Source: Anatilimnocola floriformis
GTDB lineage: Bacteria; Planctomycetota; Planctomycetia; Pirellulales; Pirellulaceae
Assembly (NCBI RefSeq): GCF_024256385.1
Contig: NZ_JAMLFW010000001.1
Coordinates: 4,588,001 to 4,652,000 of the forward strand
DNA: 64,000 bases
Direction: 5' to 3'
In this document: positions 1 through 64,000 of the stretch, piece after piece
How the letters are laid out: each line of letters starts with the position of its first letter
How positions within the stretch are numbered: the first letter of the stretch is position 1
Notes under the pieces: model-generated
The model's database searches: none
Told to the model about the DNA's origin: nothing
What the model saw: only the letters and a program-made list of their open reading frames with translations
Translations under genes and position numbers: made by a program

Positions 1-78
1 AGCTTTGACGCAGCCGGAGAGCGAGAGCGAAACCGCGATGGCCAGGAGCAAATTCGACGTGACAGAGAATCGAGACAT
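1..78 (-). CDS. Lipoprotein, N-terminal fragment (continues beyond window)
   Basis: The ATG lies one base after the stop codon of the secretin gene, so the two are very likely co-transcribed. The 26 visible residues form a lipoprotein signal: a short start (MSRFSVTSN), a hydrophobic stretch (LLLAIAVSLSL) and a lipobox ending S-G-C, with the lipidated Cys at residue 23. Only the signal lies inside the window, so the mature protein cannot be named. A lipoprotein directly downstream of a secretin could be a pilotin or an assembly partner, but that is inference from position only. Confidence 0.6.
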   Translation of the reverse strand, partial: MSRFSVTSNLLLAIAVSLSLSGCVKA

Positions 79-79
79 A

Positions 80-2452
80 TCAGTAGGCCTTCGGCACCAA
101 ACTGTGGAATCGGAAGATGGTCTGCAATTGGTTCTCTGGCGGATTGGCTCGTAACGTTTCGCGCGGCAGGAAACTGTTCATGGTTCCCACAGCATCGGGT
201 GCATGCGGATGAATGCTCAGGGCGCCGATCAGCTCATGCGACAGGGCAGCGCTCTCGTGCGGTGTGTTGAAAATGTAAGGTCGAATCATCACGACCAGCT
301 CGCGTCGCGTTCGGCCGGTTTGTTGCGAACGAAAAGCGATTCCGATGATGGGAAGCTTTCCTAGAATCGGAATTTGATCGCGCGAGTCACGCAGATCTTC
401 TTCGATCAAACCACCCAGTGCGACCGTCAAGCCATCTTTGGCAACGATAGTTCCCGACACCGTGGTGCGGCGAACGACATCGATCGGAGCCTGCTGAATA
501 TCACCGTTGGCATTCGGGATCGGCACATCCACAGTTCCGTCGAGCGCTGAGTTTTCCTGAGCGACCCGCAAGGTGACACTCCGGTCCGCATTGATGTTCG
601 GGGTAATCAGCAAAGTTTGTCCGATATTTTGCAGCGTCGTATTCGGCACTGCGGTCGACCCGGCGACCACGCCGCCAATGGGGTTTGCCAAAGTGGTTCC
701 AGCTGTAAAGCCAGTCGTGATCGGAATGGTCCGGCCAATGAAAATACGACTCACTTCGTTGTTCGCGGTTAGCAGCAGCGGTGTGGCCAGCTGCGTCACG
801 CGATTCTTTGATTCCAGCATTTGCAGTCGAGCGCGAAAGTGTCGGCTGACAACTTGAAAGGTCATGTTTTGTGCGGGTTGAGCAGCCAACGTCGCACCCG
901 GCGCGATCGGTTCGAAGCGTGTGACACCACCTTGATCGGCAGCCGGCGGCAGGATATTCCCCGTCGTGAATCCCGTCGTCGGATCGAGGTTATTGATGAA
1001 GCCGCCCGCGATCGAGTTGCCATCGGTGAATTGATAATCAAACGCCGAAGTGAACGTGTCGTCTAACTGCAGCGCCAGCACCTGCACTTCGAGCAGCACC
1101 AACGGCGTGGGAACGTCGAGTTCGCGAATTAGTTCTTCGATCTTCTCCATGCTGGCCGTGTCTGCGGTGCGCACGATCAATTGGTTATTGCGCGAGACAA
1201 TCGTGACAAAGATGTCGGCCTTGCGCGCTCGCAGCAAATCATCGACTGCTTTGCCGCCGAGTTCGATGGCTTGGATTTGTTCCGCAGTGAGATCCTCCAG
1301 CTTCTTGGGAGGATCACCTTCTTGGCTTTGTTGATTGTTGTTGTTTTGTCCGACGTTGCCGAACCCACCGAAGCCGGAGCTGCCATAGCCACCACCACCG
1401 CCAAATCCGCCACCTCCGAAACCACCGCCACCGCCGCCGATACCACCTAATCCACCACCAATTCCGCCGCCGCCAAAACCTCCGATCCCGCCACCTATGC
1501 CTCCGCCAATACCACCACCACCGAAGCCGTTTCCGCCGCCGCCGTAGCCGCCGTTTTGACCGCCGAGGACGCGTGACTGTTGATCAACGAGTGAGAACCG
1601 CGCAAACCGCTGCACTAGATCCTGCAAGATTTCGCCGTTCACGGCCTGGCCATTCAGCGAGAGTTGCACGCGATCGCCAAAAGCTCCCGAGATCGCGTAG
1701 GCGACTTCCATCGGGTTGGGATACAGCATCGTGAAGACACGAGTTTGTTCCTCGCGAAAACTGCCGAGGTCTTTTTCGTATTCATCGGTCGTGAAGATTC
1801 GCACAATGCCCGTGGCGGCGTCTTCGCGATAAAACAGGCCGTGCGCTTTGGTCAAAGCATCGAGCGCCACGCCCGGCCGCACGTCGCGCAGATAAAGCGT
1901 CACCAGCACCTTGCCAGCCGTGGATGAAGGAACGATCTTCAAGCCCGTCTGATCCGCGAGCAACTTGCACGCTTCATGCAGCGGCGTATCGCGAAACTCG
2001 ATGAGCTCCATCGGTGGATCAGCCCGCTCGAGCAGTCGCGGCACGCGAATCTCGCGAGTGATCGTCGCTGTGCCAGGCAACTGCTCAGGCCCCATGCGAC
2101 GAACGGTCGGCGGTGTGGGAATGTCGGGTGTGGGCAACTCATCCGGCACGGGCGGCAGTTCCGACTGCACACGCGGCAGCGGCTGCTTGAAAGCTGCCGG
2201 AATCGCTGGCGTCGGCGAAACATCGCGCAACGTGCTGATGCGAGGCTCTTCTGAGGAGGTCTCAAAACGAAGCGGCGTGGTCGAGGGAGTCAAACTTTCC
2301 AGCAACGGCGGCGCGGCGTTCGGCACCTGCTGATGCGGCGCCGCTTCCTGGCCGACGACAACCGCGATCGCGCAGCACGCGGCTACGAAAGCCCCGAGGG
2401 CAAACTTCAGCCCACGGTTTTGCTGGAGTGAACATACCTGCTTGAACAACAT
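80..2452 (-). CDS. Type II/IV secretin (GspD/PilQ-like) with glycine-rich insert
   Basis: A 790-residue outer-membrane secretin, the gated channel of type II secretion or type IV pilus machines. It has an N-terminal signal segment (about residues 15-35), a proline-rich linker, then N-type domains (the start of one reads MELIEFRDTPLHEACKLLAD). The C-terminal secretin domain shows the typical G-L-I-E-E, P-I-L-G-K-L-P-I-I-G and R-R-E-L-V-V-M-I-R-P motifs near residues 690-745. Between about residues 296 and 377 there is a long run of glycine with Phe/Tyr/Ile/Asn, which is unusual for the family and splits the N-domain region. The gene is divergent from the pseudopilin operon across an IS30 element and is followed at once by a lipoprotein gene. 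The family call is strong; the exact subfamily is open. Confidence 0.88.
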   Translation of the reverse strand: MLFKQVCSLQQNRGLKFALGAFVAACCAIAVVVGQEAAPHQQVPNAAPPLLESLTPSTTPLRFETSSEEPRISTLRDVSPTPAIPAAFKQPLPRVQSELPPVPDELPTPDIPTPPTVRRMGPEQLPGTATITREIRVPRLLERADPPMELIEFRDTPLHEACKLLADQTGLKIVPSSTAGKVLVTLYLRDVRPGVALDALTKAHGLFYREDAATGIVRIFTTDEYEKDLGSFREEQTRVFTMLYPNPMEVAYAISGAFGDRVQLSLNGQAVNGEILQDLVQRFARFSLVDQQSRVLGGQNGGYGGGGNGFGGGGIGGGIGGGIGGFGGGGIGGGLGGIGGGGGGFGGGGFGGGGGYGSSGFGGFGNVGQNNNNQQSQEGDPPKKLEDLTAEQIQAIELGGKAVDDLLRARKADIFVTIVSRNNQLIVRTADTASMEKIEELIRELDVPTPLVLLEVQVLALQLDDTFTSAFDYQFTDGNSIAGGFINNLDPTTGFTTGNILPPAADQGGVTRFEPIAPGATLAAQPAQNMTFQVVSRHFRARLQMLESKNRVTQLATPLLLTANNEVSRIFIGRTIPITTGFTAGTTLANPIGGVVAGSTAVPNTTLQNIGQTLLITPNINADRSVTLRVAQENSALDGTVDVPIPNANGDIQQAPIDVVRRTTVSGTIVAKDGLTVALGGLIEEDLRDSRDQIPILGKLPIIGIAFRSQQTGRTRRELVVMIRPYIFNTPHESAALSHELIGALSIHPHAPDAVGTMNSFLPRETLRANPPENQLQTIFRFHSLVPKAY

Positions 2453-2624
2453 AGCCGCACGTCCCTGCGCTGGATAAATCCGGGGTAGGTAGCGAGGCGG
2501 CGCCTGGCGGTACGCATGCCTGAGACTCTTCCAAAATTACGATGGAGGGCGGGACTCTAATTGGACGACCGCGGCCCGGCAAGAGCAGATTTTGGGCCGG
2601 CGTTCGTCTGCCCGCAACCTACAA

Positions 2625-2656
2625 GGCGGCGTCCATAATGGAACGCGTTGCTAGCA
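2625..2656 (+). repeat. IS30-family left terminal inverted repeat
   Basis: It begins GGCGGCGTCCA, followed by ATGGA and ending GCTAGCA. It matches the reverse complement of the right end over 32 positions with about four mismatches. Confidence 0.9.
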
Positions 2657-2764
2657 TTGAGTTTCGGGCATTTTGTGGAGGGGTGGCTGATTGAAAACGC
2701 CAACGCTGGGGCGGTTGAATAGAGGTTGGAAAACGACTTCTCGATTCAAACCGGAGACCCAGCG

Positions 2765-3703
2765 ATGGCAATTCATTTTACCGTGAGCGAACGCCAGCAG
2801 TTGGCGGCATTGGTCGCGTTGCGAGTTTCGAAGATCGCGATTGCGCGCCGGTTGCAACGTGCCCCGTCCACCATCTTTCGTGAGCTCAAACGCAATTGCG
2901 GTGACACGGGTTACCAGGCGGGCTCGGCTCAGCAACAGGCGGTGATGCGGCACACGCACCGTCATCGCAAGATGGATTCTCCGGAGGTGGCCGAGTATGT
3001 GAAGTCGCGACTGGAGCTGCGCTGGTCGCCAGATCAGATCGATGGCCGAACCAGACGGGACTTTCTCGACGACCGCCTGCGGCGGATCTCGCGGCAAACG
3101 ATCTACAACTGGCTGAAGCAACCTGCAGGGAGCGAGCATCGCCAATACCTGCGTTTTTATCGGGAAAAACCGCCACTTCGGCGTCGCGTCGATCCTGCTC
3201 AGACGCTCCCCAATCGGCCCGCCATCATCGGCCGCCGCGAACGCTTCGGCGACTGGGAAGGCGACACGCTCGTCGGTCGCAAAGGCATCTCGAAACCCGT
3301 GCTCTATAGCATCGTCGAACGGGTGAGCGGTTATCTCGAACTGGCGCGTGGCGAAAACCGTGAAGCCGACACGGCCAATCGCATCCTTCGCCGTCGCCTC
3401 AATCAGTACCCACCCAACTGGCTGCAGAGCTGCACCTTCGACAACGGCGCCGAGTTCGCCAAGGTCGGCGAGCTCGAAAGCGTGTTGCAAATCGAGGTGT
3501 ACCACACGCAACCCTACAAAGCCTGGCAACGTGGGACAAACGAAAACACCAACGGCCTCATTCGCCAATACTTCCCCAAAGGAACCGACTTCCAGCAAGT
3601 CAGCCAAGCGGAGCTGACCACGGCTGAAAGCCAACTCAACACCCGCCCTCGCAAACGGCTCGGCTACCAGACTCCCCAAGAACTCAAAAACAAGTACTGC
3701 TAG
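2765..3703 (+). CDS. IS30-family transposase
   Basis: A DDE transposase of 312 residues from the ATG at 2765; an in-frame TTG at 2726 would add 13. The N-terminal helix-turn-helix region reads LVALRVSKIAIARRL followed by STIFRELKRN, the typical IS30 opening. The core has G-D-W-E-G-D-T (first catalytic Asp), FDNGAEF (second Asp) and a downstream GTNENTNGLIRQYFPKG block holding the catalytic Glu, all hallmarks of the family. Length is close to the usual 310-340 residues and no frameshift is seen. The ATG at 2765 is preferred because a GGAG lies just upstream and the homologous region begins there. Confidence 0.92.
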   Translation: MAIHFTVSERQQLAALVALRVSKIAIARRLQRAPSTIFRELKRNCGDTGYQAGSAQQQAVMRHTHRHRKMDSPEVAEYVKSRLELRWSPDQIDGRTRRDFLDDRLRRISRQTIYNWLKQPAGSEHRQYLRFYREKPPLRRRVDPAQTLPNRPAIIGRRERFGDWEGDTLVGRKGISKPVLYSIVERVSGYLELARGENREADTANRILRRRLNQYPPNWLQSCTFDNGAEFAKVGELESVLQIEVYHTQPYKAWQRGTNENTNGLIRQYFPKGTDFQQVSQAELTTAESQLNTRPRKRLGYQTPQELKNKYC

Positions 3704-3729
3704 CCACGCAATCCATTTTGGACGCCGCC
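3698..3729 (-). repeat. IS30-family right terminal inverted repeat
   Basis: Read on the minus strand it starts GGCGGCGTCCA, as the left end does. It contains the stop codon of the transposase gene (3701-3703). Confidence 0.9.
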
Positions 3730-3860
3730 CCACAACACCTTTGCGCACTTTTTGAGAATTTCGTAAGTCATTGCCAATAAATAACCTGCGGCCGTATTCG
3801 CCCGCAAAGCCACAAAATCCCACAATAGCCAGATTGGGTGGGCGCAACTGCCACTGCCGA

Positions 3861-4340
3861 CTAGGGCAGAATCATCTGCCGCTTCTCTGGCAGCAGCTCC
3901 AGCGTGATGCCTTCGCGCTTGATCGAGACGACATTCAACATCCGGTCTTCGCCGGAGAGGAGATGATACGTCTGTCCCTCGACCACTTGATAGAACCGCT
4001 CATAGCCAGCGTTGTTGCCGGCATTAGCTGGGCTGCCGAGGGTGATGAGCGCGCTCGCTTGCCCCTTTTGGCCGATGACTTTGGCTCGCACACTGATGGC
4101 CGGCAAGGGAGGCGGGGCAACATAGGCAGGTGCGACCACGCCGGGTCTGTTTTCGGCCTGCGGTTGTAGCAGCAGTCGCAATTCCCCCTGCGGCACGGTC
4201 GGATCTCGCTGAATCGCCGGGTTCGGCGCTGGCGCGGGAACGGGGGCTTCTGGCGGCAGTTCGGCTGGTTGTGCGGCAGCGGCGGTTCGAATTGCCAGGG
4301 CCAATGCCAGACCAGCCAGTGAGAAGGCAATTCGACGCAT
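3861..4340 (-). CDS. Exported protein with PilP/GspC-like C-terminal region
   Basis: A 159-residue protein starting at the ATG at 4340, which has an AGAGGTG ribosome site seven bases upstream; a longer in-frame reading to 4469 has no such site. It opens with a signal peptide (MRRIAFSLAGLALALAI ending A-A-A-A-Q), then a proline-alanine linker. The C-terminal half ends in a short beta-rich region (YHLLSGEDRMLNVVSIKREG then TLELLPEKR). That pattern resembles the periplasmic domains of PilP or GspC, which link inner-membrane complexes to secretins. The genes beside it belong to the same machine, which supports the idea, but sequence alone does not prove it. Confidence 0.6.
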   Translation of the reverse strand: MRRIAFSLAGLALALAIRTAAAAQPAELPPEAPVPAPAPNPAIQRDPTVPQGELRLLLQPQAENRPGVVAPAYVAPPPLPAISVRAKVIGQKGQASALITLGSPANAGNNAGYERFYQVVEGQTYHLLSGEDRMLNVVSIKREGITLELLPEKRQMILP

Positions 4341-4668
4341 ACAACACCTCTTCAGGAATACTGATCCCGGCCAATTTCTCACGTTACTCGGGATCGGAAA
4401 TCCTGCAAGCACGAACCCGCATATGTCGGCTCGTGCGACACGAGCGGCGGTAAATTCGACATTTTTCATTTCAAAAACGTTATGCCTCAGTCGAATGAAA
4501 AGTTCGTAATGTTTCTTTCTATATAACTTTACGGTAATGCTATCGTAATGTTCAGCCGCGGCATTGTTCTTGCTTATGGCGGCAACCTCTTGCAGCCGCT
4601 GTGGTTGCAGACTTGGCCGATTATCACGGCCATCGGCTTTGTTTTTTTGATTTTCTGGAGATGCCGCA

Positions 4669-5505
4669 GTGAAAAGCCCCCTTCTCTATCGACGCGCCGC
4701 GTTCACACTCATCGAACTCGTGGTCGTCCTCCTCATCCTGGCTGCGATCGCTGGCTTGGTAATTCCGAACATCAGCATGCTCGGCCGGACGACTGACATG
4801 GCCGTCAGCGCCAAAACGCAAGCCGACGTCGCTAACCAAGTCGGACTCTTCTTTGTGCTCCAGAAACGCTATCCGCAAGGGATGGACTCGCTGCTCGACA
4901 CCACTGGTGCTGTTTACGCGGCCGATACGACGAATGGTGACACTCAGACCAAGGGCTTGCCGTATGCCGGCGCCGATGGCTCGCGCATGCAATCGCAGTT
5001 GACCCCTGCCACGCTCACCAACGCCACTAATGCCGAGTATCTGCGGTCGCTGACTCGTGCTGGCGTCGATTGGGTTTGGGATCACGACACCGCCGCAGTG
5101 AACTCCAATCTCTCCAACACTGGCTTTCGTGCTCTGGTTGCGGGATATTCCTCGCCAGGCATTCCCGATACCGCTGGTGTGGCCGGTGCCGCAACAGTCG
5201 CTGAATTGAACGCCATAGCACCACTCGTGGTGAAACTAAACGGCAAGCCTCTCGTGGCAGGTGAACGTGTCGTCGCCTTCGGCTTCGGCCAAAAGAACTC
5301 GGCAATGGGCAAGACCACGACGACCGTGCCTCTGTATCCCGGTGCCGACAAGACTTACTACGGCCGTTATATCGTGTTTTTGAAGATCTATGCCTCGGGC
5401 GAGCGGGCTACGCTTCTGGGCGTTTCCGATAGCTACGGCCGTACGCCGGACTACACCCAACAGCAGTTCAACGAATCGCTGCCGGACGGTAGCCGCCAAG
5501 GCTAG
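4669..5505 (+). CDS. Prepilin-like protein (type II pseudopilin) 1
   Basis: A 278-residue protein with an N-terminal prepilin signal: a short basic leader, then A-F-T-L-I-E-L followed by about 20 hydrophobic residues. Cleavage would fall before Phe, leaving Glu at position 5 of the mature protein; the residue before the cut is Ala rather than the usual Gly. The GTG start at 4669 has GGAG ten bases upstream. The long extracytoplasmic part has no calcium-site motif that I recognise. It is the first gene of the plus-strand operon. The upstream 200 bp is AT-rich and probably holds the promoter. Confidence 0.8.
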   Translation: MKSPLLYRRAAFTLIELVVVLLILAAIAGLVIPNISMLGRTTDMAVSAKTQADVANQVGLFFVLQKRYPQGMDSLLDTTGAVYAADTTNGDTQTKGLPYAGADGSRMQSQLTPATLTNATNAEYLRSLTRAGVDWVWDHDTAAVNSNLSNTGFRALVAGYSSPGIPDTAGVAGAATVAELNAIAPLVVKLNGKPLVAGERVVAFGFGQKNSAMGKTTTTVPLYPGADKTYYGRYIVFLKIYASGERATLLGVSDSYGRTPDYTQQQFNESLPDGSRQG

Positions 5506-5586
5506 CCCTCGGCTGAATTTCGCATGGAGCTGGAGAGGCTCACATGGAAGCCGCTCCTTAATGCAAAATAATTGCATTTGCACTAA

Positions 5587-5614
5587 TTGACAGAATGCCA
5601 TTCCGTTTTAGAAT
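5587..5614 (+). promoter_or_regulatory. Sigma70-like promoter before second pseudopilin
   Basis: TTGACA at 5587-5592 and TAGAAT at 5609-5614 are separated by 16 bases, close to consensus. It lies in a 200-bp gap (5506-5706) whose AT-rich part also carries repeated TGCAAT/TTGCAT words. It would give the genes from 5707 onward their own transcription start. Confidence 0.5.
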
Positions 5615-5706
5615 CGGCCCGTGATGCAATTGATTTGCATTTGCGATTCTAGTGCGGCTCGCGAGGCACGAATCGTTTTTGTTCCTCGCGAATGGCAGGT
5701 GCTCTC

Positions 5707-6477
5707 ATGCGGAATTCATTGCGGTTAGCTCGGATCGTTTCCGGACGTACGCGGCGCGGTTTGACTTTGATCGAACTCGTCGTGGTGTTGTTGGTTCTGG
5801 CGGCGTTGGCAGGAATGCTCGTGCCGGTCGTCCAGAACATGGTGCAGAAAAGTCACGGCTCGGCGGGGGCGACGAACATCGGCGAAATCGCCAAGGCGAT
5901 TGGGCTGTTCGAATCGCAAACCGGTCGCCACCCCGACAACTTCGACGCGCTGTACGACGGCACCAATTTGGTGATCACTGCAGGCAGCGGCCTCACCGCA
6001 GCCGCCATTGATGACGACGACTTGGAATCGCTGAACACGATTGGAATCAAGGCTTACATGGTTCACGACCCGGCGACGACGAACAAGACCTTCGAGCCGT
6101 ACGCGCTCACAGCCGTCCCGACGGTGCTCGCCAGCGGCAGCCAAGTAGCGATCCTTTCGGCAGCCAATGTTCAAGCGCTCGGTTTGCAGCCAACTGTGCT
6201 CCGCACGGCGACGACCGAGCCGGCCTCATCGCCGGTCAAGTACATCGCCTTCGGAGTTGGCCAGCGAACCACCACCATCGGCAAGACGATGCTCGATGCT
6301 CCCGTTCACTTTCCCGAAGCGGGCGAAAACCCACTGACCACGTACAGCCGCTTTCTCGCCATCTATGCCATTCCCCGAGTAGGCCCTGCTCGCCTAGCGT
6401 CGGTGGCTGCAGCTCATGACGACGGCTTGTCGGGAGTCGGCGGACACATTGCCGAATATTTTGAGACCCAAAACTAA
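5707..6477 (+). CDS. Prepilin-like protein (type II pseudopilin) 2
   Basis: A 256-residue pseudopilin. The signal is R-R-G-L-T-L-I-E-L followed by a hydrophobic helix, with Gly before the cut and Glu at mature position 5. The ATG at 5707 is preferred over the one at 5692 because AGGTG sits six bases before it. The mature domain starts like a GspG (KSHGSAGATNIGEIAKAIGL) but is longer. It resembles the first pseudopilin in its C-terminal segment (IAFGVGQRTTTIGKTM against VAFGFGQKNSAMGKTT), so the two are probably diverged copies. Confidence 0.82.
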   Translation: MRNSLRLARIVSGRTRRGLTLIELVVVLLVLAALAGMLVPVVQNMVQKSHGSAGATNIGEIAKAIGLFESQTGRHPDNFDALYDGTNLVITAGSGLTAAAIDDDDLESLNTIGIKAYMVHDPATTNKTFEPYALTAVPTVLASGSQVAILSAANVQALGLQPTVLRTATTEPASSPVKYIAFGVGQRTTTIGKTMLDAPVHFPEAGENPLTTYSRFLAIYAIPRVGPARLASVAAAHDDGLSGVGGHIAEYFETQN

Positions 6478-6495
6478 CGTCGTCGAAAAAGAACA

Positions 6496-6517
6496 CGCGG
6501 CTTGGCAACAAGCCGCG
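6496..6517 (+). terminator. Intercistronic hairpin after pseudopilin 2
   Basis: Perfect 8-bp stem (CGCGGCTT / AAGCCGCG) with a 6-base loop in the 117-bp gap before the next pseudopilin. No T-tract follows, so it may stabilise or pause the message rather than end it. Confidence 0.4.
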
Positions 6518-6594
6518 CAGTCCCGGGTGAATGTCGATCTGGCGGTCGGTTCACTCGGGACGTTATTACCTTCAGCTGCCAGAGCAAAGGTTCT

Positions 6595-7188
6595 ATGAAT
6601 TCGAGCAGCCGTCATCGTGGCTTAACGCTACTAGAGCTCATCGTCGTCATCACCATCCTCGCGGTATTGGCCGGGTTGGTCGTGGTGTCGGTTAGCTCGG
6701 TGATGGAAGACTCGCGCGAACAGCTTACCTGGGCCTCACTGCGTGAAGTGCAGAAGGTTATTGTCAATCGCTATCAGATCGACATGGCTGGCAAGGTGCC
6801 GGGACCTGATCCACAGAATCTCGGCGGTCGGCAATTGCATCCGCAATTGCATTTTCTGTTCGTCAATCCTTCAACGTCGACGTTCGATCCAATTTCGGGC
6901 CTCGGATGGCGCGGGCCTTACATGCTCACATCGAGCGCTGGCCGCTATCCGGGTTTGGATCCCGACGAGAACGCAGTTTCACGCGGCTTTACGGCGATTT
7001 TTGGAAAATCGCAATCCGACCCGCCTACGCCGGACGCAGACCATGCGGTTCTCGACAGTTGGGGCCGCCCGATCATCCTCCGAACCGGAAGTTCGAGCGA
7101 TGTGTTCGAACTCGTCTCGGCTGGCCCCGACGGCGTCCTGGGAACGCATCTCGCTCCTGGCGATGACCTCATTCAACCCTTGCAATAG
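6595..7188 (+). CDS. Prepilin-like protein (type II pseudopilin) 3, GspG-like
   Basis: A 197-residue protein starting at the ATG at 6595. The prepilin signal H-R-G-L-T-L-L-E-L is followed by a hydrophobic helix. The mature part contains GLGWRGPYM and a closing segment DSWGRPIIL...LVSAGPDGVLGT, typical of GspG-type major pseudopilins, which end in a D-x-W-G-x-P ... S-x-G-x-D-G pattern. It is the most classical pseudopilin of the four. The next gene starts 6 bp after its stop. Confidence 0.85.
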   Translation: MNSSSRHRGLTLLELIVVITILAVLAGLVVVSVSSVMEDSREQLTWASLREVQKVIVNRYQIDMAGKVPGPDPQNLGGRQLHPQLHFLFVNPSTSTFDPISGLGWRGPYMLTSSAGRYPGLDPDENAVSRGFTAIFGKSQSDPPTPDADHAVLDSWGRPIILRTGSSSDVFELVSAGPDGVLGTHLAPGDDLIQPLQ

Positions 7189-7194
7189 AAACTC

Positions 7195-8046
7195 ATGTTC
7201 GCTCGCCGCCAGATTTATCTTCGAAGCGCCTTCACCCTGGCAGAAATGCTGGTGGTCATCGTCATTTTGGCGGTGCTCACTTTCGTCGCCGTGGAAGCGC
7301 TCCGGCCGATGGCGAATCAGGGAAGATTCGAAGCGACTCGCAAGACGCTGCAGAATGTGAACAACGCAATCGCGGGCAACGACACCGCGGCCACGCGCGG
7401 CTTTGTCGCCGATGTCGGCCGCTTTCCGGCTTCGCTCGACGAGCTCTTTGGCACCACGCTACCCACCGACTGTGTGCCTTATCTTCCGCGGCTGGCGCCA
7501 GCGCCGTACGAATCGATCGTCATCACCAGCGGTTGGCGGGGACCTTATTTGCTCGCTCCTTCGGGCTCCAACTTGGCCGCGCAAGCGATTCAAGACGGCT
7601 GGGGAACCCCGTTGCTCGCCGAAGCGGTTGCGAGTTCGGCGCGCGAAGCAGTGCGCGTCTATAGTCCACCGACCGAGCGCAACGTGGCAGCTCCTGAATA
7701 CGAACTGAGCGATCTGTCGACCATCGTCGAATGGCGTCCCGATTCGCTCACGGTGTGGCTTTATAAAGTGGAAGCCGGAACCAAGGGGACACCGACGGAA
7801 ACTGGAACGTGGCGCGTGGCGGTGCTCGGTCCGGGCAGCGTGGCGGAAAACGGCGTGCATGTCGTGACTAGCGACATCGTGGCCGACATGGATACCACCA
7901 ATCTGCAATTCACTTTTACGAGCGCTCAGCTGATGGCTGGGCCGCATGTCATTCAAGCGTCGCGCGACGGCACGCTGAAGGGACCGGCAGTGCACATCGA
8001 TCTGCGCGGTGGAGTCGCGCACAACGCGGAAATCAAAGTCGAGTAA
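7195..8046 (+). CDS. Prepilin-like protein (type II pseudopilin) 4
   Basis: A 283-residue protein with the signal S-A-F-T-L-A-E-M-L-V-V-I. Ala precedes the cut and Glu is at mature position 5. The first half shares the GWRGPYLL and GWGTPLL motifs with pseudopilin 3. The second half is an extra beta-rich domain (about residues 180-283) not found in the others and not recognised. It sits 6 bp after pseudopilin 3 and 2 bp before the next gene, so translation is likely coupled. Confidence 0.8.
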   Translation: MFARRQIYLRSAFTLAEMLVVIVILAVLTFVAVEALRPMANQGRFEATRKTLQNVNNAIAGNDTAATRGFVADVGRFPASLDELFGTTLPTDCVPYLPRLAPAPYESIVITSGWRGPYLLAPSGSNLAAQAIQDGWGTPLLAEAVASSAREAVRVYSPPTERNVAAPEYELSDLSTIVEWRPDSLTVWLYKVEAGTKGTPTETGTWRVAVLGPGSVAENGVHVVTSDIVADMDTTNLQFTFTSAQLMAGPHVIQASRDGTLKGPAVHIDLRGGVAHNAEIKVE

Positions 8047-8048
8047 TC

Positions 8049-9461
8049 ATGTTCGCCCGCAAAACCACTCTCCTGTTCATCGCCCGCGACCGCCTAGTGC
8101 GGATGGATATCGACGCGCGCGGCCAAGCGATCGGTTTGTGGCAGCGCGAACGAGGAGTGACGGCGGAGTTGCCGGAACTGATCGATACCGCTGCTCGTCT
8201 CGATCGGACCAAGCCCGGCAAGACTTGGGTGCTCGCCGAGGACTTTTGGGCGCAGAAGTTGACGGTCAATCAGGACATGCTGGTCGGCCTCTCACATGCC
8301 GATGCAGCGAAGGCCCTGGGCTTTGAAGCCGAGAGTTTGTCGGGGCAATCGGCCATCGACGCCGATTTGAATTTCGTTCGCTTGGAAGGGACGCGCGAGC
8401 GATCGGAATATTGGGTGCTGCAGGTTCCCAACTGGGTCCGCGATCAAGCCGAGAACTCCATTCGCCGCGCGGGTGGTCAGTTCGCTGGCTTGCTCCATCC
8501 GGGCGGTTTGCCCACGCCCATCGATCGCAATGCTACCGGCACCTGGGGCCGCATCGAAACCTGGAGCGGCATCACGCTCGCCGTGGGACAAGCCAGCGAT
8601 AGCCGTATGAAACTCGCCATCGCCGCCGGCGACAGTCGCGCGACGGCCTGGCAGCGGGCGATGGAATCCTGGCTGTCGTCGCTTGGTCCCACGTCCCGTT
8701 TGCAACATCTGACCGAACGACCACAGACCTTGCCCTTGCCGCAAACGGCCGAATCGCTGAACTTGCACGACCGTCATGTGTTGGAAGCGTGGCTGTTGCA
8801 ATGGGCTGCTTTCTTGCAGCGCAGCGAACCAGCCGTGCCGCACATCCTGCCGGCGAAACGGCCGATGTCGCAAGGGATGCGCGTGGCCATCGCGATCACT
8901 CTGCTGCTAATCGTGTGCGGCATCGCGGCCACCGATCAAATTTTGACTCGTTTGCAGATGGCCGTTTTGAAAGCGGAGATCGCCGCTTATCAAAAGACCG
9001 ATCAAGATCAGGCCGCGGCTAAGAAGCAGGTGGACGAACTCGAAAAGAAAATCAAGGAAGAGCAGAAGCGCGTCGATCGACTCTCGGTCGCCATTCCGCA
9101 AACCGAAGCAGCTGTCGATATCTTTCGCCGCCGCTGGACAGAGTTGCTGGGGATCCTGTCGCGAGCCTGTCCGCAGGATGTGGTCGTGCAACGAATTCGC
9201 CGTGAAGGAAACAGTGTGCGCATCGAAGGGAAGAGTCTCGAGCAGCCGCCTCTCAGTGATTTTGCTGTCGAGCTCGGCCGCCAACTCGGCCCGCTCGGCT
9301 GGAGCGTCGCGCCGGAATACGAAATCAAGCCGGAGTTTTTGAAGCACGGCAAGGTCTATGCGTTTTCGCTGCAGCTCGTCGATCGGCAGCCGAATCCCTC
9401 GCGACCGCCAACGAACACCGATGACATTGCCTCCATGTCGAACCGGGAGGTGGGCCGATGA
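8049..9461 (+). CDS. PilM/GspL-like protein with fused PilN-like C-terminal region
   Basis: A 470-residue inner-membrane assembly protein. Residues 1-275 look like the actin-fold cytoplasmic domain of PilM/GspL, though the nucleotide motifs are weak. A single membrane helix (VAIAITLLLIVCGIAA) follows at about 278-295, then a coiled coil rich in Lys/Glu/Gln (about 300-355). The last 110 residues match the PilN pattern (RACPQDVVVQRI then VRIEGKS). PilM and PilN are usually separate genes, so this is a fusion or a GspL-like layout. It overlaps the next gene by 4 bp (ATGA). Confidence 0.7.
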   Translation: MFARKTTLLFIARDRLVRMDIDARGQAIGLWQRERGVTAELPELIDTAARLDRTKPGKTWVLAEDFWAQKLTVNQDMLVGLSHADAAKALGFEAESLSGQSAIDADLNFVRLEGTRERSEYWVLQVPNWVRDQAENSIRRAGGQFAGLLHPGGLPTPIDRNATGTWGRIETWSGITLAVGQASDSRMKLAIAAGDSRATAWQRAMESWLSSLGPTSRLQHLTERPQTLPLPQTAESLNLHDRHVLEAWLLQWAAFLQRSEPAVPHILPAKRPMSQGMRVAIAITLLLIVCGIAATDQILTRLQMAVLKAEIAAYQKTDQDQAAAKKQVDELEKKIKEEQKRVDRLSVAIPQTEAAVDIFRRRWTELLGILSRACPQDVVVQRIRREGNSVRIEGKSLEQPPLSDFAVELGRQLGPLGWSVAPEYEIKPEFLKHGKVYAFSLQLVDRQPNPSRPPTNTDDIASMSNREVGR

Positions 9462-10138
9462 ATCCGAATTCCAAACCGAGCTGGTTGATCATTTGCTTTC
9501 CGGCGGTCATCGTCGCCGTCGTCATGTTTGGCTATTTCCGCCCGACGACACAGCTGGTCGGCTTGCACCGCTCGGCAGCCAATCTGCGCGGCGTCGGCAA
9601 TCGCGAATTGATCCTGAAGAGCACGCGCGCTCGCGCGAGCGAACTGCAAGCCGATCTAAAAGATCTGGAAGCCGAGCGCGCCAAGCTGGTCACCCGCTGG
9701 AACGAACTCCGCAAAACCGTTGGCGAAACGAACAACCGGCCGGCATCCCTCACCAGCCTGACGGCTGTGCTGGCGGCGAACAATTTGAACATCAAATCGA
9801 AGCAATTCAACAACGCCAACTTTCAGGTCAGCGTGATCTGGCAAGATGTCGAACGAAAGTTGAAGCAGCCGATTGAAACCGCTTTTCCCGAGCTGAAAAC
9901 GCCCGCCACTCCCACGTCTACTGCCTCCGCGGAACTTCCAGCCGACGCGAACCCACTTGCCGATCGTGATCGGCGGATCGTGTGGGAGTTAGAGCTGATT
10001 GGCACTTATGAAGATGTGGAATGTGCACTGCGCGAGATGATCAAAGTCGATCCGGCCGTGACTCCGCTGGGGATCGAAATGGAAGAGCCTGCTCCGGGCC
10101 TCCGCTCGCGCGTCTGGAAACTGACGCTGGCCTTTTGA
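9458..10138 (+). CDS. PilO/GspM-like inner-membrane protein
   Basis: A 226-residue protein with one N-terminal membrane helix (IICFPAVIVAVVMFGYF, about residues 12-28), a coiled coil rich in Arg/Glu/Leu (about 50-90), and a small C-terminal domain. That is the layout of PilO and GspM, which pair with PilN/GspL in the inner membrane. Sequence similarity in this family is weak, so the call rests mainly on layout and on position directly after the PilM/PilN-like gene. Confidence 0.6.
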   Translation: MNPNSKPSWLIICFPAVIVAVVMFGYFRPTTQLVGLHRSAANLRGVGNRELILKSTRARASELQADLKDLEAERAKLVTRWNELRKTVGETNNRPASLTSLTAVLAANNLNIKSKQFNNANFQVSVIWQDVERKLKQPIETAFPELKTPATPTSTASAELPADANPLADRDRRIVWELELIGTYEDVECALREMIKVDPAVTPLGIEMEEPAPGLRSRVWKLTLAF

Positions 10139-10148
10139 GTGAATTGCT

Positions 10149-11345
10149 GTGACATCGAATTCGAATGACGACAATGCGACCGCCGCGCTCCTTGATCGGA
10201 TGCTGGCGCAATGCACGCGCGATGATGCCAGCGACGTGCATCTGTCGCCCGGGTTGCGTCCGTACTTTCGGATTCATGGCAAGCTCGGCCCCGACGCCAG
10301 CTATGAACCACTGACGCCGGCAACGTTGGAAGCGATCGCGCGCGAACTCGCGGCCCGCTGCCGCCGCAAACCCCTCGGCGACATCGGTTCGCTCGATGGT
10401 GCCCTAACGGCAGCCGACGGCGCGCGGTTTCGTTTGAACATCTACCGCCGCGGCACACTCATCGGCGTGGCGCTGCGGCGCTTGGAAGAAGAGTTTCGCA
10501 CGCTGGCGGACCTGGGGCTGAAGAACGAACTGTATAGTCTGTGCAACCTGACCGACGGGTTGGTAGTCGTTGCGGGTCCAACCGGCGCTGGCAAAAGCAC
10601 GACCCTCGCGTCGCTGTTGCATCGCATCAATCAAAGCCGCGCCAGTCATATCGTCACGATCGAAGATCCGATCGAGTATCTGCACACGTCGTTGCAAAGC
10701 CTCGTCAATCAGCGACAAGTGGGCACCGATACCGAAAGTTTTTATGAAGCCCTGGTTGCTTCGCTGCGGCAAGATCCCGACGTGATTCTCGTCGGCGAAA
10801 TTCGCGATCTGAACACGATTCGCACGGCGATCGCTGCCGCGGAAACCGGGCACCTGGTCTTCACTACCGTTCACGCGGGTGACTGCGTCGGCACGATCGA
10901 ACGCCTTGTTTCTGTCTTTCCTGCCGACGAGCAAGCGGGGATTCGCCGTCAACTGTCGCTGGTGCTGCGCTGCATCATCGCGCAGCACTTGATCATGTGC
11001 GACGGAACGGCCATTCAACGCGAGAGCCGCGAACTAGCAGAAAACAACGCCTTGCCGCTGCAACCAACGCGGCGGCGCGTCGTGACTAGCGAAGTGCTGA
11101 TGGTGAACTCCGCCGTGGCGAACTTGATCGCCACCGGCAAAAGCTCGCAGATTTATTCCGCGCTCGAAACCGGTTCTGCCCTCGGCATGCACACGCTCGA
11201 AGAAGATCTGGCTCGGCTGTGGCATCAGGGCTTCATCGCCGAACAAACCGCACTCAACATGGCTCGCAATCCCAACATCGTCCGTGACCGTCTGGCCGCG
11301 CGACGGATGGCTCCGAGCCTGACATCCGCCGGAGGGAGGACGTAG
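10149..11345 (+). CDS. PilT-like type II/IV secretion ATPase
   Basis: A 398-residue hexameric motor ATPase of the PilT/GspE superfamily. It shows the N-terminal ASDVHLSPG motif (about residue 27), Walker A GPTGAGKS (143-150), the Asp box IEDPIEYLH, Walker B-region RQDPDVILVGEIRD, and the His box TTVHAGD. Length and the absence of an N-terminal extension fit PilT/PilU rather than GspE. PilT motors normally drive pilus retraction. The start is a GTG at 10149, ten bases after the previous stop. It is the only complete ATPase of this operon in the window. Confidence 0.85.
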   Translation: MTSNSNDDNATAALLDRMLAQCTRDDASDVHLSPGLRPYFRIHGKLGPDASYEPLTPATLEAIARELAARCRRKPLGDIGSLDGALTAADGARFRLNIYRRGTLIGVALRRLEEEFRTLADLGLKNELYSLCNLTDGLVVVAGPTGAGKSTTLASLLHRINQSRASHIVTIEDPIEYLHTSLQSLVNQRQVGTDTESFYEALVASLRQDPDVILVGEIRDLNTIRTAIAAAETGHLVFTTVHAGDCVGTIERLVSVFPADEQAGIRRQLSLVLRCIIAQHLIMCDGTAIQRESRELAENNALPLQPTRRRVVTSEVLMVNSAVANLIATGKSSQIYSALETGSALGMHTLEEDLARLWHQGFIAEQTALNMARNPNIVRDRLAARRMAPSLTSAGGRT

Positions 11346-11347
11346 CC

Positions 11348-12376
11348 ATGAGCGATGTCACCGCCGAACTTTTGGATTGCAGCCTGGTGCGGATCGATCC
11401 GGCCTGGGCCCTGCGCATTCCGTCGTCACTCGCGCTGCGGCGCATGGTGCTGCCATTTGCGGCGAACGACGAATTTGTGTTTGTCGCCTGCGCGAACATT
11501 CACGACTCTGCCGCGCTCGAAGCCGTCGAACGCTTCGTCGGCAAACCAATCCAAGCTGAAGCCGCCGATGTCGATTCGCTACGGCAAGTCTTGCAGCGAG
11601 TGTATGGATTGCAATCGGCGGCGAGTGGCGAAGGACGATCGCCGCTCATGCGGACCGACTTTCGCCAAGGGGGCGAGCTCGATCCGAATGATGCTGTCGC
11701 GCTGTGCGATGAATTGCTGTTCGCCGCGCTGGTCCGCGAAGCTTCCGATATTCATATCGACCCCTGTCCGGACAACGTCATGGTTCGTCTGCGCGTCGAT
11801 GGCGAGTTGGAAAAATATCGCACGCTGCCTACAGCGGTGCTCAACGGTCTGATCAGCCGATTCAAAGTGCTGGCTGGGATGGACATCGCCGAGAAGCGAG
11901 CTCCGCAGGACGGCGCTTTCACGCATCGCTTCGGAGCGGCTTCGACCAAGATCGACATTCGTGTTGCCACGTTGCCGACGAAGCATGGCGAGCGCATGAC
12001 ATTGCGACTTTTGGCCACGCAAACCGAAACACTGACGATCGAACGCCTCGGCATGGTTGGGCACGATCAAACCATTTTCGAACAAATGGTCTCCAACCCT
12101 CATGGCATGATCCTGCTGACGGGACCAACGGGGAGCGGCAAGACGACGACGCTTTACGCCGCGCTTCGCAAGCTCACTGCCGCCCAAGTTGGCAATGTCA
12201 TCACGATCGAAGATCCGATCGAGTACGCCATCCCCGGAGTGGCTCAGGTCGAAGTCGATTCCGCCGACAAGGTCAGCTTCGGCCGCGCGCTACGATGCGC
12301 GTATGAAGAATCGCAGACCACCTGTGCTTGGCGTCGACTTGGGAACAAGCACTTGCCTGGCGTGTACACAACTTGA
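11348..12376 (+). pseudogene. gspE: GspE/PilB-like ATPase, truncated after residue 316
   Basis: The first 316 codons encode a normal GspE/PilB: N-terminal domain, ASDIHIDP (about 132-139), Walker A GPTGSGKTTT (259-268), and IEDPIEYAIPGVAQVEV (288-304). The family sequence then stops at F-G-R-A-L-R. The expected next segment (L-R-x-D-P-D-x-x-x-x-G-E-I-R-D, His box, C-terminal zinc domain; about 200 residues) is missing. The remaining 26 codons to 12376 run out of frame through the start of an Hsp70 gene. The break is at about 12295. Without Walker B the product cannot be an active motor. Confidence 0.85.
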
Positions 12377-13934
12377 TGACACTGGCCGGCTGACGATGAT
12401 CAAGCCTGATGATCAGTTCACCTCGGAAGTGATGCCATCCTACTTCTGCTGGAATGGCAATCGCGCGGTGGTCGGCGAAGAAGCGCGACAAATGATGAGT
12501 GACGAGCGCTTTCAAGTGATTCGTTGCGTCAAGCGCTTCATGAAGGCCGGTCGAAACCATCTCTTCGAGTCCGGTCGACGGCACTTCAATCCAGTCGATG
12601 TTTCCAGCCATTACTTGAAGTATTTGAAGTCGAGAGCAGAGCAACAGTTGCAACTTGATTCGGGCGCGCTCTCCGGACTTGTGGTAACAGTGCCAGCGTA
12701 TTTTGGGCACGACGAGCGAATGTTCACGCGCCAGGCAGCAGTCGACGCAGGTTTTGCTAGCGAGCAAGTCCATTTGCTGGATGAACCGATCGCCGCCGCC
12801 TACGGCTTGCGACTCCACCAGCAGCCCGGCGCTAAACTTGTTATGGTTGTCGATCTGGGGGGCGGCACCTTAGACGTAACCCTGCTGCTCGTCGGGGCCT
12901 CGGTTGCGGAGGAAGTCGAAGGTCCAGACGGCAAAAAAAGTATCTACCAAGGGATGTATGAACTAGGCCGCGAAGGCGATCCAAAATTAGGCGGCGACTG
13001 CTGGGATCGGGTCATTGCAAAACTGCTGATGTTCAATAAGAAACTAGAGCGAAATCACGAATTCCTCGATTACACAAACGTGTTTCTGTATGATGCCTGC
13101 GAATTGGCAAAGCGCCGGTTTGCGGAAAGCGTGATCACAAAACAGCAAGTGTCGTTCCTGGACAATGTCTCCAAAGAAATTGTTTCAGTTGATATTGGCC
13201 TGGAGCAATACATTCGTAGTTCCGACTATTTAGTCAAACGCTGCGGGCTGATTTGCAGTCGCTTGTTCATGTCAATACCGCAGGAAGAAGTGGAAAGAGT
13301 ATATCGATATCGCACTTCCTTCCTGGGCAGGTTTTGGAAGTCTACCCCGCGTGAACTAACCTGGCAGGATGTTGATCAGATTTGCCTGGTCGGCGGTGGC
13401 AGTAAGCTGCCACAATTCAAGCAATGCATCGCCGATTATTGGGGAAAGCAGCCTACAGTGGCGAGTTATCCGCAACATCAGGTCGCATACGGTGCGGGGC
13501 TGATCGGGTATGACGTGAGCCGGAATTCAGACTTCTTCGAGCGTATGTTGCTACGGAGTCCTTATTCTTATGGGTACTACTTTTATCGCAATGGGCCCGG
13601 CAGCAAGCCAGAGTTCTATCCGTTAATACATCGAAACCAGCGCGTACCAGTCCAGGTGACTCACGAAGTGAAGGTAATTGGCGATCCCAAGGCGAAAGCG
13701 TTTAAGCTCGAAATCCTCGAGGAGCGTGACAGCTTTCCTGAGGATTTTAGCAATGAAACCGAGCGCGAATACCGACTTTTGGGACGAATCGTCATTTCAG
13801 ATCTGCCCAACGCAGCATCAAGTAAAACGGAGTTTGCGACAATTGTCTTGCAGTACTATAGCGACCGAGAGATGTCTATAGCGGCAAAATTCCGCGGTAA
13901 AGATGTGAAGGTGGATCTAAATATCGGATCATAG
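12303..13934 (+). CDS. Hsp70/DnaK-family protein
   Basis: A 543-residue Hsp70-type chaperone. The first phosphate loop is VLGVDLGTSTCLA (residues 8-20), the second is MVVDLGGGTLDVT (about 180-192), and the adenosine motif is CLVGGGSKLPQF (about 362-373). The nucleotide-binding domain is therefore complete. The C-terminal region is only about 150 residues and lacks the DnaK lid and the EEVD-like tail, so substrate handling probably differs from housekeeping DnaK. No dnaJ or grpE is nearby. The ATG at 12303 is only about 8 bp from the break with gspE, so the native promoter and ribosome site are gone. Confidence 0.85.
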   Translation: MKNRRPPVLGVDLGTSTCLACTQLDDTGRLTMIKPDDQFTSEVMPSYFCWNGNRAVVGEEARQMMSDERFQVIRCVKRFMKAGRNHLFESGRRHFNPVDVSSHYLKYLKSRAEQQLQLDSGALSGLVVTVPAYFGHDERMFTRQAAVDAGFASEQVHLLDEPIAAAYGLRLHQQPGAKLVMVVDLGGGTLDVTLLLVGASVAEEVEGPDGKKSIYQGMYELGREGDPKLGGDCWDRVIAKLLMFNKKLERNHEFLDYTNVFLYDACELAKRRFAESVITKQQVSFLDNVSKEIVSVDIGLEQYIRSSDYLVKRCGLICSRLFMSIPQEEVERVYRYRTSFLGRFWKSTPRELTWQDVDQICLVGGGSKLPQFKQCIADYWGKQPTVASYPQHQVAYGAGLIGYDVSRNSDFFERMLLRSPYSYGYYFYRNGPGSKPEFYPLIHRNQRVPVQVTHEVKVIGDPKAKAFKLEILEERDSFPEDFSNETEREYRLLGRIVISDLPNAASSKTEFATIVLQYYSDREMSIAAKFRGKDVKVDLNIGS

Positions 13935-14672
13935 AATGTTGAGCCTCAGGGTCGCGTCGATATCCGACCGCGAATGGGGCCAGCGTAACAGCGACGCAAA
14001 TCTACGGTTGTCCCCGGAGTTTTCCTGGGCGATCAACGTGGGTCAACGGCGAAGACTTGCGCAACTGCAGTAGAAATAAGAAGTACCAGAGGCCGGACTT
14101 GAACCGGCAAGCCCTTGCGTGCACAGGATCTGCTGAGTGACGCCGGCCGCCAAGGAATCGAACGTGAACTCTCGTTGCTTTCCATAAGACTTGTTTCCCA
14201 CCGATACCGTTGCGCTTTTTTGGCAGATCTAGACAGCTCAGACGAAAACGATAACGAGGCGTTATCTGAACAGATGCACCAGAGCTTACTCGAACGCTGT
14301 TTCCAGTGGTCAATGATCTGACGTGATACGAACCGCTGCTGATTTGCACTTCGATCTGTCCGGGTGCGTTCACGGTAACGTCGTCCAGACTAGTGGGTAT
14401 AAGGTCGGTATTGTTAAGATCGCGCGCTAAAGTCGGCATTCACCACTTGGGCCGATCGGAGAACAAGGACAACCATCACAGGTTGCCAACAGCGAGATCT
14501 TTTTTGGGCGACTCGGCCGACCGGCTTTCTGCCAGTCGACCGAGTTGTTTGCGCGCCGCACTAGCGCCGCGGCGTTGATAGGAGAACTGAATATCATGGA
14601 TCGTTGTGGATGAACCAGCACATTCCGATGGTCACGTCCCGATCTGCGGCATCTCGCGTTTAAGAGATCACG
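13935..14672. other. 738-bp gap between Hsp70 and the minus-strand operon
   Basis: No convincing complete gene is seen. A minus-strand reading from 14439 begins plausibly (MPTLARDLNNTDLIPTSLDD) but runs into tRNA-like sequence and is probably a gene remnant. A tRNA-Leu 3' fragment lies at 14084-14125. A hairpin with an 11-bp stem and one mismatch (ACTCGG.CGAC / GTCG.CCGAGT) lies at about 14511-14545, shortly after a run of six T on the plus strand. Confidence 0.5.
14084..14125 (-). pseudogene. tRNA-Leu 3' fragment (probable attachment-site remnant)
   Basis: On the minus strand, 14108 to 14092 form a perfect T-arm: GCCGG, loop TTCAAGT, CCGGC. It is followed by CTCTGGT as the acceptor 3' strand and A as discriminator base. 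Before it, TGCACGCAAGGGCTT resembles the long variable arm of tRNA-Leu with its GCAA loop, and ATCCTGTG resembles the end of the anticodon stem. Upstream of that, no pairing anticodon arm, D-arm or matching 5' acceptor strand can be built, so only the 3' half exists. Such 3' fragments are typical scars of element integration into a tRNA gene. Confidence 0.55.
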
Positions 14673-16799
14673 CTACTTCGCAACCGAAGTCCAGCCCAGC
14701 TGAAGATCTCGAATCTCAACCGTTCCCTGGCCGTGAAGCACTACGGCCAGATAGTTGACTACCTGCTTCGGTGGCAATGGCACGAAGCCCCGAATCTTTC
14801 CTTTGTCCGCGGCATTCGCAAATTGCACGTTCCCGACTACGCGATCGTTATCGAAGAGCAAGACTGAAGCCACGGTTTTCCCAGCAGAGATTTCGCGCTC
14901 GAAAGAGAGTTCCACGTCCAATCCATGCTTCCTGCCTGGCGCGGCACCGTCTACAACGATATCAGGCTGATATGCAACAGGCCCGCCGACACCAATTATT
15001 GCGTCGCCGTTGGCGCTAAACTTGATCGGCTTCTTGACTCTGGAATCTCCCGGTGTGTATTCCAGCAAGGCTTTGTCGTTGCTGCGCCACCAACGCTGTG
15101 GAATCCAGCGTTCATTGAGCGGAATGCTCAGCTGTGCCTCTTCCCAATTCTTCCAATTATCGATGGTCTCTCCCTTCAGATCGTAAAAATCCGCCAACAA
15201 CATGGGGCCAAGGGTTAAGCTATCGTTGGGTCCCCAACCTTTGTCATTAGGTCCAAAGTTGGCATTGACGGGTGAGAGTGAAAGTCCGTGATTAGCGTCA
15301 TCCGGTACGAAGAAGCCAATTGGTGGGGAAATCCGATATCTTTTCGGGAAGCCGCCCTTTAAGTCGCACGACTTCAGCACACCGCGTCCAACCTGAGCAA
15401 GGTCAACCATATTCAGGAATTGAACCTGATTCGGGTTGTTCGGGTCATTCCGTTGAAAGGAAAGTTTCATCTCCGCCGCGCTCACCATTTCGACACACAA
15501 AACCTTGCCAGACAAGGGAATATTTCCGCTCAATAGCTGCTGGCAATTGACGGCTGCATAGGGCCGTTTTAGATCCTTACCGTTACCTTTAATAACGACT
15601 CGCCGGACATCCCTATCGGAAATAAAGCTGATTCCGTCGAACAATGCCGGCGCAATGTCTCGCGCTGGATCAAAGTTTTCGATAATGCTGATGGCCGGTG
15701 CAAGGAAGACATACTCCGGATTTGTCGAAGCAATGATGTGGAACGGAGTGATCGCCGAAGGATTGGAGCAAATGTCGTATTGGCGCTGCTCAACTTTCAT
15801 TCCAACTTTGCTGGGCTTCGTGGCCGCTACCGACATTCGCTTTACTAGGTGCATCAATCGGAGATTCTGATTTTCGCCGGTACCACCTTTTAGGTTCTGA
15901 ACGAACTGATTCTTGTTGTTCAGCTCAAAAGCACTTCGATAAGCTTCGAAGAAGAGGCCATCGTCTGGTGCCATTGTTCCCGGATATGCTGATGCGATGC
16001 GACAGACGATGTCTTCCTTGTCATTGTTCTTGGCCCAGGCCGTGGGCAATGCCCCACCGGATTTTGAACCCCGGACGGCAAATTCTGCGATGTCATCCGC
16101 ATCTGCTGCGACGCCAATTGGAACCGTCGGAACTTCGATGCCAGGTACTTCCTTGCCAGCATCTTCGTCCGAGTGCACAGCACAAAGATGCAAAACGGAA
16201 ATCAGTGGAAAATGAGCTTTGCTGCATTTTCGCTCAACCTGCGACACATTAAAAAGATCCTCTGCGCAGCGCAGGCAACGGTCTTTTTCCGCTGCCATTT
16301 CTCCATGCCCGATCACGATCAAGTATGCGAAGGGGGTCATCGGCCGGTTTGTGAGATCCGGAGTGCAATGGAAGTCAATCCAACTCTCTACCAACGAACT
16401 GGCCGCGGCCCCGCTGTCGAAAGAAACTGCAGTGACCTCGGCCTTGCTCTTCTTGGACTGCTGAACGAGCATGTCGACTTGTGCCGCGAGGTCACGATCG
16501 CCGGCATGATAGTAGATCACCACGGACTGCCCAACCGAGTTGTGCGCTTCAACGGCATTGGTAAGATTGCCTGCCCAATGTGGCAATTTCTTATCGAGGG
16601 GGCGTCCCATTGCGTCAAAGGGACGACCACTCGGATTGATCACAATCGCGACCGGTGGGCGGGGTGACTTGGAAGCGTGTGCCTTCTTAGCGACGCCCTG
16701 CATCGGCTTCTTTGCACTCTGGGCGCCAGTATCTGAGTTTGAGGCAGCAATCACCAGCAGACTTAGACAAGCAAGCGTTAGGCGTTTAGCTATTGCCAT
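14673..16799 (-). CDS. Exported protein with caspase-like (clan CD) His/Cys pair
   Basis: A 708-residue protein with an N-terminal signal peptide (KRLTLACLSLLVIAAS, mature after about residue 27). Residues 155-210 carry FAYLIVIGHGE and, 41 residues later, LISVLHLCAVHSDE. A hydrophobic strand ending in His-Gly (His165) and a second strand ending in a Cys (Cys206) is the pattern of clan CD cysteine peptidases (caspase, metacaspase, CHAT). The rest, about 450 residues, is not recognised; the C-terminal 130 look beta-rich. It is the last gene of a four-gene minus-strand operon, starting 7 bp after the membrane-protein gene. The catalytic call is inference from two motifs; most bacterial caspase-like proteins are cytoplasmic. 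Confidence 0.5.
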   Translation of the reverse strand: MAIAKRLTLACLSLLVIAASNSDTGAQSAKKPMQGVAKKAHASKSPRPPVAIVINPSGRPFDAMGRPLDKKLPHWAGNLTNAVEAHNSVGQSVVIYYHAGDRDLAAQVDMLVQQSKKSKAEVTAVSFDSGAAASSLVESWIDFHCTPDLTNRPMTPFAYLIVIGHGEMAAEKDRCLRCAEDLFNVSQVERKCSKAHFPLISVLHLCAVHSDEDAGKEVPGIEVPTVPIGVAADADDIAEFAVRGSKSGGALPTAWAKNNDKEDIVCRIASAYPGTMAPDDGLFFEAYRSAFELNNKNQFVQNLKGGTGENQNLRLMHLVKRMSVAATKPSKVGMKVEQRQYDICSNPSAITPFHIIASTNPEYVFLAPAISIIENFDPARDIAPALFDGISFISDRDVRRVVIKGNGKDLKRPYAAVNCQQLLSGNIPLSGKVLCVEMVSAAEMKLSFQRNDPNNPNQVQFLNMVDLAQVGRGVLKSCDLKGGFPKRYRISPPIGFFVPDDANHGLSLSPVNANFGPNDKGWGPNDSLTLGPMLLADFYDLKGETIDNWKNWEEAQLSIPLNERWIPQRWWRSNDKALLEYTPGDSRVKKPIKFSANGDAIIGVGGPVAYQPDIVVDGAAPGRKHGLDVELSFEREISAGKTVASVLLFDNDRVVGNVQFANAADKGKIRGFVPLPPKQVVNYLAVVLHGQGTVEIRDLQLGWTSVAK

Positions 16800-16806
16800 T
16801 TTATCC

Positions 16807-17943
16807 TCATTTCGAAGGGGTTATCACGGGTGGCTTAGAAATCGTCCGTCTTAGCACCGAAACCGTCGACAAGCCTCGAGTGCATTTACACTTGTCAGCA
16901 ATCTCGGAGAAGATTGCCGTTACCTGCTTACCGCTCTTGTCCTCTTTCGCGAAACTTTTTTCCTGGAGGCGAGATAGCACCTCCGGCGTTAATCCCGTTC
17001 GCAAGCAACTTAATAATTCTGGGCACTTTTCATTTGTTGCGACCGAGATGACGTAAGCGTAATCGGAATCCTGCTTGCTTGGCGTCCGAAATGAGCCGCC
17101 AGGACCACTTTTTCCCGGCAGCCCTTCAGTGACCTGCACGATCCCTTGGCGATCACAGAAAAAAACTACCCAATGGGAATGACTCTCTAGCGAGGTCGCA
17201 ACGTGATCGGTAGTAGGTTCCAACCCTTCGCCAGATGCCAGCGGCAACTGATCTTTCCGGTCAATAGTTACCAATACTGCTGGAGGCCGAGTCGACGGCG
17301 CAAATTCCAATGAGTATCGCAACAACCCTGCAACAGCGATGAATAGCACCGCAGCAATCGCTACCGCCGCCATCAAAAACGTGCGACCTCCGGAAGCAAT
17401 CGTTACTTCTACATCGCGAATCTCGACCCGGATCAGCTGCGACTCCGGATCCACACCAGGGACTCGAAACCAACCGCCATCGCGGGTAGCGGTCCTGAAC
17501 TCTGTTATCTCACCTCCGCGCTCGCACGTTACACTGACTAGCCAACCGTTGGCCAAGTCGCGCGTACACCAGTATCTGGAAGCAGCTGTGTAGCTCTTGT
17601 ACTTGTCCAGCACATGCAGGGGCTCAGCGCTTATATTATCTGGAGCGGCTGCCAGATCGCCGGCAAAAATCGCGAGTTCTTCTTCTGTGAAGCGGTCGTC
17701 TTCACAGAGAATTGCATTGAAACTCAAATGGCCTGTCAAAACGCCAGTAGCGTCCGGTTGCGATTCGTTTTCTGCGAAACGCATGGATACGCCAGTAAGC
17801 AGATCACTACTCTTAGCCGACCACCCCCAACGAATTTCGCCAGCAGGATATTGCTTGCCCATTTTCTCAAGCGATTTCAACACTTCCGCACGGGACAGCC
17901 TTGTTGGAGCGATCTTAGTATTACTATTCATAGTATCAATCAT
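16807..17943 (-). CDS. One-pass membrane protein of the caspase-like operon
   Basis: A 378-residue protein from the ATG at 17943; an ATG at 17931 is equally possible and neither has a strong ribosome site. Residues 1-185 are a cytoplasmic-type region with several Trp and Cys. One membrane helix (FLMAAVAIAAVLFIAVAGLL) spans about 189-208. The remaining 170 residues would be outside, including VLVTIDRKDQ and SHWVVFFCDRQGIVQVTEG. I recognise no family. The stop is 7 bp before the start of the caspase-like gene, so the two are probably made together and may act together at the membrane. Confidence 0.65.
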   Translation of the reverse strand: MIDTMNSNTKIAPTRLSRAEVLKSLEKMGKQYPAGEIRWGWSAKSSDLLTGVSMRFAENESQPDATGVLTGHLSFNAILCEDDRFTEEELAIFAGDLAAAPDNISAEPLHVLDKYKSYTAASRYWCTRDLANGWLVSVTCERGGEITEFRTATRDGGWFRVPGVDPESQLIRVEIRDVEVTIASGGRTFLMAAVAIAAVLFIAVAGLLRYSLEFAPSTRPPAVLVTIDRKDQLPLASGEGLEPTTDHVATSLESHSHWVVFFCDRQGIVQVTEGLPGKSGPGGSFRTPSKQDSDYAYVISVATNEKCPELLSCLRTGLTPEVLSRLQEKSFAKEDKSGKQVTAIFSEIADKCKCTRGLSTVSVLRRTISKPPVITPSK

Positions 17944-17984
17944 TGAAATGGATTGTCGTCGTTTTGTGATGGAGATAAAACTCG

Positions 17985-19133
17985 CTACGCCCTCGCCCGC
18001 GGTGTTGCTGCTCCGGTCGACTTGTAGCCTTGAGAGGCGCGATTGGAGATTTGGCCGACACACTCATCATTCCGGCAAACTCCTTTTTTGAATCGTCCCA
18101 ATTCATGCGGAACAAAACAAAAGCCGCAGCTTCTTGTCACCTTTGGGTCGTCAACGATGCAGCGATAATAGGCGACAGGAGCAACACTGCCGGCGTCAAG
18201 ATCTACGATGACGTAGCCGCGCAGGTAAGCATCACAGTCAGCGAAGTTTTGCAGTGGGCCACTTAGCAACCAGACATAATTTAAAGTCGGCGCATCCTGT
18301 TGCTGCTGGAGCAGCGAAAACAACATTCCCTCCTGAAGTCCCTTCAACTCGAAAGTGAACGACTTGCCGTCCTCGTGGAACAGTTGCTTCTTGCCGCCAA
18401 TAACCGCTGTTCGCAGAAAGTCGCTCAACGAAACAATCTTTTCGGCCTCAACTAGTCTGGCGCAATAGCCCCCGAACGAATGCCCGTTTTCACAGCGATT
18501 TTGACGGGCGCGTTGCTGAGGATGATCTTCCTGGGCATGGCGAAAATTGTCGTGGCAGCATTTGCATTCGCCATCCATGAGAAGTGTATAGAGATTGCTG
18601 GCGAGTTGCGTCTGGCGATCTTTACCATCAGGGTAGGACCAAACCCGATCCATGATGACTCCGTATCCATACTGCGTATTGAATCGTAACTCCCGTATCA
18701 CCACTCCTTCCGCAAGTCGCGCGAGGTGTGGGCATTGCTTCGCCAGATGGGTATCCCAGGACAGTGCGATCATCGCAAACGCATAAACGCGCGTGCGAAA
18801 ATGGCTGCGAATCTTCATTTCCGTTTCGAGGTACGCAGAAACGATCTCGGCTTCTGCTTGCAGAACGTCTTGGCTGCAGCCACGCTTCAAATCTTGCGGT
18901 GCGAGATAAATGAGCATCATAAAGAGCGTCGTGGTAATGTCTGAAGTGGAGGATTGGTCATACAGCTCCGGGGAAAGCTCCGTGTCAAGCGACAATGCTG
19001 TCTCCAGCCAGGCCGGCCTTGGCACGAAATATTGATAGGGGCCGTCGTTGCGCAGTGGCCTCGGCTGCTGGTCTCGCTGTTGCAATGTCTTTACCCAGGC
19101 TTCTAAAAATGTTGTGACAAATTCGCTGCTCAT
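17985..19133 (-). CDS. Cysteine-rich protein, probable zinc-binding, family unknown
   Basis: A 382-residue protein without signal or membrane helix. The N-terminal half is helical. The middle holds CKCCHDNFRHAQ followed by RCENGHSFGGYC, and the C-terminal end holds CGFCFVPH then GVCRNDEC, two candidate zinc sites with C-x2-C halves. It looks related to the protein encoded just upstream (19130-19888): both have an R-V-x-A-F-x-x-x-x-L helix and an R-C-x-N-x-H-x-x-x-x-x-C segment in the same order. Its start overlaps the stop of that gene by 4 bp, so translation is coupled. Function unknown. Confidence 0.65.
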   Translation of the reverse strand: MSSEFVTTFLEAWVKTLQQRDQQPRPLRNDGPYQYFVPRPAWLETALSLDTELSPELYDQSSTSDITTTLFMMLIYLAPQDLKRGCSQDVLQAEAEIVSAYLETEMKIRSHFRTRVYAFAMIALSWDTHLAKQCPHLARLAEGVVIRELRFNTQYGYGVIMDRVWSYPDGKDRQTQLASNLYTLLMDGECKCCHDNFRHAQEDHPQQRARQNRCENGHSFGGYCARLVEAEKIVSLSDFLRTAVIGGKKQLFHEDGKSFTFELKGLQEGMLFSLLQQQQDAPTLNYVWLLSGPLQNFADCDAYLRGYVIVDLDAGSVAPVAYYRCIVDDPKVTRSCGFCFVPHELGRFKKGVCRNDECVGQISNRASQGYKSTGAATPRARA

Positions 19134-19888
19134 CGATAGTTCGCCAAGATTCCTTCGGTGGGGAAACCACCCTTAAAAGAAGTGCCAACCATCGCAGTAT
19201 CCAGAACCTCATTCCACCTGTCCAGGGTGAGCGAACCACAGAAGTTATGGATGCCATGCAGATTCGCGCAGCGCTTCATGCGGTCCTTATAATCATCCTG
19301 GTGCCGAAACAGTTTCGCGCATCCGCACGAATTCGTGCAGAAGTCGGAGGCGGGGTTTTTGCCATCCCGGCCGTAGCAATTCACGATGGCGCGATAACGG
19401 TCGTGGAATAGGGGGCGAACGTGATAGCTGACAAGTGATTCTGCTTGCCCGCGCAAGCGTTCTTCCCACAACGGGTTCTGCAGTTTGCCATTCAATGCGC
19501 CGCGCGCCAAAGTCGCGACGACCAGAAACCCCAAGTTCTCGTGATTGCTGCGCCAATTTGGCGTGAAATACGAATCAGCGGAAACTACGATCTCTGCGAC
19601 GCACTCAGAAACTAGTCCGCGCCATAGTTCTTTGAGCTGAGGTCTACGCTGCAGTTGGAGCAACGAGGACAGGCCAAATGCAATGACGCGAGTGTGCTCG
19701 TCGAGTCCAAAGGGCAGTTGTTTTGACACTGCCTGATAGCATTCATAAAATGCAGGTGGATCGAAGAAGTCCATCACGGGCAGCTCCGAGTAACGAATAA
19801 CGTCCCAAATCCGGGTCATTTCTGTGCTGCGCGCGCAACTGCCAGGCTGTCTGGGCACTTGCCGAGCTTTGTTTTTCTTCGGTGCCAT
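19130..19888 (-). CDS. Cysteine-rich protein, probable zinc-binding, first gene of operon
   Basis: A 252-residue protein starting at the ATG at 19888, preceded by AGGGGG at good spacing; the longer in-frame reading from a GTG at 20080 has no such site. After a lysine-rich start (MAPKKNKARQ) comes a helical region with TRVIAFGLSSLLQLQ, then DFCTNSCGCAKLF and RCANLHGIHNFC, which would hold a metal ion. Likely a shorter paralogue of the next gene. No family recognised. The roughly 200 bp upstream of 19888 should contain the operon promoter. Confidence 0.65.
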   Translation of the reverse strand: MAPKKNKARQVPRQPGSCARSTEMTRIWDVIRYSELPVMDFFDPPAFYECYQAVSKQLPFGLDEHTRVIAFGLSSLLQLQRRPQLKELWRGLVSECVAEIVVSADSYFTPNWRSNHENLGFLVVATLARGALNGKLQNPLWEERLRGQAESLVSYHVRPLFHDRYRAIVNCYGRDGKNPASDFCTNSCGCAKLFRHQDDYKDRMKRCANLHGIHNFCGSLTLDRWNEVLDTAMVGTSFKGGFPTEGILANYR

Positions 19889-20327
19889 CTTTCCCCCTTG
19901 CTCCGCTTGTTTTCCAAACGACAAGCGACTCGCAGGATTTGTAGGGGCGCCAAGCTCAGGATTGGCCCAGTAGGTGCGCGAACGATATTTCCTCGTCGTG
20001 ACCGGCCACGACGGCTGCTGGTCTAAGCCAGACCACGTAACTTGTGCGTCATGGGCCGGGAGCTTGCGCGGGAAGGTCACTAAAAACGACCTCCCTGGTC
20101 GGAACTCTCCTACTAACCGCGCTCTCTTCTTGGCCGGTTTTTTGGCACGCGACTTCTTGTGTTAACCGCCGGGCCATCCCCTTGCGCGAAGGGATTTTTG
20201 ATAACTAGCTAGAGAAGCCAGGAAAGATCGAATCGGGATTCGAAGTCGAGCTATGTTTCAGATGGCCAGCGCTCACCTGCGCTGTGCAAAAAAGATGAGA
20301 ATTCTTGTCTAACCAGCGGTTCTCCTA

Positions 20328-21275
20328 GTGCGTCTGGTCAAGTTCGCCCAGAAGCTCGGCGGCAAGGTTCTATCCCAGCTCGCAACGATCGTTCACCCAT
20401 CCACGATCATGCGCTGGATCGCTGCGGAGAAGAAGAACAAGCCCAAGCCGAAGAAGCGGGGCCGGCCACGAACACCGGAGCAAATTCGGCAGCTGATTCT
20501 GAAGATGGCCAAGGAGAACGAGTGGGGCTACACCCGAATCATGGGTGAGTTGAAGAAGCTCGGAATCAAACCACCCAGCCGAAACACTGTCCGGGCAATC
20601 CTGAAGGGGCACGGCTACGACCCCGGTCCCAAACGTGGTGAAGGCACCTGGGATGACTTCCTCAAGCAGCACGCGGCGTCACTCTGGCAGTGCGACTTCT
20701 TTTCCAAGCGGATCCTGACGCTTCGTGGCATCCGGGAGGTGTTCGTCCTGGCGTTTCTGCACGTTGAAACCAGGCGAGTAGTGCTTTCGCCCGCGACCTT
20801 CCACCCGAACGAAGCGTGGGTGGTCGATCAGATGGAGCGATTCGTGAAGGAAGCTCGGGGCAAGAAGCTGCGTGTTGCGACATTACAACGTGAGCGGGAC
20901 TCGAAGTTCACCGCATCCGTCGATCAAGCCCTCCGCTCGAAACGAGTGAAAGTGAAGAAGAACGAGTTCTGCGCCCCGAACACGAATGCGTTCGTCGAGC
21001 GGTTTGTGCAGTCGATCCAGCAGGAGTGCTTAGGTAGGTTTGTCGTGTTCGGCAGCGAGCACATGGACCAGATCTGTTCTGAGTATCTGGAGCATTACCA
21101 CACTGAACGGCCGCATCAGGGCGAGGGGATTGATAACCAGTTGTTGAATCGGCAGAAGAAACGTGGGCGGCCGAAAAAGGATGCGTCGTTCGATCAGAGC
21201 CTGCCGCTGAACGAGATTCTGTGTTCGGAGCGGCTGGGTGGATTGCTGAAGAGCTACAGTACGAAGGCCGCGTAG
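20328..21275 (+). CDS. Integrase-core transposase, N-terminus probably missing
   Basis: A 315-residue DDE transposase of the rve superfamily. It has an N-terminal helix-turn-helix (HPSTIMRWIAAEKK), a lysine/proline linker, EWGYTRIMGELKKLGI, then the catalytic core: WQCDFFSKRI (first Asp), RERDSKF (second Asp) and TNAFVERFVQSIQQECLG (Glu). The reading begins at a GTG without a ribosome site, and related planctomycete proteins carry an extra N-terminal part, so the gene may be truncated. No terminal inverted repeats were found. A decayed copy of its 3' end occurs at about 27690-27745. Confidence 0.75.
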   Translation: MRLVKFAQKLGGKVLSQLATIVHPSTIMRWIAAEKKNKPKPKKRGRPRTPEQIRQLILKMAKENEWGYTRIMGELKKLGIKPPSRNTVRAILKGHGYDPGPKRGEGTWDDFLKQHAASLWQCDFFSKRILTLRGIREVFVLAFLHVETRRVVLSPATFHPNEAWVVDQMERFVKEARGKKLRVATLQRERDSKFTASVDQALRSKRVKVKKNEFCAPNTNAFVERFVQSIQQECLGRFVVFGSEHMDQICSEYLEHYHTERPHQGEGIDNQLLNRQKKRGRPKKDASFDQSLPLNEILCSERLGGLLKSYSTKAA

Positions 21276-21530
21276 AATTAAGGGAGGGGTCGATCGCTTG
21301 AATCAATTTCTGTCGATCAAATAGCGAACTCCGTTATGTGGATTAATTGGCCGTCGCCGCCCGAAACAATTCCACCGGAACTTTAAACCGGCGCTTCTAT
21401 CCTGCTGCCAAACAGAATCGAGTCGTGACGAGACCATGTCGATTTCGCTGGCTTTCTTAGGGATTTTGGCGGTTGCATGGTTTTTTGCTTGAGTTCATAA
21501 TCCCCAAAACCCTTATTCAGGAGCAAAGAA

Positions 21531-23336
21531 TTGTCCATCCGCCGAATTTCGCTCCCGCCGCGGCGGCCCTTGAAGATATTCGCCCTGGATCCGATGCTTG
21601 GGCGGGTTGCGGGCAACAGCATAAGCATTGATGTCGCTACAGAACCCCTTCGGCCTGGCCCTGTCGGCTCGCGGATTTCCGTTGTTGATTACGATGGCGA
21701 GCGGAGAACGTATTATGAGCCGATCAATCTTAATTCGGCAGATATTCTGATGCAGGGAGGGCTTGACCCTAGCGAGGCCGATCCTCGATTTCATCAGCAA
21801 ATGGTCTACGCGGTAGCTATGAAGGTCATCGAGAACTTCGAGCGTGCCTTAGGCCGTAAGATTACCTTCCGCCCATACCGCAAGCGTCCACAGTTAATGT
21901 TGCTGCCGCATGCGTTCAGGGGTGCAAATGCCTATTACGACCGTCAACATCAAAGAATTCTGTTTGGGTACTTTCAAGCGGACCAGTCAGATCCTGGCCC
22001 CAATCTTCCAGGGCAGAACGTGTTTACGTGCTTGTCTCACGATATTATCGCACATGAAATGACACACGCGATCGTAGATTCCCTGCGTGAGCATTTCATC
22101 GAACCAAGCAACCGAGATGTCTGGGCATTTCATGAGGGTTTTTCCGATATCGTCGCTATCTTCCAGCATTTTTCCTTTGCCGACATCTTGCTAGACCAAA
22201 TTCAAAGCCGCGGCCCCGATCTGAGATCTCCGACACCACTTGTCAGTCTTGCGCAGCAGTTTGGATACGCAACAGGCAAGGGTGATGCGCTACGTTCGGC
22301 AATTGACTTACCAGACCCACGTTTATACCAGCAGGTTACCGAGCCTCACGACCGAGGATCAATACTAGTAGCCGCTGTCTTCGATGCCTTCTTCAACACT
22401 TATCAACGACGCATTCGAGATGTTATTCGTATTGGTACCGGTGGCACCGGGCGACTGCCCGAAGGCGATTTGCATCCTGATCTCGTCAAAGTTGTGTCTG
22501 ACGAGGCTTCCAAAACTGCTCAGGGCATGCTCTCGATGTGCATTCGGGCATTCGAGTACTTGCCTCCGGTGGACATAACCTACGGTGATTATCTCCGGGC
22601 ACTAGTCACCGCAGATTATGAGTTGTCGCCCCAAGATCCCCGGGGGCTGCGTGGTGCCTTGATAGAGGCCTTTCGGGTTCGTGGCATCTTTCCGCGTGGA
22701 GTCTCATCGTTGGCTGAAGAGTCGCTACTGTGGCCGCGAGTCGAGAGGGAATTACCACCATTTCCTACGGATTTGCTTGGCAAGCTCTTTGTGCGAGACG
22801 TCACTGTCGCTCAGAAGTTCAGGGATTTCGATGGCATTGGCCAAATCGACGCAATCAACAAAGCGAAGAAGGTAGATCAGAGAATATTTGTCAGACAGTT
22901 ACGTGAATATGCTAAGGCCAATGCTGCTGCCCTTGCGCTCGATCCGGATCGTGAACTTCGCGTCCTCGGTTTTCATTTTGTCTTTCGTGTGGCCTCGGAC
23001 GGGCAGCTGCTGATCGAATTGGTTGTTCAATTCGACCAGTTCGATGACTCAGAACAAGAAGAATTAGGAGGGCTACTATTTCGGGGAGGCACTACGGTAA
23101 TTGCATCGGCTGAAGGGACGGTGCGCTACGTAATCGCAAAGCCGCTCCGCTCGGCGCACGGAGCGGGTGCGGCTCAAAGAGATGCCGAAACGCGTTTCCA
23201 ACAGCAGCGTGAATTTGCCATACACTGTTCGCTAGAGGATCCACACTTCGCCTGGTGCAAGGACATGTATGCCAAAAACCATATGGCGGAAGCTGCCAAG
23301 GCGGGTTTTGCAGCCATCCATCGGAGCATTCGCTAA
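21531..23336 (+). CDS. Thermolysin-type (M4-like) metalloprotease, no signal peptide
   Basis: A 601-residue gluzincin. The zinc motif is DIIAHEMTHAIVD (His175, Glu176, His179). The third ligand lies in WAFHEGFSDIVAIF (Glu202), with the M4-like Glu-x-x-x-Asp following 26 residues later. No signal peptide or propeptide is visible, unlike secreted thermolysins. The C-terminal 200 residues are an unrecognised extension ending in HFAWCKDMYAKNHM. The start is a TTG at 21531. It is followed without a gap by a metallo-beta-lactamase-fold gene start, so the two probably formed an operon before the right edge of the block was cut. Confidence 0.75.
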   Translation: MSIRRISLPPRRPLKIFALDPMLGRVAGNSISIDVATEPLRPGPVGSRISVVDYDGERRTYYEPINLNSADILMQGGLDPSEADPRFHQQMVYAVAMKVIENFERALGRKITFRPYRKRPQLMLLPHAFRGANAYYDRQHQRILFGYFQADQSDPGPNLPGQNVFTCLSHDIIAHEMTHAIVDSLREHFIEPSNRDVWAFHEGFSDIVAIFQHFSFADILLDQIQSRGPDLRSPTPLVSLAQQFGYATGKGDALRSAIDLPDPRLYQQVTEPHDRGSILVAAVFDAFFNTYQRRIRDVIRIGTGGTGRLPEGDLHPDLVKVVSDEASKTAQGMLSMCIRAFEYLPPVDITYGDYLRALVTADYELSPQDPRGLRGALIEAFRVRGIFPRGVSSLAEESLLWPRVERELPPFPTDLLGKLFVRDVTVAQKFRDFDGIGQIDAINKAKKVDQRIFVRQLREYAKANAAALALDPDRELRVLGFHFVFRVASDGQLLIELVVQFDQFDDSEQEELGGLLFRGGTTVIASAEGTVRYVIAKPLRSAHGAGAAQRDAETRFQQQREFAIHCSLEDPHFAWCKDMYAKNHMAEAAKAGFAAIHRSIR

Positions 23337-23456
23337 ATGAACTCATCAGTGAACGTCCGCATGTATAATGTCGGATTCGGAGATTGTTTCCTCTTGACTT
23401 TCCCGGCTGCGGATCGGCCTCGCAACCTGGCGTGCTCCGCGACGAAGATATTCTGA
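23337..23456 (+). pseudogene. Metallo-beta-lactamase-fold protein, only the first ~25 codons
   Basis: An ATG directly after the metalloprotease stop begins MNSSVNVRMYNVGFGDCFLL followed by T-F-P. The V-R-M-Y-N-V-G-F-G-D-C-F-L-L pattern is the typical first strand of a metallo-beta-lactamase-fold hydrolase of the ComEC-like branch. After about codon 25 the reading becomes unrelated and stops at 23456, because the sequence has switched to gspF in another frame. This places the right edge of the foreign block at about 23410-23430. Confidence 0.6.
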
Positions 23457-24253
23457 CGCTGCGTTTCGACGCCCAATCCGGCACACGCACAGCAGCCCTC
23501 CGCGCGAGCCTCGATCATCCTGCCGCCACGGGATTCCAAACCTGGCTCTACTTCAGCACCATGTTCATCTATTTCGGCACGGTGCTGCCGATCAGTTTGG
23601 CGTCGTTCCTGTTTGCCCAACTGCGGGTCTTACCGCGCCTTGAGAAAATTTTTGGCGAATTTGGAATGCGCAAACCGGCGCTGTTTGCATGGTCGGTCAA
23701 TTCCCTGGAACCGTATTCAAACCAACTGCTGATCGCCGCGCTCCTCCTGCTAGTTGCGATCATTTGGCTGTTCGGAACGCGGACCGGACGCCGCCTTCGC
23801 TGGTCAATCGCCGCACGTCTGTTTCGCTCGCTCCGCGAAGTGCACGCAGCCGACGTGCTGCAGAAGTTACGAGTGGCTGCGACGGCCGGGCGGCCGATTC
23901 CGGGCGCTCTGTCGACGCTCGCCCGTTACCACTTTGATCCGACAATTCGCCATGAACTGCTCGTGGTCCGCAATGACCTGGAGCAGGGATTGCCGGTGTG
24001 GCAGAGCATGTCCGCGGCCGGATTGCTCTCGTCGCCAGAGGCGAGCTTGCTCGTGGTGGCCGAACGGCAGGGGTCGCTAACCTGGGCGCTCGAACAGCTG
24101 GTCGAGGTCAAACGGCAGCGCGTCGCCGCGCGCTTGGAACGGGCTGGAGAGTTTCTGCTTCCCGCGTTTGTGTTGCTGATGGCGGTACTCGTGATTATTC
24201 AAGTCAGCCTGTTCTTTGTTCCCCTGATTACTCTGCTGGAAGGACTGCTGTGA
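23384..24253 (+). pseudogene. gspF: GspF-like inner-membrane platform protein, 5' end missing
   Basis: From about codon 18 the reading is a GspF/PilC-type protein: RDEDILTLRFDAQSGT, a membrane helix near FSTMFIYFGTVLPISLASFL, another at LLIAALLLLVAIIWLF, then the conserved second half (ADVLQKLRVAATAGRPIPGA, LEQGLPVWQSM, LLVVAERQGSL) and a last helix pair ending LLEGLL. The first cytoplasmic domain is missing. The apparent TTG start at 23384 lies in metallo-beta-lactamase-fold sequence and is an artefact of the join. Its stop overlaps the next gene (GTGA), so the downstream operon is intact. Confidence 0.75.
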
Positions 24254-24660
24254 GTCGCTTGCATCGATTTCCATCCCGACTCCGCGGCGTTAGCTCGCTC
24301 GAAGTGGTCGTAGCTTTCACGCTGCTCAGTTCTGCGCTCATCGCGGCTGTTCCCTTGATCGTCGCGCACAACCGGCTTTTGATCGCGCAGCGGCACCACC
24401 GGGTGTCGCTCGCGGAAATCTCCAATCAGTTGGAGCGCTTGAGCCTCCTATCTGCTGCGGAGTTGCCTGCCGCCGTCGAGAAATTGACGCCGTCCGATTT
24501 TGCGGTGGAGCGGTTGCCGGGGGCCTCGCTTCGCGGCGAACTTCGTGAGACCACCTTCGGTCAACGTGTCTCTCTCGAAATGTCCTGGGACGAGATCAAT
24601 CGCGAGGCAGCGCCCGTGCGTTTGACGACCTGGCTCTTTCCTGCGGAGGACACCCCATGA
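24250..24660 (+). CDS. Minor pseudopilin, GspI-like
   Basis: A 136-residue protein starting at a GTG that overlaps the gspF stop by 4 bp. The prepilin signal is L-R-G-V-S-S-L-E-V-V-V-A-F-T-L-L, with Gly before the cut and Glu at position 5. V-A-F-T-L-L resembles the usual V-A-x-A-I-L of GspI. The position before a GspJ-like and a GspK-like gene fits the gspH-I-J-K order. A longer in-frame reading from 23998 lies inside gspF and is rejected. Confidence 0.72.
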   Translation: MSRLHRFPSRLRGVSSLEVVVAFTLLSSALIAAVPLIVAHNRLLIAQRHHRVSLAEISNQLERLSLLSAAELPAAVEKLTPSDFAVERLPGASLRGELRETTFGQRVSLEMSWDEINREAAPVRLTTWLFPAEDTP

Positions 24661-25184
24661 AGCGCCGTAGCGGGATTAGTTTGGTGGAGCTGGTGGTTGT
24701 CATGTCGGGGTGCGCCGTGTTGCTCAGTCTAAGTGCAGCCTTGTTGCAGCGCGTGATGCAAGCGCAGGTACGATCGCGAGCGGATGCCGATTTGCAGCGC
24801 ACACTGTTGCGTCTCGATCAGAGCGTACGCAACGACGTCCACACTGCTTCAGCGGCGGAAACCGATCCAGCAAAACTCATGGCTGGCGCGGTGTTGCGCC
24901 TCGAGTTGCCAGACTCGACGGCCATTGAGTATCGCCGGCAGGAAGCTGGGCTGCAGCGAGTGCAGCTCAGCGGACAAGAGATCAAATCCCGCGAGACATT
25001 TTCGTTTCCGCGCGAGATCGAACCCGCAGTTACCCGTCCGCATCAGCGGCTGATTGTGCTCTCGATCGAAGCCGATGATGAACTCTTCGTGGATATTCCG
25101 CCCGTTTATGTACGGATCGAAGCTGCTCTGCCGTACGAGCGTCCACGCGCAGTCCGAAATAGCCAGGAGCAGCACGATGATTAA
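24657..25184 (+). CDS. Minor pseudopilin, GspJ-like
   Basis: A 175-residue protein with the signal R-S-G-I-S-L-V-E-L-V-V-V and Glu at mature position 5. An Arg-rich helix (MQAQVRSRADADLQRTLLRL) is followed by a beta-rich domain. It overlaps both neighbours by 4-8 bp, so the three minor pseudopilins are translated as a unit. Confidence 0.72.
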   Translation: MKRRSGISLVELVVVMSGCAVLLSLSAALLQRVMQAQVRSRADADLQRTLLRLDQSVRNDVHTASAAETDPAKLMAGAVLRLELPDSTAIEYRRQEAGLQRVQLSGQEIKSRETFSFPREIEPAVTRPHQRLIVLSIEADDELFVDIPPVYVRIEAALPYERPRAVRNSQEQHDD

Positions 25185-25680
25185 ATCGCCACGCAATCAA
25201 TCCCTGCCCAGAAAACGCCGAGGCGCAATTCTCATTGTGGCCTTGCTGTGCCTGCTAGTAGTCATGTCGCTGCTGGGGACGATGCTGCTCGCCGCGCTGC
25301 AAAGCACTCGGCAGTTGCATGCCGAGCGCGACCTGCGAGCCATGATCGATCCGAGCACCGGCCGCTGGATTGTGCAAACTCGGCAACACGAAACGCACTT
25401 CAGTGCGTTGGACCCGAACCGCAACGTGATCGACCGCGGCAGCCAACGGACGAGCAGCTCGATCTCGACCGACGCCAACGGCAACCAGATCGAATCGGTG
25501 ACGACCAGCTGGACCAGCTACGGCGTGCCCCACTCGAACACGGTAACCCGCCGCATCACTAGCGGCCCCAACGGCACGGTGATCAACGACACGGTGATCC
25601 TGAAGGGAACGAACTCCTCGACCGGTGGCTCCTCAACCAACAACCAAGTCACCCCCCTGCCCGCCGGCTTCGAAGAATAA
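25177..25680 (+). CDS. GspK-like minor pseudopilin with non-matching C-terminal half
   Basis: A 167-residue protein from the ATG at 25177. It begins R-R-G-A-I-L-I-V-A-L-L-C-L-L-V-V, a prepilin signal without Glu at position 5, as is normal for GspK. The next segment (LQSTRQLHAERDLR) fits GspK. GspK proteins normally have about 300 residues with two globular domains; here, after residue 54, the rest is a low-complexity Ser/Thr/Asn-rich tail (IDPSTGRWIVQTRQHETHF onward) that does not look like GspK. Either a diverged protein or another deletion/fusion at about 25340. Confidence 0.55.
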   Translation: MIKSPRNQSLPRKRRGAILIVALLCLLVVMSLLGTMLLAALQSTRQLHAERDLRAMIDPSTGRWIVQTRQHETHFSALDPNRNVIDRGSQRTSSSISTDANGNQIESVTTSWTSYGVPHSNTVTRRITSGPNGTVINDTVILKGTNSSTGGSSTNNQVTPLPAGFEE

Positions 25681-25730
25681 CACCAACCGCCAACCGGCGC
25701 GTCCAACATCACTTCATCCTCATCCACGCA

Positions 25731-25756
25731 AACCCCGGACAACCTCCGGGGTTTTA
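25731..25756 (+). terminator. Rho-independent terminator of the pseudopilin operon
   Basis: Perfect 9-bp stem AACCCCGGA / TCCGGGGTT with a 5-base loop followed by TTA. It lies 50 bp after the GspK-like gene. Confidence 0.8.
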
Positions 25757-25914
25757 TGCGTTGCTAGGCAAGAGATTCACTTCGCCGTTTCTAACCCGGA
25801 ACATCGCGAGAATTGTTTTTTGAAAATTGTTGGCGGGTTGTTGGCTTCGATTACGGGCTAAGGATGTCTCAACAACGGTTGCTGAGAAAAACGCCTACTG
25901 TAAGGAACCTATTC

Positions 25915-26811
25915 GTGAAGATCTCGATCCCCTCCGCCCTGAAGTCCGCCGCACTTGTCATTGTCGGTGGCTTGTTTGCCACGCAGGCATCGGCCCAATC
26001 CATTCAATTCAATGTCGATGCCGAGACGGCGGCTCGAATCGCTCAACTCATTGGTGGCGGCTGTTTACCACCGGGTGATTTTGCGCCAAACAACGGTGGG
26101 CCAATAATTGTGGGGCCCGACTTTGACGATGTGGCGCCCGCTCCAGTTCCGACCACTCCCATCCCGGAGCGGCTTTGCGGCGTTTGGATCGAAAATCACG
26201 ACTCCGGCAAGCTCTATCACAAGATCGGAGCCGATGGCGCGCACAAGTTTGGCTATACCGACGGGGGTGGCAAAGTGAAAACGCTCGAGCAACGGGCTAG
26301 TTGGCTCAATGGCAAGTTGCTGCTTCAAGACGGAACTTACAGCGTGGTGATCGCTCGCGATGGCTCGGCCACACTCACCAACAGCGAGGGAGGGGGAATT
26401 CGAGTCTGGAATCGTGCTAATTCCGCTCCTGTTCCCGCGCCCGTTCCTTCACTCCCGGCACCCGCTTCATTGGAAATTCCCTCGGTTGCCAATAGCACCT
26501 ATCACGAAGAAACGAGCGAAGACGGCAAACCCATTCTCTACCGCTATGTCTTCGGTGCCAAAGGTAACTACGACATGTACAAGTATGGCATGTCGGCCAA
26601 TGGCGAATGGGACATGGACAAACCGCTGGCCCACTTGGGCGAAAAAGTTAAAGCAGGCAATCGCCGATACCGCCAGACCAACGACAACAAGACACTTTCA
26701 CTTGCTCAGCAGCAAACTTGGGGCGAAGGCCCGATGACCGTGCAAGCTGCTGGCAACAAGTTAATTCTGAATCACGATGGCAAGGTCCGCGTGTGGAAGA
26801 AGCAATCCTAG
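25915..26811 (+). CDS. Exported protein with repeated beta-rich modules
   Basis: A 298-residue protein from the GTG at 25915, chosen because AAGGA lies about nine bases upstream and a signal peptide follows directly (VKISIPSALKSAALVIVGGL ending A-S-A-Q). After a proline-rich linker there are two similar modules, each with a K-x-Y/L-Y-x-x-x-x-x-x-G-A-x-G segment (SGKLYHKIGADGAHKFGY and ILYRYVFGAKGNYDMYKYG) and each closing with R-V-W (IRVWNRAN, VRVWKKQS). The duplication suggests a small repeated beta domain. Function unknown. Confidence 0.65.
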   Translation: MKISIPSALKSAALVIVGGLFATQASAQSIQFNVDAETAARIAQLIGGGCLPPGDFAPNNGGPIIVGPDFDDVAPAPVPTTPIPERLCGVWIENHDSGKLYHKIGADGAHKFGYTDGGGKVKTLEQRASWLNGKLLLQDGTYSVVIARDGSATLTNSEGGGIRVWNRANSAPVPAPVPSLPAPASLEIPSVANSTYHEETSEDGKPILYRYVFGAKGNYDMYKYGMSANGEWDMDKPLAHLGEKVKAGNRRYRQTNDNKTLSLAQQQTWGEGPMTVQAAGNKLILNHDGKVRVWKKQS

Positions 26812-26845
26812 CTTCAAGCAGCCGGGGAAGCGTAATTCACATTTC

Positions 26846-26880
26846 AAGCCGCCGAGGATTCTCGGCGGCTTCACGTTTTT
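26846..26880 (+). terminator. Rho-independent terminator
   Basis: Perfect 11-bp stem AAGCCGCCGAG / CTCGGCGGCTT with loop GATT, followed by CACGTTTTTT. It lies 34 bp after the exported-protein gene. Confidence 0.88.
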
Positions 26881-26948
26881 TCGCAAAAAGAAATCGGTAC
26901 GACAACTGATGTCGATGAGACCGAAGCGGCTGATTGTCTTCTCGCGAG

Positions 26949-27604
26949 CTACGGTCGGCTCCCCGCGATGTACACCAAGACTCCGTACCAATGGCAGAGA
27001 CTTCCGCCGATTACGGCGACGTGCCAGATGCCGTGACTGTGGTATTCACGATTATCCCAGCGATGAAAAATGGTTCCCGCGCTATAACAAATTCCACCGG
27101 CGAAAACCGTTCCCGCAGCGGCCAAGGGAAGAGAAGGAAGGAGGGCTACCATCGGTATCAGAGCTAACCAGCCAAGCAGCAAGTACGACCAGATGGTGGC
27201 TGAATCGATACGGTGGGCGAGCACCAACTTCGACACAGCGCCCACAATCGCCAGCGACCACATGACTGCCAAGAATCCCCACCAGAAAGGCGTACGCAGG
27301 TATGCCAACGACCACGGGGTGTAGCTCGCCACAATTAGCAGGTAGATCAAGCCCTGATCGAGAATTCTAAAGAGCCGCCGACGTTGGGGCTGAGCAATGG
27401 CGTGCGAAAGAGTGGAGACGGCGTAAACAGCCACCAGGGCTGCCGAAAAGATGGCGCACCCTGCAATTCGCCAGGTTCGTGTGTCTCAACGGCGCGAGCC
27501 ATGAGCACGCCGGAGCCCACAATGCTCAGAATGCATCCGGCGGCGTGAGTGACAGTATTCACACGTTCTCCGGCGGGTAGTGTTTGGAGCATTCCAGTTA
27601 ACAT
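26949..27604 (-). pseudogene. Hemolysin III / PAQR-family membrane protein, frameshifted
   Basis: Two overlapping minus-strand frames together encode one hemolysin III (TrhA/YqfA-like) protein of about 210 residues. The first frame gives AGERVNTVTHAAGCILSIVG up to about 27490. The second continues TWRIAGCAIFSAALVAVYAV, STLSHA and five more membrane helices, with YSAGTIFHRWD and HGIWHVAVI holding the family's metal-binding His residues. One frame change near 27480 splits the gene. A single base error in the sequence would explain it as well as true decay. Confidence 0.75.
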
Positions 27605-28255
27605 CGGACAAAGTGCTACCCATCTTTATAAGTGGATCACCTGACCATACCCGCCAATCGTCGCCGTGTGAACCGTGGCAGGCCATCTACGCGGCTAACC
27701 AGTTGCTCAATCGTCTGAAGAAACGTGGGCGGCTGAAAAAGACCTCGTTCCATGAGGCGTTCGCCGCTCACCGGTTTATGCTTGGCGGACTTGTTATTGA
27801 CTCGCGGCTTCGAGTGCTAGGGCGTCTGCCAGCATGCACCTCGCTTGGAATTAACCTCGACGAAAAAGAGACGAGCACCTCGCGAACAGCGTTGCCGACA
27901 CTGAGGTCGAATATCTCTGTCCGGTATTGCTCGAAGGACCTCGCGCGTCACTCATGCCGAGTCACAGGCCCGAGGCTTTTTTCATAAGCCGTTAACGACT
28001 CGATTGCTACTTTTATCCAAGAGCCATCAACGAAAATAGATGGCGGCAGCGAGCATGTCGCCGAAATCTTTGAGGCACGAACCAGGTACGCGGGGGTGAC
28101 GCTTGAACGCATTATCTCGGTAGGAATTCCCCAAAAGTGAATCATCGCGTCATTCATAACTACCCCAAAATTAAAGGAACCGGCGAGCATACGTGATCTC
28201 CAGGCTACTTGATTCGAGTGGCGAGGTGGGATTTGTCGCAAGCGATTAAAAACGA
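27605..28255. other. Decayed region with a transposase 3' remnant
   Basis: At about 27690-27745 the plus strand encodes ANQLLNRLKKRGRLKK, matching DNQLLNRQKKRGRPKK near the end of the transposase at 20328-21275. It is thus a leftover 3' end of a related element. The remaining 500 bp have readings in several frames with no recognisable family, and I see no other feature. Confidence 0.5.
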
Positions 28256-29287
28256 TTGCAGGTTCAAGTCGCCGCTCCCGTATTGGGATTGTGCTGCCAT
28301 CTCATTGCTGCGACCAAGGGATTCCCGCTGCACCTTGGCCGGATCTGTCTTGCTTGGTTGCCTCGGCTGTTGGTCGGTCTAACACGGCCGGATAACGCAT
28401 TCGGCAGCAGCAAAAAGGATCCTCGCATAGGCACTTTACAAATTGGTCGGATCTTAAGCTTCGTCGTGATGAGCTTGTCGTGGGGTGCATCGGCTGCCTC
28501 AGCGACACTGCCGGATGACCTCGGCAGCGAACCGTCTGGCGCCCTAATTATCATCGGCGGCAACTCGACGCCGGCCGAGGTGTATACCGCTTTCTTTGAA
28601 TTGGCAGGGGGCTCACAAGCCCATCTGATTCACATTCCGACGGCTACGCAACGCTTCGAAGCAATCGCCGACAAAGACGATTATTATTCAGCCTGGACTC
28701 AATGTCCTCAGCAGTCGTTTTCGTTCTTGCATACACGAAGCCGCGAAGAGGCGGCAACCGAAGAATTTTCGCGGCCATTGCAGCGGGCGACCGGTGTGTG
28801 GATTGGCGGAGGCGATCAGAACCATTTGGCCGACATCTACGGCGGTACGCCAGTAACCACCGAGCTCCGCGGCGTTATCCGGCGCGGAGGCGTTGTCGCC
28901 GGTACCTCATCAGGTGCGTCCATTCTCTCGCGCGTCATGGTCAGCGACGAAAATGAACATTCCCTCCGGGTCGCACTTGGCTTCTCGCTTTGCGAAAACT
29001 CGATTGTTGATTGCCACTTTACCGAACGCGAACGCATGCCGCGAATGTTGCGAATGCTCGAGCGCTATCCACAGCACCAAGGTATCGGCGTCGACGAGCA
29101 GACTGCGCTCGTGCTGCGCGGCGATCACGCCACTGTACTGGGAAAGGGGACTGCAACTTTCTTTTGCAGTCACCAGACAATCTCGCTCAGCAGGCAGCGC
29201 GTGCTACGAGCAGGTGAATCATTGACGTTGAGCGAATTGTGGACGAGTCCCGGTGAGTTTGTCCGCAGCGCCGAGTTGCAAAAATAA
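28256..29287 (+). CDS. Cyanophycinase-like peptidase (S51 family), probably exported
   Basis: The conserved part begins ALIIIGGNSTPAEVYTAFFE and includes LIHIPTAT, GVWIGGGDQNHLADIY, the nucleophile motif VVAGTSSGASILS and CHFTERERMPRML, all typical of cyanophycinases (S51, with a catalytic Ser in G-T-S-x-G-A). Cyanophycinase cleaves the storage polymer cyanophycin into Asp-Arg dipeptides. A hydrophobic stretch ending SWGASAASA about 90 residues in may be a signal peptide, so the true start is uncertain; an ATG at 28469 is possible. No cyanophycin synthetase is in the window, so the substrate may differ. Confidence 0.8.
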   Translation: MQVQVAAPVLGLCCHLIAATKGFPLHLGRICLAWLPRLLVGLTRPDNAFGSSKKDPRIGTLQIGRILSFVVMSLSWGASAASATLPDDLGSEPSGALIIIGGNSTPAEVYTAFFELAGGSQAHLIHIPTATQRFEAIADKDDYYSAWTQCPQQSFSFLHTRSREEAATEEFSRPLQRATGVWIGGGDQNHLADIYGGTPVTTELRGVIRRGGVVAGTSSGASILSRVMVSDENEHSLRVALGFSLCENSIVDCHFTERERMPRMLRMLERYPQHQGIGVDEQTALVLRGDHATVLGKGTATFFCSHQTISLSRQRVLRAGESLTLSELWTSPGEFVRSAELQK

Positions 29288-29444
29288 CTCGCTGCGATTC
29301 GCAGGTCTGGCGGTTGATGGCCACATGAAGGTCCACCCGATGCCCCACGTTCGCATGTGCGGGCATTTTGTCGTTGGTACGCAATTTTGTTTCCTGCTTG
29401 TGCCTGATCTGAAAACCGAAATTGGTCCGTGTGGCAGCACAAAT

Positions 29445-29753
29445 TCACGTGATCTGTCTCGGCGGATGCAGCGGTGACTTGGAAGCAGGCATGTCTCGCT
29501 GAAACCATTGCGTTAGTCTGTGGTGGTAACTGCCGATCAATTCACCCTGCGACTGATGACATTCACCAAACAACTTCACACGGCGCTGCAGTAGCTCCGC
29601 TCCTGCGGGTGTGAGTTTTAACTCCTCGATCAATGCCTGCAGGTGAAGCAGTCGATCTTCGGTCAGTTCCTCTATCATCAGATATTCAGCCGCAGTCTGA
29701 TACTGCAGAGTGATTTCGTTCCCTGCGCGTGACGCTTTACGACTACGATCCAT
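29445..29753 (-). CDS. Small hypothetical helical protein
   Basis: A 102-residue protein from the ATG at 29753, overlapping the end of the gene before it by about 11 bp, which suggests coupled translation. It is helical and rich in Glu and Leu (YLMIEELTEDRLLHLQALIE) with no membrane segment. Not recognised. Confidence 0.5.
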   Translation of the reverse strand: MDRSRKASRAGNEITLQYQTAAEYLMIEELTEDRLLHLQALIEELKLTPAGAELLQRRVKLFGECHQSQGELIGSYHHRLTQWFQRDMPASKSPLHPPRQIT

Positions 29754-30024
29754 TTGAGTGTCCACCTGAGTTTGTGTTCGCAATTTCCTCACGCAACAAC
29801 GCCAATAACTTTTGGATCTGCGCTAACAGCTCTTGAGAATGAGCCGAAATGCCAGTCTGGCGCGACTTCTGCCAGACTGCTGCGAGGTTGTTCGCAGCGC
29901 CTTCCATGGCGACTGCGAAATCGAGGGCACGCTGAGTATCTAAGGGCTCGATCTTTGCCTGCTTGGGTTCGTTTGGATAAACACCGAATACGCTCCGATA
30001 GTTTTCGCGCGCATCACTCGACAT
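29743..30024 (-). CDS. Small hypothetical helical protein
   Basis: A 93-residue protein from the ATG at 30024 (MSSDARENYRSVFG). The body is helical (TQRALDFAVAMEGAANNLA, then LLAQIQKLLALLREEI). It forms a pair with the following gene. Not recognised. Confidence 0.5.
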   Translation of the reverse strand: MSSDARENYRSVFGVYPNEPKQAKIEPLDTQRALDFAVAMEGAANNLAAVWQKSRQTGISAHSQELLAQIQKLLALLREEIANTNSGGHSNGS

Positions 30025-30157
30025 CGTTTGCCCTTTCGGATTTCGCTCAAAATAGCCAACCAAGAAACGCAAAGCACGCTACTTAGCCGGACAAGGCCTG
30101 GTCACACGGTGTTTGAAAGGTTGTGGCCTACCACACTGACCTGCTGTTCCGGGAAGG

Positions 30158-30418
30158 TTAGTCAGTTAATCGCAGTGCATAAGCTCGATAAAACAGTAAA
30201 AAGGCTAGGCTTCCCAGCAATGCAAACAAGATGGAGCACGGTTCGACCTGAGACCAGCTAGCGGCTGCGAAGGCGACACCAAAGGCACCTCCAACCAACG
30301 CGCCAAGGACGCCGATGGCGATGGCCACTGGGAATCCTCCGGCGGTAGGCCCCGGCATCACCGCGCGGGCGAACGAGCCATTTAACATTCCAATTAGCAG
30401 CCAGAGAAATATGCTCAT
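30158..30418 (-). CDS. GlsB/YeaQ/YmgE-family small membrane protein
   Basis: An 86-residue protein from the ATG at 30418. It has three hydrophobic segments with the glycine-rich pattern of this family: LWLLIGMLNGSFARAVMPG, then GGFPVAIAIGVLGALVGGAF, then a last helix. These proteins are often stress-induced; their role is unknown. Confidence 0.7.
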   Translation of the reverse strand: MSIFLWLLIGMLNGSFARAVMPGPTAGGFPVAIAIGVLGALVGGAFGVAFAAASWSQVEPCSILFALLGSLAFLLFYRAYALRLTD

Positions 30419-30490
30419 TCTTGACCTTTGTCGTGCATTCACATTGTGAACTGAAGTTGAACAAAACGCTGACGAGGAATCGAATTCAGC

Positions 30491-31195
30491 TCATTCCAAA
30501 AAGTCACCTTTGTCGAATGCAGGCAAAGTAATGACGAAACAGCTTCCCATGCCCTCGCCTGAATCCACGGTCACTTCGCCACCGCTCTGCTCGACGAGGT
30601 GTTTGACAATCGCGAGCCCCACGCCCAGTTTTGGGCTATGTTTGGCGGAAGCGCGGTACATCGGTTCGAGCAACTGTGTCCACTGAGAGTCGGGCATGCC
30701 AAGACCGTTGTCGCTAATCCGCAGTTGATGGCCGCCGGGTATAGATTTGAATTCCACGTTGACCCGGCTTTCACCTTTTTCAGGATCGCCGTACCGCAGA
30801 GCATTCGCGATCAGATTTTGCAGAATGTGCCGCAACCTCACCGGGAACCAATTCACGTTTTCGCAGCTCAGCGTCAATGAGAGGCTGGCTTGAGGGCGAT
30901 TCTCCAGCCGCTGCTGCCAGCGAAACACGCTTTCAATTAACTTTCGTAGCATGATCGGTGCGGTTCGATCGAGAGCTAAAGGAGATTGAACTTCTTCCCG
31001 GATATCTTCGATCAAAGTCCTCAATCTCTCACGGCTATTGTCTGCTGCCCCAGCGGTAGTCTCGCCGCTACAAATTTCCGCTCCTTCCAAACAGATTTGT
31101 TGCAACTGTTTGCGAAGCCGATCGACCTCTAACTCCAAGTCAGTCATGTATACCGAGAGAAGGTTAAGCCGATTTTGACTGGTTAGCTGGGTCAT
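30491..31195 (-). CDS. HATPase-type sensor kinase core without clear phospho-acceptor His
   Basis: A 234-residue protein. An N-terminal coiled coil (about 10-35) and a short helical region precede an ATP-binding domain with N box HILQNLIANALRYG, G1 ISDNGLGMP and G2 LGVGLAIVKHLV. At the place of the usual H-box the sequence reads IREEVQSPL with no His, so it is either a degenerate kinase or part of a split system. No sensor domain, membrane helix or response regulator is adjacent. Confidence 0.75.
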   Translation of the reverse strand: MTQLTSQNRLNLLSVYMTDLELEVDRLRKQLQQICLEGAEICSGETTAGAADNSRERLRTLIEDIREEVQSPLALDRTAPIMLRKLIESVFRWQQRLENRPQASLSLTLSCENVNWFPVRLRHILQNLIANALRYGDPEKGESRVNVEFKSIPGGHQLRISDNGLGMPDSQWTQLLEPMYRASAKHSPKLGVGLAIVKHLVEQSGGEVTVDSGEGMGSCFVITLPAFDKGDFLE

Positions 31196-31274
31196 TGGAC
31201 AGTTTCTCGTTTCGTGTTTGCTGAGATTGCGGCATTCGAATAGGCCAGTGCAGCCGGCGATTAAAGCACGACAG

Positions 31275-31559
31275 TTACTCCCAAGTCAGGTAAAAAGTGT
31301 TGTCGCGTGAACCGTACCCGACAATGCTTGCCTTGCGTCTGAGGCCTTCGGCGAGTTGCAGAGTGATTGGCGGCTTGCCGGCCCGGAACCGGCGGAGTTG
31401 ATCGCGTTTAGCCGACGTTAATTTGTCCTCCACAAATTTCAGCACCACAGAATCGCTGCCACCAAAATCCCACGTCGCTTCCGACTCGAAATCGTCCATC
31501 CGCGCCAATCCGAAATTTTGCCTGGCATGCGAGAGAGTTTGAAACACATCGGTACCCAT
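31275..31559 (-). CDS. Hypothetical protein
   Basis: A 94-residue protein, start probably at the ATG at 31559 (MGTDVFQTLSHAR). It has mixed helix and strand and no membrane segment. It lies between the kinase-like gene and the SlyD-like gene on the same strand with short gaps, so it may share their transcript. Not recognised. Confidence 0.45.
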   Translation of the reverse strand: MGTDVFQTLSHARQNFGLARMDDFESEATWDFGGSDSVVLKFVEDKLTSAKRDQLRRFRAGKPPITLQLAEGLRRKASIVGYGSRDNTFYLTWE

Positions 31560-31610
31560 TTGAGAAACCAAAGCCGGTTGCGTGGGAGTGTTTGTTCGGA
31601 AAATTCGAGA

Positions 31611-32093
31611 TCAGGATTCACCACCTAGTTCCATCAGCGGTTCCGACAAGTTCGACTCCGCAGAAGAGCCAATGGAAACAAGGTAGATCGCGAGATTCAC
31701 GGAGCGCCCGGCGCGCGGATGGTTACCATTCACGAGAACTGAACAGGCCAGGAGTTCAACGATGCGTACTCTGCGGCCGGCTACTAAGTCAGGACTTCGT
31801 TGAGTCAGCAACATGCCTCGGATCGGTGGCGTCTTCGTGTGGAGACTGCGACGCGATATTTTCCGAATTAGCTGAGTCTGCACTTCACCGTATGCTTCCG
31901 CAGGTGGCAACGTTACACATTTTTGCTCTCCAGGATGCATCCCAAGTACACACTGGCTGAGGCCTGGCAGCAGATGCACGCTGCCAACGATGAACTCCAA
32001 AACTTTTGGCTTCGTCGATCGGGGATCGTTTTCCCGAGCATCGTGCATGTGCGTGTATCGAACACGGACTCTGTCACCAATTTGCGCGCTCAT
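31611..32093 (-). CDS. FKBP/SlyD-like peptidyl-prolyl isomerase, divergent
   Basis: A 160-residue protein from the ATG at 32093. The opening GDRVRVRYTH, the middle LLPGLSQCVLGMHPGEQKCV then LPPAEAYG, and the closing VNGNHPRAGRSVNLAIYLVSI match the SlyD-type FKBP layout, in which an insert-in-flap domain sits between the two halves. About 50 residues after AEAYG deviate from the family. These proteins help protein folding. The His-rich tail of E. coli SlyD is absent. Confidence 0.65.
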   Translation of the reverse strand: MSAQIGDRVRVRYTHMHDARENDPRSTKPKVLEFIVGSVHLLPGLSQCVLGMHPGEQKCVTLPPAEAYGEVQTQLIRKISRRSLHTKTPPIRGMLLTQRSPDLVAGRRVRIVELLACSVLVNGNHPRAGRSVNLAIYLVSIGSSAESNLSEPLMELGGES

Positions 32094-32165
32094 GCTTTCC
32101 ACTCCCTTAGACCTGCAACTACTTCGATTCAACGCCTCCGAAGGGCATGATGGCCCGCGATGCAC

Positions 32166-32604
32166 CGCCGACGACGGACGGGTAAAAACTAAGAGCCCTC
32201 GATCAGAAATAATTTCCGAGGGCAGTTAAGAAAGGCCATTCGGCCTGTTCGCACCTGCATTGTATACAGATGCGGTGAAAGGTGTGTTTTAAATCCGCGA
32301 GTTGGTGCGAAATGATCTTACTTTGTTAAAGTAGTAGCCGTTAAATCGAGTTGAAAATTTATTTCGCCACATTTTGTGGCTCCAAGGTTTGCACGATGCA
32401 GCCGAGCGAGCAGTTGCCCTCGGAACAGAGATCGCCTAGTCGATGTGTCCACACATACGTGGCATTCTCGTTAGCAGAGGCCTTGGTTGCGATTGTCGCG
32501 GAGTGTCTAGCAGTTTCAACCGCGGATGCGACGACAACGTGTGGATTGGACTATGGCTCGGATTTCGATTGCCTGGCCACTACAGACCGGGCATCTTCAG
32601 ACTG
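32166..32604. other. 440-bp gap with a minus-oriented terminator-like hairpin
   Basis: At about 32191-32223 a 7-bp stem (GCCCTCG / CGAGGGC, 15-base loop) is followed on the minus strand by TCTTAGTTTTT, as expected for a terminator of the gene ending at 32605. The rest holds short readings only and nothing I recognise. Confidence 0.4.
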
Positions 32605-34758
32605 CTATCGAAATGCTGCGTAGCACCAAGAGCTGTGATCTGCGAAAATCTCGCCTAGCTCATCGCATTCGAGTTCGAGGACTTTGGCGTCAGCGGGAAG
32701 CTCAACGCAAACCGTGTCTAACGGCTTACGCTCGCTCGTGAAGAGCACGCGATTATCGGCCTTCACGATAAATTTTACCTGGGCGTTGCAGGCACCGTAG
32801 GCGATTGCCGTGAAATATTTGGCTTTCGCCGGAATCGCATAGGTCAGTTTGGACGGAGCGTGAGCAAATAGAAAATCGGTGCAGTCCGATCCGCCAATTG
32901 TTGGGATGTGCCCCCGGAAACCTTTCGGAAAGCTCGAGACGCCTAGCAAATTGTTATGCGCGTTCGCAGAGAGTGGTCTTAGGCCAGTAAGCCGAGTCGG
33001 TTTAAGCGCAAGCACGCTTGCGGGGATGGGCTTGACCAGCGGCGCATCGCGGCCGATGGAGGCTTTCCCTTCGACGCTGCGAACCTGGCATTTGGAAAAT
33101 AAGGCCTGGTCAAGAAAAGTGGCCAGTCCCGGTTGCGAGGTTGTCCCGATGAGTGACTCCCGGCGTTCAATGTTCGCCACGGGTCCCTTGTATTCAATGA
33201 TTTTTTCACCATTCAACAAGAAGTTGATCTGTGCCTGATCGAGTTGGATACGAACGTTGACTTCGTATCGGTAGCTATGATTGGAGTGCAGCAAGTTTCG
33301 CCTAACCTGCGGACCGCTAGAAATACCCTCGAACACGCAGGACTCATTGTTGTCAAAACAATCGACGCGCAGCTGAACCCAGCGGTCAGCAACGGGGAGG
33401 ATTAGATAAATGTCTTTATTTGCTTCCGCGAGCTTGAACTCGACGATCAAGTCGTAACTGCAATTGGCAAGCAGTACTGGCAGACGGAGCTTCGGTAGTT
33501 CGGTTTTGTCGGCGATTACGATCGTATTTTGCGGGCCCTTTTTCCAAAAACCGCGTGCTACGTCCTTATCAAAGTCCACGAGCGGAATCAGGTCGACCCA
33601 TTCGTTCAGCGGCAACGCCTTTTTGGTTGGATCATCAATGCTTAGTCTTGGCAGCGGTGCGGGACCGAGACTTTTCAACTTTTCTTCTACCGCCGCGCGA
33701 GGAATGCCGACGAATGCCTCGTCTGCAAGGGCTTCTTCGAACAGCAGTCGGGCGAGTTGCTTGCCCGAGGCAGCATCGGTCACGAGCCAACGATCAGCAA
33801 GCGTGACTTTTTCGCCGGCCGTTTTGACTTCGATACTCTGCGCGGCGAGCTTCTTCTTCTCGGGATCACTACCGAGGGCGAGGTAGGTCAAACTCTCGCG
33901 TACCCTTCCGCAAGTCAGGAGGTAGTTGCCGTAGGCTTGGTTGGCAATGGGATCGAGCGGTTTAGTAGCCAAGGTTTGTTGCGCTTGGTGAGCGCTCTCG
34001 GCGATCGTCAATCGCTCACGAGCAGTGACGAGTGCATCGGCAAAGTCCTTGCGACTCTTTCCAGCAGCCGTTTTGAGAATAAGTCCGTCCAGGTGATCAA
34101 ACACGAGCTTGGCGAGATTTGTCTGGTTGGAATTAGCTGCTTGTTCAGCGAGTGGGAGTAACAACTGGATGGAGTTGACGCTTTCGGCCGCTGACCAGGA
34201 GAGCTTATTATCGGCCGCCAATAGCAGCGGCAGCGCGTCATCGTCGTTGGCCACTATCAATTCTTTGAGCAGGCTGCGGACGAGTTCTGCCAATACCTCA
34301 CGTTCTCCGGGCGTGGGCTTGGCAGCGTTTGCTTCAGCTACGGCAGCCAGGATTTTTGCTTTCGCCTTTCTCGCCGGTGCGGCCCCCAGCATACCGCTCG
34401 AATGTTTCTGCAAAGATTCGAGCGCCGGCAGAGCAGTTTTGTAATCATTGCCTGCTGCGGCTAGGCGGACTGTTTCCTGCCACGTAGCCAGTAGCGAAGG
34501 AGTGTGATCTTTGATCGCCGCGCTCGTTTTGGCTTCTGCTGCCAAGAGCGATGCCAATTTCGGCCCATTTACTGGCAATGTGTCAGGATTCGCCGTGAGA
34601 TGCTCGTAGAACTTTTGAAACTTGGGATGCATTCTCAGAGCATCCCTCGCAGAATTCACCTCAGCGGTCAGCTTCGGATCTTGCGCAATAGACTGAGCAG
34701 ACCACCATGCGACAAGGCAGAGGACGAGCAGGAGGGTGGACTTTAGCGAGGTACACAT
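32605..34758 (-). CDS. Exported protein with C-terminal NPCBM-like domain
   Basis: A 717-residue protein with signal peptide (STLLLVLCLVAWWSAQSIAQ). Residues 30-350 are helical repeats rich in Ala/Leu. A middle beta-rich region (about 380-590) resembles laminin-G or concanavalin-type folds (YDLIVEFKLAE, VNVRIQLDQAQINFLLNGEK). The last 130 residues fit the NPCBM pattern: FLFAHAPSKLTYAIPAKAK, VKFIVKADNRVLFTS, then DHSSWCYAAF. NPCBM domains bind sugars. The general architecture is common among planctomycete exported proteins. Confidence 0.7.
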   Translation of the reverse strand: MCTSLKSTLLLVLCLVAWWSAQSIAQDPKLTAEVNSARDALRMHPKFQKFYEHLTANPDTLPVNGPKLASLLAAEAKTSAAIKDHTPSLLATWQETVRLAAAGNDYKTALPALESLQKHSSGMLGAAPARKAKAKILAAVAEANAAKPTPGEREVLAELVRSLLKELIVANDDDALPLLLAADNKLSWSAAESVNSIQLLLPLAEQAANSNQTNLAKLVFDHLDGLILKTAAGKSRKDFADALVTARERLTIAESAHQAQQTLATKPLDPIANQAYGNYLLTCGRVRESLTYLALGSDPEKKKLAAQSIEVKTAGEKVTLADRWLVTDAASGKQLARLLFEEALADEAFVGIPRAAVEEKLKSLGPAPLPRLSIDDPTKKALPLNEWVDLIPLVDFDKDVARGFWKKGPQNTIVIADKTELPKLRLPVLLANCSYDLIVEFKLAEANKDIYLILPVADRWVQLRVDCFDNNESCVFEGISSGPQVRRNLLHSNHSYRYEVNVRIQLDQAQINFLLNGEKIIEYKGPVANIERRESLIGTTSQPGLATFLDQALFSKCQVRSVEGKASIGRDAPLVKPIPASVLALKPTRLTGLRPLSANAHNNLLGVSSFPKGFRGHIPTIGGSDCTDFLFAHAPSKLTYAIPAKAKYFTAIAYGACNAQVKFIVKADNRVLFTSERKPLDTVCVELPADAKVLELECDELGEIFADHSSWCYAAFR

Positions 34759-34960
34759 TTCGGCCGCCAGGAACAGTCAGATTTAAGTGGCAACCCGGGA
34801 TTATCCGCTGGCACTTACGGGGTGTCAAACAATCCGAGTTTCGAATACACCGCCCGTCCGACAACAGTGTAAAGCGGGTACTTTCGCATCGTCAGCCGAA
34901 ACGACGCTGACGGTGCCCACGGTCCGATTTGATCTGTTAATTGCTGCAACGCGGGTTCTT

Positions 34961-35227
34961 TGGAGTCAGGTGCAGCTCCGCGGGGCCAAGCTGTACCGAA
35001 TGCATTTCTTCGCTGGCAAGCTGCAGTACCCCGGAAAACGGCAATTGAGTCTGTTCGATCCGCCACAGGTGCGCGACGACAAGTTGCGACAACTTAAAGC
35101 GGAGGTGAATCAACGCCATGGGCGGTTCGCGCTGCGTAGCGCCGCCACGTTGCCACTTACCGAGATATACGCGGACGTATCTAACGGTTACGGAATTTGC
35201 GATGTGCAAGGCAAGACGTGCTTTTAA
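34961..35227 (+). pseudogene. Y-family DNA polymerase C-terminal remnant
   Basis: The plus strand encodes RQLSLFDPPQVRDDKLRQLK, then RHGRFALRSAATLPL and YGICDVQGKTCF. I recall this as the C-terminal tail of a planctomycete UmuC-like polymerase. No palm or finger domain is present and no start codon fits, so only the last ~85 codons remain. Its stop overlaps the ATG of the next gene (TAATG), which shows that the two were an operon. Confidence 0.5.
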
Positions 35228-35678
35228 TGGACGGCTTAGCTATTCCCTGGTCGCTGTTGCCGGCAGAGCTGATTGAACAGCATCGGCTATCGCACCGCAT
35301 GCACGAGCGAGGCGGTGAACGCGAAATACGCTTCCTGCGCCGCAGCAAGTTGCCGCTGTTGCCGGTGTGGTGTGACGGTCAGTACCGAGTTGTCCCCTGG
35401 GGCTGCCGCAGCGGGCTTCTGCCGAAGTCTGGCCTGACTTGGCTTACGACAGTCGAGTCCGGAGAGTGGGTGAACTACTGCGCTGACGCGGTCACAGTCC
35501 CTGCCGTGCTGGGCCTGCAAAATGGAATCTGGTACCGCATTCGAGAAGGCGTCCAGGGGCTCATCGTCGAACGTCGGGAGCTCACGGCGGCTACGTGATT
35601 GTCGAGCCAGCGAGCCATTATTTCCGCGTGATGACCAGAGCCGACAAGATGCCAGTGTTAATTCAAGAGCGGATTTAG
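35227..35678 (+). pseudogene. Partner gene of the polymerase remnant, frameshifted
   Basis: Starts at the ATG overlapping the polymerase stop. The first frame gives IEQHRLSHRMHERGGEREIR up to VQGLIVERRE and then runs to a chance stop at 35598. The matching continuation HGGYVIVEPASHYFRVMTRA, ending PVLIQERI, is in another frame and stops at 35678. One frameshift near 35575 therefore breaks a gene of about 150 codons. Family unknown to me; it is a small protein coupled to a polymerase gene. Confidence 0.5.
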
Positions 35679-35737
35679 TGCCCAGACGCGCCGGCATTCG
35701 GCTACGGAATGCCGGGTGAGATGACGATCTCAGTGGT

Positions 35738-36574
35738 TTATTGGAGCGCTTCGTTCAGAAGCTTGGCCAACCGAACTCCTGCTTTCTGGATCTGGCTCTC
35801 GATTACCGGCTTCGCCGCAGTGACGTAGGCTTCATTAATCACGAATGGTGTCGGCGAGTGGTCCGGAATGTCTTTGTAAGCGACATCGTGAGCCAGATTG
35901 TGTCCCTCGTTGGCCCAAGCGGCGGGATCTGTGATCTGTTCCCAATCCGTCTTCTGCTGAGCGGTGATCCGAGTTTGAATTTCGGCAGCGTATTCTTCAG
36001 GATCCAACTCCTGCATGTTTTCGTCGAGGATCGCGCCGTCCCACACCGAGTGCAAGTTCGTAATTCCCTGGCGATCCAAAAAGCGGACATGAACCTCGTT
36101 GCCGCCGACATCGTTGTTTCGCTCGGCGCAATGCAGGGGTTGGTGAATGTCGCCCACGAAGTGGACCAGGAGCTTTAGTGCCATCACCTTCTTGGCCTGC
36201 GGCGCATTTGAGCTCTTGAGTATGGCCAACTGCTCTGAAATCTGTGCGACGACGCAGTCCTTGTTGATGCAATCACGACTGGCCTTGTAGTCGGCGGCAT
36301 CGTCAGGGATGTCGACATAGTGCCACGAACGAGTGTGCTTGCCGGCCGTCGTGTGCTTGTAGCTATCAGCGAACATGCAAATGCTGCGATCGTAGATATG
36401 CTTCTGATCGATGAGTTGCTGAAGCTTCTGGCGCGCTGTGTCCGTCAAATATTTGTCGGCAACTTTAGCGACTGCGATATGACCGTTGTCGTCAAAGGCC
36501 CACGCCGATTGAGCGGCGAACGGCGTGGCGTACAAGAGCGAGGTGAAAACAAACTGGAACATCAGACGCGACAT
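35738..36574 (-). CDS. S1/P1-type zinc nuclease, exported
   Basis: A 278-residue protein with signal peptide ending A-Q-S-A just before W-A-F-D-D-N-G-H. In this family the mature N-terminal Trp and the following His bind zinc, and both are present (Trp25, His32). Further ligands lie in the FADSYKH region, TRSWHYVDIP, LLVHFVGDIHQPLHCAE and NLHSVWDG. The trinuclear zinc site therefore looks complete. These enzymes cut single-stranded nucleic acid in the periplasm or outside the cell. Confidence 0.88.
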   Translation of the reverse strand: MSRLMFQFVFTSLLYATPFAAQSAWAFDDNGHIAVAKVADKYLTDTARQKLQQLIDQKHIYDRSICMFADSYKHTTAGKHTRSWHYVDIPDDAADYKASRDCINKDCVVAQISEQLAILKSSNAPQAKKVMALKLLVHFVGDIHQPLHCAERNNDVGGNEVHVRFLDRQGITNLHSVWDGAILDENMQELDPEEYAAEIQTRITAQQKTDWEQITDPAAWANEGHNLAHDVAYKDIPDHSPTPFVINEAYVTAAKPVIESQIQKAGVRLAKLLNEALQ

Positions 36575-36902
36575 GTTTTTCTCCCGAGGGCAAGTTCTAG
36601 AGAGCGAAAGGCGAACGCAGTTGAAGGGCTACAGCGGTGGGCAACATATCGAAAGCCGTCCTGCCATTCAATTATTTGTAATCCTTGGGGCGCAACTTCA
36701 TCAAATCTTCCCGACGCACGCGAAACCGGTGACATGGATGGTCACACGAAATTCCTGGCTCAAACGTCGATCGTGCTTTAATAGTTGGGAACATCTCAAC
36801 AATTCTTTCCCTGATTCCCAAAACAGCGCTTGATGTTCTTCCGAAGTCATGGCTCATGTGTGTCTGTCCGCAGGACGGATTACCAAACACGGAGCACGAA
36901 CC

Positions 36903-37145
36903 ATGAGCAGCGAACGAAAGAGCGGGGCGGTCAATCAGAAGGCGTTCGAGAAGGTCATTCGCGACAACCTTTCGCCGGAGGGCGTAGCCGCAGTGGTGAT
37001 GGCGCTGCAACCAGCGGGCTCGATCCCGACTACGACGCCCGAGGGTGAGCAGGCGATCGAGCAAGTCCTTTGGTTCCGAGACACGCTGCTCGACATAATC
37101 GGCGTGGAGACCTTCAACCGAACCATGGATGAACTCGGGTTCTAA
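36903..37145 (+). CDS. Small hypothetical protein
   Basis: An 80-residue protein from the ATG at 36903 (GGAG about nine bases upstream). It is helical with no signal or membrane segment (AVNQKAFEKVIRDNLSPEGV). It is 90 bp before the HARE-HTH gene on the same strand. Not recognised. Confidence 0.5.
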   Translation: MSSERKSGAVNQKAFEKVIRDNLSPEGVAAVVMALQPAGSIPTTTPEGEQAIEQVLWFRDTLLDIIGVETFNRTMDELGF

Positions 37146-37232
37146 GCCGAAACGCCCACGTGGGCGTCGCTCGGCGGTGGTTCGCCGGGCCTGATGATGG
37201 CAGCCGATCCATCCCGAACCAAGGAACGAACG

Positions 37233-37694
37233 ATGTCCAAGAAAACCAGCTCGAAGACCGCTACCAAGAAGAGCACGAAGAAGGCCGCGCCGAAGAAGAC
37301 CGCGCCGCCTGTGGCAACGCCCAAGCCCGGCGAATGCCCCAAGGGTGGCTCGCACGAATGGACTGAGGAAGGCACCGAGACTTACTGCTCGAAGTGCAAG
37401 GAACCAAAGGTGGCGAAGTCCAAGCGAGCCGCCAAGGAAAGGTCCGCGAAGCCGGCGAAGAAGGTAAAGCTATCCGCCCTCGACGCCGCGGCCCAGGTTC
37501 TCGAATCCAGCGAGCAGCCCATGAACGCGAAGGCGATGATCGAAGCGATGACAACGAAGGGACTCTGGTCGAGTCCCGGCGGCAAGACGCCCCACGCCAC
37601 GCTCTACAGCGCGATCATCCGCGAGATCTCGGTGAAGGGGAAGGAATCGCGGTTCAAGAAGACGGATCGGGGGGATTTTGCGTTCAACGGGTAG
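37233..37694 (+). CDS. HARE-HTH protein with histone-H1-like lysine-rich N-terminus
   Basis: A 153-residue protein from the ATG at 37233, with AAGGA seven bases upstream. Residues 1-30 are almost only Lys, Ser, Thr and Ala (MSKKTSSKTATKKSTKKAAP). A small zinc ribbon follows (C-P-K-G-G-S-H-E-W ... Y-C-S-K-C). After a second Lys/Ala-rich stretch, the last 70 residues form a HARE-HTH domain (ALDAAAQVLESSEQPMNAKA, then LWSSPGGKTPHATLYSAIIR). HARE-HTH domains link chromatin-type and restriction proteins and bind DNA. A nucleoid or regulatory role is likely. Confidence 0.8.
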   Translation: MSKKTSSKTATKKSTKKAAPKKTAPPVATPKPGECPKGGSHEWTEEGTETYCSKCKEPKVAKSKRAAKERSAKPAKKVKLSALDAAAQVLESSEQPMNAKAMIEAMTTKGLWSSPGGKTPHATLYSAIIREISVKGKESRFKKTDRGDFAFNG

Positions 37695-37798
37695 GCCTGT
37701 CGACGAAACCCCTCTGAAACACGGAAATGAATAGGGTTTCGTCGACGCGGTAGGTTTGCCTCTGACGCCGCAGGTTTGCCGCGTGCGGGTGTTTTCTC

Positions 37799-38744
37799 GT
37801 GGGTCGGCCAACTTCTCGCACCACCAATACTTTGCAAACGCGGGCCACTGGTGCAAAGTCCCGTGCGATCCTGGTGTTTGCTCCGATTCTTGGGCAGATT
37901 TCGGGAACTACACTGGGGCGGAAGGAAATCAGGGATTTTCTGGACTGGGTCCACTCTCGCGCCGTCGCCGAAGATGGTTCAAATCCTGGCCGGATTGTCA
38001 ACAAGGCGCGGGTGCACTTGCGAGCCATCATGGCGTGGGGGCATGGGACCAGGACCTGCTCGACTCGCTGACGCGTTTCCCCAAGCCGAAGGAACAGCGA
38101 GACGTTGCGGGCCGACACTATCTCACTAAGGCCGAATTAATCGCACTCTACTTTACGACTTATCAGATGAAGCGGCCGCGCGGGTGGTCGGAGCCGCATC
38201 CAGTCGGACGGTATTGGCGGTGCGCCCTCGTGTTTTTCTACAACTACGGTCTCGACACCGGAACCATTTGGAAATCCACTTCTTCCCATGAGCCGATTCT
38301 CTGGCGCCACGTCTGTTGGGAGAAGCAGTCTCCTGACCGAGACGTCAAACAGCAATCGCCGTGGGGTTGGCTGTTCTACAAGCGTGTGAAGACGGGGAAG
38401 ACCTTTCATCGCCCGATGAATCGCGCGGTTCATTCCAACATTAGAACTCTCTTGCCACTGCAGGTCCGTCCGGAAGATCCGGTTTTCCTTGGCGGAGGAG
38501 CGCGGCCGAACGCCCGCTTCGAGGAGCTTTGTCAACTAGCTGGAATCAAGGCGAAGCTCGATATCGAGTCGGGTACCGAAGAGCCTTGGTTGGCGGCATT
38601 ACTTAACGTCACTATGCCCATCGAGCACCATTGGCGTTCAAGGCCATCATGACCATTCCGCAGCCTTCCGCCTTTCACTCCCGGATGAAGGGCCAAGAAG
38701 GTCAGTGTCCTTGCTGTCGAAGCCCGTTCTCCGAGTCAAAGTGA
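37799..38744 (+). pseudogene. Tyrosine-recombinase integrase, frameshifted and internally deleted
   Basis: Three frames together give a planctomycete-type integrase: GRKEIRDFLDWVHSRAVAED and LRAIMAW in the first, then DSLTRFPKPKEQRDVAGRHY and HVCWEKQSPDRDV through FEELCQLAGIKAKLDIESGT in the second (from about 38040), then HYAHRAPLAFKAIMTIPQPS in a third from 38610. Between the last two the stretch with the catalytic H-x-x-R and second His is missing. The gene is dead. The third frame ends in a C-P-C-C-R-like tail at 38744. Confidence 0.65.
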
Positions 38745-38764
38745 CGGATGACGATGTGACTGAA
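38706..38764 (+). repeat. 59-bp direct repeat, copy 1 (integrase tail)
   Basis: Matches 38869-38927 at about 49 of 59 positions. Both encode a C-P-C-C-R tail followed by an E-S-K/E stop in the integrase frame, so they look like two 3' ends of integrase genes left in tandem. Confidence 0.6.
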
Positions 38765-38868
38765 GCACGTGATACAGTGCGACTGGATTGGGTGGCCTTT
38801 CTCGTGAACGCAGTCAGCAACATCAACCGGTATGACGCACGCCCCCTGACCGTCGGCCAGCAGGGCTT

Positions 38869-38927
38869 TGTCCTTGCTGCCGACTATCATTCGCCGAGTC
38901 AGAGTGACGGAGGACGATGTGACCGAA
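38869..38927 (+). repeat. 59-bp direct repeat, copy 2 (integrase tail)
   Basis: Second copy of the repeat at 38706-38764, 163 bp downstream. It lies just before the 3' end of the giant surface-protein gene. Confidence 0.6.
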
Positions 38928-38958
38928 CCGGTTGGCGCTTCCATCAAGCATTCCGACC

Positions 38959-41900
38959 TTAGACGTTAGTGATTGCGATTTCCGCGCCTGGTTTGTTGAT
39001 ATCCGGGAGCTTGTCCTTAACCGTAGCGGCGCCCGAGAGGCTGGCGAAGAAGAAATCGAGAGCCCCAGCACCGCCGTTCAGTGTGTCCGACACGCCATCG
39101 GGATTGAGTGCGCCGTCGAGATCCATGGCCAGTTGCGATGTCCGGGCCGCATACGTTCCGGCTCCCGTCCAGTGAGCCAACAGGTTGGCCAGGTCGGCGG
39201 CGATCGAGTCGAAGTCGGTCGAGCTGTCGATGAGCAGATCCTGCCCCGCGCCGCCAGTGAGATTGTCGACGCCAGCGCCACCAATCAAGATCGCGTGGCC
39301 AGCGTTAGCGCCGCCTGGTGGCGTGCCGCCAACCTTCAGCGTGTCGTTGCCATTGCCACCGACGAGAACGGCAGGACCGCTGCCGGCGATCAGCGTGTCG
39401 TTCCCTTCGCCGCCGAAGAGAATCGCAGTGCCGGAGCCGCTGGTCAGCGTGTCGTTGCCACCCTTGCCGTCGATTTGCAGTTTGCCGGCGTAGGCCGAGG
39501 CGTTGATCACGTTGGCGCCGGCTCCGCCTGTTAGGTCCGCGGCTTCAAAACCGTTGAACGAGATCGCGCCACGGCCAGCTCGCGTTAGAGTCGTGTTGTT
39601 CAGGGTCATCGTGGTGGCGTTGTCCGTCACTGCCAAGGTGTCGGTCCCCGCGCCAGCCGTGAGGGTCGCAGTTCCGGCCCAGTTATCGATCGTGAATTTG
39701 CTGTCGACCGCTCCCGCGACGGAAGTCAGAATCGCATTTTCAATCGCATTGAGCTGCACCGTCGGCTTGGCAGGGCGCTGCAACTGTGTCGGGGTGAGCG
39801 TGTAGTTGTCGCTGCCGACATCTTCGATCGTGTCGGTGCCAGCGCCGCCGTTCACTGCCAGGGCCCGCGTCCAGCCGCTCACCGTGAACTTGTTGTTCGC
39901 GGCACCGCCTGTCAGGGTCGCGCTGGCAATGCCGGTCATCGTTACCGTGGAGGTCACCGAGCCCGACGTGCGTGTGAGGAGCGAGTCCGTCAGCACAAAG
40001 TTGCCGTCGCCGGTGTACGCCACTGCATCGCTGCCACCCGCACCATCGATCAGCACGTTGACTGCCAGGTTGTTGAATACGAAGTAGTCGAACCCCGAAG
40101 TGCCCGTGAGCTCGATCCGTTCGATCTGCGTGTAGGCATCGGCGGACGTACCGACTCGCACGGTAGTGCTCGAAATATTCGCGCCGCCCGGCTGTTCGAC
40201 GATTCTGTCGAAGCCTGCTCCGCCGGAGATGGTATCGTTCCCCGCGCCGCCGATGAAAATATCGTCGCCGGCGTTACCCGCCATGACGTCGGTACCATCG
40301 CCACCGATGATCGTGTCTGGGCCGCTGCCGCCAGAGATCGTATCGTTGCCGGCATCACCATAGATGGTCGTCGGAGTATTGATCGGCTTTGCCGTGGTCG
40401 ATTCCACGACGATCGAGTCGTTACCCGACCGCCCCGCGATCACCATGCGGCTGATCGACGCCAGCGAGAAGGTGCCGATTGCGCCAATACCCGGATTCAT
40501 GTAGACGGTGATCATGCCCGGCGACGTAACACGGACCACGATCGCATCGTTGACGTTATCGCGTCCCGTGATCACGAGCACATCGGGATTGGTCGGGCCG
40601 GGATTGTCGGCATCGTCGATCAGCACCGCCGTCCCTTGGGCGAAATTCTGGATCGTGAGTTGATAATCTTCCACTTCACCGTCGTCGGCGAGACCGGTTG
40701 GCAGCGTAGAACCCGTGGTGCTGATGCGGAAGCGAGCGTAGGTCGTACCCGTGACTGCATCATCGGGGATGGCTACTGTGAGCGTGTTCAGCCCTGGCGT
40801 GACCATCAAACCATTGGCGATCTTCTCGGCAACGTCGAACACGCCGTTGCGATTGAAGTCGATCCAGGCATCGACAATGCCCGCCGCCGTCGCATTGAGG
40901 GTGATATTGGTCTTCACTCGCGGCTGCAGAGTGGTCGAGCTAAACGTCACGCCGTCTTCGTCATCAGTGCCGTTGGCGTCATCACCGGTCGCGGTGGCAT
41001 TCGGCTGGCTCGCGGTTTCGAAATCGCGAGTTCCGAGCAGCGGTCCGCTACCGTTGTCACCTTCATAGTGCTGCGCCACGCCATAAGTGGCGGGAGCATC
41101 GCCGAAGTCGTAGTCTGCAACGTTCGTGAGGTTAATCGTGACCGATCCGGTATCGGTATTGAAGCCATCGCTGACTTGCACCGTCAACGTGAACGTCGGA
41201 TTGGTAGTGAACACGAGTCCGCTCGCATCCGCAACCGTGATCTGGCCGGCATTGTTGATCGCAAAAGCACCGCCGGTGTTACCTGCCGTGATCGACCAGG
41301 TGAAGGTGGTGTTCGCATCGGGATCGGTCGCGGTCACGGTACCAATGAGCGTCGCAACCGCGGTGTATTCCGGAATCGTGAACGGGCCTGCCGGATCAAC
41401 GACTGGGGGCTCGCCAATCGCCGATAGAGTCACGTCGGTGGTGGAGTAGTTGATCCGCAACTTTTCGGCGTTCAGCGTGAGTTCATCGTTGTTGTCCAGA
41501 TCAACGAAGGTGCCATTGCGACTCGTCGACGTGACGATCGTAAAGGTGTCGCCGACGGTCGGTACGTAGGCTCCCGTAATCGTCAGGTCCGACTCCGTCA
41601 GATCGACCGAGTTGGCGATCACATCCACTGCGCTGTAGTCGTTAGCTGCGGTGAGCGTCAGTTCGAGCTCTCCACGCAAGATGACCGCGCCGTCGGCGGT
41701 GAGGGTTGCATCTCCGACGCCGACACTTAGCTTGCCATCGAGCCCAATGTTGACACCCGCTGTCAATGCGACAGTCGTGCCGCTAATCAACGTGCCGGAA
41801 TCTTGCCCGACGTCGCCAGTTGTCGCCGTTAACGATACCGACGCCAACGCTCCGCCACTGGCTGTCTGGATCGACTTACTCACCGTGAGGTAACCGGCAG

Positions 41901-44900
41901 TCGTCACCGATACGGTCGTGGCAGCGACATCGGAGGTGATGCCGCTCAGCGTGCCGACTTCGCCAATGACGAGCGTCGCGCCAGAGTCATTCTTGAACTT
42001 GATGTCCCCGGCAGCATCGTTATCCATCGCAACGGTCAAGACATTGTTGGAGCTCGTGTCGAGCGTGATGTTCGCTTGCGCTTGCACGCTCAGCGCGTCA
42101 GCTTCGATTTTGCCTGGAATGGTTGGTGAGAAGTAGAGTTGTGACACGTCGCCATTGGCCGATGTCAGGGCAACCGAGTCCAGTCGCCCGCCGCCAGTCT
42201 GTTGAATGAAATAGCTGACAACAAGGTTGCCAGTATTCGTAAGTTCGACAGTCGTGTCCGCGCTATCCGAAGTGATGCCGCTGACACTGCCAACATTGCG
42301 CAGCGAGGCCGAAGAGACCTGGAGCGATGACGAACTGTTATTGAATTCAATCGCGCCTTCCGCATCGGTGTGAGCTTGGAATAGGCTCACGCTATTTGCC
42401 TGGTCCAGCTGAATATCGGATTCAGCAATCACCGTGAGCGCTGTGGCCTGGATCGTGCCAGTCGCGGCCTGCGACACACTGCCATCGGTCGAGGCCAGGC
42501 CAACGTGAAACAGCGAGCCGTTCGTTGACGCGATCGACTGATTCACTACGAGATCATCGGCTGTGTTGATGCCGACGAGCGTCGTGGTCGAAGTCGAGGT
42601 GATTCCAGAGATCCCGTTGACCGTGCCAATCGTCAATGTGCCGCCCGAGTCGTTCTTCAGATACACACCAAAGTTGGTCTGCGTCGTAGCGGCGAACGTC
42701 GAGACGTTGTTCGTCGCGCTATCGAGTTCGATTCTTCCCGTTGCGGAAACACCGAGAGCGGCGGCCGCGATCGTGCCGCTCGCGGTTTGCGTCAAATCGT
42801 TAGGCGTGGTGAGGAGCACGGTGTTGAGTCGCCCGCCGGCAGTCGTTTGAATCGCCTGCTCGATGCTCAGTGCACCCCCAGTTTCGAGCGTGAGATTCGC
42901 AGTTCCCGCGGTTGCGGTGATGCCGATGATTCCGCCTACCGTTCCCACCTTGAGCGAGTTCGTCGAGTCATTCAGGAACGAGATGCTCGCGCCACCGCTG
43001 GTCATGGCCACGGTGCCGACGCTGTTTACGCCCGTCGTCAAATTGATGCTGCCGGCGGCATCCACTGCCAGGCCCGGCGCGGTAATGCCGCCGGTCGCAG
43101 TTTGCGTCACCGTGCCGTTCGCGGTGAGCTCGACCGCGGCAGTCAGCCCACTGGCAGTAATCCCTGCGGCGCCAATGCCCCGAGTTCCCACGTCGACCGT
43201 ACCGATCGTCAGCGCGGTGCTGCTGACCACCTCGAAGTCGCCCGTCGAAGTTCGGCCAGCGAGCGTGCCAATGACGTTACTTGTGCTATTGAGAGCGACC
43301 GAACCGCCCGCGGCGGACAGGTTCGCAGCGCGAACGGCTCCGCCCGAACTGGTCGAGATCGTGCCTCCAGCCTGCAGGGCAACGCTCCCACCCGCGAGCT
43401 TTATGAAACCGTTCTCAAAGTTCGTCGTTGCGCCGGTGAACGAGATGTCGCCGGTCGTGATGAACCGCAGCGTGTTTACCGTGGTTTCGTCGATTGCAGC
43501 CAGTTCATTCGACGTGAAATCCAGCCCACCAAAATTGAACGTGTTATCGAAGGCGATATTGCTCGTCGCCGCGATTTCGACAGCCGGCGCTGAAACCGAT
43601 TGAGTAAGCGCGCCGTTGAGCGCCAGCGAATTGGTTTCGAAACGCAGCGTTCCCGTCGTGCTGTTGCCGGAAATGGTGTTGGCGACATTCACAGCTGCGG
43701 CGCGCAGCGCGATCAGCTGAGACGCATCGTCACCGAGCGTCGTCGCGCCCGAAACGGTGATCGTGCCGCTGGCGGCGACGGTCAGATTGGTCGCGGCGAT
43801 CGCGTTGAGTTCAGTGTTTGTCAGCCCAGGGGCTCCCAGCGTCAGATTCACTCCAGCGCCGAGAGTCTGCAGCAGAACGCTTTCACCAGTGAGGGCCTTC
43901 GAGGCATCGAGATCGAAGACATCGGCATACAGTGACAGCAGTTTCTCCGTTCCGCCGGCGGTCACTGCTTCGTTGACGGTGATGGTCCCTCCCGCTGCCG
44001 ACGATAGGGTGACGTTGCCATTGGTGGTCGTGACACCCGCAACATTTGCTGCCGCAGGTCTACCTGTGGCCAACGTCGAAACCGTCAAATCATTGACCGA
44101 CTTGAAACTGAAATCGCCGACGACGTCGGTCGGCGAAGAGACGAGAAATCCGTACGCATTCACTTTGCCGGCGATCTCTGAAACCTGGTTGTCAGCATTC
44201 AGCGAAACGCCCGCTCCCGCTTCCGCATAAACCGAGTCGGCAGTGATCACAGCTGTAGAGGTTTGCGAAACGGTGAATAGATTCGTTTGCAGATAGCCGG
44301 CCATCAACGACACCGTTTGGCCGGGGGCATTGATGGGTGCTCGCAGAACGACATCGCCCGAGTAGGGGTGAAGATACACCGGGCCGGTGGAGGTGATCGG
44401 CTGATCGATGTCGATCGGCGCGCCTAGTTGTTGGCTGCTAAGCCTTAATCCATTGACGCTGAGAGGTCCGCCCGTTACATCGACATTAGCCCCACCAGCG
44501 TAAATGTCTTCGTTGGCAAAGGCGGCGCTGCCCACGATGGTGACCGAGTTGAAGATATTAGCGTCGACTGCACCCGGGAGGACAGTCACTCTGTCGAAGT
44601 CGGCCAAGTTGAACGTGGCCGTCGAAATGCCGCTAGAAAAGGGGTTGCCATTGATTTGGTGAGTCGTGCTGGTCAGCGTCAACGTGCCGCTCGACGCGGA
44701 CACCGTCAGCTCGCTGCCGGAAAGGTCGGTAGTGATGAGCAACTCCGTGCCCGTGTCGGCCGCCGTGATCGCCATCATCGATCGTTCTTCGAGCGATTCC
44801 AATCGCAACTGCGTGCGGAGCGAATGGCGCGTCGGTTTCGCTAGCAGCTGACGTCGTTCTTTTTTCTGCTTTCGGCTCGGGCCTTGGAGGTTGGTTGTCG

Positions 44901-44934
44901 CCGACTGAAGCCAAGAACTTAAGAAATTAAACAT
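38959..44934 (-). CDS. Giant calcium-binding-repeat surface protein
   Basis: A 1991-residue protein from the ATG at 44934 (MFNFLSSWLQ); an in-frame ATG at 45021 would add 29. The N-terminus has a Lys/Arg-rich stretch and LRLESLEERSMMA, a motif I know from planctomycete exported giants. Residues about 50-1200 are degenerate beta-helix-like repeats of Thr/Ser/Ala/Gly. A cadherin-like domain follows (FTIPEYTAVATLIGTVTATD), then a GEVED-type domain (DFGDAPATYG ... DDEDGV ... GLADDGEVEDYQL). The last 450 residues contain hemolysin-type calcium repeats (GNDTISGGSGPDTIIGGDGT). Likely an adhesin or secreted matrix protein. Confidence 0.85.
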   Translation of the reverse strand: MFNFLSSWLQSATTNLQGPSRKQKKERRQLLAKPTRHSLRTQLRLESLEERSMMAITAADTGTELLITTDLSGSELTVSASSGTLTLTSTTHQINGNPFSSGISTATFNLADFDRVTVLPGAVDANIFNSVTIVGSAAFANEDIYAGGANVDVTGGPLSVNGLRLSSQQLGAPIDIDQPITSTGPVYLHPYSGDVVLRAPINAPGQTVSLMAGYLQTNLFTVSQTSTAVITADSVYAEAGAGVSLNADNQVSEIAGKVNAYGFLVSSPTDVVGDFSFKSVNDLTVSTLATGRPAAANVAGVTTTNGNVTLSSAAGGTITVNEAVTAGGTEKLLSLYADVFDLDASKALTGESVLLQTLGAGVNLTLGAPGLTNTELNAIAATNLTVAASGTITVSGATTLGDDASQLIALRAAAVNVANTISGNSTTGTLRFETNSLALNGALTQSVSAPAVEIAATSNIAFDNTFNFGGLDFTSNELAAIDETTVNTLRFITTGDISFTGATTNFENGFIKLAGGSVALQAGGTISTSSGGAVRAANLSAAGGSVALNSTSNVIGTLAGRTSTGDFEVVSSTALTIGTVDVGTRGIGAAGITASGLTAAVELTANGTVTQTATGGITAPGLAVDAAGSINLTTGVNSVGTVAMTSGGASISFLNDSTNSLKVGTVGGIIGITATAGTANLTLETGGALSIEQAIQTTAGGRLNTVLLTTPNDLTQTASGTIAAAALGVSATGRIELDSATNNVSTFAATTQTNFGVYLKNDSGGTLTIGTVNGISGITSTSTTTLVGINTADDLVVNQSIASTNGSLFHVGLASTDGSVSQAATGTIQATALTVIAESDIQLDQANSVSLFQAHTDAEGAIEFNNSSSSLQVSSASLRNVGSVSGITSDSADTTVELTNTGNLVVSYFIQQTGGGRLDSVALTSANGDVSQLYFSPTIPGKIEADALSVQAQANITLDTSSNNVLTVAMDNDAAGDIKFKNDSGATLVIGEVGTLSGITSDVAATTVSVTTAGYLTVSKSIQTASGGALASVSLTATTGDVGQDSGTLISGTTVALTAGVNIGLDGKLSVGVGDATLTADGAVILRGELELTLTAANDYSAVDVIANSVDLTESDLTITGAYVPTVGDTFTIVTSTSRNGTFVDLDNNDELTLNAEKLRINYSTTDVTLSAIGEPPVVDPAGPFTIPEYTAVATLIGTVTATDPDANTTFTWSITAGNTGGAFAINNAGQITVADASGLVFTTNPTFTLTVQVSDGFNTDTGSVTINLTNVADYDFGDAPATYGVAQHYEGDNGSGPLLGTRDFETASQPNATATGDDANGTDDEDGVTFSSTTLQPRVKTNITLNATAAGIVDAWIDFNRNGVFDVAEKIANGLMVTPGLNTLTVAIPDDAVTGTTYARFRISTTGSTLPTGLADDGEVEDYQLTIQNFAQGTAVLIDDADNPGPTNPDVLVITGRDNVNDAIVVRVTSPGMITVYMNPGIGAIGTFSLASISRMVIAGRSGNDSIVVESTTAKPINTPTTIYGDAGNDTISGGSGPDTIIGGDGTDVMAGNAGDDIFIGGAGNDTISGGAGFDRIVEQPGGANISSTTVRVGTSADAYTQIERIELTGTSGFDYFVFNNLAVNVLIDGAGGSDAVAYTGDGNFVLTDSLLTRTSGSVTSTVTMTGIASATLTGGAANNKFTVSGWTRALAVNGGAGTDTIEDVGSDNYTLTPTQLQRPAKPTVQLNAIENAILTSVAGAVDSKFTIDNWAGTATLTAGAGTDTLAVTDNATTMTLNNTTLTRAGRGAISFNGFEAADLTGGAGANVINASAYAGKLQIDGKGGNDTLTSGSGTAILFGGEGNDTLIAGSGPAVLVGGNGNDTLKVGGTPPGGANAGHAILIGGAGVDNLTGGAGQDLLIDSSTDFDSIAADLANLLAHWTGAGTYAARTSQLAMDLDGALNPDGVSDTLNGGAGALDFFFASLSGAATVKDKLPDINKPGAEIAITNV

Positions 44935-45021
44935 GGGCGACACCATCTGCTGCAGCTCTATGGGTAAGTTGATACCAGAAGCACAGGATTTGGCAGCATC
45001 CCGGATTCGTTGAATCAACAT

Positions 45022-45499
45022 CGGCGTTGATTGGTATGTAGCGTGTGTGAAATTAAGCGCCTCGAAGAAGTCGCCTTGGCGATCGAGCAGAAGCGACTGG
45101 CTAGTCTGCAGCGACTCGGCAGTCAGCGTTTGAGAAGCAGTACTGTTTGGGCAACGTTGGTTTGACGATTTGGCTCATCGCTTCTGACAGTCGGAGGAAA
45201 TTCCCCACCCGTTACCGGGCCCTCGACTTCAAGTGCCTGCGTTTTCAACCGACAACTACCCGCTTCGGTCCGACACGCCGAAGTCGCGAACGGTCCCATG
45301 CCCGGTGCAAAACTCCGTGAAATAAGTTAGGTTCGTGTCGGGTGCATCAGTTTGTGTGTACCTGGCTCGAGCGAAGAGCGGAGTACACCTTAATTCCGAC
45401 GGAAATCGCGGCATATCACTGTGAAGATCGACTTATCGGTGGGAGCCCTGAGACTGCTGACTAATCCTCGCATTCTTCCTAAAAAAAGGGGGGCGTATC
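45022..45499. other. Gap upstream of the giant surface-protein gene
   Basis: About 480 bp, with no recognisable gene. It should contain the divergent promoters of the giant gene and of the small gene at 45500. A run of AAAAAAAGGGGGG at about 45480 precedes the latter's start and may serve as its ribosome site. Confidence 0.4.
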
Positions 45500-45892
45500 G
45501 TGCAGCTGAAACAGCTTGTAGCTCGACTTGAATGGGCAAATCTGAGCCAGCCGAAGAAGCTCGAAATAGCTAGAAAGATTGTCGCTGAACTGAATACGAA
45601 CTTGGGCAAGGTCATAGAACTTGCATCGACGGTTTCGCTTCACACCTTGGAACACGACATTAGACTTGACAGTCAAAGTTGCGCTGAAGGTAATCGAGCG
45701 CCGAAGCTGGCTTTTAGGGTTCCGGGTGGAATCAGTGTATCGCTGCGAAGTCCAGCTGCTGAAGAAACACTGGATGTTTGCGACGACGAAGAACCTGATT
45801 TTGTGTCCTTTGGAGATGCGTCTTATTCAGTTCAGGAACTGATGCTTCCGTATGTCACAAAGTTGGCGAATTTGCTTGTGGACTGCAGCTAA
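45500..45892 (+). CDS. Hypothetical protein
   Basis: A 130-residue protein starting with a GTG behind a G-rich run. The N-terminal third is helical (QLKQLVARLEWANLSQPKKL); the rest is mixed with an acidic segment (VCDDEEPDFVSF). No signal or membrane helix. Not recognised. It is the first of a set of small unknown genes leading to the recombinases. Confidence 0.5.
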   Translation: MQLKQLVARLEWANLSQPKKLEIARKIVAELNTNLGKVIELASTVSLHTLEHDIRLDSQSCAEGNRAPKLAFRVPGGISVSLRSPAAEETLDVCDDEEPDFVSFGDASYSVQELMLPYVTKLANLLVDCS

Positions 45893-45978
45893 TCAAGCGA
45901 CCGCGTTCGGTTCCTTCAAGGATGTCCTTCTATGCCGAATCAATACGTGAACGCGCATCGCGTCGAAGCTCGGCAGTC

Positions 45979-46209
45979 CTAGTTTTTCCCGGCCTTCTTC
46001 GTTCGCCGACGGACTTCAATGCTGGCGATCAGTGTTGAAGCCGAGATGCCCAGAGCGTCGCAAATTCTGAAGAAGACGTCGATGGTCGGCGACTTCTTGT
46101 CATTTTCTAACTGGCTCACGTAGGTGCGGTCGATTTCGGCGTCAAACGCAAGTTGTTCTTGCGTGACCCCCGCGGCCTTTCGAGCTTTTCTCAGTTCATC
46201 CCCCAGCAT
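45979..46209 (-). CDS. XRE-family helix-turn-helix regulator
   Basis: A 76-residue Cro/CI-type repressor. The DNA-binding helices are TQEQLAFDAEIDRTYVSQLE, followed by NDKKSPTIDVFFRICDALGI. It is divergent from the membrane-protein gene at 46281 with a 71-bp gap, so it probably controls that promoter and its own. A similar small regulator lies at 57681. Confidence 0.85.
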   Translation of the reverse strand: MLGDELRKARKAAGVTQEQLAFDAEIDRTYVSQLENDKKSPTIDVFFRICDALGISASTLIASIEVRRRTKKAGKN

Positions 46210-46280
46210 GCTGCGAGCCTAGTAGCACTCGCTGGGAATGTCTGTGTACTATAGTCTACAATTGAAAACTGGAGGTCAGC

Positions 46281-47411
46281 TTGAACTCGAACATGGTGCA
46301 TTCCACGGCGTCCACGGTCTGCAAAGAGTGCGGAAAACCAATTGGCAACGAAGCTTCACTATGCCAGTCTTGTGCCACTCCCGGCCTCGCTCGGCAGTGG
46401 TTCGCAACCCTTTGCCGAAACTTTGCAACAGTAAGCGCGCTTCTTTTTGCCCTCGTGCTTGTCACAACGGCGGATCGAAACTGGATCGCGAACTTGCCCG
46501 TGGTCGTCGGTTTCTGCACAGTCAGCCTACTGATGAGAGGGCTGGCGGGGTTAGTTTGCGGAGATTCGGCGCAACCGTCGCGATGGACGCACGTTATTGT
46601 CGGATTGGCAGTAGTCGGACTAGTCGATTGGCTAGTGCGAAGTCAGCTACTGTGGGGTGCAATTGGTGTCGCGATGGTCGGTACTGCTGGGATTGCGATT
46701 CTATTTTCGATTTACGCTTGGTGGGTTCAACCCGCCACTTCGGCTACAAAATCCGCGGAGCCAGAAACAGTATCAACTGCGACGACCGCCGCTCCGCAAC
46801 CCACCGCAACTGGTGGAAACGGCGGAAGGAATTGGATCGGAATCATCATTGCTGGCATTGTGATTGCGGCCTTGAAAGGGGAGTTTCAAAAGCCAGCGAA
46901 TCGACCTGGCAATGCGAGACCGCAGCAAGTCAATGTGCAACTCACCGGAAATACCGAACGGTTCTGGAACGAGCAAATCGTAAAGCTCGCAATTCTGGAG
47001 CAGTCATTTCCAGAGCCTTCAGTCGAGCAGACGTTTGGTGAGTACATCCTTAGCGCTGAGAAGTATCTGACGAATGGCGTGAACGAGATTCGGGCAACTG
47101 ATGGAGGCGGTGTCGCGGTCGATGCCGTCAGTCTTTTCAATCGGCAACGTAACGACGTCATCCAATTGCGCGATGCGATTATAGCAGCGCGATCAAAAGC
47201 AACGGATGCTGATCTCAATCGACCAGCGCACGAAGTCATAGCGGTCTCAGACGCCGCTTTGGCTGCCAATGCGTTACCCGCTAATGATCCAGCGGTATCG
47301 GCGTTCCTAGCTCTGCTTGGGCGGTTGGACAAACACGATGTTGAGCGAGCAGCGTTGCAAGGCAAGTTATCGGAGAGATTTCCAAATCGCCAGTTCAAGC
47401 TTCCTGAATGA
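46281..47411 (+). CDS. Zinc-ribbon membrane protein
   Basis: A 376-residue protein with a TTG start behind GGAGG. It begins with a zinc ribbon (VCKECGKPIGNEASLCQSCA), then about four membrane helices (roughly residues 45-165), a Thr/Ala/Gly-rich linker with one more helix (NWIGIIIAGIVIAALKG), and a helical C-terminal domain of about 160 residues. Zinc ribbon plus helices is common among unknown bacterial membrane proteins. No specific function can be given. Confidence 0.65.
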   Translation: MNSNMVHSTASTVCKECGKPIGNEASLCQSCATPGLARQWFATLCRNFATVSALLFALVLVTTADRNWIANLPVVVGFCTVSLLMRGLAGLVCGDSAQPSRWTHVIVGLAVVGLVDWLVRSQLLWGAIGVAMVGTAGIAILFSIYAWWVQPATSATKSAEPETVSTATTAAPQPTATGGNGGRNWIGIIIAGIVIAALKGEFQKPANRPGNARPQQVNVQLTGNTERFWNEQIVKLAILEQSFPEPSVEQTFGEYILSAEKYLTNGVNEIRATDGGGVAVDAVSLFNRQRNDVIQLRDAIIAARSKATDADLNRPAHEVIAVSDAALAANALPANDPAVSAFLALLGRLDKHDVERAALQGKLSERFPNRQFKLPE

Positions 47412-47522
47412 GCTTCGAAAGCATCCTTTGCCTCGAACTCGCCAACCTTAATTCCGAGGCGTTTCGCGTCATATCTACTTGGGACGCCTTACTATTTCGA
47501 GAGCATCATTTAGGAGCAAACT

Positions 47523-47987
47523 TTGAAATCAAGTGATTCACCGCACTCTCAGCTTTCAAAGCTGCAGGGGCACGGCCTGAGACTTCGACAGAGCCTCGAT
47601 CAATCTCAGGCAGTCGTCAGCGACCTCAACTCGCAAATTCGATCGTTGTCGGAAGCAGGTCTCGTCCACGAAGTCTTTCTCGTCGGAGATGCCTTTTACG
47701 CCGAACCGTATGAAGGCATCGACGACGCCGATATAGGCAAAGCGTTTGTTTCCACGCTTTCAACACCTAGCGGCTTCGGTGCCGCAGTCTGGGATACCGA
47801 GGAGTATTTCCAGGCATGCAGACAGTTCGATCCTGTCGAGTCTGTTTCGCGCGAGCGGAATGTTCTATTTGCAGAGTTGAGTCCTCGCGCACAGGCTCAA
47901 TTTCTCATCGAAGTTCAGGCATTGATGGATCGCTTTCTCATCGCCATCGGCGCAAAACCTGTACGGCCGAAGTCGCAGGCTTCGTAG
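47523..47987 (+). CDS. Hypothetical protein with N-terminal coiled coil
   Basis: A 154-residue protein from a TTG with AGGAG upstream. Residues 8-40 form a probable coiled coil (LSKLQGHGLRLRQSLDQSQA), followed by a mixed domain with VFLVGDAFYAEPYEGIDDAD and a helical end. Not recognised. Confidence 0.5.
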   Translation: MKSSDSPHSQLSKLQGHGLRLRQSLDQSQAVVSDLNSQIRSLSEAGLVHEVFLVGDAFYAEPYEGIDDADIGKAFVSTLSTPSGFGAAVWDTEEYFQACRQFDPVESVSRERNVLFAELSPRAQAQFLIEVQALMDRFLIAIGAKPVRPKSQAS

Positions 47988-48054
47988 CAGAAATGATCAC
48001 TCTGATCCGGCAATTCGCCAACGCCGAACTTCGGCGAGCAACGAGCATTTCTGA

Positions 48055-48267
48055 ATGCCGCTGCTGATCACCTATCGGGGCAAACCGGTCAAGCGTCGCT
48101 TTCGACTCGGCTCCCATCTCAAACTCATCTTCTTTGCCCCTGCTCGCGGGCAATCTGGCGATCAGTTGATCGTTACTCAACAGGAATGGGACCGAGATGG
48201 TCGCATTCAGTTCGTTACACGACAGCAGATGCCCGACCTACGTCGGCTTGCTGACTACGGCACTTAA
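48055..48267 (+). CDS. Small hypothetical protein
   Basis: A 70-residue basic protein (MPLLITYRGKPVKRRFRLGS). It lies between two unknown genes on the same strand. The predicted strands and charge would suit a nucleic-acid-binding or structural peptide, but nothing more can be said. Confidence 0.35.
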   Translation: MPLLITYRGKPVKRRFRLGSHLKLIFFAPARGQSGDQLIVTQQEWDRDGRIQFVTRQQMPDLRRLADYGT

Positions 48268-48482
48268 CTTCGACGCTCAAGTCGCGTGCCTCCCTGTACG
48301 TGCGATGTTTATCACTCCGTGTGGGAGCGAGGCAGTTGCTTTCAGGTGTTATGCGGCCTCGTCATCGCCGCCGCGCTGGCCTGTGCGGCGCAAGCCTTCG
48401 CCGCTTGGGATGTGCCACTTACGCGCGTCGGACTTCAGCCACTATTTCTGTCCGTTCTTTCACAAGAAAAGGAAAACGCTTC

Positions 48483-49730
48483 ATGCTCAACTCGAATCCG
48501 CTTGGTCATGCCAAAGTCAACACACGCAAATTGGTTTCGCAGTATTTCGCTCAACGACTTCCCGCGGATCGGTGGGAAGCAATGAGAGGTTGCATCGGAA
48601 TCACGTTCCGCCCCGGGGGCTTCAAAGATGATTTTGCTCAGAAGAGTATCCTTCCCGCCGGAACCGCGACTATGTTTCAGCTGCATTACGAGGTACAGGC
48701 AAATCACGCGGGCGAGCCTCGATTGCGCATTCCTATCGTTGCGATCAGAGGATGTGATTTGCCAACCGGAGGGGTCTGTTATGACGAGCAATCCGCTCGC
48801 TTGCGGGTTGATTTGTCGTACCGACCACACGTGGGCGCACGAGGGTGCGTGATCGACCCTGAACGCAATCCGAGCTTGCTCGATACTGCCCTTCGGATCG
48901 ACAAGGCTTGTCAACGAGCGGTTGCAATGAGAAGGCGACTGCAGCGTAACTTCCTTTATCCACGCGTACTGCTGAGTTTCACCAAGGAACTGTTGCCGAC
49001 GTACCGTGACACACCAGCTTTGCGACAACTCGCCGCGCGTCGTCTGCAAGTTCCGGTGCGGAGGCTAGGATCAAACGGCGAACTGCTGCTTGACCGATTA
49101 CTTCGTGAAACTTGGGACCAGGCGGTGTTACCACCAACTCATCCCAGAAATTGGACTGAAACGTATTTGGTACCGGCAGACCTTTGTCCGAACAGTTACG
49201 GATTCTTTCGCATCTACGAGGACTTCACCGATTTGCTTGGTGTTCCGACATGGAATCCCGCCCGGGATTCTATGGTTGATCGCTTTCACAACCCGGCAAA
49301 GGAGATCTTCGGAATACTCGGGCTAGGCGACCAACCAGACTTCAACGAGAAAATCCCGGACGACCTAATCGTACGGATGCTCTCCGAAATGCGATCACGG
49401 ACAGAGGGATTCCGAGTGAATTTCTCTGACGAAGACTTGCTGGACGGTATCACGAGCCCTGAGCAATCACTGATTGCCTGGAGCCGTGTTCTTCCGAAAC
49501 TTCGTGACGGTTTGACAGTCTTTGCAAATCAGTGTTCTACAGATCACGATCTGAAGGCCGCGGTCCTTCAGCCGTCGGAGCCGCTCTGGTTGCGGTTCGC
49601 ATGTCGTGTGCAGGTTTCCCAATGCCTGGACACGACTTCGGTTTCTCCGATCTTTCCTGATAGAGACGCCGAACGGATCCCAGAGCAGCCGGGCTGCACG
49701 AGCACAGAAGGAAATTTGCTCGCCTGCTAG
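48483..49730 (+). CDS. Hypothetical protein, 415 residues
   Basis: Start at the ATG at 48483, with AAGGA at good distance; an in-frame upstream extension to 48300 has no ribosome site. No signal, membrane helix or known motif. It has Arg-rich helical parts (DKACQRAVAMRRRLQRNFLY), a WDQAVLPPTHPRNWTETYLV segment, and a helical C-terminal third. It is the longest unknown gene of the 45.5-50 kb set and ends 50 bp before the next small gene. Possibly the core product of this accessory module. Confidence 0.6.
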   Translation: MLNSNPLGHAKVNTRKLVSQYFAQRLPADRWEAMRGCIGITFRPGGFKDDFAQKSILPAGTATMFQLHYEVQANHAGEPRLRIPIVAIRGCDLPTGGVCYDEQSARLRVDLSYRPHVGARGCVIDPERNPSLLDTALRIDKACQRAVAMRRRLQRNFLYPRVLLSFTKELLPTYRDTPALRQLAARRLQVPVRRLGSNGELLLDRLLRETWDQAVLPPTHPRNWTETYLVPADLCPNSYGFFRIYEDFTDLLGVPTWNPARDSMVDRFHNPAKEIFGILGLGDQPDFNEKIPDDLIVRMLSEMRSRTEGFRVNFSDEDLLDGITSPEQSLIAWSRVLPKLRDGLTVFANQCSTDHDLKAAVLQPSEPLWLRFACRVQVSQCLDTTSVSPIFPDRDAERIPEQPGCTSTEGNLLAC

Positions 49731-49781
49731 TGCGTCGAAGCTGAATGGCCGCGGTTCGCCGCGGCCATTCGATTTCTAACC

Positions 49782-50009
49782 TTGTTAGACCCAATCAACG
49801 AGGAATTCATTATCCGTGACGAGGACAATCTCGAGAACGTGCCAGACGATCGGGCACGTGTCATCGCTTCGCAGCTTCGCCTTTTGGAAATCTTGGCGCA
49901 ACACTCGGCCGAGAAGCTGCGGCTGGGCAACGAAAGTAACGAAGGCCCACAAAAATCAACGCAATCGGTAATCCTGCCAAACGACCAAGGTAGAACCAGA
50001 CGCTGCTAG
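49782..50009 (+). CDS. Small acidic hypothetical protein
   Basis: A 75-residue protein beginning at a TTG (MLDPINEEFIIRDEDNLENV). The first 55 residues are acidic and helical; the last 20 look like unselected sequence. The gap to the next gene (190 bp) should hold the promoter for the excisionase/integrase pair. Confidence 0.35.
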   Translation: MLDPINEEFIIRDEDNLENVPDDRARVIASQLRLLEILAQHSAEKLRLGNESNEGPQKSTQSVILPNDQGRTRRC

Positions 50010-50198
50010 AAATCCTGGACTTGCTCCGATTTTGCGCAACCCCTTTTCTAGCAAGGACCTGTGTCCAAATTGACCACTTTACTTCCTTGACACGCTTTTC
50101 AGATTGACTACAAGTGACTCTGCCCAGGGATTTTCGGCACCGCACTATGCGATGAGCGGTCATGCGCTCAGTCAAAATGCGCAGAAAGAAAATCCCCA

Positions 50199-50450
50199 AT
50201 GTCTATCCAAAGTCGGAAGGGCTACTACTCGGTACGCGAAGTCGCAGAGTTGAGCGGATTGTCCGAGTGCACGATCCGTCGCTACGCTCGCGCAGGAAAA
50301 ATTCCATCGTATCAACCTGCAGGCCCCGGCGGAAAGCTTCGCTTTCCGCTGGACTGCATCGAGCGCTCCGCGACTAGCGTTAATCACACGCCAGCGGCCC
50401 CTAGCCGCCTCTCTGGTCGCAAGCCGAAATGGCTTACCGACCACAACTAA
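50199..50450 (+). CDS. Excisionase/MerR-like DNA-binding protein
   Basis: An 83-residue protein with a winged-helix motif of the excisionase (AlpA/Xis-like) type: YYSVREVAELSGLSECTIRR, then YARAGKIPSYQPAGPGGKLR. The rest is a short basic tail. Located 50 bp before the tyrosine recombinase, it is the natural partner that would set the direction of integration or excision. Confidence 0.82.
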   Translation: MSIQSRKGYYSVREVAELSGLSECTIRRYARAGKIPSYQPAGPGGKLRFPLDCIERSATSVNHTPAAPSRLSGRKPKWLTDHN

Positions 50451-50501
50451 CTTTGCAGCGCAGGCGTCCTAGAGATGATCTGCACTTAGGAGGTTATGCG
50501 C

Positions 50502-51713
50502 ATGGCTCGACCTTTCAAGAAACCACCCATTGCTTGTGAATTTTACTTTTGGCACCTGCGGAAACGCGAGGGCGTTTACTATGCCGACGTACGCTACAAC
50601 GAAGTCGATCTTGGCAAACACAGCCTTAGCACTCGTGACCATGGCGAAGCCCTGGAGAATCTGAAGAAACTTGACCGGACTAAGGCGATTGAACGCGGAA
50701 AGCATGTTCCTAGCAAGTCCACCGCAACCGCCGATCTAATGATCGAAGAAGGTTGGAAATTGTACATGGCCGACCGGCAAAAGCCACAAATGTTTGGAGG
50801 AGTTAGTGAGGGATCAGCCAAACGCTACCGGACTGTGCAGCAGAAGCACATTGAGTTCTGTAGCAAACACGGCATTCATTTCTGGAACGATGTTGATGCC
50901 GCGAACACCGAAGCCTACGGCTTGTGGCTTGGCAAGAAAGATTATGCTGAGCGAACGATTTACCTCGAAGTGAACGAAGTGAAAACGGTGGTTAACTGGC
51001 TGATCGATACAAAGCGATTAGCGCCCGAGCACCGCATCGTACTTCCGCTGGTGAAGCCAGACGGTTGCGACGCTTATTGCTACACCTTCGAGCAAGTGAC
51101 TGACATGATTCTATATTGCCAATCCACCGATCTTGGCTGGCTTGCCGATGTGCTAATCGGTTTGGCGTGTACCGGCCTGCGGATCAACGAACTTGCGTCA
51201 CTCCGGTGGAGCGACGTTGATCTGAAGGCGGGGGTTCTACGACTTACCGATGAGCGCTGGAGTCATCGCCGGATCAAACTTGGGTCGGCACGCCATACAA
51301 AGGGGAAGCGGACACGTTGCCTGCCAATCCACCCTGAATTGACCAGGGTATTAGCTCGTCTTTCGAAGACAGTTGACGGTCTAATTTTTCATGGCCCGCT
51401 TGGATTGAAACTCCAAGACTCCACCGTGCTTCGGAATCTTGTGGACAACGTCATCGAGAAACTGAAATCGAAGTATCCGACGCCGGCGGGCGAGATAGGC
51501 TTCGAGCACGGCCGAGTTCACTCGATGCGCCATTACTTTTGCAGTGAAAGCTTTCGCAACGGTGCCACCGAGGCTCAGTTGCTGGAATGGCTCGGTCATC
51601 GAGATTCCAAGATGGTGGCCCACTATCGCCACTTGCGCCCCGATGACTCAAAACGACTGATGAGTTCGATGCGACTGCTTGACCTGAGTTCGGGACAGGA
51701 CAAGACGGCTTAA
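50502..51713 (+). CDS. Tyrosine recombinase/integrase, apparently intact
   Basis: About 403 residues from the ATG at 50502; AGGAGG at 50488-50493 is eight bases before it and only two before the ATG at 50496. Catalytic residues, numbered from 50496: Arg229 (TGLRINELASL), Lys269 (TKGK), His342-x-x-Arg345 (VHSMRHYFC), His368 (LGHRDSK) and nucleophile Tyr377 (VAHYRH). All are present. The N-terminal part has the usual arm- and core-binding regions. The gene is followed by two inverted repeats and then by a serine recombinase. Confidence 0.9.
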   Translation: MARPFKKPPIACEFYFWHLRKREGVYYADVRYNEVDLGKHSLSTRDHGEALENLKKLDRTKAIERGKHVPSKSTATADLMIEEGWKLYMADRQKPQMFGGVSEGSAKRYRTVQQKHIEFCSKHGIHFWNDVDAANTEAYGLWLGKKDYAERTIYLEVNEVKTVVNWLIDTKRLAPEHRIVLPLVKPDGCDAYCYTFEQVTDMILYCQSTDLGWLADVLIGLACTGLRINELASLRWSDVDLKAGVLRLTDERWSHRRIKLGSARHTKGKRTRCLPIHPELTRVLARLSKTVDGLIFHGPLGLKLQDSTVLRNLVDNVIEKLKSKYPTPAGEIGFEHGRVHSMRHYFCSESFRNGATEAQLLEWLGHRDSKMVAHYRHLRPDDSKRLMSSMRLLDLSSGQDKTA

Positions 51714-51803
51714 CTACACGTTCCCGAAAAACCAGGAGGTGCCGGCCAACTTCGGCCCAGAGGACGAGTGACGAAGACCTATGGAAGAGTGAAATCCGTT
51801 GAA

Positions 51804-51838
51804 TTAGTCCCACTATTAGTCTCACTCGCTGGGACTAA
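51804..51838. repeat. Inverted repeat downstream of the integrase
   Basis: Arms TTAGTCCCA and TGGGACTAA with a 17-base spacer that itself contains a further TTAGTC. It could be a recombinase-binding core site or part of an attachment region; it lies 90 bp after the integrase stop. Confidence 0.45.
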
Positions 51839-51845
51839 CGAAAAA

Positions 51846-51888
51846 CGCCTGTCGCAAGTTGCTGCTCTGCAACAGCTTGCGACAGGCG
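51846..51888 (-). terminator. Strong hairpin, terminator-like on the minus strand
   Basis: Perfect 13-bp stem CGCCTGTCGCAAG / CTTGCGACAGGCG with an inner 4-bp stem. Read on the minus strand it is followed by TTTTTCG, as in a rho-independent terminator facing transcription from the right. On the plus strand there is no T-tract. The remaining sequence to 52108 holds no gene; a GACGCC/GGCGTC hairpin lies just before the next start. Confidence 0.6.
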
Positions 51889-52108
51889 CTGGGTAAATCA
51901 ACGGAGAGGACAGGATTCCGCCGACCCAAAATTACAAGTCATGAGCCGGTAACGGCTTATGACTTTAACTCCTGGGCCGGCAAGGACTTGTTCATTCTCG
52001 CTTGTGCTCGTTTCTCGTCAGGGATTCTCACCTGTTGTCAACTCTCTTGTCCCACTGGGACAAGCGTAGAAGGTTGTTTCCGACGCCTCGAAATAAAGGC
52101 GTCCAGAG

Positions 52109-54064
52109 ATGCTGCGGAAATCTGAGAATGGTCTTACCCCTCGCAACGGCGAGTCATTGATCGTCGCAATTGTCTGCCGGATTTCCGGCTGTGCAAAGCA
52201 AAAGGAGTTGAGCCTCGAAGATCAAGAAGATAACGGAAAGCAATTGATCGGAGAGCTTTACTCGGGCCCGGCGGAATATCGCGTGATCGCCACCAAAGGC
52301 AAAGGTGAGAACCTGGAGCGGCCGGAACTCGAACAGATTGCGGCCGCGTACAAATCGCGAAAGTACGATGTTTTCATCTTTGACGACCTGAGTCGCCTTA
52401 TTCGCGGTGGAGAGGCGGCTCGCCTGCTCGGCGTCGGCGTCGATAACGGCACACGATCGATTTGCATCAACGATGGCATCGATACTGTAGAGGAAACTTG
52501 GGAGCAGGATGCGTTGAACGCTTGCGGGGAAAACGTGGCACACAATCAGCGAACGTCGATGCGGATCAAGCAGAAAACGATGAATCGCTTCAAGAAGTTT
52601 GGGGCGACGGCCAACCGCGCAATCATGGGTTATCTTGTGCCGGATGGTGCAAAGACGTACGCAGATTGGCAGAAGGATCCCCAACGAGAGGCAGTGATTC
52701 GCGAAGGATCGCGTCTCCTGCGTCAAACTCTAAACGGCGAGACGGTGGCAGCTTACTTTCGCGACAAAGGCGTACCGGTGGGTCCCTTTTCTCGGAACGA
52801 AAATTGGAACGGAACCATGGTGCTCCGTTACTTTCGCAATACATTGCTAAAGGGCTACCCGCAGCGCGGAAGAACGGCGACTGTAAAGCACCATGCCACT
52901 GGCAAACGCCACTCGCGAACGAACCCCAAGGGGCCAAGCTACTTTCATGCCCCCCATCTGGCGCACCTTGACCCCATCGAGTTCGATGAGCTCGTTACTC
53001 TGCTTGCCGAAAACAACAAGCATTTTAGGCGGAAAACCGAAAAGGGAGGTGATCCACGACTTGCGGTTCCGCGAAAGCGAACACGTTCATTCGGGCAGCA
53101 TGCCCGTTGCTGGTATTGTGGGCGCCATTACGTATGGGGCGGCAATGGCATCACTGACAATCTGATGTGTTCAGGTGCCCGAGAACGGAAGTGTTGGAAT
53201 TCGATCGGTTTCCCTGGAATTCTGACAGCCGAAAAGCTAGTCCAAGTCATCACCGAGAAATTGTTCGCCCTTGATGGGATTGACGACCAGTTTCGAGAAC
53301 TTGTGCAACAGGCCAATTCCGGAGGGACTGACGGTCTAACTGCACGCTGGAAGAATTTGGAACGCGATGCGGCGACTCTTGCACGCAAGAAGGAAAGAGT
53401 TACGGAAGCAGTTCTTGAATATGGAAAGTCGTCCACAATTGGGGAGATGCTTGCGGAAATCGAGAAACTTGAAAAACTGCAAGCCGCTGAACGGCACTTT
53501 TTAGAATCCGCAAGGGAACGAACAATCGATGTTCCACCGTCTAGTGGCGAATTGCGTCGTTTGCTCACCGAAGAACTTCGGCGGCTCACAGTGAATTCGC
53601 TGGAGTTCGGCGAGTTTATTCGACAACTTATACCGTCGATGCATATATATCTCGTGCGAGTTTGCGATGGCGGACATCTCTTGCCTCGGGCCAAGTGTCG
53701 CCTGGATCTCGTTGGAAACTTCCCTGACGCAGATCTAATGCCAGAATTGAAAACGTTGCTGACTACTGATATCACGCTTGACTTGTTCGAACCGCCTCAG
53801 CGAGTTCGCATTCGAAGTGATGCGGTTGGGCTGGCGGCGGAGGGAGTCGAACAACGGGAAATTGCTGCTCGAATCGCCGAGAAGCCCACTCAAACGGCTG
53901 TCTGGAAGTCTCTCGAGTTACAGCGTCGAATGGACTTGCTGCAACTGAAAACCCCTTACGAACTCGTTTTTGCGCCTCCCGCCAATTACTCAAAGCTGCG
54001 GCGCCATCTGCATCCACAGTATGTGTTCGAGCCACTGAACCGTTACGTACCTCCAGAAATCTAG
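52109..54064 (+). CDS. Large serine recombinase
   Basis: A 651-residue site-specific recombinase. The catalytic domain carries the nucleophile in VCRISGCAKQ (Ser26) and LSLEDQEDNG, with FDDLSRLIRGG near residue 93. It is followed by the recombinase domain (about 170-290), a zinc ribbon (CWYCGRHYVW ... CSGARERKC, about 335-365), and a coiled coil (about 415-500). The length fits the large serine integrase group, which moves phages and integrative elements. The C-terminal 150 residues after the coiled coil are longer than usual and include an HTH-like GVEQREIAARI. A terminator follows. Confidence 0.88.
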   Translation: MLRKSENGLTPRNGESLIVAIVCRISGCAKQKELSLEDQEDNGKQLIGELYSGPAEYRVIATKGKGENLERPELEQIAAAYKSRKYDVFIFDDLSRLIRGGEAARLLGVGVDNGTRSICINDGIDTVEETWEQDALNACGENVAHNQRTSMRIKQKTMNRFKKFGATANRAIMGYLVPDGAKTYADWQKDPQREAVIREGSRLLRQTLNGETVAAYFRDKGVPVGPFSRNENWNGTMVLRYFRNTLLKGYPQRGRTATVKHHATGKRHSRTNPKGPSYFHAPHLAHLDPIEFDELVTLLAENNKHFRRKTEKGGDPRLAVPRKRTRSFGQHARCWYCGRHYVWGGNGITDNLMCSGARERKCWNSIGFPGILTAEKLVQVITEKLFALDGIDDQFRELVQQANSGGTDGLTARWKNLERDAATLARKKERVTEAVLEYGKSSTIGEMLAEIEKLEKLQAAERHFLESARERTIDVPPSSGELRRLLTEELRRLTVNSLEFGEFIRQLIPSMHIYLVRVCDGGHLLPRAKCRLDLVGNFPDADLMPELKTLLTTDITLDLFEPPQRVRIRSDAVGLAAEGVEQREIAARIAEKPTQTAVWKSLELQRRMDLLQLKTPYELVFAPPANYSKLRRHLHPQYVFEPLNRYVPPEI

Positions 54065-54092
54065 GAAGGAACGAGAACGCTGTGGCATCAAC

Positions 54093-54120
54093 GACCCTGG
54101 CATACCGCCGGGGTCTTTTT
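54093..54120 (+). terminator. Rho-independent terminator after the serine recombinase
   Basis: 9-bp stem GACCCTGGC / GCCGGGGTC (one T-G pair), loop ATACC, followed by TTTTT. Confidence 0.85.
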
Positions 54121-54143
54121 ATTTCTTGTTACCGGAGAGTGTT

Positions 54144-54347
54144 GTGCCAATTCAAAGCCGCCCGCACAAGAAACCGGAGAATCTAATCGAAACTCCCATC
54201 CCCTCGAATACCGTGCTGCACCGCTTACTCACACTGGTCGCAGTCGCAGTTGCTGCGCGACTTCGTGACGACAGTTGGAAGAATAAGAAGTCCGCGACAA
54301 CAAATGATCAAAGTGGCGATTTGTTACGTCGTGAGACTTCGAACTGA
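54144..54347 (+). CDS. Small hypothetical protein
   Basis: A 67-residue protein from a GTG with GGAGAG five bases upstream (VPIQSRPHKKPENLIETPIP). It has one weakly hydrophobic helix (LLTLVAVAVAARL) and a polar tail. Not recognised. Confidence 0.45.
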   Translation: MPIQSRPHKKPENLIETPIPSNTVLHRLLTLVAVAVAARLRDDSWKNKKSATTNDQSGDLLRRETSN

Positions 54348-54500
54348 CTACACGCACTTATCGAATCTTTAGGCTGAATAAGCGTTCTCGTAATCGGCAC
54401 GGGGATTCAAAGGCGCGGATCATGTAACAGTGATCAGCATTCACGATGTCTTACGACTATTCCCTATTCAAGTCAATTTCAACGGAAGGAGGTTAGGCAA

Positions 54501-54704
54501 ATCAATACGCTGATTGGCTGCTTTGCAGTCACAGTTGCTGTTTTAGCAGTAGCTCTCGTGTGGCAGACGCGAATGCTTCGCGCAACTCGCCGGCTGCTGC
54601 GCAGAATTCTTACCACAAGGAGAACGAATTCCAATGAAACTACGACACATCTTGATCGTGAGCATCCCGATCGCGAGCGTGCTCGTCCAGACGGTCGGGT
54701 GTAG
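54501..54704 (+). CDS. Small one-pass membrane protein with apparent ATC start
   Basis: A perfect ribosome site AAGGAGG at 54486-54492 is followed, eight bases later, by ATC AAT ACG and an open frame of 67 codons to TAG at 54704. The product starts with a membrane helix (LIGCFAVTVAVLAVALVW) and continues with an Arg-rich tail (MLRATRRLLRRILTTRRT). No ATG, GTG or TTG lies near the site in this frame. The 3' end overlaps the next gene by 71 bp in another frame. ATC starts are very rare, so this rests on the ribosome site and the membrane-protein character. Confidence 0.4.
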   Translation: MNTLIGCFAVTVAVLAVALVWQTRMLRATRRLLRRILTTRRTNSNETTTHLDREHPDRERARPDGRV

Positions 54705-55203
54705 CAGTGACTCCCGACTCGGAGACCTGGCACAACAGGTCACGCACGAACAGGCAGCGCAGAACCAACGGATGGCGGAGTCTACGCAGAAAATCGCGCA
54801 GGGTAGTCAGCAATTGGTTGAGGCTGACGCCAAGGCCCGCCGTGACCTTATTCAAATGCAAAATGCGCTGAGACAAGACCAAGCCGAGCTTGCGAAGCAG
54901 CGCGACGCTCTCGAAATTGCGAGAGTCGAAGTCGCCGAGGACCGGCTTACCGATTCGCAGGTGGCTAATTGCATCATAGCCATCGGAGTACTAATAGCCG
55001 CCGTCGCGCCACTTGTACTGGCAGGGATCTCACTGGTGGGGCTGTGGCGAGAACCGACCCGAGAAGAAGAAGGGCACGTGCTCATTGAAGAATTGGCCCG
55101 GGAACTTATCCCCGACCAGGTTCCTCCACTTCCTCGCTTGGCGCAAAACAACATCGGCGAATTGCGTATCCAGGGACGGGATGCCGACGGCCACCGCGCT
55201 TGA
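54634..55203 (+). CDS. Lipoprotein with coiled coil and second membrane helix
   Basis: A 189-residue protein. The start MKLRHILIVSIPIASVLVQT followed by V-G-C-S-S is a lipoprotein signal with the lipidated Cys at residue 23. Residues 30-110 form a long coiled coil rich in Gln/Ala/Glu (EADAKARRDLIQMQNALRQD). A second hydrophobic helix (IIAIGVLIAAVAPLVLAGIS) is at about 113-132, with an acidic tail. It is the first clear gene of the DUF1257 cassette. Confidence 0.65.
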   Translation: MKLRHILIVSIPIASVLVQTVGCSSDSRLGDLAQQVTHEQAAQNQRMAESTQKIAQGSQQLVEADAKARRDLIQMQNALRQDQAELAKQRDALEIARVEVAEDRLTDSQVANCIIAIGVLIAAVAPLVLAGISLVGLWREPTREEEGHVLIEELARELIPDQVPPLPRLAQNNIGELRIQGRDADGHRA

Positions 55204-55245
55204 AGCAACACACAGTCTGTTGATGTTGTCTTCAGCGCATTCAGT

Positions 55246-55320
55246 CGACTGAAAACTAATTTCAATATTTCGACTGAAAACTAATTTCAATATTTCGACT
55301 GAAAACTAATTTCAATATTT
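55246..55320. repeat. Three perfect 25-bp tandem repeats
   Basis: Three back-to-back identical copies (55246-55270, 55271-55295, 55296-55320) of a 25-bp AT-rich unit beginning CGACTGAAAAC and ending CAATATTT, flanked on the left by TCAGTCGACTGA-like sequence. They end 17 bp before the DUF1257 start codon. Units of this length and spacing are typical of iterons or of binding sites for a regulator. Confidence 0.9.
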
Positions 55321-55336
55321 TCGAAAGGATCTGATC

Positions 55337-55708
55337 ATTTCCCATATCGTTTTGATAAAGACTGAGGTCCGTGATACTGCAGCGATCATCGCAGCCTGCA
55401 AGCGTCTCGGTCTATCCCCGCCAGTCAATGGCCAACACAAGTTGTTCACCTCCATGGCGTCTGGTCTCGGCATCAAGCTGCCCGGCTGGAATTACCCGGT
55501 TGTCTGCGATCTCAGTACCGGCCAAGTGCAGTTTGATAACTTTAACGGCCGTTGGGGGGCGCAGCAGGAACTCGACCGCTTCCTCCAAGCGTACGCTTGC
55601 GAACGAGCTCTTATCGAAGCCCGAAAGAAAGGCTATTCCGTCACGGAGCAATTGCTCCAGAACGGTTCGATCAAACTGACAATTCACGTTTCCGGAGGTG
55701 CGGCATGA
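55337..55708 (+). CDS. DUF1257 (Ycf35-like) protein, apparent ATT start
   Basis: A 123-residue protein of the DUF1257 family, known as Ycf35 in algal plastids and cyanobacteria; the biochemical role is unknown. Family members begin M-S-H-F-x-x-I-K-T. Here the conserved I-K-T-E-V-R-D is preceded in frame by S-H-I-V-L, and the initiating codon would be ATT at 55337, seven bases after AAAGGA. A TTG at 55352 is the only standard alternative but has no ribosome site and would drop the conserved S-H. Later blocks YPVVCDLSTGQVQFDNFNG and RWGAQQELDRFLQAY fit the family. It overlaps the next gene (ATGA). Confidence 0.78.
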   Translation: MSHIVLIKTEVRDTAAIIAACKRLGLSPPVNGQHKLFTSMASGLGIKLPGWNYPVVCDLSTGQVQFDNFNGRWGAQQELDRFLQAYACERALIEARKKGYSVTEQLLQNGSIKLTIHVSGGAA

Positions 55709-55902
55709 CAAAAATCATCGAAGTGACCGTCCTACCCAGTGGTGAAACCAAGCTGGAAACCCAGGGTTTTGCGGGAACTGAATGTCGCGATGCCAGCCGC
55801 TGCTTTGAGCAGGCTCTGGGCGTATCTGGCCAGCAAAAGTTCACCGCCGAATACCATCAACAGTTGCGATCCACGCAACAATTGCGAGAAGGCCAACATT
55901 GA
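55705..55902 (+). CDS. DUF2997-family small protein
   Basis: A 65-residue protein (MTKIIEVTVLPSGETKLETQ, then GFAGTECRDASRCFEQALG). The pattern of an I-x-V-x-x-x-x-x-G-x-x-x-x-E-x-x-G-F-x-G-x-x-C strand followed by a helix matches DUF2997, a small family I know beside DUF1257 genes. It overlaps the DUF1257 stop by 4 bp and so is made with it. Function unknown. Confidence 0.75.
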   Translation: MTKIIEVTVLPSGETKLETQGFAGTECRDASRCFEQALGVSGQQKFTAEYHQQLRSTQQLREGQH

Positions 55903-56108
55903 GCCCTGACGCTTCGCCATCGCAGCGCCAGTGTAAGAAATGTTCGCAAAAAGTACGGGCTAAATCAACAAACCGGGTTGTAGCTATCGATTCATATGCG
56001 CGCTTGCTTCGGAATCGCAGGCGGCAAGCAGCTGCCTTTCCAATCTTTACTCGCCAACGTAAGGGCCGGTGCGCGACCACCACGTCGCGCACCGGCTCTC
56101 GAATCTAA
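55899..56108 (+). CDS. Possible small C-x-x-C protein
   Basis: A TTG overlapping the DUF2997 stop (ATTGA) opens a frame starting MSPDASPSQRQCKKCSQKVR, basic and with one C-x-x-C pair. It runs through the hairpin at 56065-56096 and ends 11 bp before the AAA+ gene. The overlap and the Cys pair argue for it; the poor second half argues against. Confidence 0.25.
   Translation: MSPDASPSQRQCKKCSQKVRAKSTNRVVAIDSYARLLRNRRRQAAAFPIFTRQRKGRCATTTSRTGSRI
56065..56096 (+). promoter_or_regulatory. Perfect 13-bp hairpin before the AAA+ gene
   Basis: Stem GCCGGTGCGCGAC / GTCGCGCACCGGC with loop CACCAC, ending 23 bp before the ATG of the AAA+ gene. There is no T-tract, so it is more likely a message-stability or control element than a terminator. 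Confidence 0.7.
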
Positions 56109-56119
56109 GGAAGATTTCT

Positions 56120-57601
56120 ATGTCGCTTACAGAGCGCATGACCGAATTGGTGCGGGCCTGCTTCACAGGCTTGTGGATTGAATCGCATGAGCATGAGGAG
56201 GCGCTGGCCGAAATCGGTCAGCTTTGTCGGGAAGAGCAATGGCGTCTCGCAACTTGGGATATCGAAGATGGACTTCAGTTGCCGGGCCAAGCCGCAACCG
56301 CGGAGAATGGAAGCAGTGATCCGTTAGCGGCGATCCGGGCGCTGGCATCCTTTCCCGCTTCCGACTCCCCCACGCTATTGGTGCTCGTGAATTTTCACCG
56401 CTTTTTGCAAAGTGTCGAGATCGTGCAGGCTCTGTCGAAACAGATCGCCCACGGCAAGCAGAATCGGAGCTTCATCGTCATTTTGTCACCACTGGTTCAG
56501 GTGCCCGCTGAGCTGGAAAAGCAATTTGTGGTGCTGGAGCACGATTTACCGGGTCGTGAACAATTGACGGAGATCGCCAGGGGAATTGCCACAGAGCCCG
56601 GCGAACTCCCAGCGGCCGGTGACTTTGAACGCTTGATCGACGCCGCAAGCGGACTGACCCGCTATGAGGCAGAGGGGGCGTATAGCTTGTCGCTGGTGCG
56701 GCATGGCCGACTAAGGGCAGAGGTGCTCTGGGAACAGAAAGCACAGATGCTCAGGAAGAGCGGCCTCATTTCACTCCATCGCGGCAACGAGACCTTCGCA
56801 GAAATTGGTGGCCTCGACGCACTCAAAGCGTTTTGCCTGCGCGCGATGCGCAAGCAAGGCGAAGCAACTGCTTTGTTGCGACCGCGCGGAGTGTTGCTCT
56901 TGTCACCACCTGGCTGCGGCAAGAGCGCCTTTGCAAAGAGCCTCGGAAATGAAACTGGCCGGCCGACATTGACCCTCGAAATCGGCAATCTGTTGGGAAG
57001 CCTGGTTGGAGAAAGCGAACGGAACATGCGTCAAGCGCTGCGAATCGTCGACGCGATGGCACCGTGCGTGCTGTTCGCAGATGAATTGGAGAAAGGACTG
57101 GCGGGAGTCAGTGGCAACGCAGGAGATTCCGGAGTCGCGTCGCGAATATTTGGTCAATTGCTCACTTGGTTGAACGACCGTTCAAGCGACGTCTTCTTCG
57201 TTGGGACCTGCAATGACATTTCGCGATTGCCACCGGAATTTGCGCGGGCTGAACGTTTTGATGCCGTGACGTTCATTGACCTACCGGATCAATCGCAACG
57301 GCGGAGGATTTGGGAAATGTACCTCGCTAAATTCCATTTGAATCCTGCCCAGCAAATCCCCAACGACGACGAGTGGACCGGCGCTGAAATCCGCGCCTGT
57401 TGCCGGCTCGCTGCCCTTCTGGACCTGCCACTGAATGCCGCCGCCCAGCATGTGGTGCCGATCGCACGCACTGCCGGCGAAGCAATTGAAAAACTGAGGA
57501 ACTGGGCCAGTGGTCGCTGCTTGAGTGCGAATCGAACAGGCATTTTCCAACGGGGAACTCCGCCGCGGCGCAAAGTAGACCGTGAGGCTTCGCAGAATTG
57601 A
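56120..57601 (+). CDS. AAA+ ATPase, Ycf46-like
   Basis: A 493-residue ATPase from the ATG at 56120 (AAGGAAG upstream). Residues 1-200 are the N-terminal degenerate P-loop-like region typical of Ycf46 (PTLLVLVNFHRFL, FIVILSPLVQVPAELEKQFV). The AAA+ core has FAEIGGLDALKAF, Walker A SPPGCGKS (262-269), Walker B CVLFADELEKG (316-326), sensor 1 VFFVGTCND and arginine-finger region PPEFARAERFD. All catalytic parts are present. The C-terminal 60 residues contain the usual helical lid plus a basic tail. In cyanobacteria Ycf46 and Ycf35 co-occur; here the two families stand in one operon. Confidence 0.85.
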   Translation: MSLTERMTELVRACFTGLWIESHEHEEALAEIGQLCREEQWRLATWDIEDGLQLPGQAATAENGSSDPLAAIRALASFPASDSPTLLVLVNFHRFLQSVEIVQALSKQIAHGKQNRSFIVILSPLVQVPAELEKQFVVLEHDLPGREQLTEIARGIATEPGELPAAGDFERLIDAASGLTRYEAEGAYSLSLVRHGRLRAEVLWEQKAQMLRKSGLISLHRGNETFAEIGGLDALKAFCLRAMRKQGEATALLRPRGVLLLSPPGCGKSAFAKSLGNETGRPTLTLEIGNLLGSLVGESERNMRQALRIVDAMAPCVLFADELEKGLAGVSGNAGDSGVASRIFGQLLTWLNDRSSDVFFVGTCNDISRLPPEFARAERFDAVTFIDLPDQSQRRRIWEMYLAKFHLNPAQQIPNDDEWTGAEIRACCRLAALLDLPLNAAAQHVVPIARTAGEAIEKLRNWASGRCLSANRTGIFQRGTPPRRKVDREASQN

Positions 57602-57680
57602 AACCGAGGCGTTAAGCGAATGTATCGGTCGCGTTCCGGCTGATGCAGTATGTTCGCTAGGATTATCAGAGCGTTCACAC

Positions 57681-57902
57681 TCACAGGCCCTTCATCAACT
57701 CGGCAATTGAAATCCCTAGGGCGTTGGCAATGCGCTCGATATTCCTCAGGGCGACATTTCGCTCGCCGCGTTCAATTCCGCCCATATAGGTTCGGTCGAG
57801 CTGGCACTCATGGGCGAAGTCCTCTTGTGACCAGCCCTTAGCAGTGCGCAGGGACCGCACCCGCTGGCCGAAGTTCTCCAAGATGTCGGCCGTCTTTGCC
57901 AT
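57681..57902 (-). CDS. XRE-family helix-turn-helix regulator
   Basis: A 73-residue Cro/CI-type protein ([20 protein letters not shown], then [20 protein letters not shown], ending [13 protein letters not shown]). It is on the opposite strand inside the plus-strand cassette, and so may repress a promoter for the genes from 58065 onward. Confidence 0.87.
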
Positions 57903-58064
57903 CTCCGGATCATGGTTACAGAGATGCCTATCGGTCGACGGACTATGAGTATCTTTTCAGTCCCGAGCTGGCTACACTGCCGAAACACAGCGCCATGTAG
58001 TCCTACGCGGAAAGCTTGCTCCCACGTCACGAGAATTCCCCAATCACGAAATGGAGATACTTCA

Positions 58065-58493
58065 ATGACCCAACGAACCTGCCAGGTCTGCGGCCGTTCG
58101 GTTCCACTTGGCGACGGAAATTGTCCTTTCTGCGGAGGCGAAAGGTCGGGACCGTTCACAGCCTCGCGAGCGCGTTTTAGCACACCGCCGGCCATCTGGT
58201 GGCTGCTTAACGGCACTGTCATTTTTTTGTTGCTGCTAAATGTGATTGTTCTGGCGCTCCCCGCACAATCCGGGGGACGGCCGGCGCCTCGCGTTCAGCC
58301 AAATTCCGCACCGATCCCCAAGACCTTTGCCGATGTACACGGGCGCGTGCAAATAATCGCGACTTCGGATTTGTTCTTCCCCTGCATCAGTTTGGGCGTA
58401 ATGTACGTCTTCACAAATCGCGCCACATCAGCCTTGCAGAAGGCAGGCATCCAGGTCGGTCTCTTGGGGGCCAATCTCAGCACCGTGCCCTAG
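58065..58493 (+). CDS. Zinc-ribbon small membrane protein
   Basis: A 142-residue protein from the ATG at 58065 (GGAG upstream). It begins with a rubredoxin-like zinc ribbon (RTCQVCGRSVPLGDGNCPFC), then a membrane helix (WWLLNGTVIFLLLLNVIVLA), a proline-rich linker, and a second hydrophobic stretch (LFFPCISLGVMYVF). Not assigned to a family. Confidence 0.6.
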   Translation: MTQRTCQVCGRSVPLGDGNCPFCGGERSGPFTASRARFSTPPAIWWLLNGTVIFLLLLNVIVLALPAQSGGRPAPRVQPNSAPIPKTFADVHGRVQIIATSDLFFPCISLGVMYVFTNRATSALQKAGIQVGLLGANLSTVP

Positions 58494-58796
58494 CGCAGGA
58501 CCCCCGATATACCGCCTTCTGTCGGGCGAGCAACGCGTCCGCCTCGCCGCCCACAATAAACGCTGCGACTAAGCCAATCGTCACACTTCGGAGCGGATCG
58601 AACCGAACTGAGTGGCGCGCCAGAGATCTGGTAGCTGAAGTTTTCTTGCTGCCGACGAGGGCTTCTCTGGCCCAAGCTGATCAGGCACCCGCTGCTCGCC
58701 ACGTTTCATGCTGCCTGCCGCCGTATGGCTAACTTCTGGCGCGCTTCTGCTTGCCATCGCGTTTACTTACCTCTTCGCTTCTTTTTGGAGACATCA
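58494..58796. other. 303-bp gap in the cassette
   Basis: No gene recognised. A GGAGA ribosome site for the next gene is at its right end. No obvious promoter or repeat was seen. Confidence 0.4.
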
Positions 58797-59741
58797 ATGA
58801 CCGCCTTGTTAGACCTACCGGCTGCGCAAAATCAAAGCGCGCCCGCCGATCGACTGCGAACCACCATGGCCGCAGTGCGCGTGATGTTTACTTGGCTCGG
58901 TAGCCGGAAGACGTTAACGCAGGAACAAAAATCCCAGGCGGCCGACACGTTCGGCGCCGAGCGGGCCTATCTGTCTGCTGGCAAGAAACTGTTGGATACA
59001 TCGCATCCCGCTTTCAAAGCAGTGACCGCTGTGCGGCATCGCGTGACTGCCTACTGGAAGGGGGTTTCCCTCCCGTATCCAGAAAGCGGTATTCGCTTGA
59101 TCCGCCAGGATGACATCGGCGCGTTCACGGTACAGGTGACCTCCCTAAAAGCGGAACTCGACGAAGCTGTTATCCAGCTCGACGAACGGTACGAAGAATT
59201 GCGAACGGCCGCCCGTCGCCGGCTCGGCTCTCTGTATAGCGCTGGGGATTATCCGGCGACACTCCGCGGGTGGTTTGATGTGACCTATGATTTTCCCAGC
59301 GTTGAACCGCCGGATTATTTGCGCCAGTTGTCGCCGCAGCTTTACCAGCAAGAAGCGGCCCGGGTGGCCGCCCGGTTTGACGAGGCAGTTGAACTCGCTG
59401 AACAGGCCTTCACCGAAGAGCTTGCAAAGCTCGTTTCTCACCTGACCGAGCGTTTGGGTGGTGCCGAGGATGGCAAACCCAAAGTCTTCCGCGATTCTGT
59501 CGTCGAGAATCTTCGCGAGTTCTTTGAGCGGTTTCGGCACCTCAACATTCGCTCGAATGAGCAGCTCGATGATTTAGTAGGGCAAGCGCAACGCGTGGTG
59601 CGCGGCGTCGAGCCGCAACAATTGCGCGACAACCAAGCGCTTCGGCAGCAAGTTGCTTCGCAGCTGTCGGGAGTGCAATCGGTGCTTGATGGCCTGCTCG
59701 TCGACCGCCCACGCCGTAACATCCTCCGCCGCAGCAAGTGA
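58797..59741 (+). CDS. Helical hypothetical protein (314 residues)
   Basis: Start at the ATG at 58797 with GGAGA nine bases upstream. The protein is almost entirely helical and charged, with coiled-coil-like parts (TVQVTSLKAELDEAVIQLDE, QEAARVAARFDEAVELAEQA) and a basic end (RPRRNILRRSK). The layout recalls phage or plasmid proteins of the DUF3150 type, but I am not certain. It belongs to the cassette with the AAA+ ATPase and the clamp-like protein. Confidence 0.55.
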   Translation: MTALLDLPAAQNQSAPADRLRTTMAAVRVMFTWLGSRKTLTQEQKSQAADTFGAERAYLSAGKKLLDTSHPAFKAVTAVRHRVTAYWKGVSLPYPESGIRLIRQDDIGAFTVQVTSLKAELDEAVIQLDERYEELRTAARRRLGSLYSAGDYPATLRGWFDVTYDFPSVEPPDYLRQLSPQLYQQEAARVAARFDEAVELAEQAFTEELAKLVSHLTERLGGAEDGKPKVFRDSVVENLREFFERFRHLNIRSNEQLDDLVGQAQRVVRGVEPQQLRDNQALRQQVASQLSGVQSVLDGLLVDRPRRNILRRSK

Positions 59742-59753
59742 GGCACCTCCATT

Positions 59754-59999
59754 ATGGAACTGCTGATTGAACTTGGAGGGCGGGCCCGTTGTATTTACGG
59801 CGAGACCATCAATCTGGCACAACTGGGCACATTGACTATCTGCCGCGGTTCGCATGTCGAACCCGATGAACGTGGTCAATGGGTTTGCGATCTCTCACCG
59901 GTTTCGGGACCGACGCTCGGTCCCTTTGCTTCTCGTAGCGAAGCGCTCATCGCCGAAGTGGCTTGGCTATCCCAGCACTGGTTGCTGCCGACGGCCTGA
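59754..59999 (+). CDS. Small hypothetical protein
   Basis: An 81-residue protein 12 bp after the previous stop (MELLIELGGRARCIYGETIN). The central segment, with DERGQWVCDLSPVSGPTLGP and the following FASRSEALIAEVAWL, looks like a small beta-sheet plus one helix. Such 70-80-residue proteins are frequent in planctomycete accessory cassettes. Function unknown. Confidence 0.55.
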   Translation: MELLIELGGRARCIYGETINLAQLGTLTICRGSHVEPDERGQWVCDLSPVSGPTLGPFASRSEALIAEVAWLSQHWLLPTA

Positions 60000-60012
60000 C
60001 CGTCGGCGTTTT
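59987..60012 (+). terminator. Hairpin overlapping the stop of the previous gene
   Basis: 8-bp stem GCCGACGG / CCGTCGGC with loop CCTGA, which contains the TGA stop, followed by GTTTTC. It may act as an attenuator or weak terminator. Confidence 0.6.
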
Positions 60013-60037
60013 CTTCGCTCATTTCAAAATCGTCGGT

Positions 60038-60065
60038 CTGCGGTGCGCGCATGCGCACACCGCAG
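60038..60065. repeat. 28-bp near-perfect palindrome
   Basis: CTGCGGTG and CACCGCAG arms enclose the perfect 10-bp palindrome GCGCATGCGC, with one mismatched pair overall. It lies 37 bp before the next gene and could be a dimer-binding operator or a hairpin in the message. Confidence 0.6.
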
Positions 60066-60102
60066 GCCTATCTCGTTGTTCTTATTTTCAAGGAGTTTGT
60101 CT

Positions 60103-60291
60103 GTGACCCAAACTGAACTGAATGAAGCCGTAGCTGACGCCACGGGAGAATCGTTACGCACCATCCGTCGCCGCGGCTTCAGCGCGCTTACGCCGCTCCA
60201 AGCATTCAATCCAGACCAAGATGACGATGCGCTTCCAAGCGTTGTCGATTGGGATGCGTTGGAACGCGACCAAAGGCGCAGCGCTGCTTAA
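60103..60291 (+). CDS. Small acidic hypothetical protein
   Basis: A 62-residue protein from a GTG with AAGGAG upstream (MTQTELNEAVADATGESLRT, then IRRRGFSALTPLQAFN). The first part is a helix pair that could be a tiny DNA-binding fold; the end is acidic. Its ribosome site is strong, so it is very likely translated. Confidence 0.6.
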   Translation: MTQTELNEAVADATGESLRTIRRRGFSALTPLQAFNPDQDDDALPSVVDWDALERDQRRSAA

Positions 60292-60321
60292 GCGCTAACG
60301 CTTGATACAACGAATTGTTTC

Positions 60322-60353
60322 GGGTGGTAGTCAGTTTGGCTACCACCCTTTTT
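60322..60353 (+). terminator. Hairpin with T-tract before the clamp-like gene
   Basis: Perfect 9-bp stem GGGTGGTAG / CTACCACCC with a 9-base loop, followed by TTTTTG, ending 32 bp before the next start. It looks like a full terminator inside the cassette, so the clamp-like gene may need readthrough or its own promoter. Confidence 0.75.
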
Positions 60354-60384
60354 GTCTTCACCTTTTCTCTAGGGAGACTTTGCG

Positions 60385-61824
60385 TTGATTCAGATTACCC
60401 GCTTACTAGCCAAGCACATTCTCTCGGTTGTGAAGAGGACTTTCCCTCGGCAAGCCGCGCAGACTGTGCTGACATTTCGCTCCGGCGATGCTGGTCTGTA
60501 TGTCAAAGTACAGGGAACCAACCAGGCCCTTCAATTCTGCGACCCTCGGCCGCAAGACTCTGAGCTCTTGTATGTTCCGCTCAGCGTTCTCGACGATGTA
60601 AAGGGCTCAAAAGCAGAACCGGTGTTTTTGAATTGCCGTCGAGCGGGCGTGCTCGGCGCGAGTTGGCAAGAAAAAGGCGTCTTTCAGGACCTGGAATACG
60701 ATGCCCCGGAACCGGCCGCGGATGCACAGCCTTTTCCTACCCTACCAGCGCAGTTTATCGAAAATTCGGCCGATTTGCTTACCGCATTGCGTGACGCCTA
60801 CGAAACGACGGACGTCGAAAGCAAGCGATATGCGCTCGCCAGTATCCAACTTCGTGGCAGCGATGGAATTATCGCCGCTACCGACGGTCGCCAGCTGTTG
60901 AAACAAGCAGGATTCACGTTTGGCTTCGCCGAAGAGTTGCTGCTGGAGCACACGAAGTTCTTTGCGAGCAAAGAACTGCCTTACGATAAGCCAGTACGCG
61001 TCGGCAAGCCCGATGACAAGGTCGTATTTCAGGTCGGCCCCTGGACCTACTGGCTGGGCATGTTAGTGGAAGGCCGTTTCCCCGACATTGACCGCTCGAT
61101 ACCGTCCACCTACTCAAGCAAGGCGACGCTCAAGCTCGCATCCGCCGATGCCAAGTTTCTGGTTGACAACCTGCACCGACTGCCAAATGGTGAAACGCAC
61201 CGCGAACTGACCGTCGACTTGAATGGAAAGGTTATTCTGCGAGCAGCTTCTCCCAGCACGCCGCGGCCGGCGGAAATGTTCTTGCGAAATTCCAGCAAGC
61301 AGGGCGAAGACGTCCGCATTTGCACAGATCGCAAGTTCCTGGCGCGAGCCGCGGCGATGGGTTTTTCGGATATACATTTTCCGGATACAGCTTCACCTGC
61401 GATCGCCAGCGACGCGAGCCGCACGTTCGTGTGGATGTTGCTTGATCCCAAAGAGGCTCTAAAGTCGAGCGAGGACTGCATCCGAATTGAGTCGCCATTC
61501 AGCACTCGCAATGACGCACCCTCTGCTGTGCGGCGCAAAGAATCGCCTCAAACGACCGTCGCGGATAAACTCTCGCCGGCAAAGCCTACACTCGGAGCAA
61601 AGTTGCCACCGTCGACGACGGAGCGTGGTGTCCGTTCGAGTCCAGAGGCAGAGATGCACCAAACGTCCTCCGCCGCGGACTGCGCAATCTCAATTCGCAG
61701 CCAACTGCGATCCACGCTCGCAGCCGTGAACGAACTGATCCGCACGATCAAAACCGAAAAACGAAGCCGCAGGACATTGAAGTGCGCCATGGAATCAATC
61801 AAGCAGTTGCAAGACGTGGCGTAA
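60385..61824 (+). CDS. DNA polymerase III beta-clamp-like protein
   Basis: A 479-residue protein (TTG start). The middle resembles domain 2 of the sliding clamp: KRYALASIQLRGSDGIIAAT followed by D-G-R-Q-L-L, then KVVFQVGPWTYWLGMLVEGR and F-P-D-I. Clamps have R-Y-x-L-x-G-x-x-L-x-x-x-x-x-x-L-x-x-V-A-T-D-G-x-R-L and E-G-x-F-P-D at these places. The region at 260-370 would be the third domain. The final 110 residues are a Ser/Pro-rich linker and a basic helix (AAVNELIRTIKTEKRSRRTL), absent from housekeeping clamps. The first domain is divergent. It may form a ring on DNA for element replication or signalling. Confidence 0.6.
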   Translation: MIQITRLLAKHILSVVKRTFPRQAAQTVLTFRSGDAGLYVKVQGTNQALQFCDPRPQDSELLYVPLSVLDDVKGSKAEPVFLNCRRAGVLGASWQEKGVFQDLEYDAPEPAADAQPFPTLPAQFIENSADLLTALRDAYETTDVESKRYALASIQLRGSDGIIAATDGRQLLKQAGFTFGFAEELLLEHTKFFASKELPYDKPVRVGKPDDKVVFQVGPWTYWLGMLVEGRFPDIDRSIPSTYSSKATLKLASADAKFLVDNLHRLPNGETHRELTVDLNGKVILRAASPSTPRPAEMFLRNSSKQGEDVRICTDRKFLARAAAMGFSDIHFPDTASPAIASDASRTFVWMLLDPKEALKSSEDCIRIESPFSTRNDAPSAVRRKESPQTTVADKLSPAKPTLGAKLPPSTTERGVRSSPEAEMHQTSSAADCAISIRSQLRSTLAAVNELIRTIKTEKRSRRTLKCAMESIKQLQDVA

Positions 61825-62248
61825 GAAAGTTGTCCATCCGTGCGAGCGAGTCTCACATCGAGTCCCCCGCTGGCCGCTCCGCGCTGGCGTTGGTCCACGA
61901 ATCATGGCGCGAGTCATTTACTGTTCTCACCTGAATGGACGCAGATTTTGTGCACCGCAATCAATTGACCGGCAAACTTTATAGTCAGCTTGACGCCTGC
62001 CTCGCTGTGCAAAACGATTCGGGCGGGGGCGAAAGCCTCCGCCCGCATTCTTTTTTTCTTAGCTATTCCAATTATGTCACACCTATCAAATAGTCCGCGA
62101 ATTGGCCCGACTGGATTGAAATCGTGACTCATATCAGCGTAAGCCCTTCGATTGCCCCTGCAGCAACCAATTGCCCGGCGTCATGCCACATGACGACATT
62201 TCGTCGCACAAAAATCTACTTCGACTCGTTCCCGAACCTCGCTTCAAT
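61825..62248. other. 424-bp gap after the clamp-like gene
   Basis: It contains the terminator at 62020-62058. I see no gene in the remainder. Confidence 0.5.
62020..62058 (+). terminator. Rho-independent terminator closing the cassette
   Basis: 11-bp stem CGGGCGGGGGC / GCCTCCGCCCG (one G-T pair) with a GAAA loop, followed by CATTCTTTTTTT. Confidence 0.85.
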
Positions 62249-62506
62249 TCACGCCATAATGCTGGCTAGGTGCGGCTCGGCGACGGAGTAGTACACGAAC
62301 CGACCTTCCTTTTCCGCCTTCAACAGCCCACAGCGTTGCATCAATCGCAAGTGTTCGGAGGCCATTGGGCTGGCAATCTCACACGCCTCAGCCTACTCGC
62401 CAACCGTGTGGTGTCCCAACAACATCATCTGCACCATCCGCAAGCACTCCGCCGCTTGGCCAAGCGATTCCAAGCTGATCAGCTTTTTCTTCGTTTTGCT
62501 ATTCAT
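62249..62506 (-). pseudogene. arsR: ArsR-family regulator with nonsense codon and deletion
   Basis: The minus-strand frame from the ATG at 62506 reads LESLGQAAECLRMVQMMLLG, then HHTVGE, a TAG at 62395-62393, then in the same frame AEACEIASPMASEHLRLMQR and KEGRFVYYSVAEPHL to a TGA at 62249. ArsR proteins have G-E-L-A at the stop, so TTG to TAG is the simplest change. They also have about ten more residues between C-L-R and M-V-Q, holding H-P-x-R-L-R, which are missing here. Gene dead by two lesions. Confidence 0.8.
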
Positions 62507-62599
62507 GTCTCTGACCTTTCCAGTCAAATATCGTAGAGTTACGACATGACAACCGCGCTCCATTAACTTTGGTACAACGAAGATTCGCCTCCGTCCACC

Positions 62600-62704
62600 A
62601 CGATCCCGCTGTGCATCTACTTCCTCGTCATGTTCTTCGTCGACTTCTGGATGGGCAACGCGATCGGTGCCGACTATTCAAAGAAATTCACGATTGTGTT
62701 CAAT
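62600..62704 (+). pseudogene. ACR3-type arsenite transporter fragment
   Basis: The plus strand encodes [20 protein letters not shown] then [16 protein letters not shown], which fits a middle-to-late helix of the ACR3 arsenite pump (family pattern I-P-L-x-I-Y-F-x-x-M-F-x-x-S-F-x-M-G-x-x-x-G-A-D-Y). Only about 35 codons remain, ending a few bases before the alcohol dehydrogenase gene. With the broken arsR this is the scar of an arsenic-resistance operon. Confidence 0.6.
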
Positions 62705-62726
62705 GCTTCGATAAGGAAGTGCCCAC

Positions 62727-63800
62727 ATGTCGGAGAAAATGAAATGCTTCGCGATGCACGGTATTGGCAAGGTCGGCATGCTGGAAAAGCCCATCCCGCG
62801 TGCTGGACCGAACGATGCCATCATCCGCACGACAGTTGCGCTGATTTGCACTTCCGACGTCCACACTGTGGCAGGTGCAATTGGCGACCGCCACGGCTTG
62901 ACGCTCGGACATGAAGCGGTGGGCGTGATTCACGAGTTGGGCGAACTCGCGGCCGCCAGCGGTCTGTTTAAAATCGGCCAGCGCGTCGCGGTCAACGCCA
63001 TCACACCGTGCTATGCCTGCGACAATTGTCAGCGCGGCTATTCGAGCCAATGCGGCGAAATGCTCGGCGGTTGGAAATTCGCCAACCTCAAAGATGGTAG
63101 CTTCGCCGAGTTTTTCCACGTCAACAACGCGATGACCAACCTCGCACCGATTCCCGCCGGCCTCTCCGATGAGCAGGCAGCGTACTGCTGCGACATGCTC
63201 TCGACCGGATTCGTCGGGGCGGAGCATGCAAACATTCCGATCGGCGGCAGCGTCGCGATCTTTTCGCAAGGACCGGTTGGATTGATGGCGACTGTCGGCG
63301 CTCGTCTCCGCGGCGCGGGACTGATCATCGGTGTTGAGTCCATGCCTAACCGCGTCGCGTTGGCAAGGAAATATGGTTGTGACGTCGTTGTAGACTTCAC
63401 TCAGGATGACCCCGTCGAAGCAATTCTGAAACTCACAGGCGGCAAGGGCGTCGATTCATCGATTGAGGCGTTAGGTGCTGCACAAACTTTCTCGGCATGC
63501 GTGCGTGTCACGCGCCCTGGAGGAACGATCTCCAACATTGGCTACCACGGCGACGGGGACAATGTGCCGATCCCGCGCGTAGACTGGGGAGTGGGCATGA
63601 GCGACAAGACTATCCGAACGGGATTGTGTCCGGGTGGCGCGGAACGGATGGGCCGCCTCCTACGGCTCATCGAGAATGGTCGCGTCGACCCTCTTCCGCT
63701 GACAACGCATCGATTCCCATTCCACGACATTGAGAAGGCGTTCCGAATGATGCAAACCAAAGAGGACGGAATGATCAAGCCATTGATCTCGTTTCCGTAG
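62727..63800 (+). CDS. Zinc-dependent secondary alcohol dehydrogenase
   Basis: A 357-residue medium-chain dehydrogenase of the CbADH/TBADH type, which interconverts secondary alcohols and ketones with NADP(H). Catalytic zinc ligands: Cys41 (LICTSDVHT), His62-Glu63 (TLGHEAVG), and Asp156 ([16 protein letters not shown]). Asp rather than Cys at the third site is typical of this branch. A structural-zinc loop is present (Cys95, 98, 101, 109). The nucleotide-binding glycines are in [25 protein letters not shown] precedes the ATG. No lesions seen. Confidence 0.9.
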
Positions 63801-64000
63801 TGCCTCGCGATAAAGAAGCGTCAACTATGAAATTGCTTATTGTTAGGCTGGTAGCAAGACTGAAGATGCGGCCGCGGTCACTCGTAACCGGCAGAAAACT
63901 CCCAGTTCATTCTCGTTGAGCGAGGCCGAGGTATCGTTCGCCAGCTGCGGACTATCCTATGTCATCGGCGGCGTGAGTGCCGAGCGGGAGAAACTGATCT

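Follow-up and report, generated by a model that had tools for sequence, protein, structure and literature searches.

The window, by which we mean the whole stretch of 64,000 nucleotides that was analyzed (Anatilimnocola floriformis, GCF_024256385.1, NZ_JAMLFW010000001.1, positions 4,588,001 to 4,652,000 of the forward strand), carries in this order genes for a serine recombinase, a membrane-anchored coiled-coil protein, DUF1257, DUF2997, an AAA+ ATPase, a DUF3150-like protein, two small conserved proteins (sm81 and sm62), and a DnaN-like clamp. A cassette had been proposed here in an earlier sequence-only reading, and its genes sit where that reading placed them. The large serine recombinase (52109..54064, plus strand; Pfam Resolvase, E 5.1e-7; phrog_95 integrase, E 2.6e-27) lies upstream of the cassette. 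The coiled-coil protein (54634..55203, plus strand) does appear to be membrane anchored, and its earlier designation as a lipoprotein comes down to a lipobox-like TVGC at the N-terminus, judged by eye; its relatives precede DUF1257 in a number of loci and in some lie between the AAA+ and DUF3150 genes. Directly 5' of DUF1257 are three tandem 25-bp repeats (55246..55320, no strand assigned), whose 24-base motif starts at 55246, 55271, and 55296 and whose 22-base core is present in none of the host genome's five other cassette regions.

The DUF1257 (Ycf35-type) gene (55352..55708, plus strand) matches Pfam DUF1257 (PF06868) at E 3.3e-4, its 21.3 bits falling just below the cut-off of 22.2, and the kinship is supported by its position and by 39% identity to a homologue on plasmid pTHEAM01. 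The codon at which its homologues start is, by eye, ATT here, the next usable start being the TTG at 55352, and the gene may begin a few codons further upstream. DUF2997 (55705..55902, plus strand) is well above the cut-off for PF11211 (E 4.6e-15; 55.6 versus 24.1 bits). The AAA+ ATPase (56120..57601, plus strand; 493 residues from the ATG at 56120) matches Pfam AAA at E 3.6e-26; its match to phrog_8638 spans almost the entire protein (E 6.5e-83; residues 2-471 of the query reading frame P0004, which begins two codons after that ATG, against positions 22-541 of 568). It belongs to the classical clade and to the phrog_8638 subfamily, of which both the AAA domain and the N-terminal region are matched. 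The best models for the ATPase are of classical AAA proteins, as against only E 0.022 for the clamp-loader family phrog_168. Its matches to CDC48 (E 3.4e-26; 91.8 bits versus a cut-off of 802.65) and to the defence ATPase IetA (E 9.4e-20; 69.6 versus 510 bits) are confined to the AAA region and the AAA domain, respectively, and an identity with IetAS was rejected, no IetS protease being present among the window's family matches. In the sequence-only reading, Ycf46 was grouped with Ycf35 in cyanobacteria and the ATPase was labeled "Ycf46-like"; no model of that name is among its family matches listed.

Next comes an XRE/Cro-type regulator on the minus strand (57681..57902; Pfam HTH_3, E 1.6e-13), as had been read from the sequence. 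It has the same place and strand in loci L010 and L108 and in several of loci L118-L197, and in L012 it lies 3' of sm62. The zinc-ribbon/transmembrane reading frame (ZnR) that follows (58065..58493, plus strand) is apparently a fusion that arose when about 0.8 kb was deleted: the counterparts of its residues 1-104 and 105-144 are about that far apart in L010 and L012. What had been grouped as small unknown proteins resolves into two kinds. The 314-residue helical member (P0007; 58797..59741, plus strand) is DUF3150-like, an identity missed earlier; it matches a plasmid gene annotated as DUF3150 (CP114559; tblastn E 2e-34), and against PF11348 (cut-off 24.9 bits) it gives no match, its relative in L009 scores below the cut-off (22.0 bits), and its relative in CP114554 scores above it (37.7 bits). 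Relatives occupy the matching position across the mapped loci. The other two, sm81 (59754..59999, plus strand) and sm62 (60103..60291, plus strand), are small conserved proteins, found in 67/67 and 60/67, respectively, of the L118-L197 loci having at least 1.5 kb 3' of the DUF3150-like gene; sm81 is also found on Candidatus Manganitrophus plasmids.

The cassette had been described as closed, with terminators at both ends. A terminator-like hairpin with its 3' flank does lie at 62020..62095 (plus strand), in a stretch of 74-76 bp that is common to two other places at 78-80% identity, 3' of a recombinase gene in another copy in the host genome (copy 2) and 3' of a related stretch (G053). Closure is, however, only in part demonstrated, because terminator-like sites between 52000 and 64000 are about as numerous as in shuffled sequence (15 observed versus 14.5 expected) and because a strong hairpin with a T run (60322..60348, plus strand) lies within the cassette, 5' of the clamp gene.

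The last gene (60385..61824, plus strand) encodes a 479-residue protein with a long C-terminal helix that matches no Pfam family at E 0.1, DnaN included. The single match to PF02767 in the host genome is at another locus. A 22-row profile of the protein nevertheless picks out DnaN among PDB entries (E 4.6e-6), its alignment matches that of the host DnaN and ten relatives (hhalign E 1.6e-10), and a single-chain AF2 model (pLDDT 85, pTM 0.72) matches DnaN 3t0p over the body (Foldseek E 2.3e-20; TM 0.74 by target length). The cassette protein is thus predicted to have the β-clamp fold over its body and, as judged by profile comparison, aligns with planctomycete DnaN, in keeping with the "clamp-like" label given to it before. 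It shares with DnaN the stretches TD-ES-RYAL, TDGR, and EGRFP, and differs from it in being a second, cassette-borne gene without a Pfam DnaN match and, in its long forms, in having about 120 extra residues that end in a long helix.

The host genome harbors the AAA+ gene at six places, three of them partial, and the clamp gene at five, and the gene order is repeated across Planctomycetota in tens of loci, many of which were picked via clamp or AAA+ matches. Because of these copies and this recurrence, we take the cassette to be more than a chance assembly; the tie of the clamp to DUF1257 and the AAA+ ATPase, which the sequence-only reading had made to depend on just such recurrence, holds. In a sample of the phylum, a DUF3150-like match lay within about 3 kb and on the same strand for 12 of 15 clamp matches and for 12 of 15 matches to an E2-like protein described below (hand count). 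The main genes are under purifying selection, with dN/dS values of 0.02-0.22 against two other copies (DUF2997 was outside the scored set), including 0.06-0.07 for the AAA+ gene, at a dS of about 1, and 0.20-0.22 for the clamp gene.

A feature that the sequence-only reading missed is an apparent ubiquitin-like (Ubl) system that in many sister loci lies after sm62, either before the clamp or in its slot. It consists of a modifier, an E2-like protein with a RING-like cysteine tail, a JAB peptidase, and an E1. The E1 is above the cut-off for ThiF (E 1.1e-20), and the JAB protein is above that for Prok-JAB in L107 (E 1.7e-6) and slightly below it in L115. The modifier, a single ThiS-like protein with a conserved KIEG close to its end, reaches 21.9 bits against ThiS (E 2.7e-4; cut-off 22.5), and the E2-like protein, which has at least eight CxxC pairs, is recognizable by an HPH-x6-C signature only and has no E2 match in the PDB. 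The clamp and the Ubl module occur together in L066/L155, L075, and L130. Both are optional, since 8 of 80 loci extend at least 6 kb downstream and have neither. The clamp and the Ubl module are repeatedly linked to one and the same AAA+/DUF1257/DUF2997/DUF3150 core. Four Ubl profiles find no modifier, E1, E2, or JAB in the window copy, where the gap between sm62 and the clamp is only 93 bp. Also missed was a Cas4/AddB-like nuclease (PDDEXK_1, E 4e-38; cas4, E 1.7e-11, below cut-off); of the 25 clamp loci in L118-L197, those on short contigs counted too, 11 have it 3' of the clamp. The window copy has neither the Ubl module nor the nuclease.

Recombinases had been linked to the cassette earlier, and recombinases and mobile DNA do lie nearby in part of the loci rather than in each: of the 61 loci whose flank is long enough, 12, the window included, have a co-directed serine recombinase no more than 4 kb upstream of DUF1257, and none was found near the other 49. 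Neither the ends of an element nor an empty site was found. On a Candidatus Manganitrophus (Nitrospirota) plasmid, AAA-DUF1257-DUF2997-DUF3150-sm81 occurs with toprim, helicase, and ParB genes, and on a viral contig the AAA and DUF3150-like genes adjoin those for a YqaJ exonuclease (E 1.6e-29) and a DnaB helicase (E 1.4e-92). Plasmid pTHEAM01 carries AAA, DUF1257, and DUF2997, with ssb and Rad52 about 10 kb off and non-DNA genes as the immediate neighbors of the AAA+ gene. A Treponema relative lies among injection/baseplate genes.

We believe that the cassette is probably borne by mobile elements of Planctomycetota, and the reading that we favor, to which we give an even chance, is that the genes in the window are one copy of a cassette that recurs and serves the replication or recombination of such elements. 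The host clamp loader would put the element's clamp onto DNA; the clamp, through a retained peptide pocket, would recruit a nuclease or polymerase to element DNA; and the AAA+ ATPase, for which DUF1257, DUF2997, and DUF3150 would serve as adaptors, would remodel or pull apart protein complexes at that site; in the sister copies these complexes may carry a Ubl mark. Overall, the cassette would serve to replicate, recombine, or maintain the element. In favor of this reading are the several copies in the host, the conserved order, the proximity of clamp and E2-like matches to DUF3150-like ones, the likeness of the clamp to DnaN, the nuclease of sister copies, the DNA-processing genes on the viral contig and the plasmids, the dN/dS values, and the upstream recombinases. 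Against it we count that none of the cassette genes was identified as encoding a replication initiator, primase, or polymerase, as well as the classical AAA match, the missing element ends, the optional parts, the loci without a recombinase, the neighbors on pTHEAM01, the Treponema setting, and the picking of many loci via clamp or AAA+ matches. The earlier interpretation is supported in part, namely for the recurrence of the cassette, for the tie of the clamp to DUF1257 and the AAA+ ATPase, and for recombinases and mobile DNA at part of the loci; its DNA-associated work may be replication, surveillance, or defence.

The main rival is anti-phage defence, with the clamp or the Ubl system sensing an invader's replication and the ATPase and nuclease attacking its DNA. 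The patchy, multi-copy distribution would suit this role, CBASS genes (cyclase, HNH-SAVED effector, E2) lie about 6 kb from copy 2, and bacterial Ubl systems are reportedly known in defence. Of the sister proteins, the E1 matches the CBASS E1-E2 model (E 2e-13) and the JAB protein the JAB model (E 1.7e-5), but the E1 fits housekeeping ThiF and MoeB models better and the E2-like protein has no PADLOC match at E 1e-3. Likewise, the resemblance to IetA stops at the AAA domain and comes without an identified IetS, no complete PADLOC system was seen in the window cassette, and the core also adjoins the phage and plasmid DNA-processing genes described above. We consider defence possible but rather unlikely. 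More doubtful still is a Ubl-guided segregase, in which the core would act as a Cdc48-like unfoldase on proteins tagged with Ubl and the window copy would be a secondary form that lost its tagging part. The Ubl genes in the slot 3' of sm62 at many loci, the E1 remnant that L070 keeps there, the match to CDC48, and a plasmid that carries this core and, 7-10 kb away, PRTRC, a different Ubl cassette, are consistent with such a role. On the other hand, the core is under selection in the window, where the Ubl module is absent, the CDC48 match is far below its cut-off and covers the AAA region only, and no Ubl-binding domain was identified. Finally, truncated or fused genes in L011, L012, and L014, the fusion-like ZnR reading frame, the odd start of DUF1257, and the lack in the window of counterparts to the right-end recombinase of copy 2 and to the MPLKV and nuclease genes of copy 5 could indicate what is left of an integrated element that is in decay and no longer functions; the main genes are open and under the constraint noted above, and we regard decay as highly improbable.

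Returning to the replication or recombination cassette, some of its sister copies have an apparently whole Ubl tagging pathway, and it may therefore be an undescribed bacterial DNA-handling machine. An unlikely extension is that the full form amounts, within one mobile operon, to a bacterial counterpart of the PCNA-ubiquitin-Cdc48 circuit of eukaryotes and works on proteins that are tagged where the element replicates or recombines. Its conjectured parts would be a Ubl conjugation pathway with an E2-RING-like fusion, a JAB peptidase, a Cdc48-like segregase that has adaptors of its own, a dedicated clamp derived from DnaN, and a RecB/Cas4-like nuclease. The literature searched yielded no established biochemistry for DUF1257 (Ycf35), DUF2997, or DUF3150, and a recurrent operon with an AAA+ ATPase, a clamp, a nuclease, and, among its sister copies, an apparent Ubl pathway offers these orphans a testable shared role. 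A second DnaN lineage on planctomycete mobile DNA is suggested as well, as is a bacterial setting in which DNA clamps and apparent protein tagging meet.

Our literature search gave no description of the cassette, in keeping with its having been called undescribed; a known system under another name was no more than approached, by PRTRC (ParB-related, ThiF-related; plasmids and ICEs). PRTRC resembles the sister Ubl modules in having a modifier, E2-like, JAB, and E1 in similar order, PRTRC C, B, and A being, we presume, the Ubl, E2-like, and JAB proteins. It follows the core on the Candidatus Manganitrophus plasmid, where its Ubl cassette differs from the planctomycete one, and on two Paraburkholderia plasmids PRTRC C, B, A, and ThiF lie about 7 kb before DUF3150-like and VWA genes, with no match to the window's AAA+, DUF1257, or DUF2997 within the stretch examined. 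The window differs in lacking any Ubl gene, and in the PRTRC stretches no clamp was seen. PRTRC models fail on the planctomycete proteins (best for E1, 30.9 versus 144.75 bits), 0/60 genomes being above the cut-off, and hhalign, with two or three PRTRC sequences per side, indicates relatedness for E1 only. BilABCD, CBASS type II, and the "6b/6c" Ubl operons of 2006 likewise share with the sister cassettes a modifier, E2-like, JAB, and E1 in a row, but no link of theirs to AAA-DUF1257-DUF3150-clamp was found in the literature searched, and the sister modifier (single, with KIEG) and the CxxC-rich E2-like protein set the planctomycete module apart. The AAA-ATPase of Corndog-type mycobacteriophages (phrog_8638) is matched by the window ATPase at 27-28% identity, but no DUF1257, DUF2997, or clamp is annotated within 7 kb of it, its neighbors being mostly "hypothetical." SgiAT of SGI1 is reported to pair an S8 protease toxin with an AAA+ antitoxin from the SpoVK/Ycf46/Vps4 group (PMC10954446). 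It is alike in that its AAA+ protein falls into one broad group with the window ATPase and resides on a mobile element, and it differs in that the window cassette's family matches include no subtilisin-like protease. In cyanobacteria, duf2997, ycf35, and fed7 are listed as a cluster (PMC4284462). The planctomycete cassette, in which no ferredoxin was seen, differs from this arrangement in having the AAA+, DUF3150-like, and clamp genes, and shares with it the adjacency of DUF1257 and DUF2997.

Reading of the ORFs places the cassette behind a serine recombinase gene (52109-54064), with the following order on the forward strand: a lipobox-like coiled-coil membrane protein (54634-55203), DUF1257 (55352-55708), DUF2997 (55705-55902), the AAA+ gene (56120-57601), a zinc-ribbon ORF (58065-58493), a DUF3150-like protein of 314 aa (58797-59741), the small proteins sm81 (59754-59999) and sm62 (60103-60291), and the clamp-like gene (60385-61824). 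An XRE regulator is encoded on the reverse strand (57681-57902), and a hairpin and shared end (62020-62095, forward strand) follow the clamp gene. Ten proteins of the region, sm62 excepted, were scanned for families in Pfam, PHROGs, PADLOC and NCBIfam. A fold search of the DUF3150-like protein against the PDB gave no match at E 0.001. The zinc-ribbon ORF looks like a fusion created by a 0.8-kb deletion relative to the fetched loci L010 and L012. Directly 5' of DUF1257 a 25-bp repeat occurs three times in tandem (55246-55320); it is not present at five other cassette copies of the host genome and is possibly a binding site. Terminator-like sites show no excess in the region (15 in total versus 14.5 in shuffles). 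Outside the cassette, a run of ORFs at 4669-13934 appears by eye to include pilin-like and secretion-ATPase-like members.

The clamp-like protein (P0008) has the fold of DnaN. A 22-row alignment (A1) searched against the PDB matches DnaN (E 4.6e-6), and an AF2 model (pLDDT 85, pTM 0.72), in which a low-confidence linker joins a body of ~370 residues to a helix at 430-478, has DnaN 3t0p as its top Foldseek match (E 2.3e-20, TM 0.74 by target length). An hhalign of the clamp versus host DnaN and ten relatives returned a probability of 96.9 and an E of 1.6e-10, with the stretches TD-ES-RYAL, TDGR and EGRFP in common. In E. coli, TDG and RFP stretches line the clamp's peptide pocket. The common TD-ES-RYAL stretch suggests that the cassette clamp descended from planctomycete DnaN.

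The host genome contains nine matches to the AAA+ gene, six of them strong (identities of 100, 86, 70, 69, 70 and 80%, with only partial matches for the final three), and five to the clamp (100, 85, 68, 61 and 59% identity). By tblastn of the window proteins, the same gene order is found in five other host regions, some with losses and fusions. We compared the window with the host's copy 2 and with the cassette of the sister genome G053, and found the genes to be under selection: over both comparisons the AAA+ gene had a dN/dS of 0.06-0.07, the DUF3150-like gene 0.05-0.08, the clamp 0.20-0.22, sm81 0.04-0.09, sm62 about 0.06 and the XRE gene 0.02-0.03. DUF1257 gave 0.14 at a dS of 1.7 versus copy 2 only, and DUF2997 was saturated. 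Between 56120 and 59741, dS versus copy 2 is 1.2 in the AAA+ gene and falls to 0.24 in the DUF3150-like one; a similar drop versus the G053 copy is seen. This pattern suggests recombination between copies within the cassette.

At the DNA level the window is homologous to copy 2, apart from gaps, between ~55365 and 61968, and again over a second stretch, 62022-62095, the counterpart of which in copy 2 stands after a serine recombinase gene (Pfam Recombinase, E 2.7e-16). Homology to the G053 copy starts at ~50982, within a tyrosine recombinase gene (50496-51713; Pfam Phage_integrase, E 3.7e-19). A search for an empty site with the right flank against the sister genome returned short matches only. 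Elsewhere in the window, 26895-27654 and 36794-37693 share ~94-95% identity with sequences in the vicinity of two further cassette copies and are probably dispersed repeats or transposons.

The sequence-only reading had proposed that the clamp gene belongs with the DUF1257-AAA+ core. A genome survey for conserved gene order bears this out, as the order recurs in mapped planctomycete loci: membrane protein, DUF1257, DUF2997, AAA+, DUF3150-like gene, sm81, sm62, clamp or another module, MPLKV and a PD-(D/E)XK nuclease, with many loci lacking some parts. Within the family, the AAA+ gene was found at E 1e-60 in 46 of 119 genomes and P0008 at E 1e-3 in 29 of 119. Many weak P0008 matches, in ORFs of ~370-400 aa, were read as chromosomal DnaN; ten such ORFs were aligned with host DnaN. 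Among mapped loci, a set chosen through clamp or AAA+ matches, sm81 or the DUF3150-like gene accompanies the clamp at 25 of 26 distinct clamp places, the lone exception being a half gene (L063/L109). A 2.4-kb insert occupies the same site, codon ~351 of the AAA+ gene, in L064 (5105-7502) and in L071 of G053. Pfam, run on the L064 ORF (the L071 ORF reads alike), revealed a reverse transcriptase-maturase-HNH protein, which rules out an intein and marks the insert as a group II intron; a third case is possibly L113.

We also scanned genome contigs, independently of clamp and AAA+, with a DUF3150-like profile. The best 80 of the 155 relatives (L118-L197), which were mapped with a DUF3150-like profile built without the fused relics L012 and L014, are planctomycetes by title, a few of them through their genus names. 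L173, from Blastopirellula marina DSM 3645, has DUF1257, DUF2997, AAA+ and DUF3150-like genes, and L193, from Singulisphaera acidiphila DSM 18658, includes the clamp. These best 80 contain AAA+ in 65 loci (40 of the 46 with at least 5 kb upstream), DUF1257 in 44, DUF2997 in 46, sm81 in 78, sm62 in 64, MPLKV in 24 and the nuclease in 18; the clamp is present in 25, of which 18 have MPLKV and 11 the nuclease. A ubiquitin-like (Ubl) module, counted where two or more of its four genes were found, is likewise present in 25 of the best 80, and both clamp and module in two (L130, L155). Neither was found in eight loci with at least 6 kb downstream and in 24 with less, two of which (L123, L161) show one Ubl gene. 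Shared contigs (for example, L155 is L066 and L177 is L106) mean that this set overlaps the earlier one. Across a phylum sample of 294 genomes, matches were found to the E2-like protein of the module in 8, the clamp in 10 and the DUF3150-like protein in 13; because only the best five to seven candidates were scored per genome, the copy numbers are minimum values. Counted by hand in this sample, a DUF3150-like match lies within ~3 kb on the same strand for 12 of 15 E2-like matches (exceptions in genomes G382, G373 on C142, and G402) and 12 of 15 clamp matches (exceptions in G382, G373 on C103, and G000 at 1933034, where the DUF3150-like gene is truncated). The distribution is patchy.

The four-gene Ubl module occupies the slot after sm62 in many sister loci (L066, L075, L130, L115, L106, L107 and others), and lies before sm62 in L095/L118 and before DUF1257 in L168. 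It encodes a modifier of ~74 aa that matches ThiS (E 2.7e-4) and has, close to its end, a conserved KIEG followed by A or G, as well as a 350-aa protein in which HPH-x6-C is invariant and at least eight CxxC pairs occur. The other two products are a JAB protein, which matches Prok-JAB at E 1.7e-6 in L107, and a ThiF/E1 protein (E 1.1e-20). The 350-aa protein is probably E2-like with a RING-like tail, a reading drawn from the HPH-x6-C signature because a profile search of the PDB yielded no E2 and, for the Cys-rich tail, marginal RING matches only (best E 0.0077). Module and clamp occur together in L066/L155, L075 and L130, in the order modifier, E2-like, JAB, E1, clamp; E1 adjoins the clamp in the small contigs L036 and L039, and in L070 a remnant of E1 lies upstream of the clamp, flanked by two copies of sm62. 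In the window, 93 bp separate sm62 from the clamp, and the four module profiles have no match.

Alongside the observed gene order, selection, clamp fold and linkages, we propose that the clamp would load onto DNA and recruit partners, that the AAA+ protein would remodel protein complexes, and that proteins would be tagged in the sister copies. We give an even chance to a job in replication, recombination or maintenance of element DNA. In viral contig L009 the AAA and DUF3150-like genes adjoin YqaJ and DnaB genes, both Pfam-supported, and ORFs there read by eye as annealase, RusA and DUF1257-like had no Pfam family at E 0.1; viral contig L199 has DUF1257-like (Pfam DUF1257 at only E 0.042), AAA and DUF3150-like genes. 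Plasmid pTHEAM01 carries AAA, DUF1257 and DUF2997; its ssb and Rad52 genes lie ~10 kb off, and secretion/pilus genes are closer. A Treponema plasmid relative of the AAA+ gene, amid contractile-injection or phage baseplate genes, is at odds with a DNA role. The clamp and E2-like protein had no match in the plasmids searched, nor the clamp in viral contigs, in a scan sensitive to close relatives only. A small P-loop ORF in the copy 5 flank (L025:8185-9039, reverse strand), ~9 kb past the nuclease, was considered by eye clamp-loader-like and rejected, as Pfam gave only a sub-threshold AAA match.

Anti-phage defence is a less probable job, to which we give perhaps half that weight. Two known defence systems were considered: IetAS was rejected since the AAA+ match is at domain level only, and CBASS since its genes (L019:2438-5542, encoding a cyclase, an HNH-SAVED effector and an E2, ~6 kb from copy 2) only flank copy 2. 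A Ubl segregase with no DNA focus would fit the many loci with the module and sits less well with the selection on the window copy, which lacks the module; we consider it unlikely. That the cassette is a decaying remnant, as the losses and fusions might suggest, is improbable beside the selection on its genes. The parts are of known kinds, and their combination was not found in the literature searched, which was mostly non-subscription; the Ubl part may have been noticed before, possibly in a 2011 RING/treble-clef paper. Planctomycetes and AAA go unmentioned in the main text of Iyer 2006 (PMC1779556), as does PCNA, and in that of a 2024 review (PMC11354881), as does Cdc48.

Finally, we compared the cassette with PRTRC. 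Candidatus Manganitrophus plasmids carry AAA, DUF1257, DUF2997, DUF3150 and sm81 in one row (on CP114554 AAA is separated from DUF1257 by one additional small ORF), and on CP114559 PRTRC (ParB, C, B, A and ThiF, with unnamed ORFs between) begins ~7 kb beyond that row. Two Paraburkholderia plasmids have PRTRC genes ~7 kb ahead of a DUF3150-like gene and a VWA gene, just ahead of which pPHS1_P has an annotated ATP-binding protein; nothing in these stretches matches the AAA+, DUF1257 or DUF2997 of the window. On DUF3150 plasmids of Simplicispira, Variovorax and Rhodovastum, the stretch viewed, where annotation is incomplete, carries no annotated PRTRC gene, which would count against a firm DUF3150-PRTRC tie. 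This proximity on plasmids led us to consider the planctomycete proteins as PRTRC members, a reading rejected after family tests. PRTRC is nevertheless kept as the closest analogue and, since the planctomycete Ubl proteins are not its members, two different Ubl systems lie near related modules.
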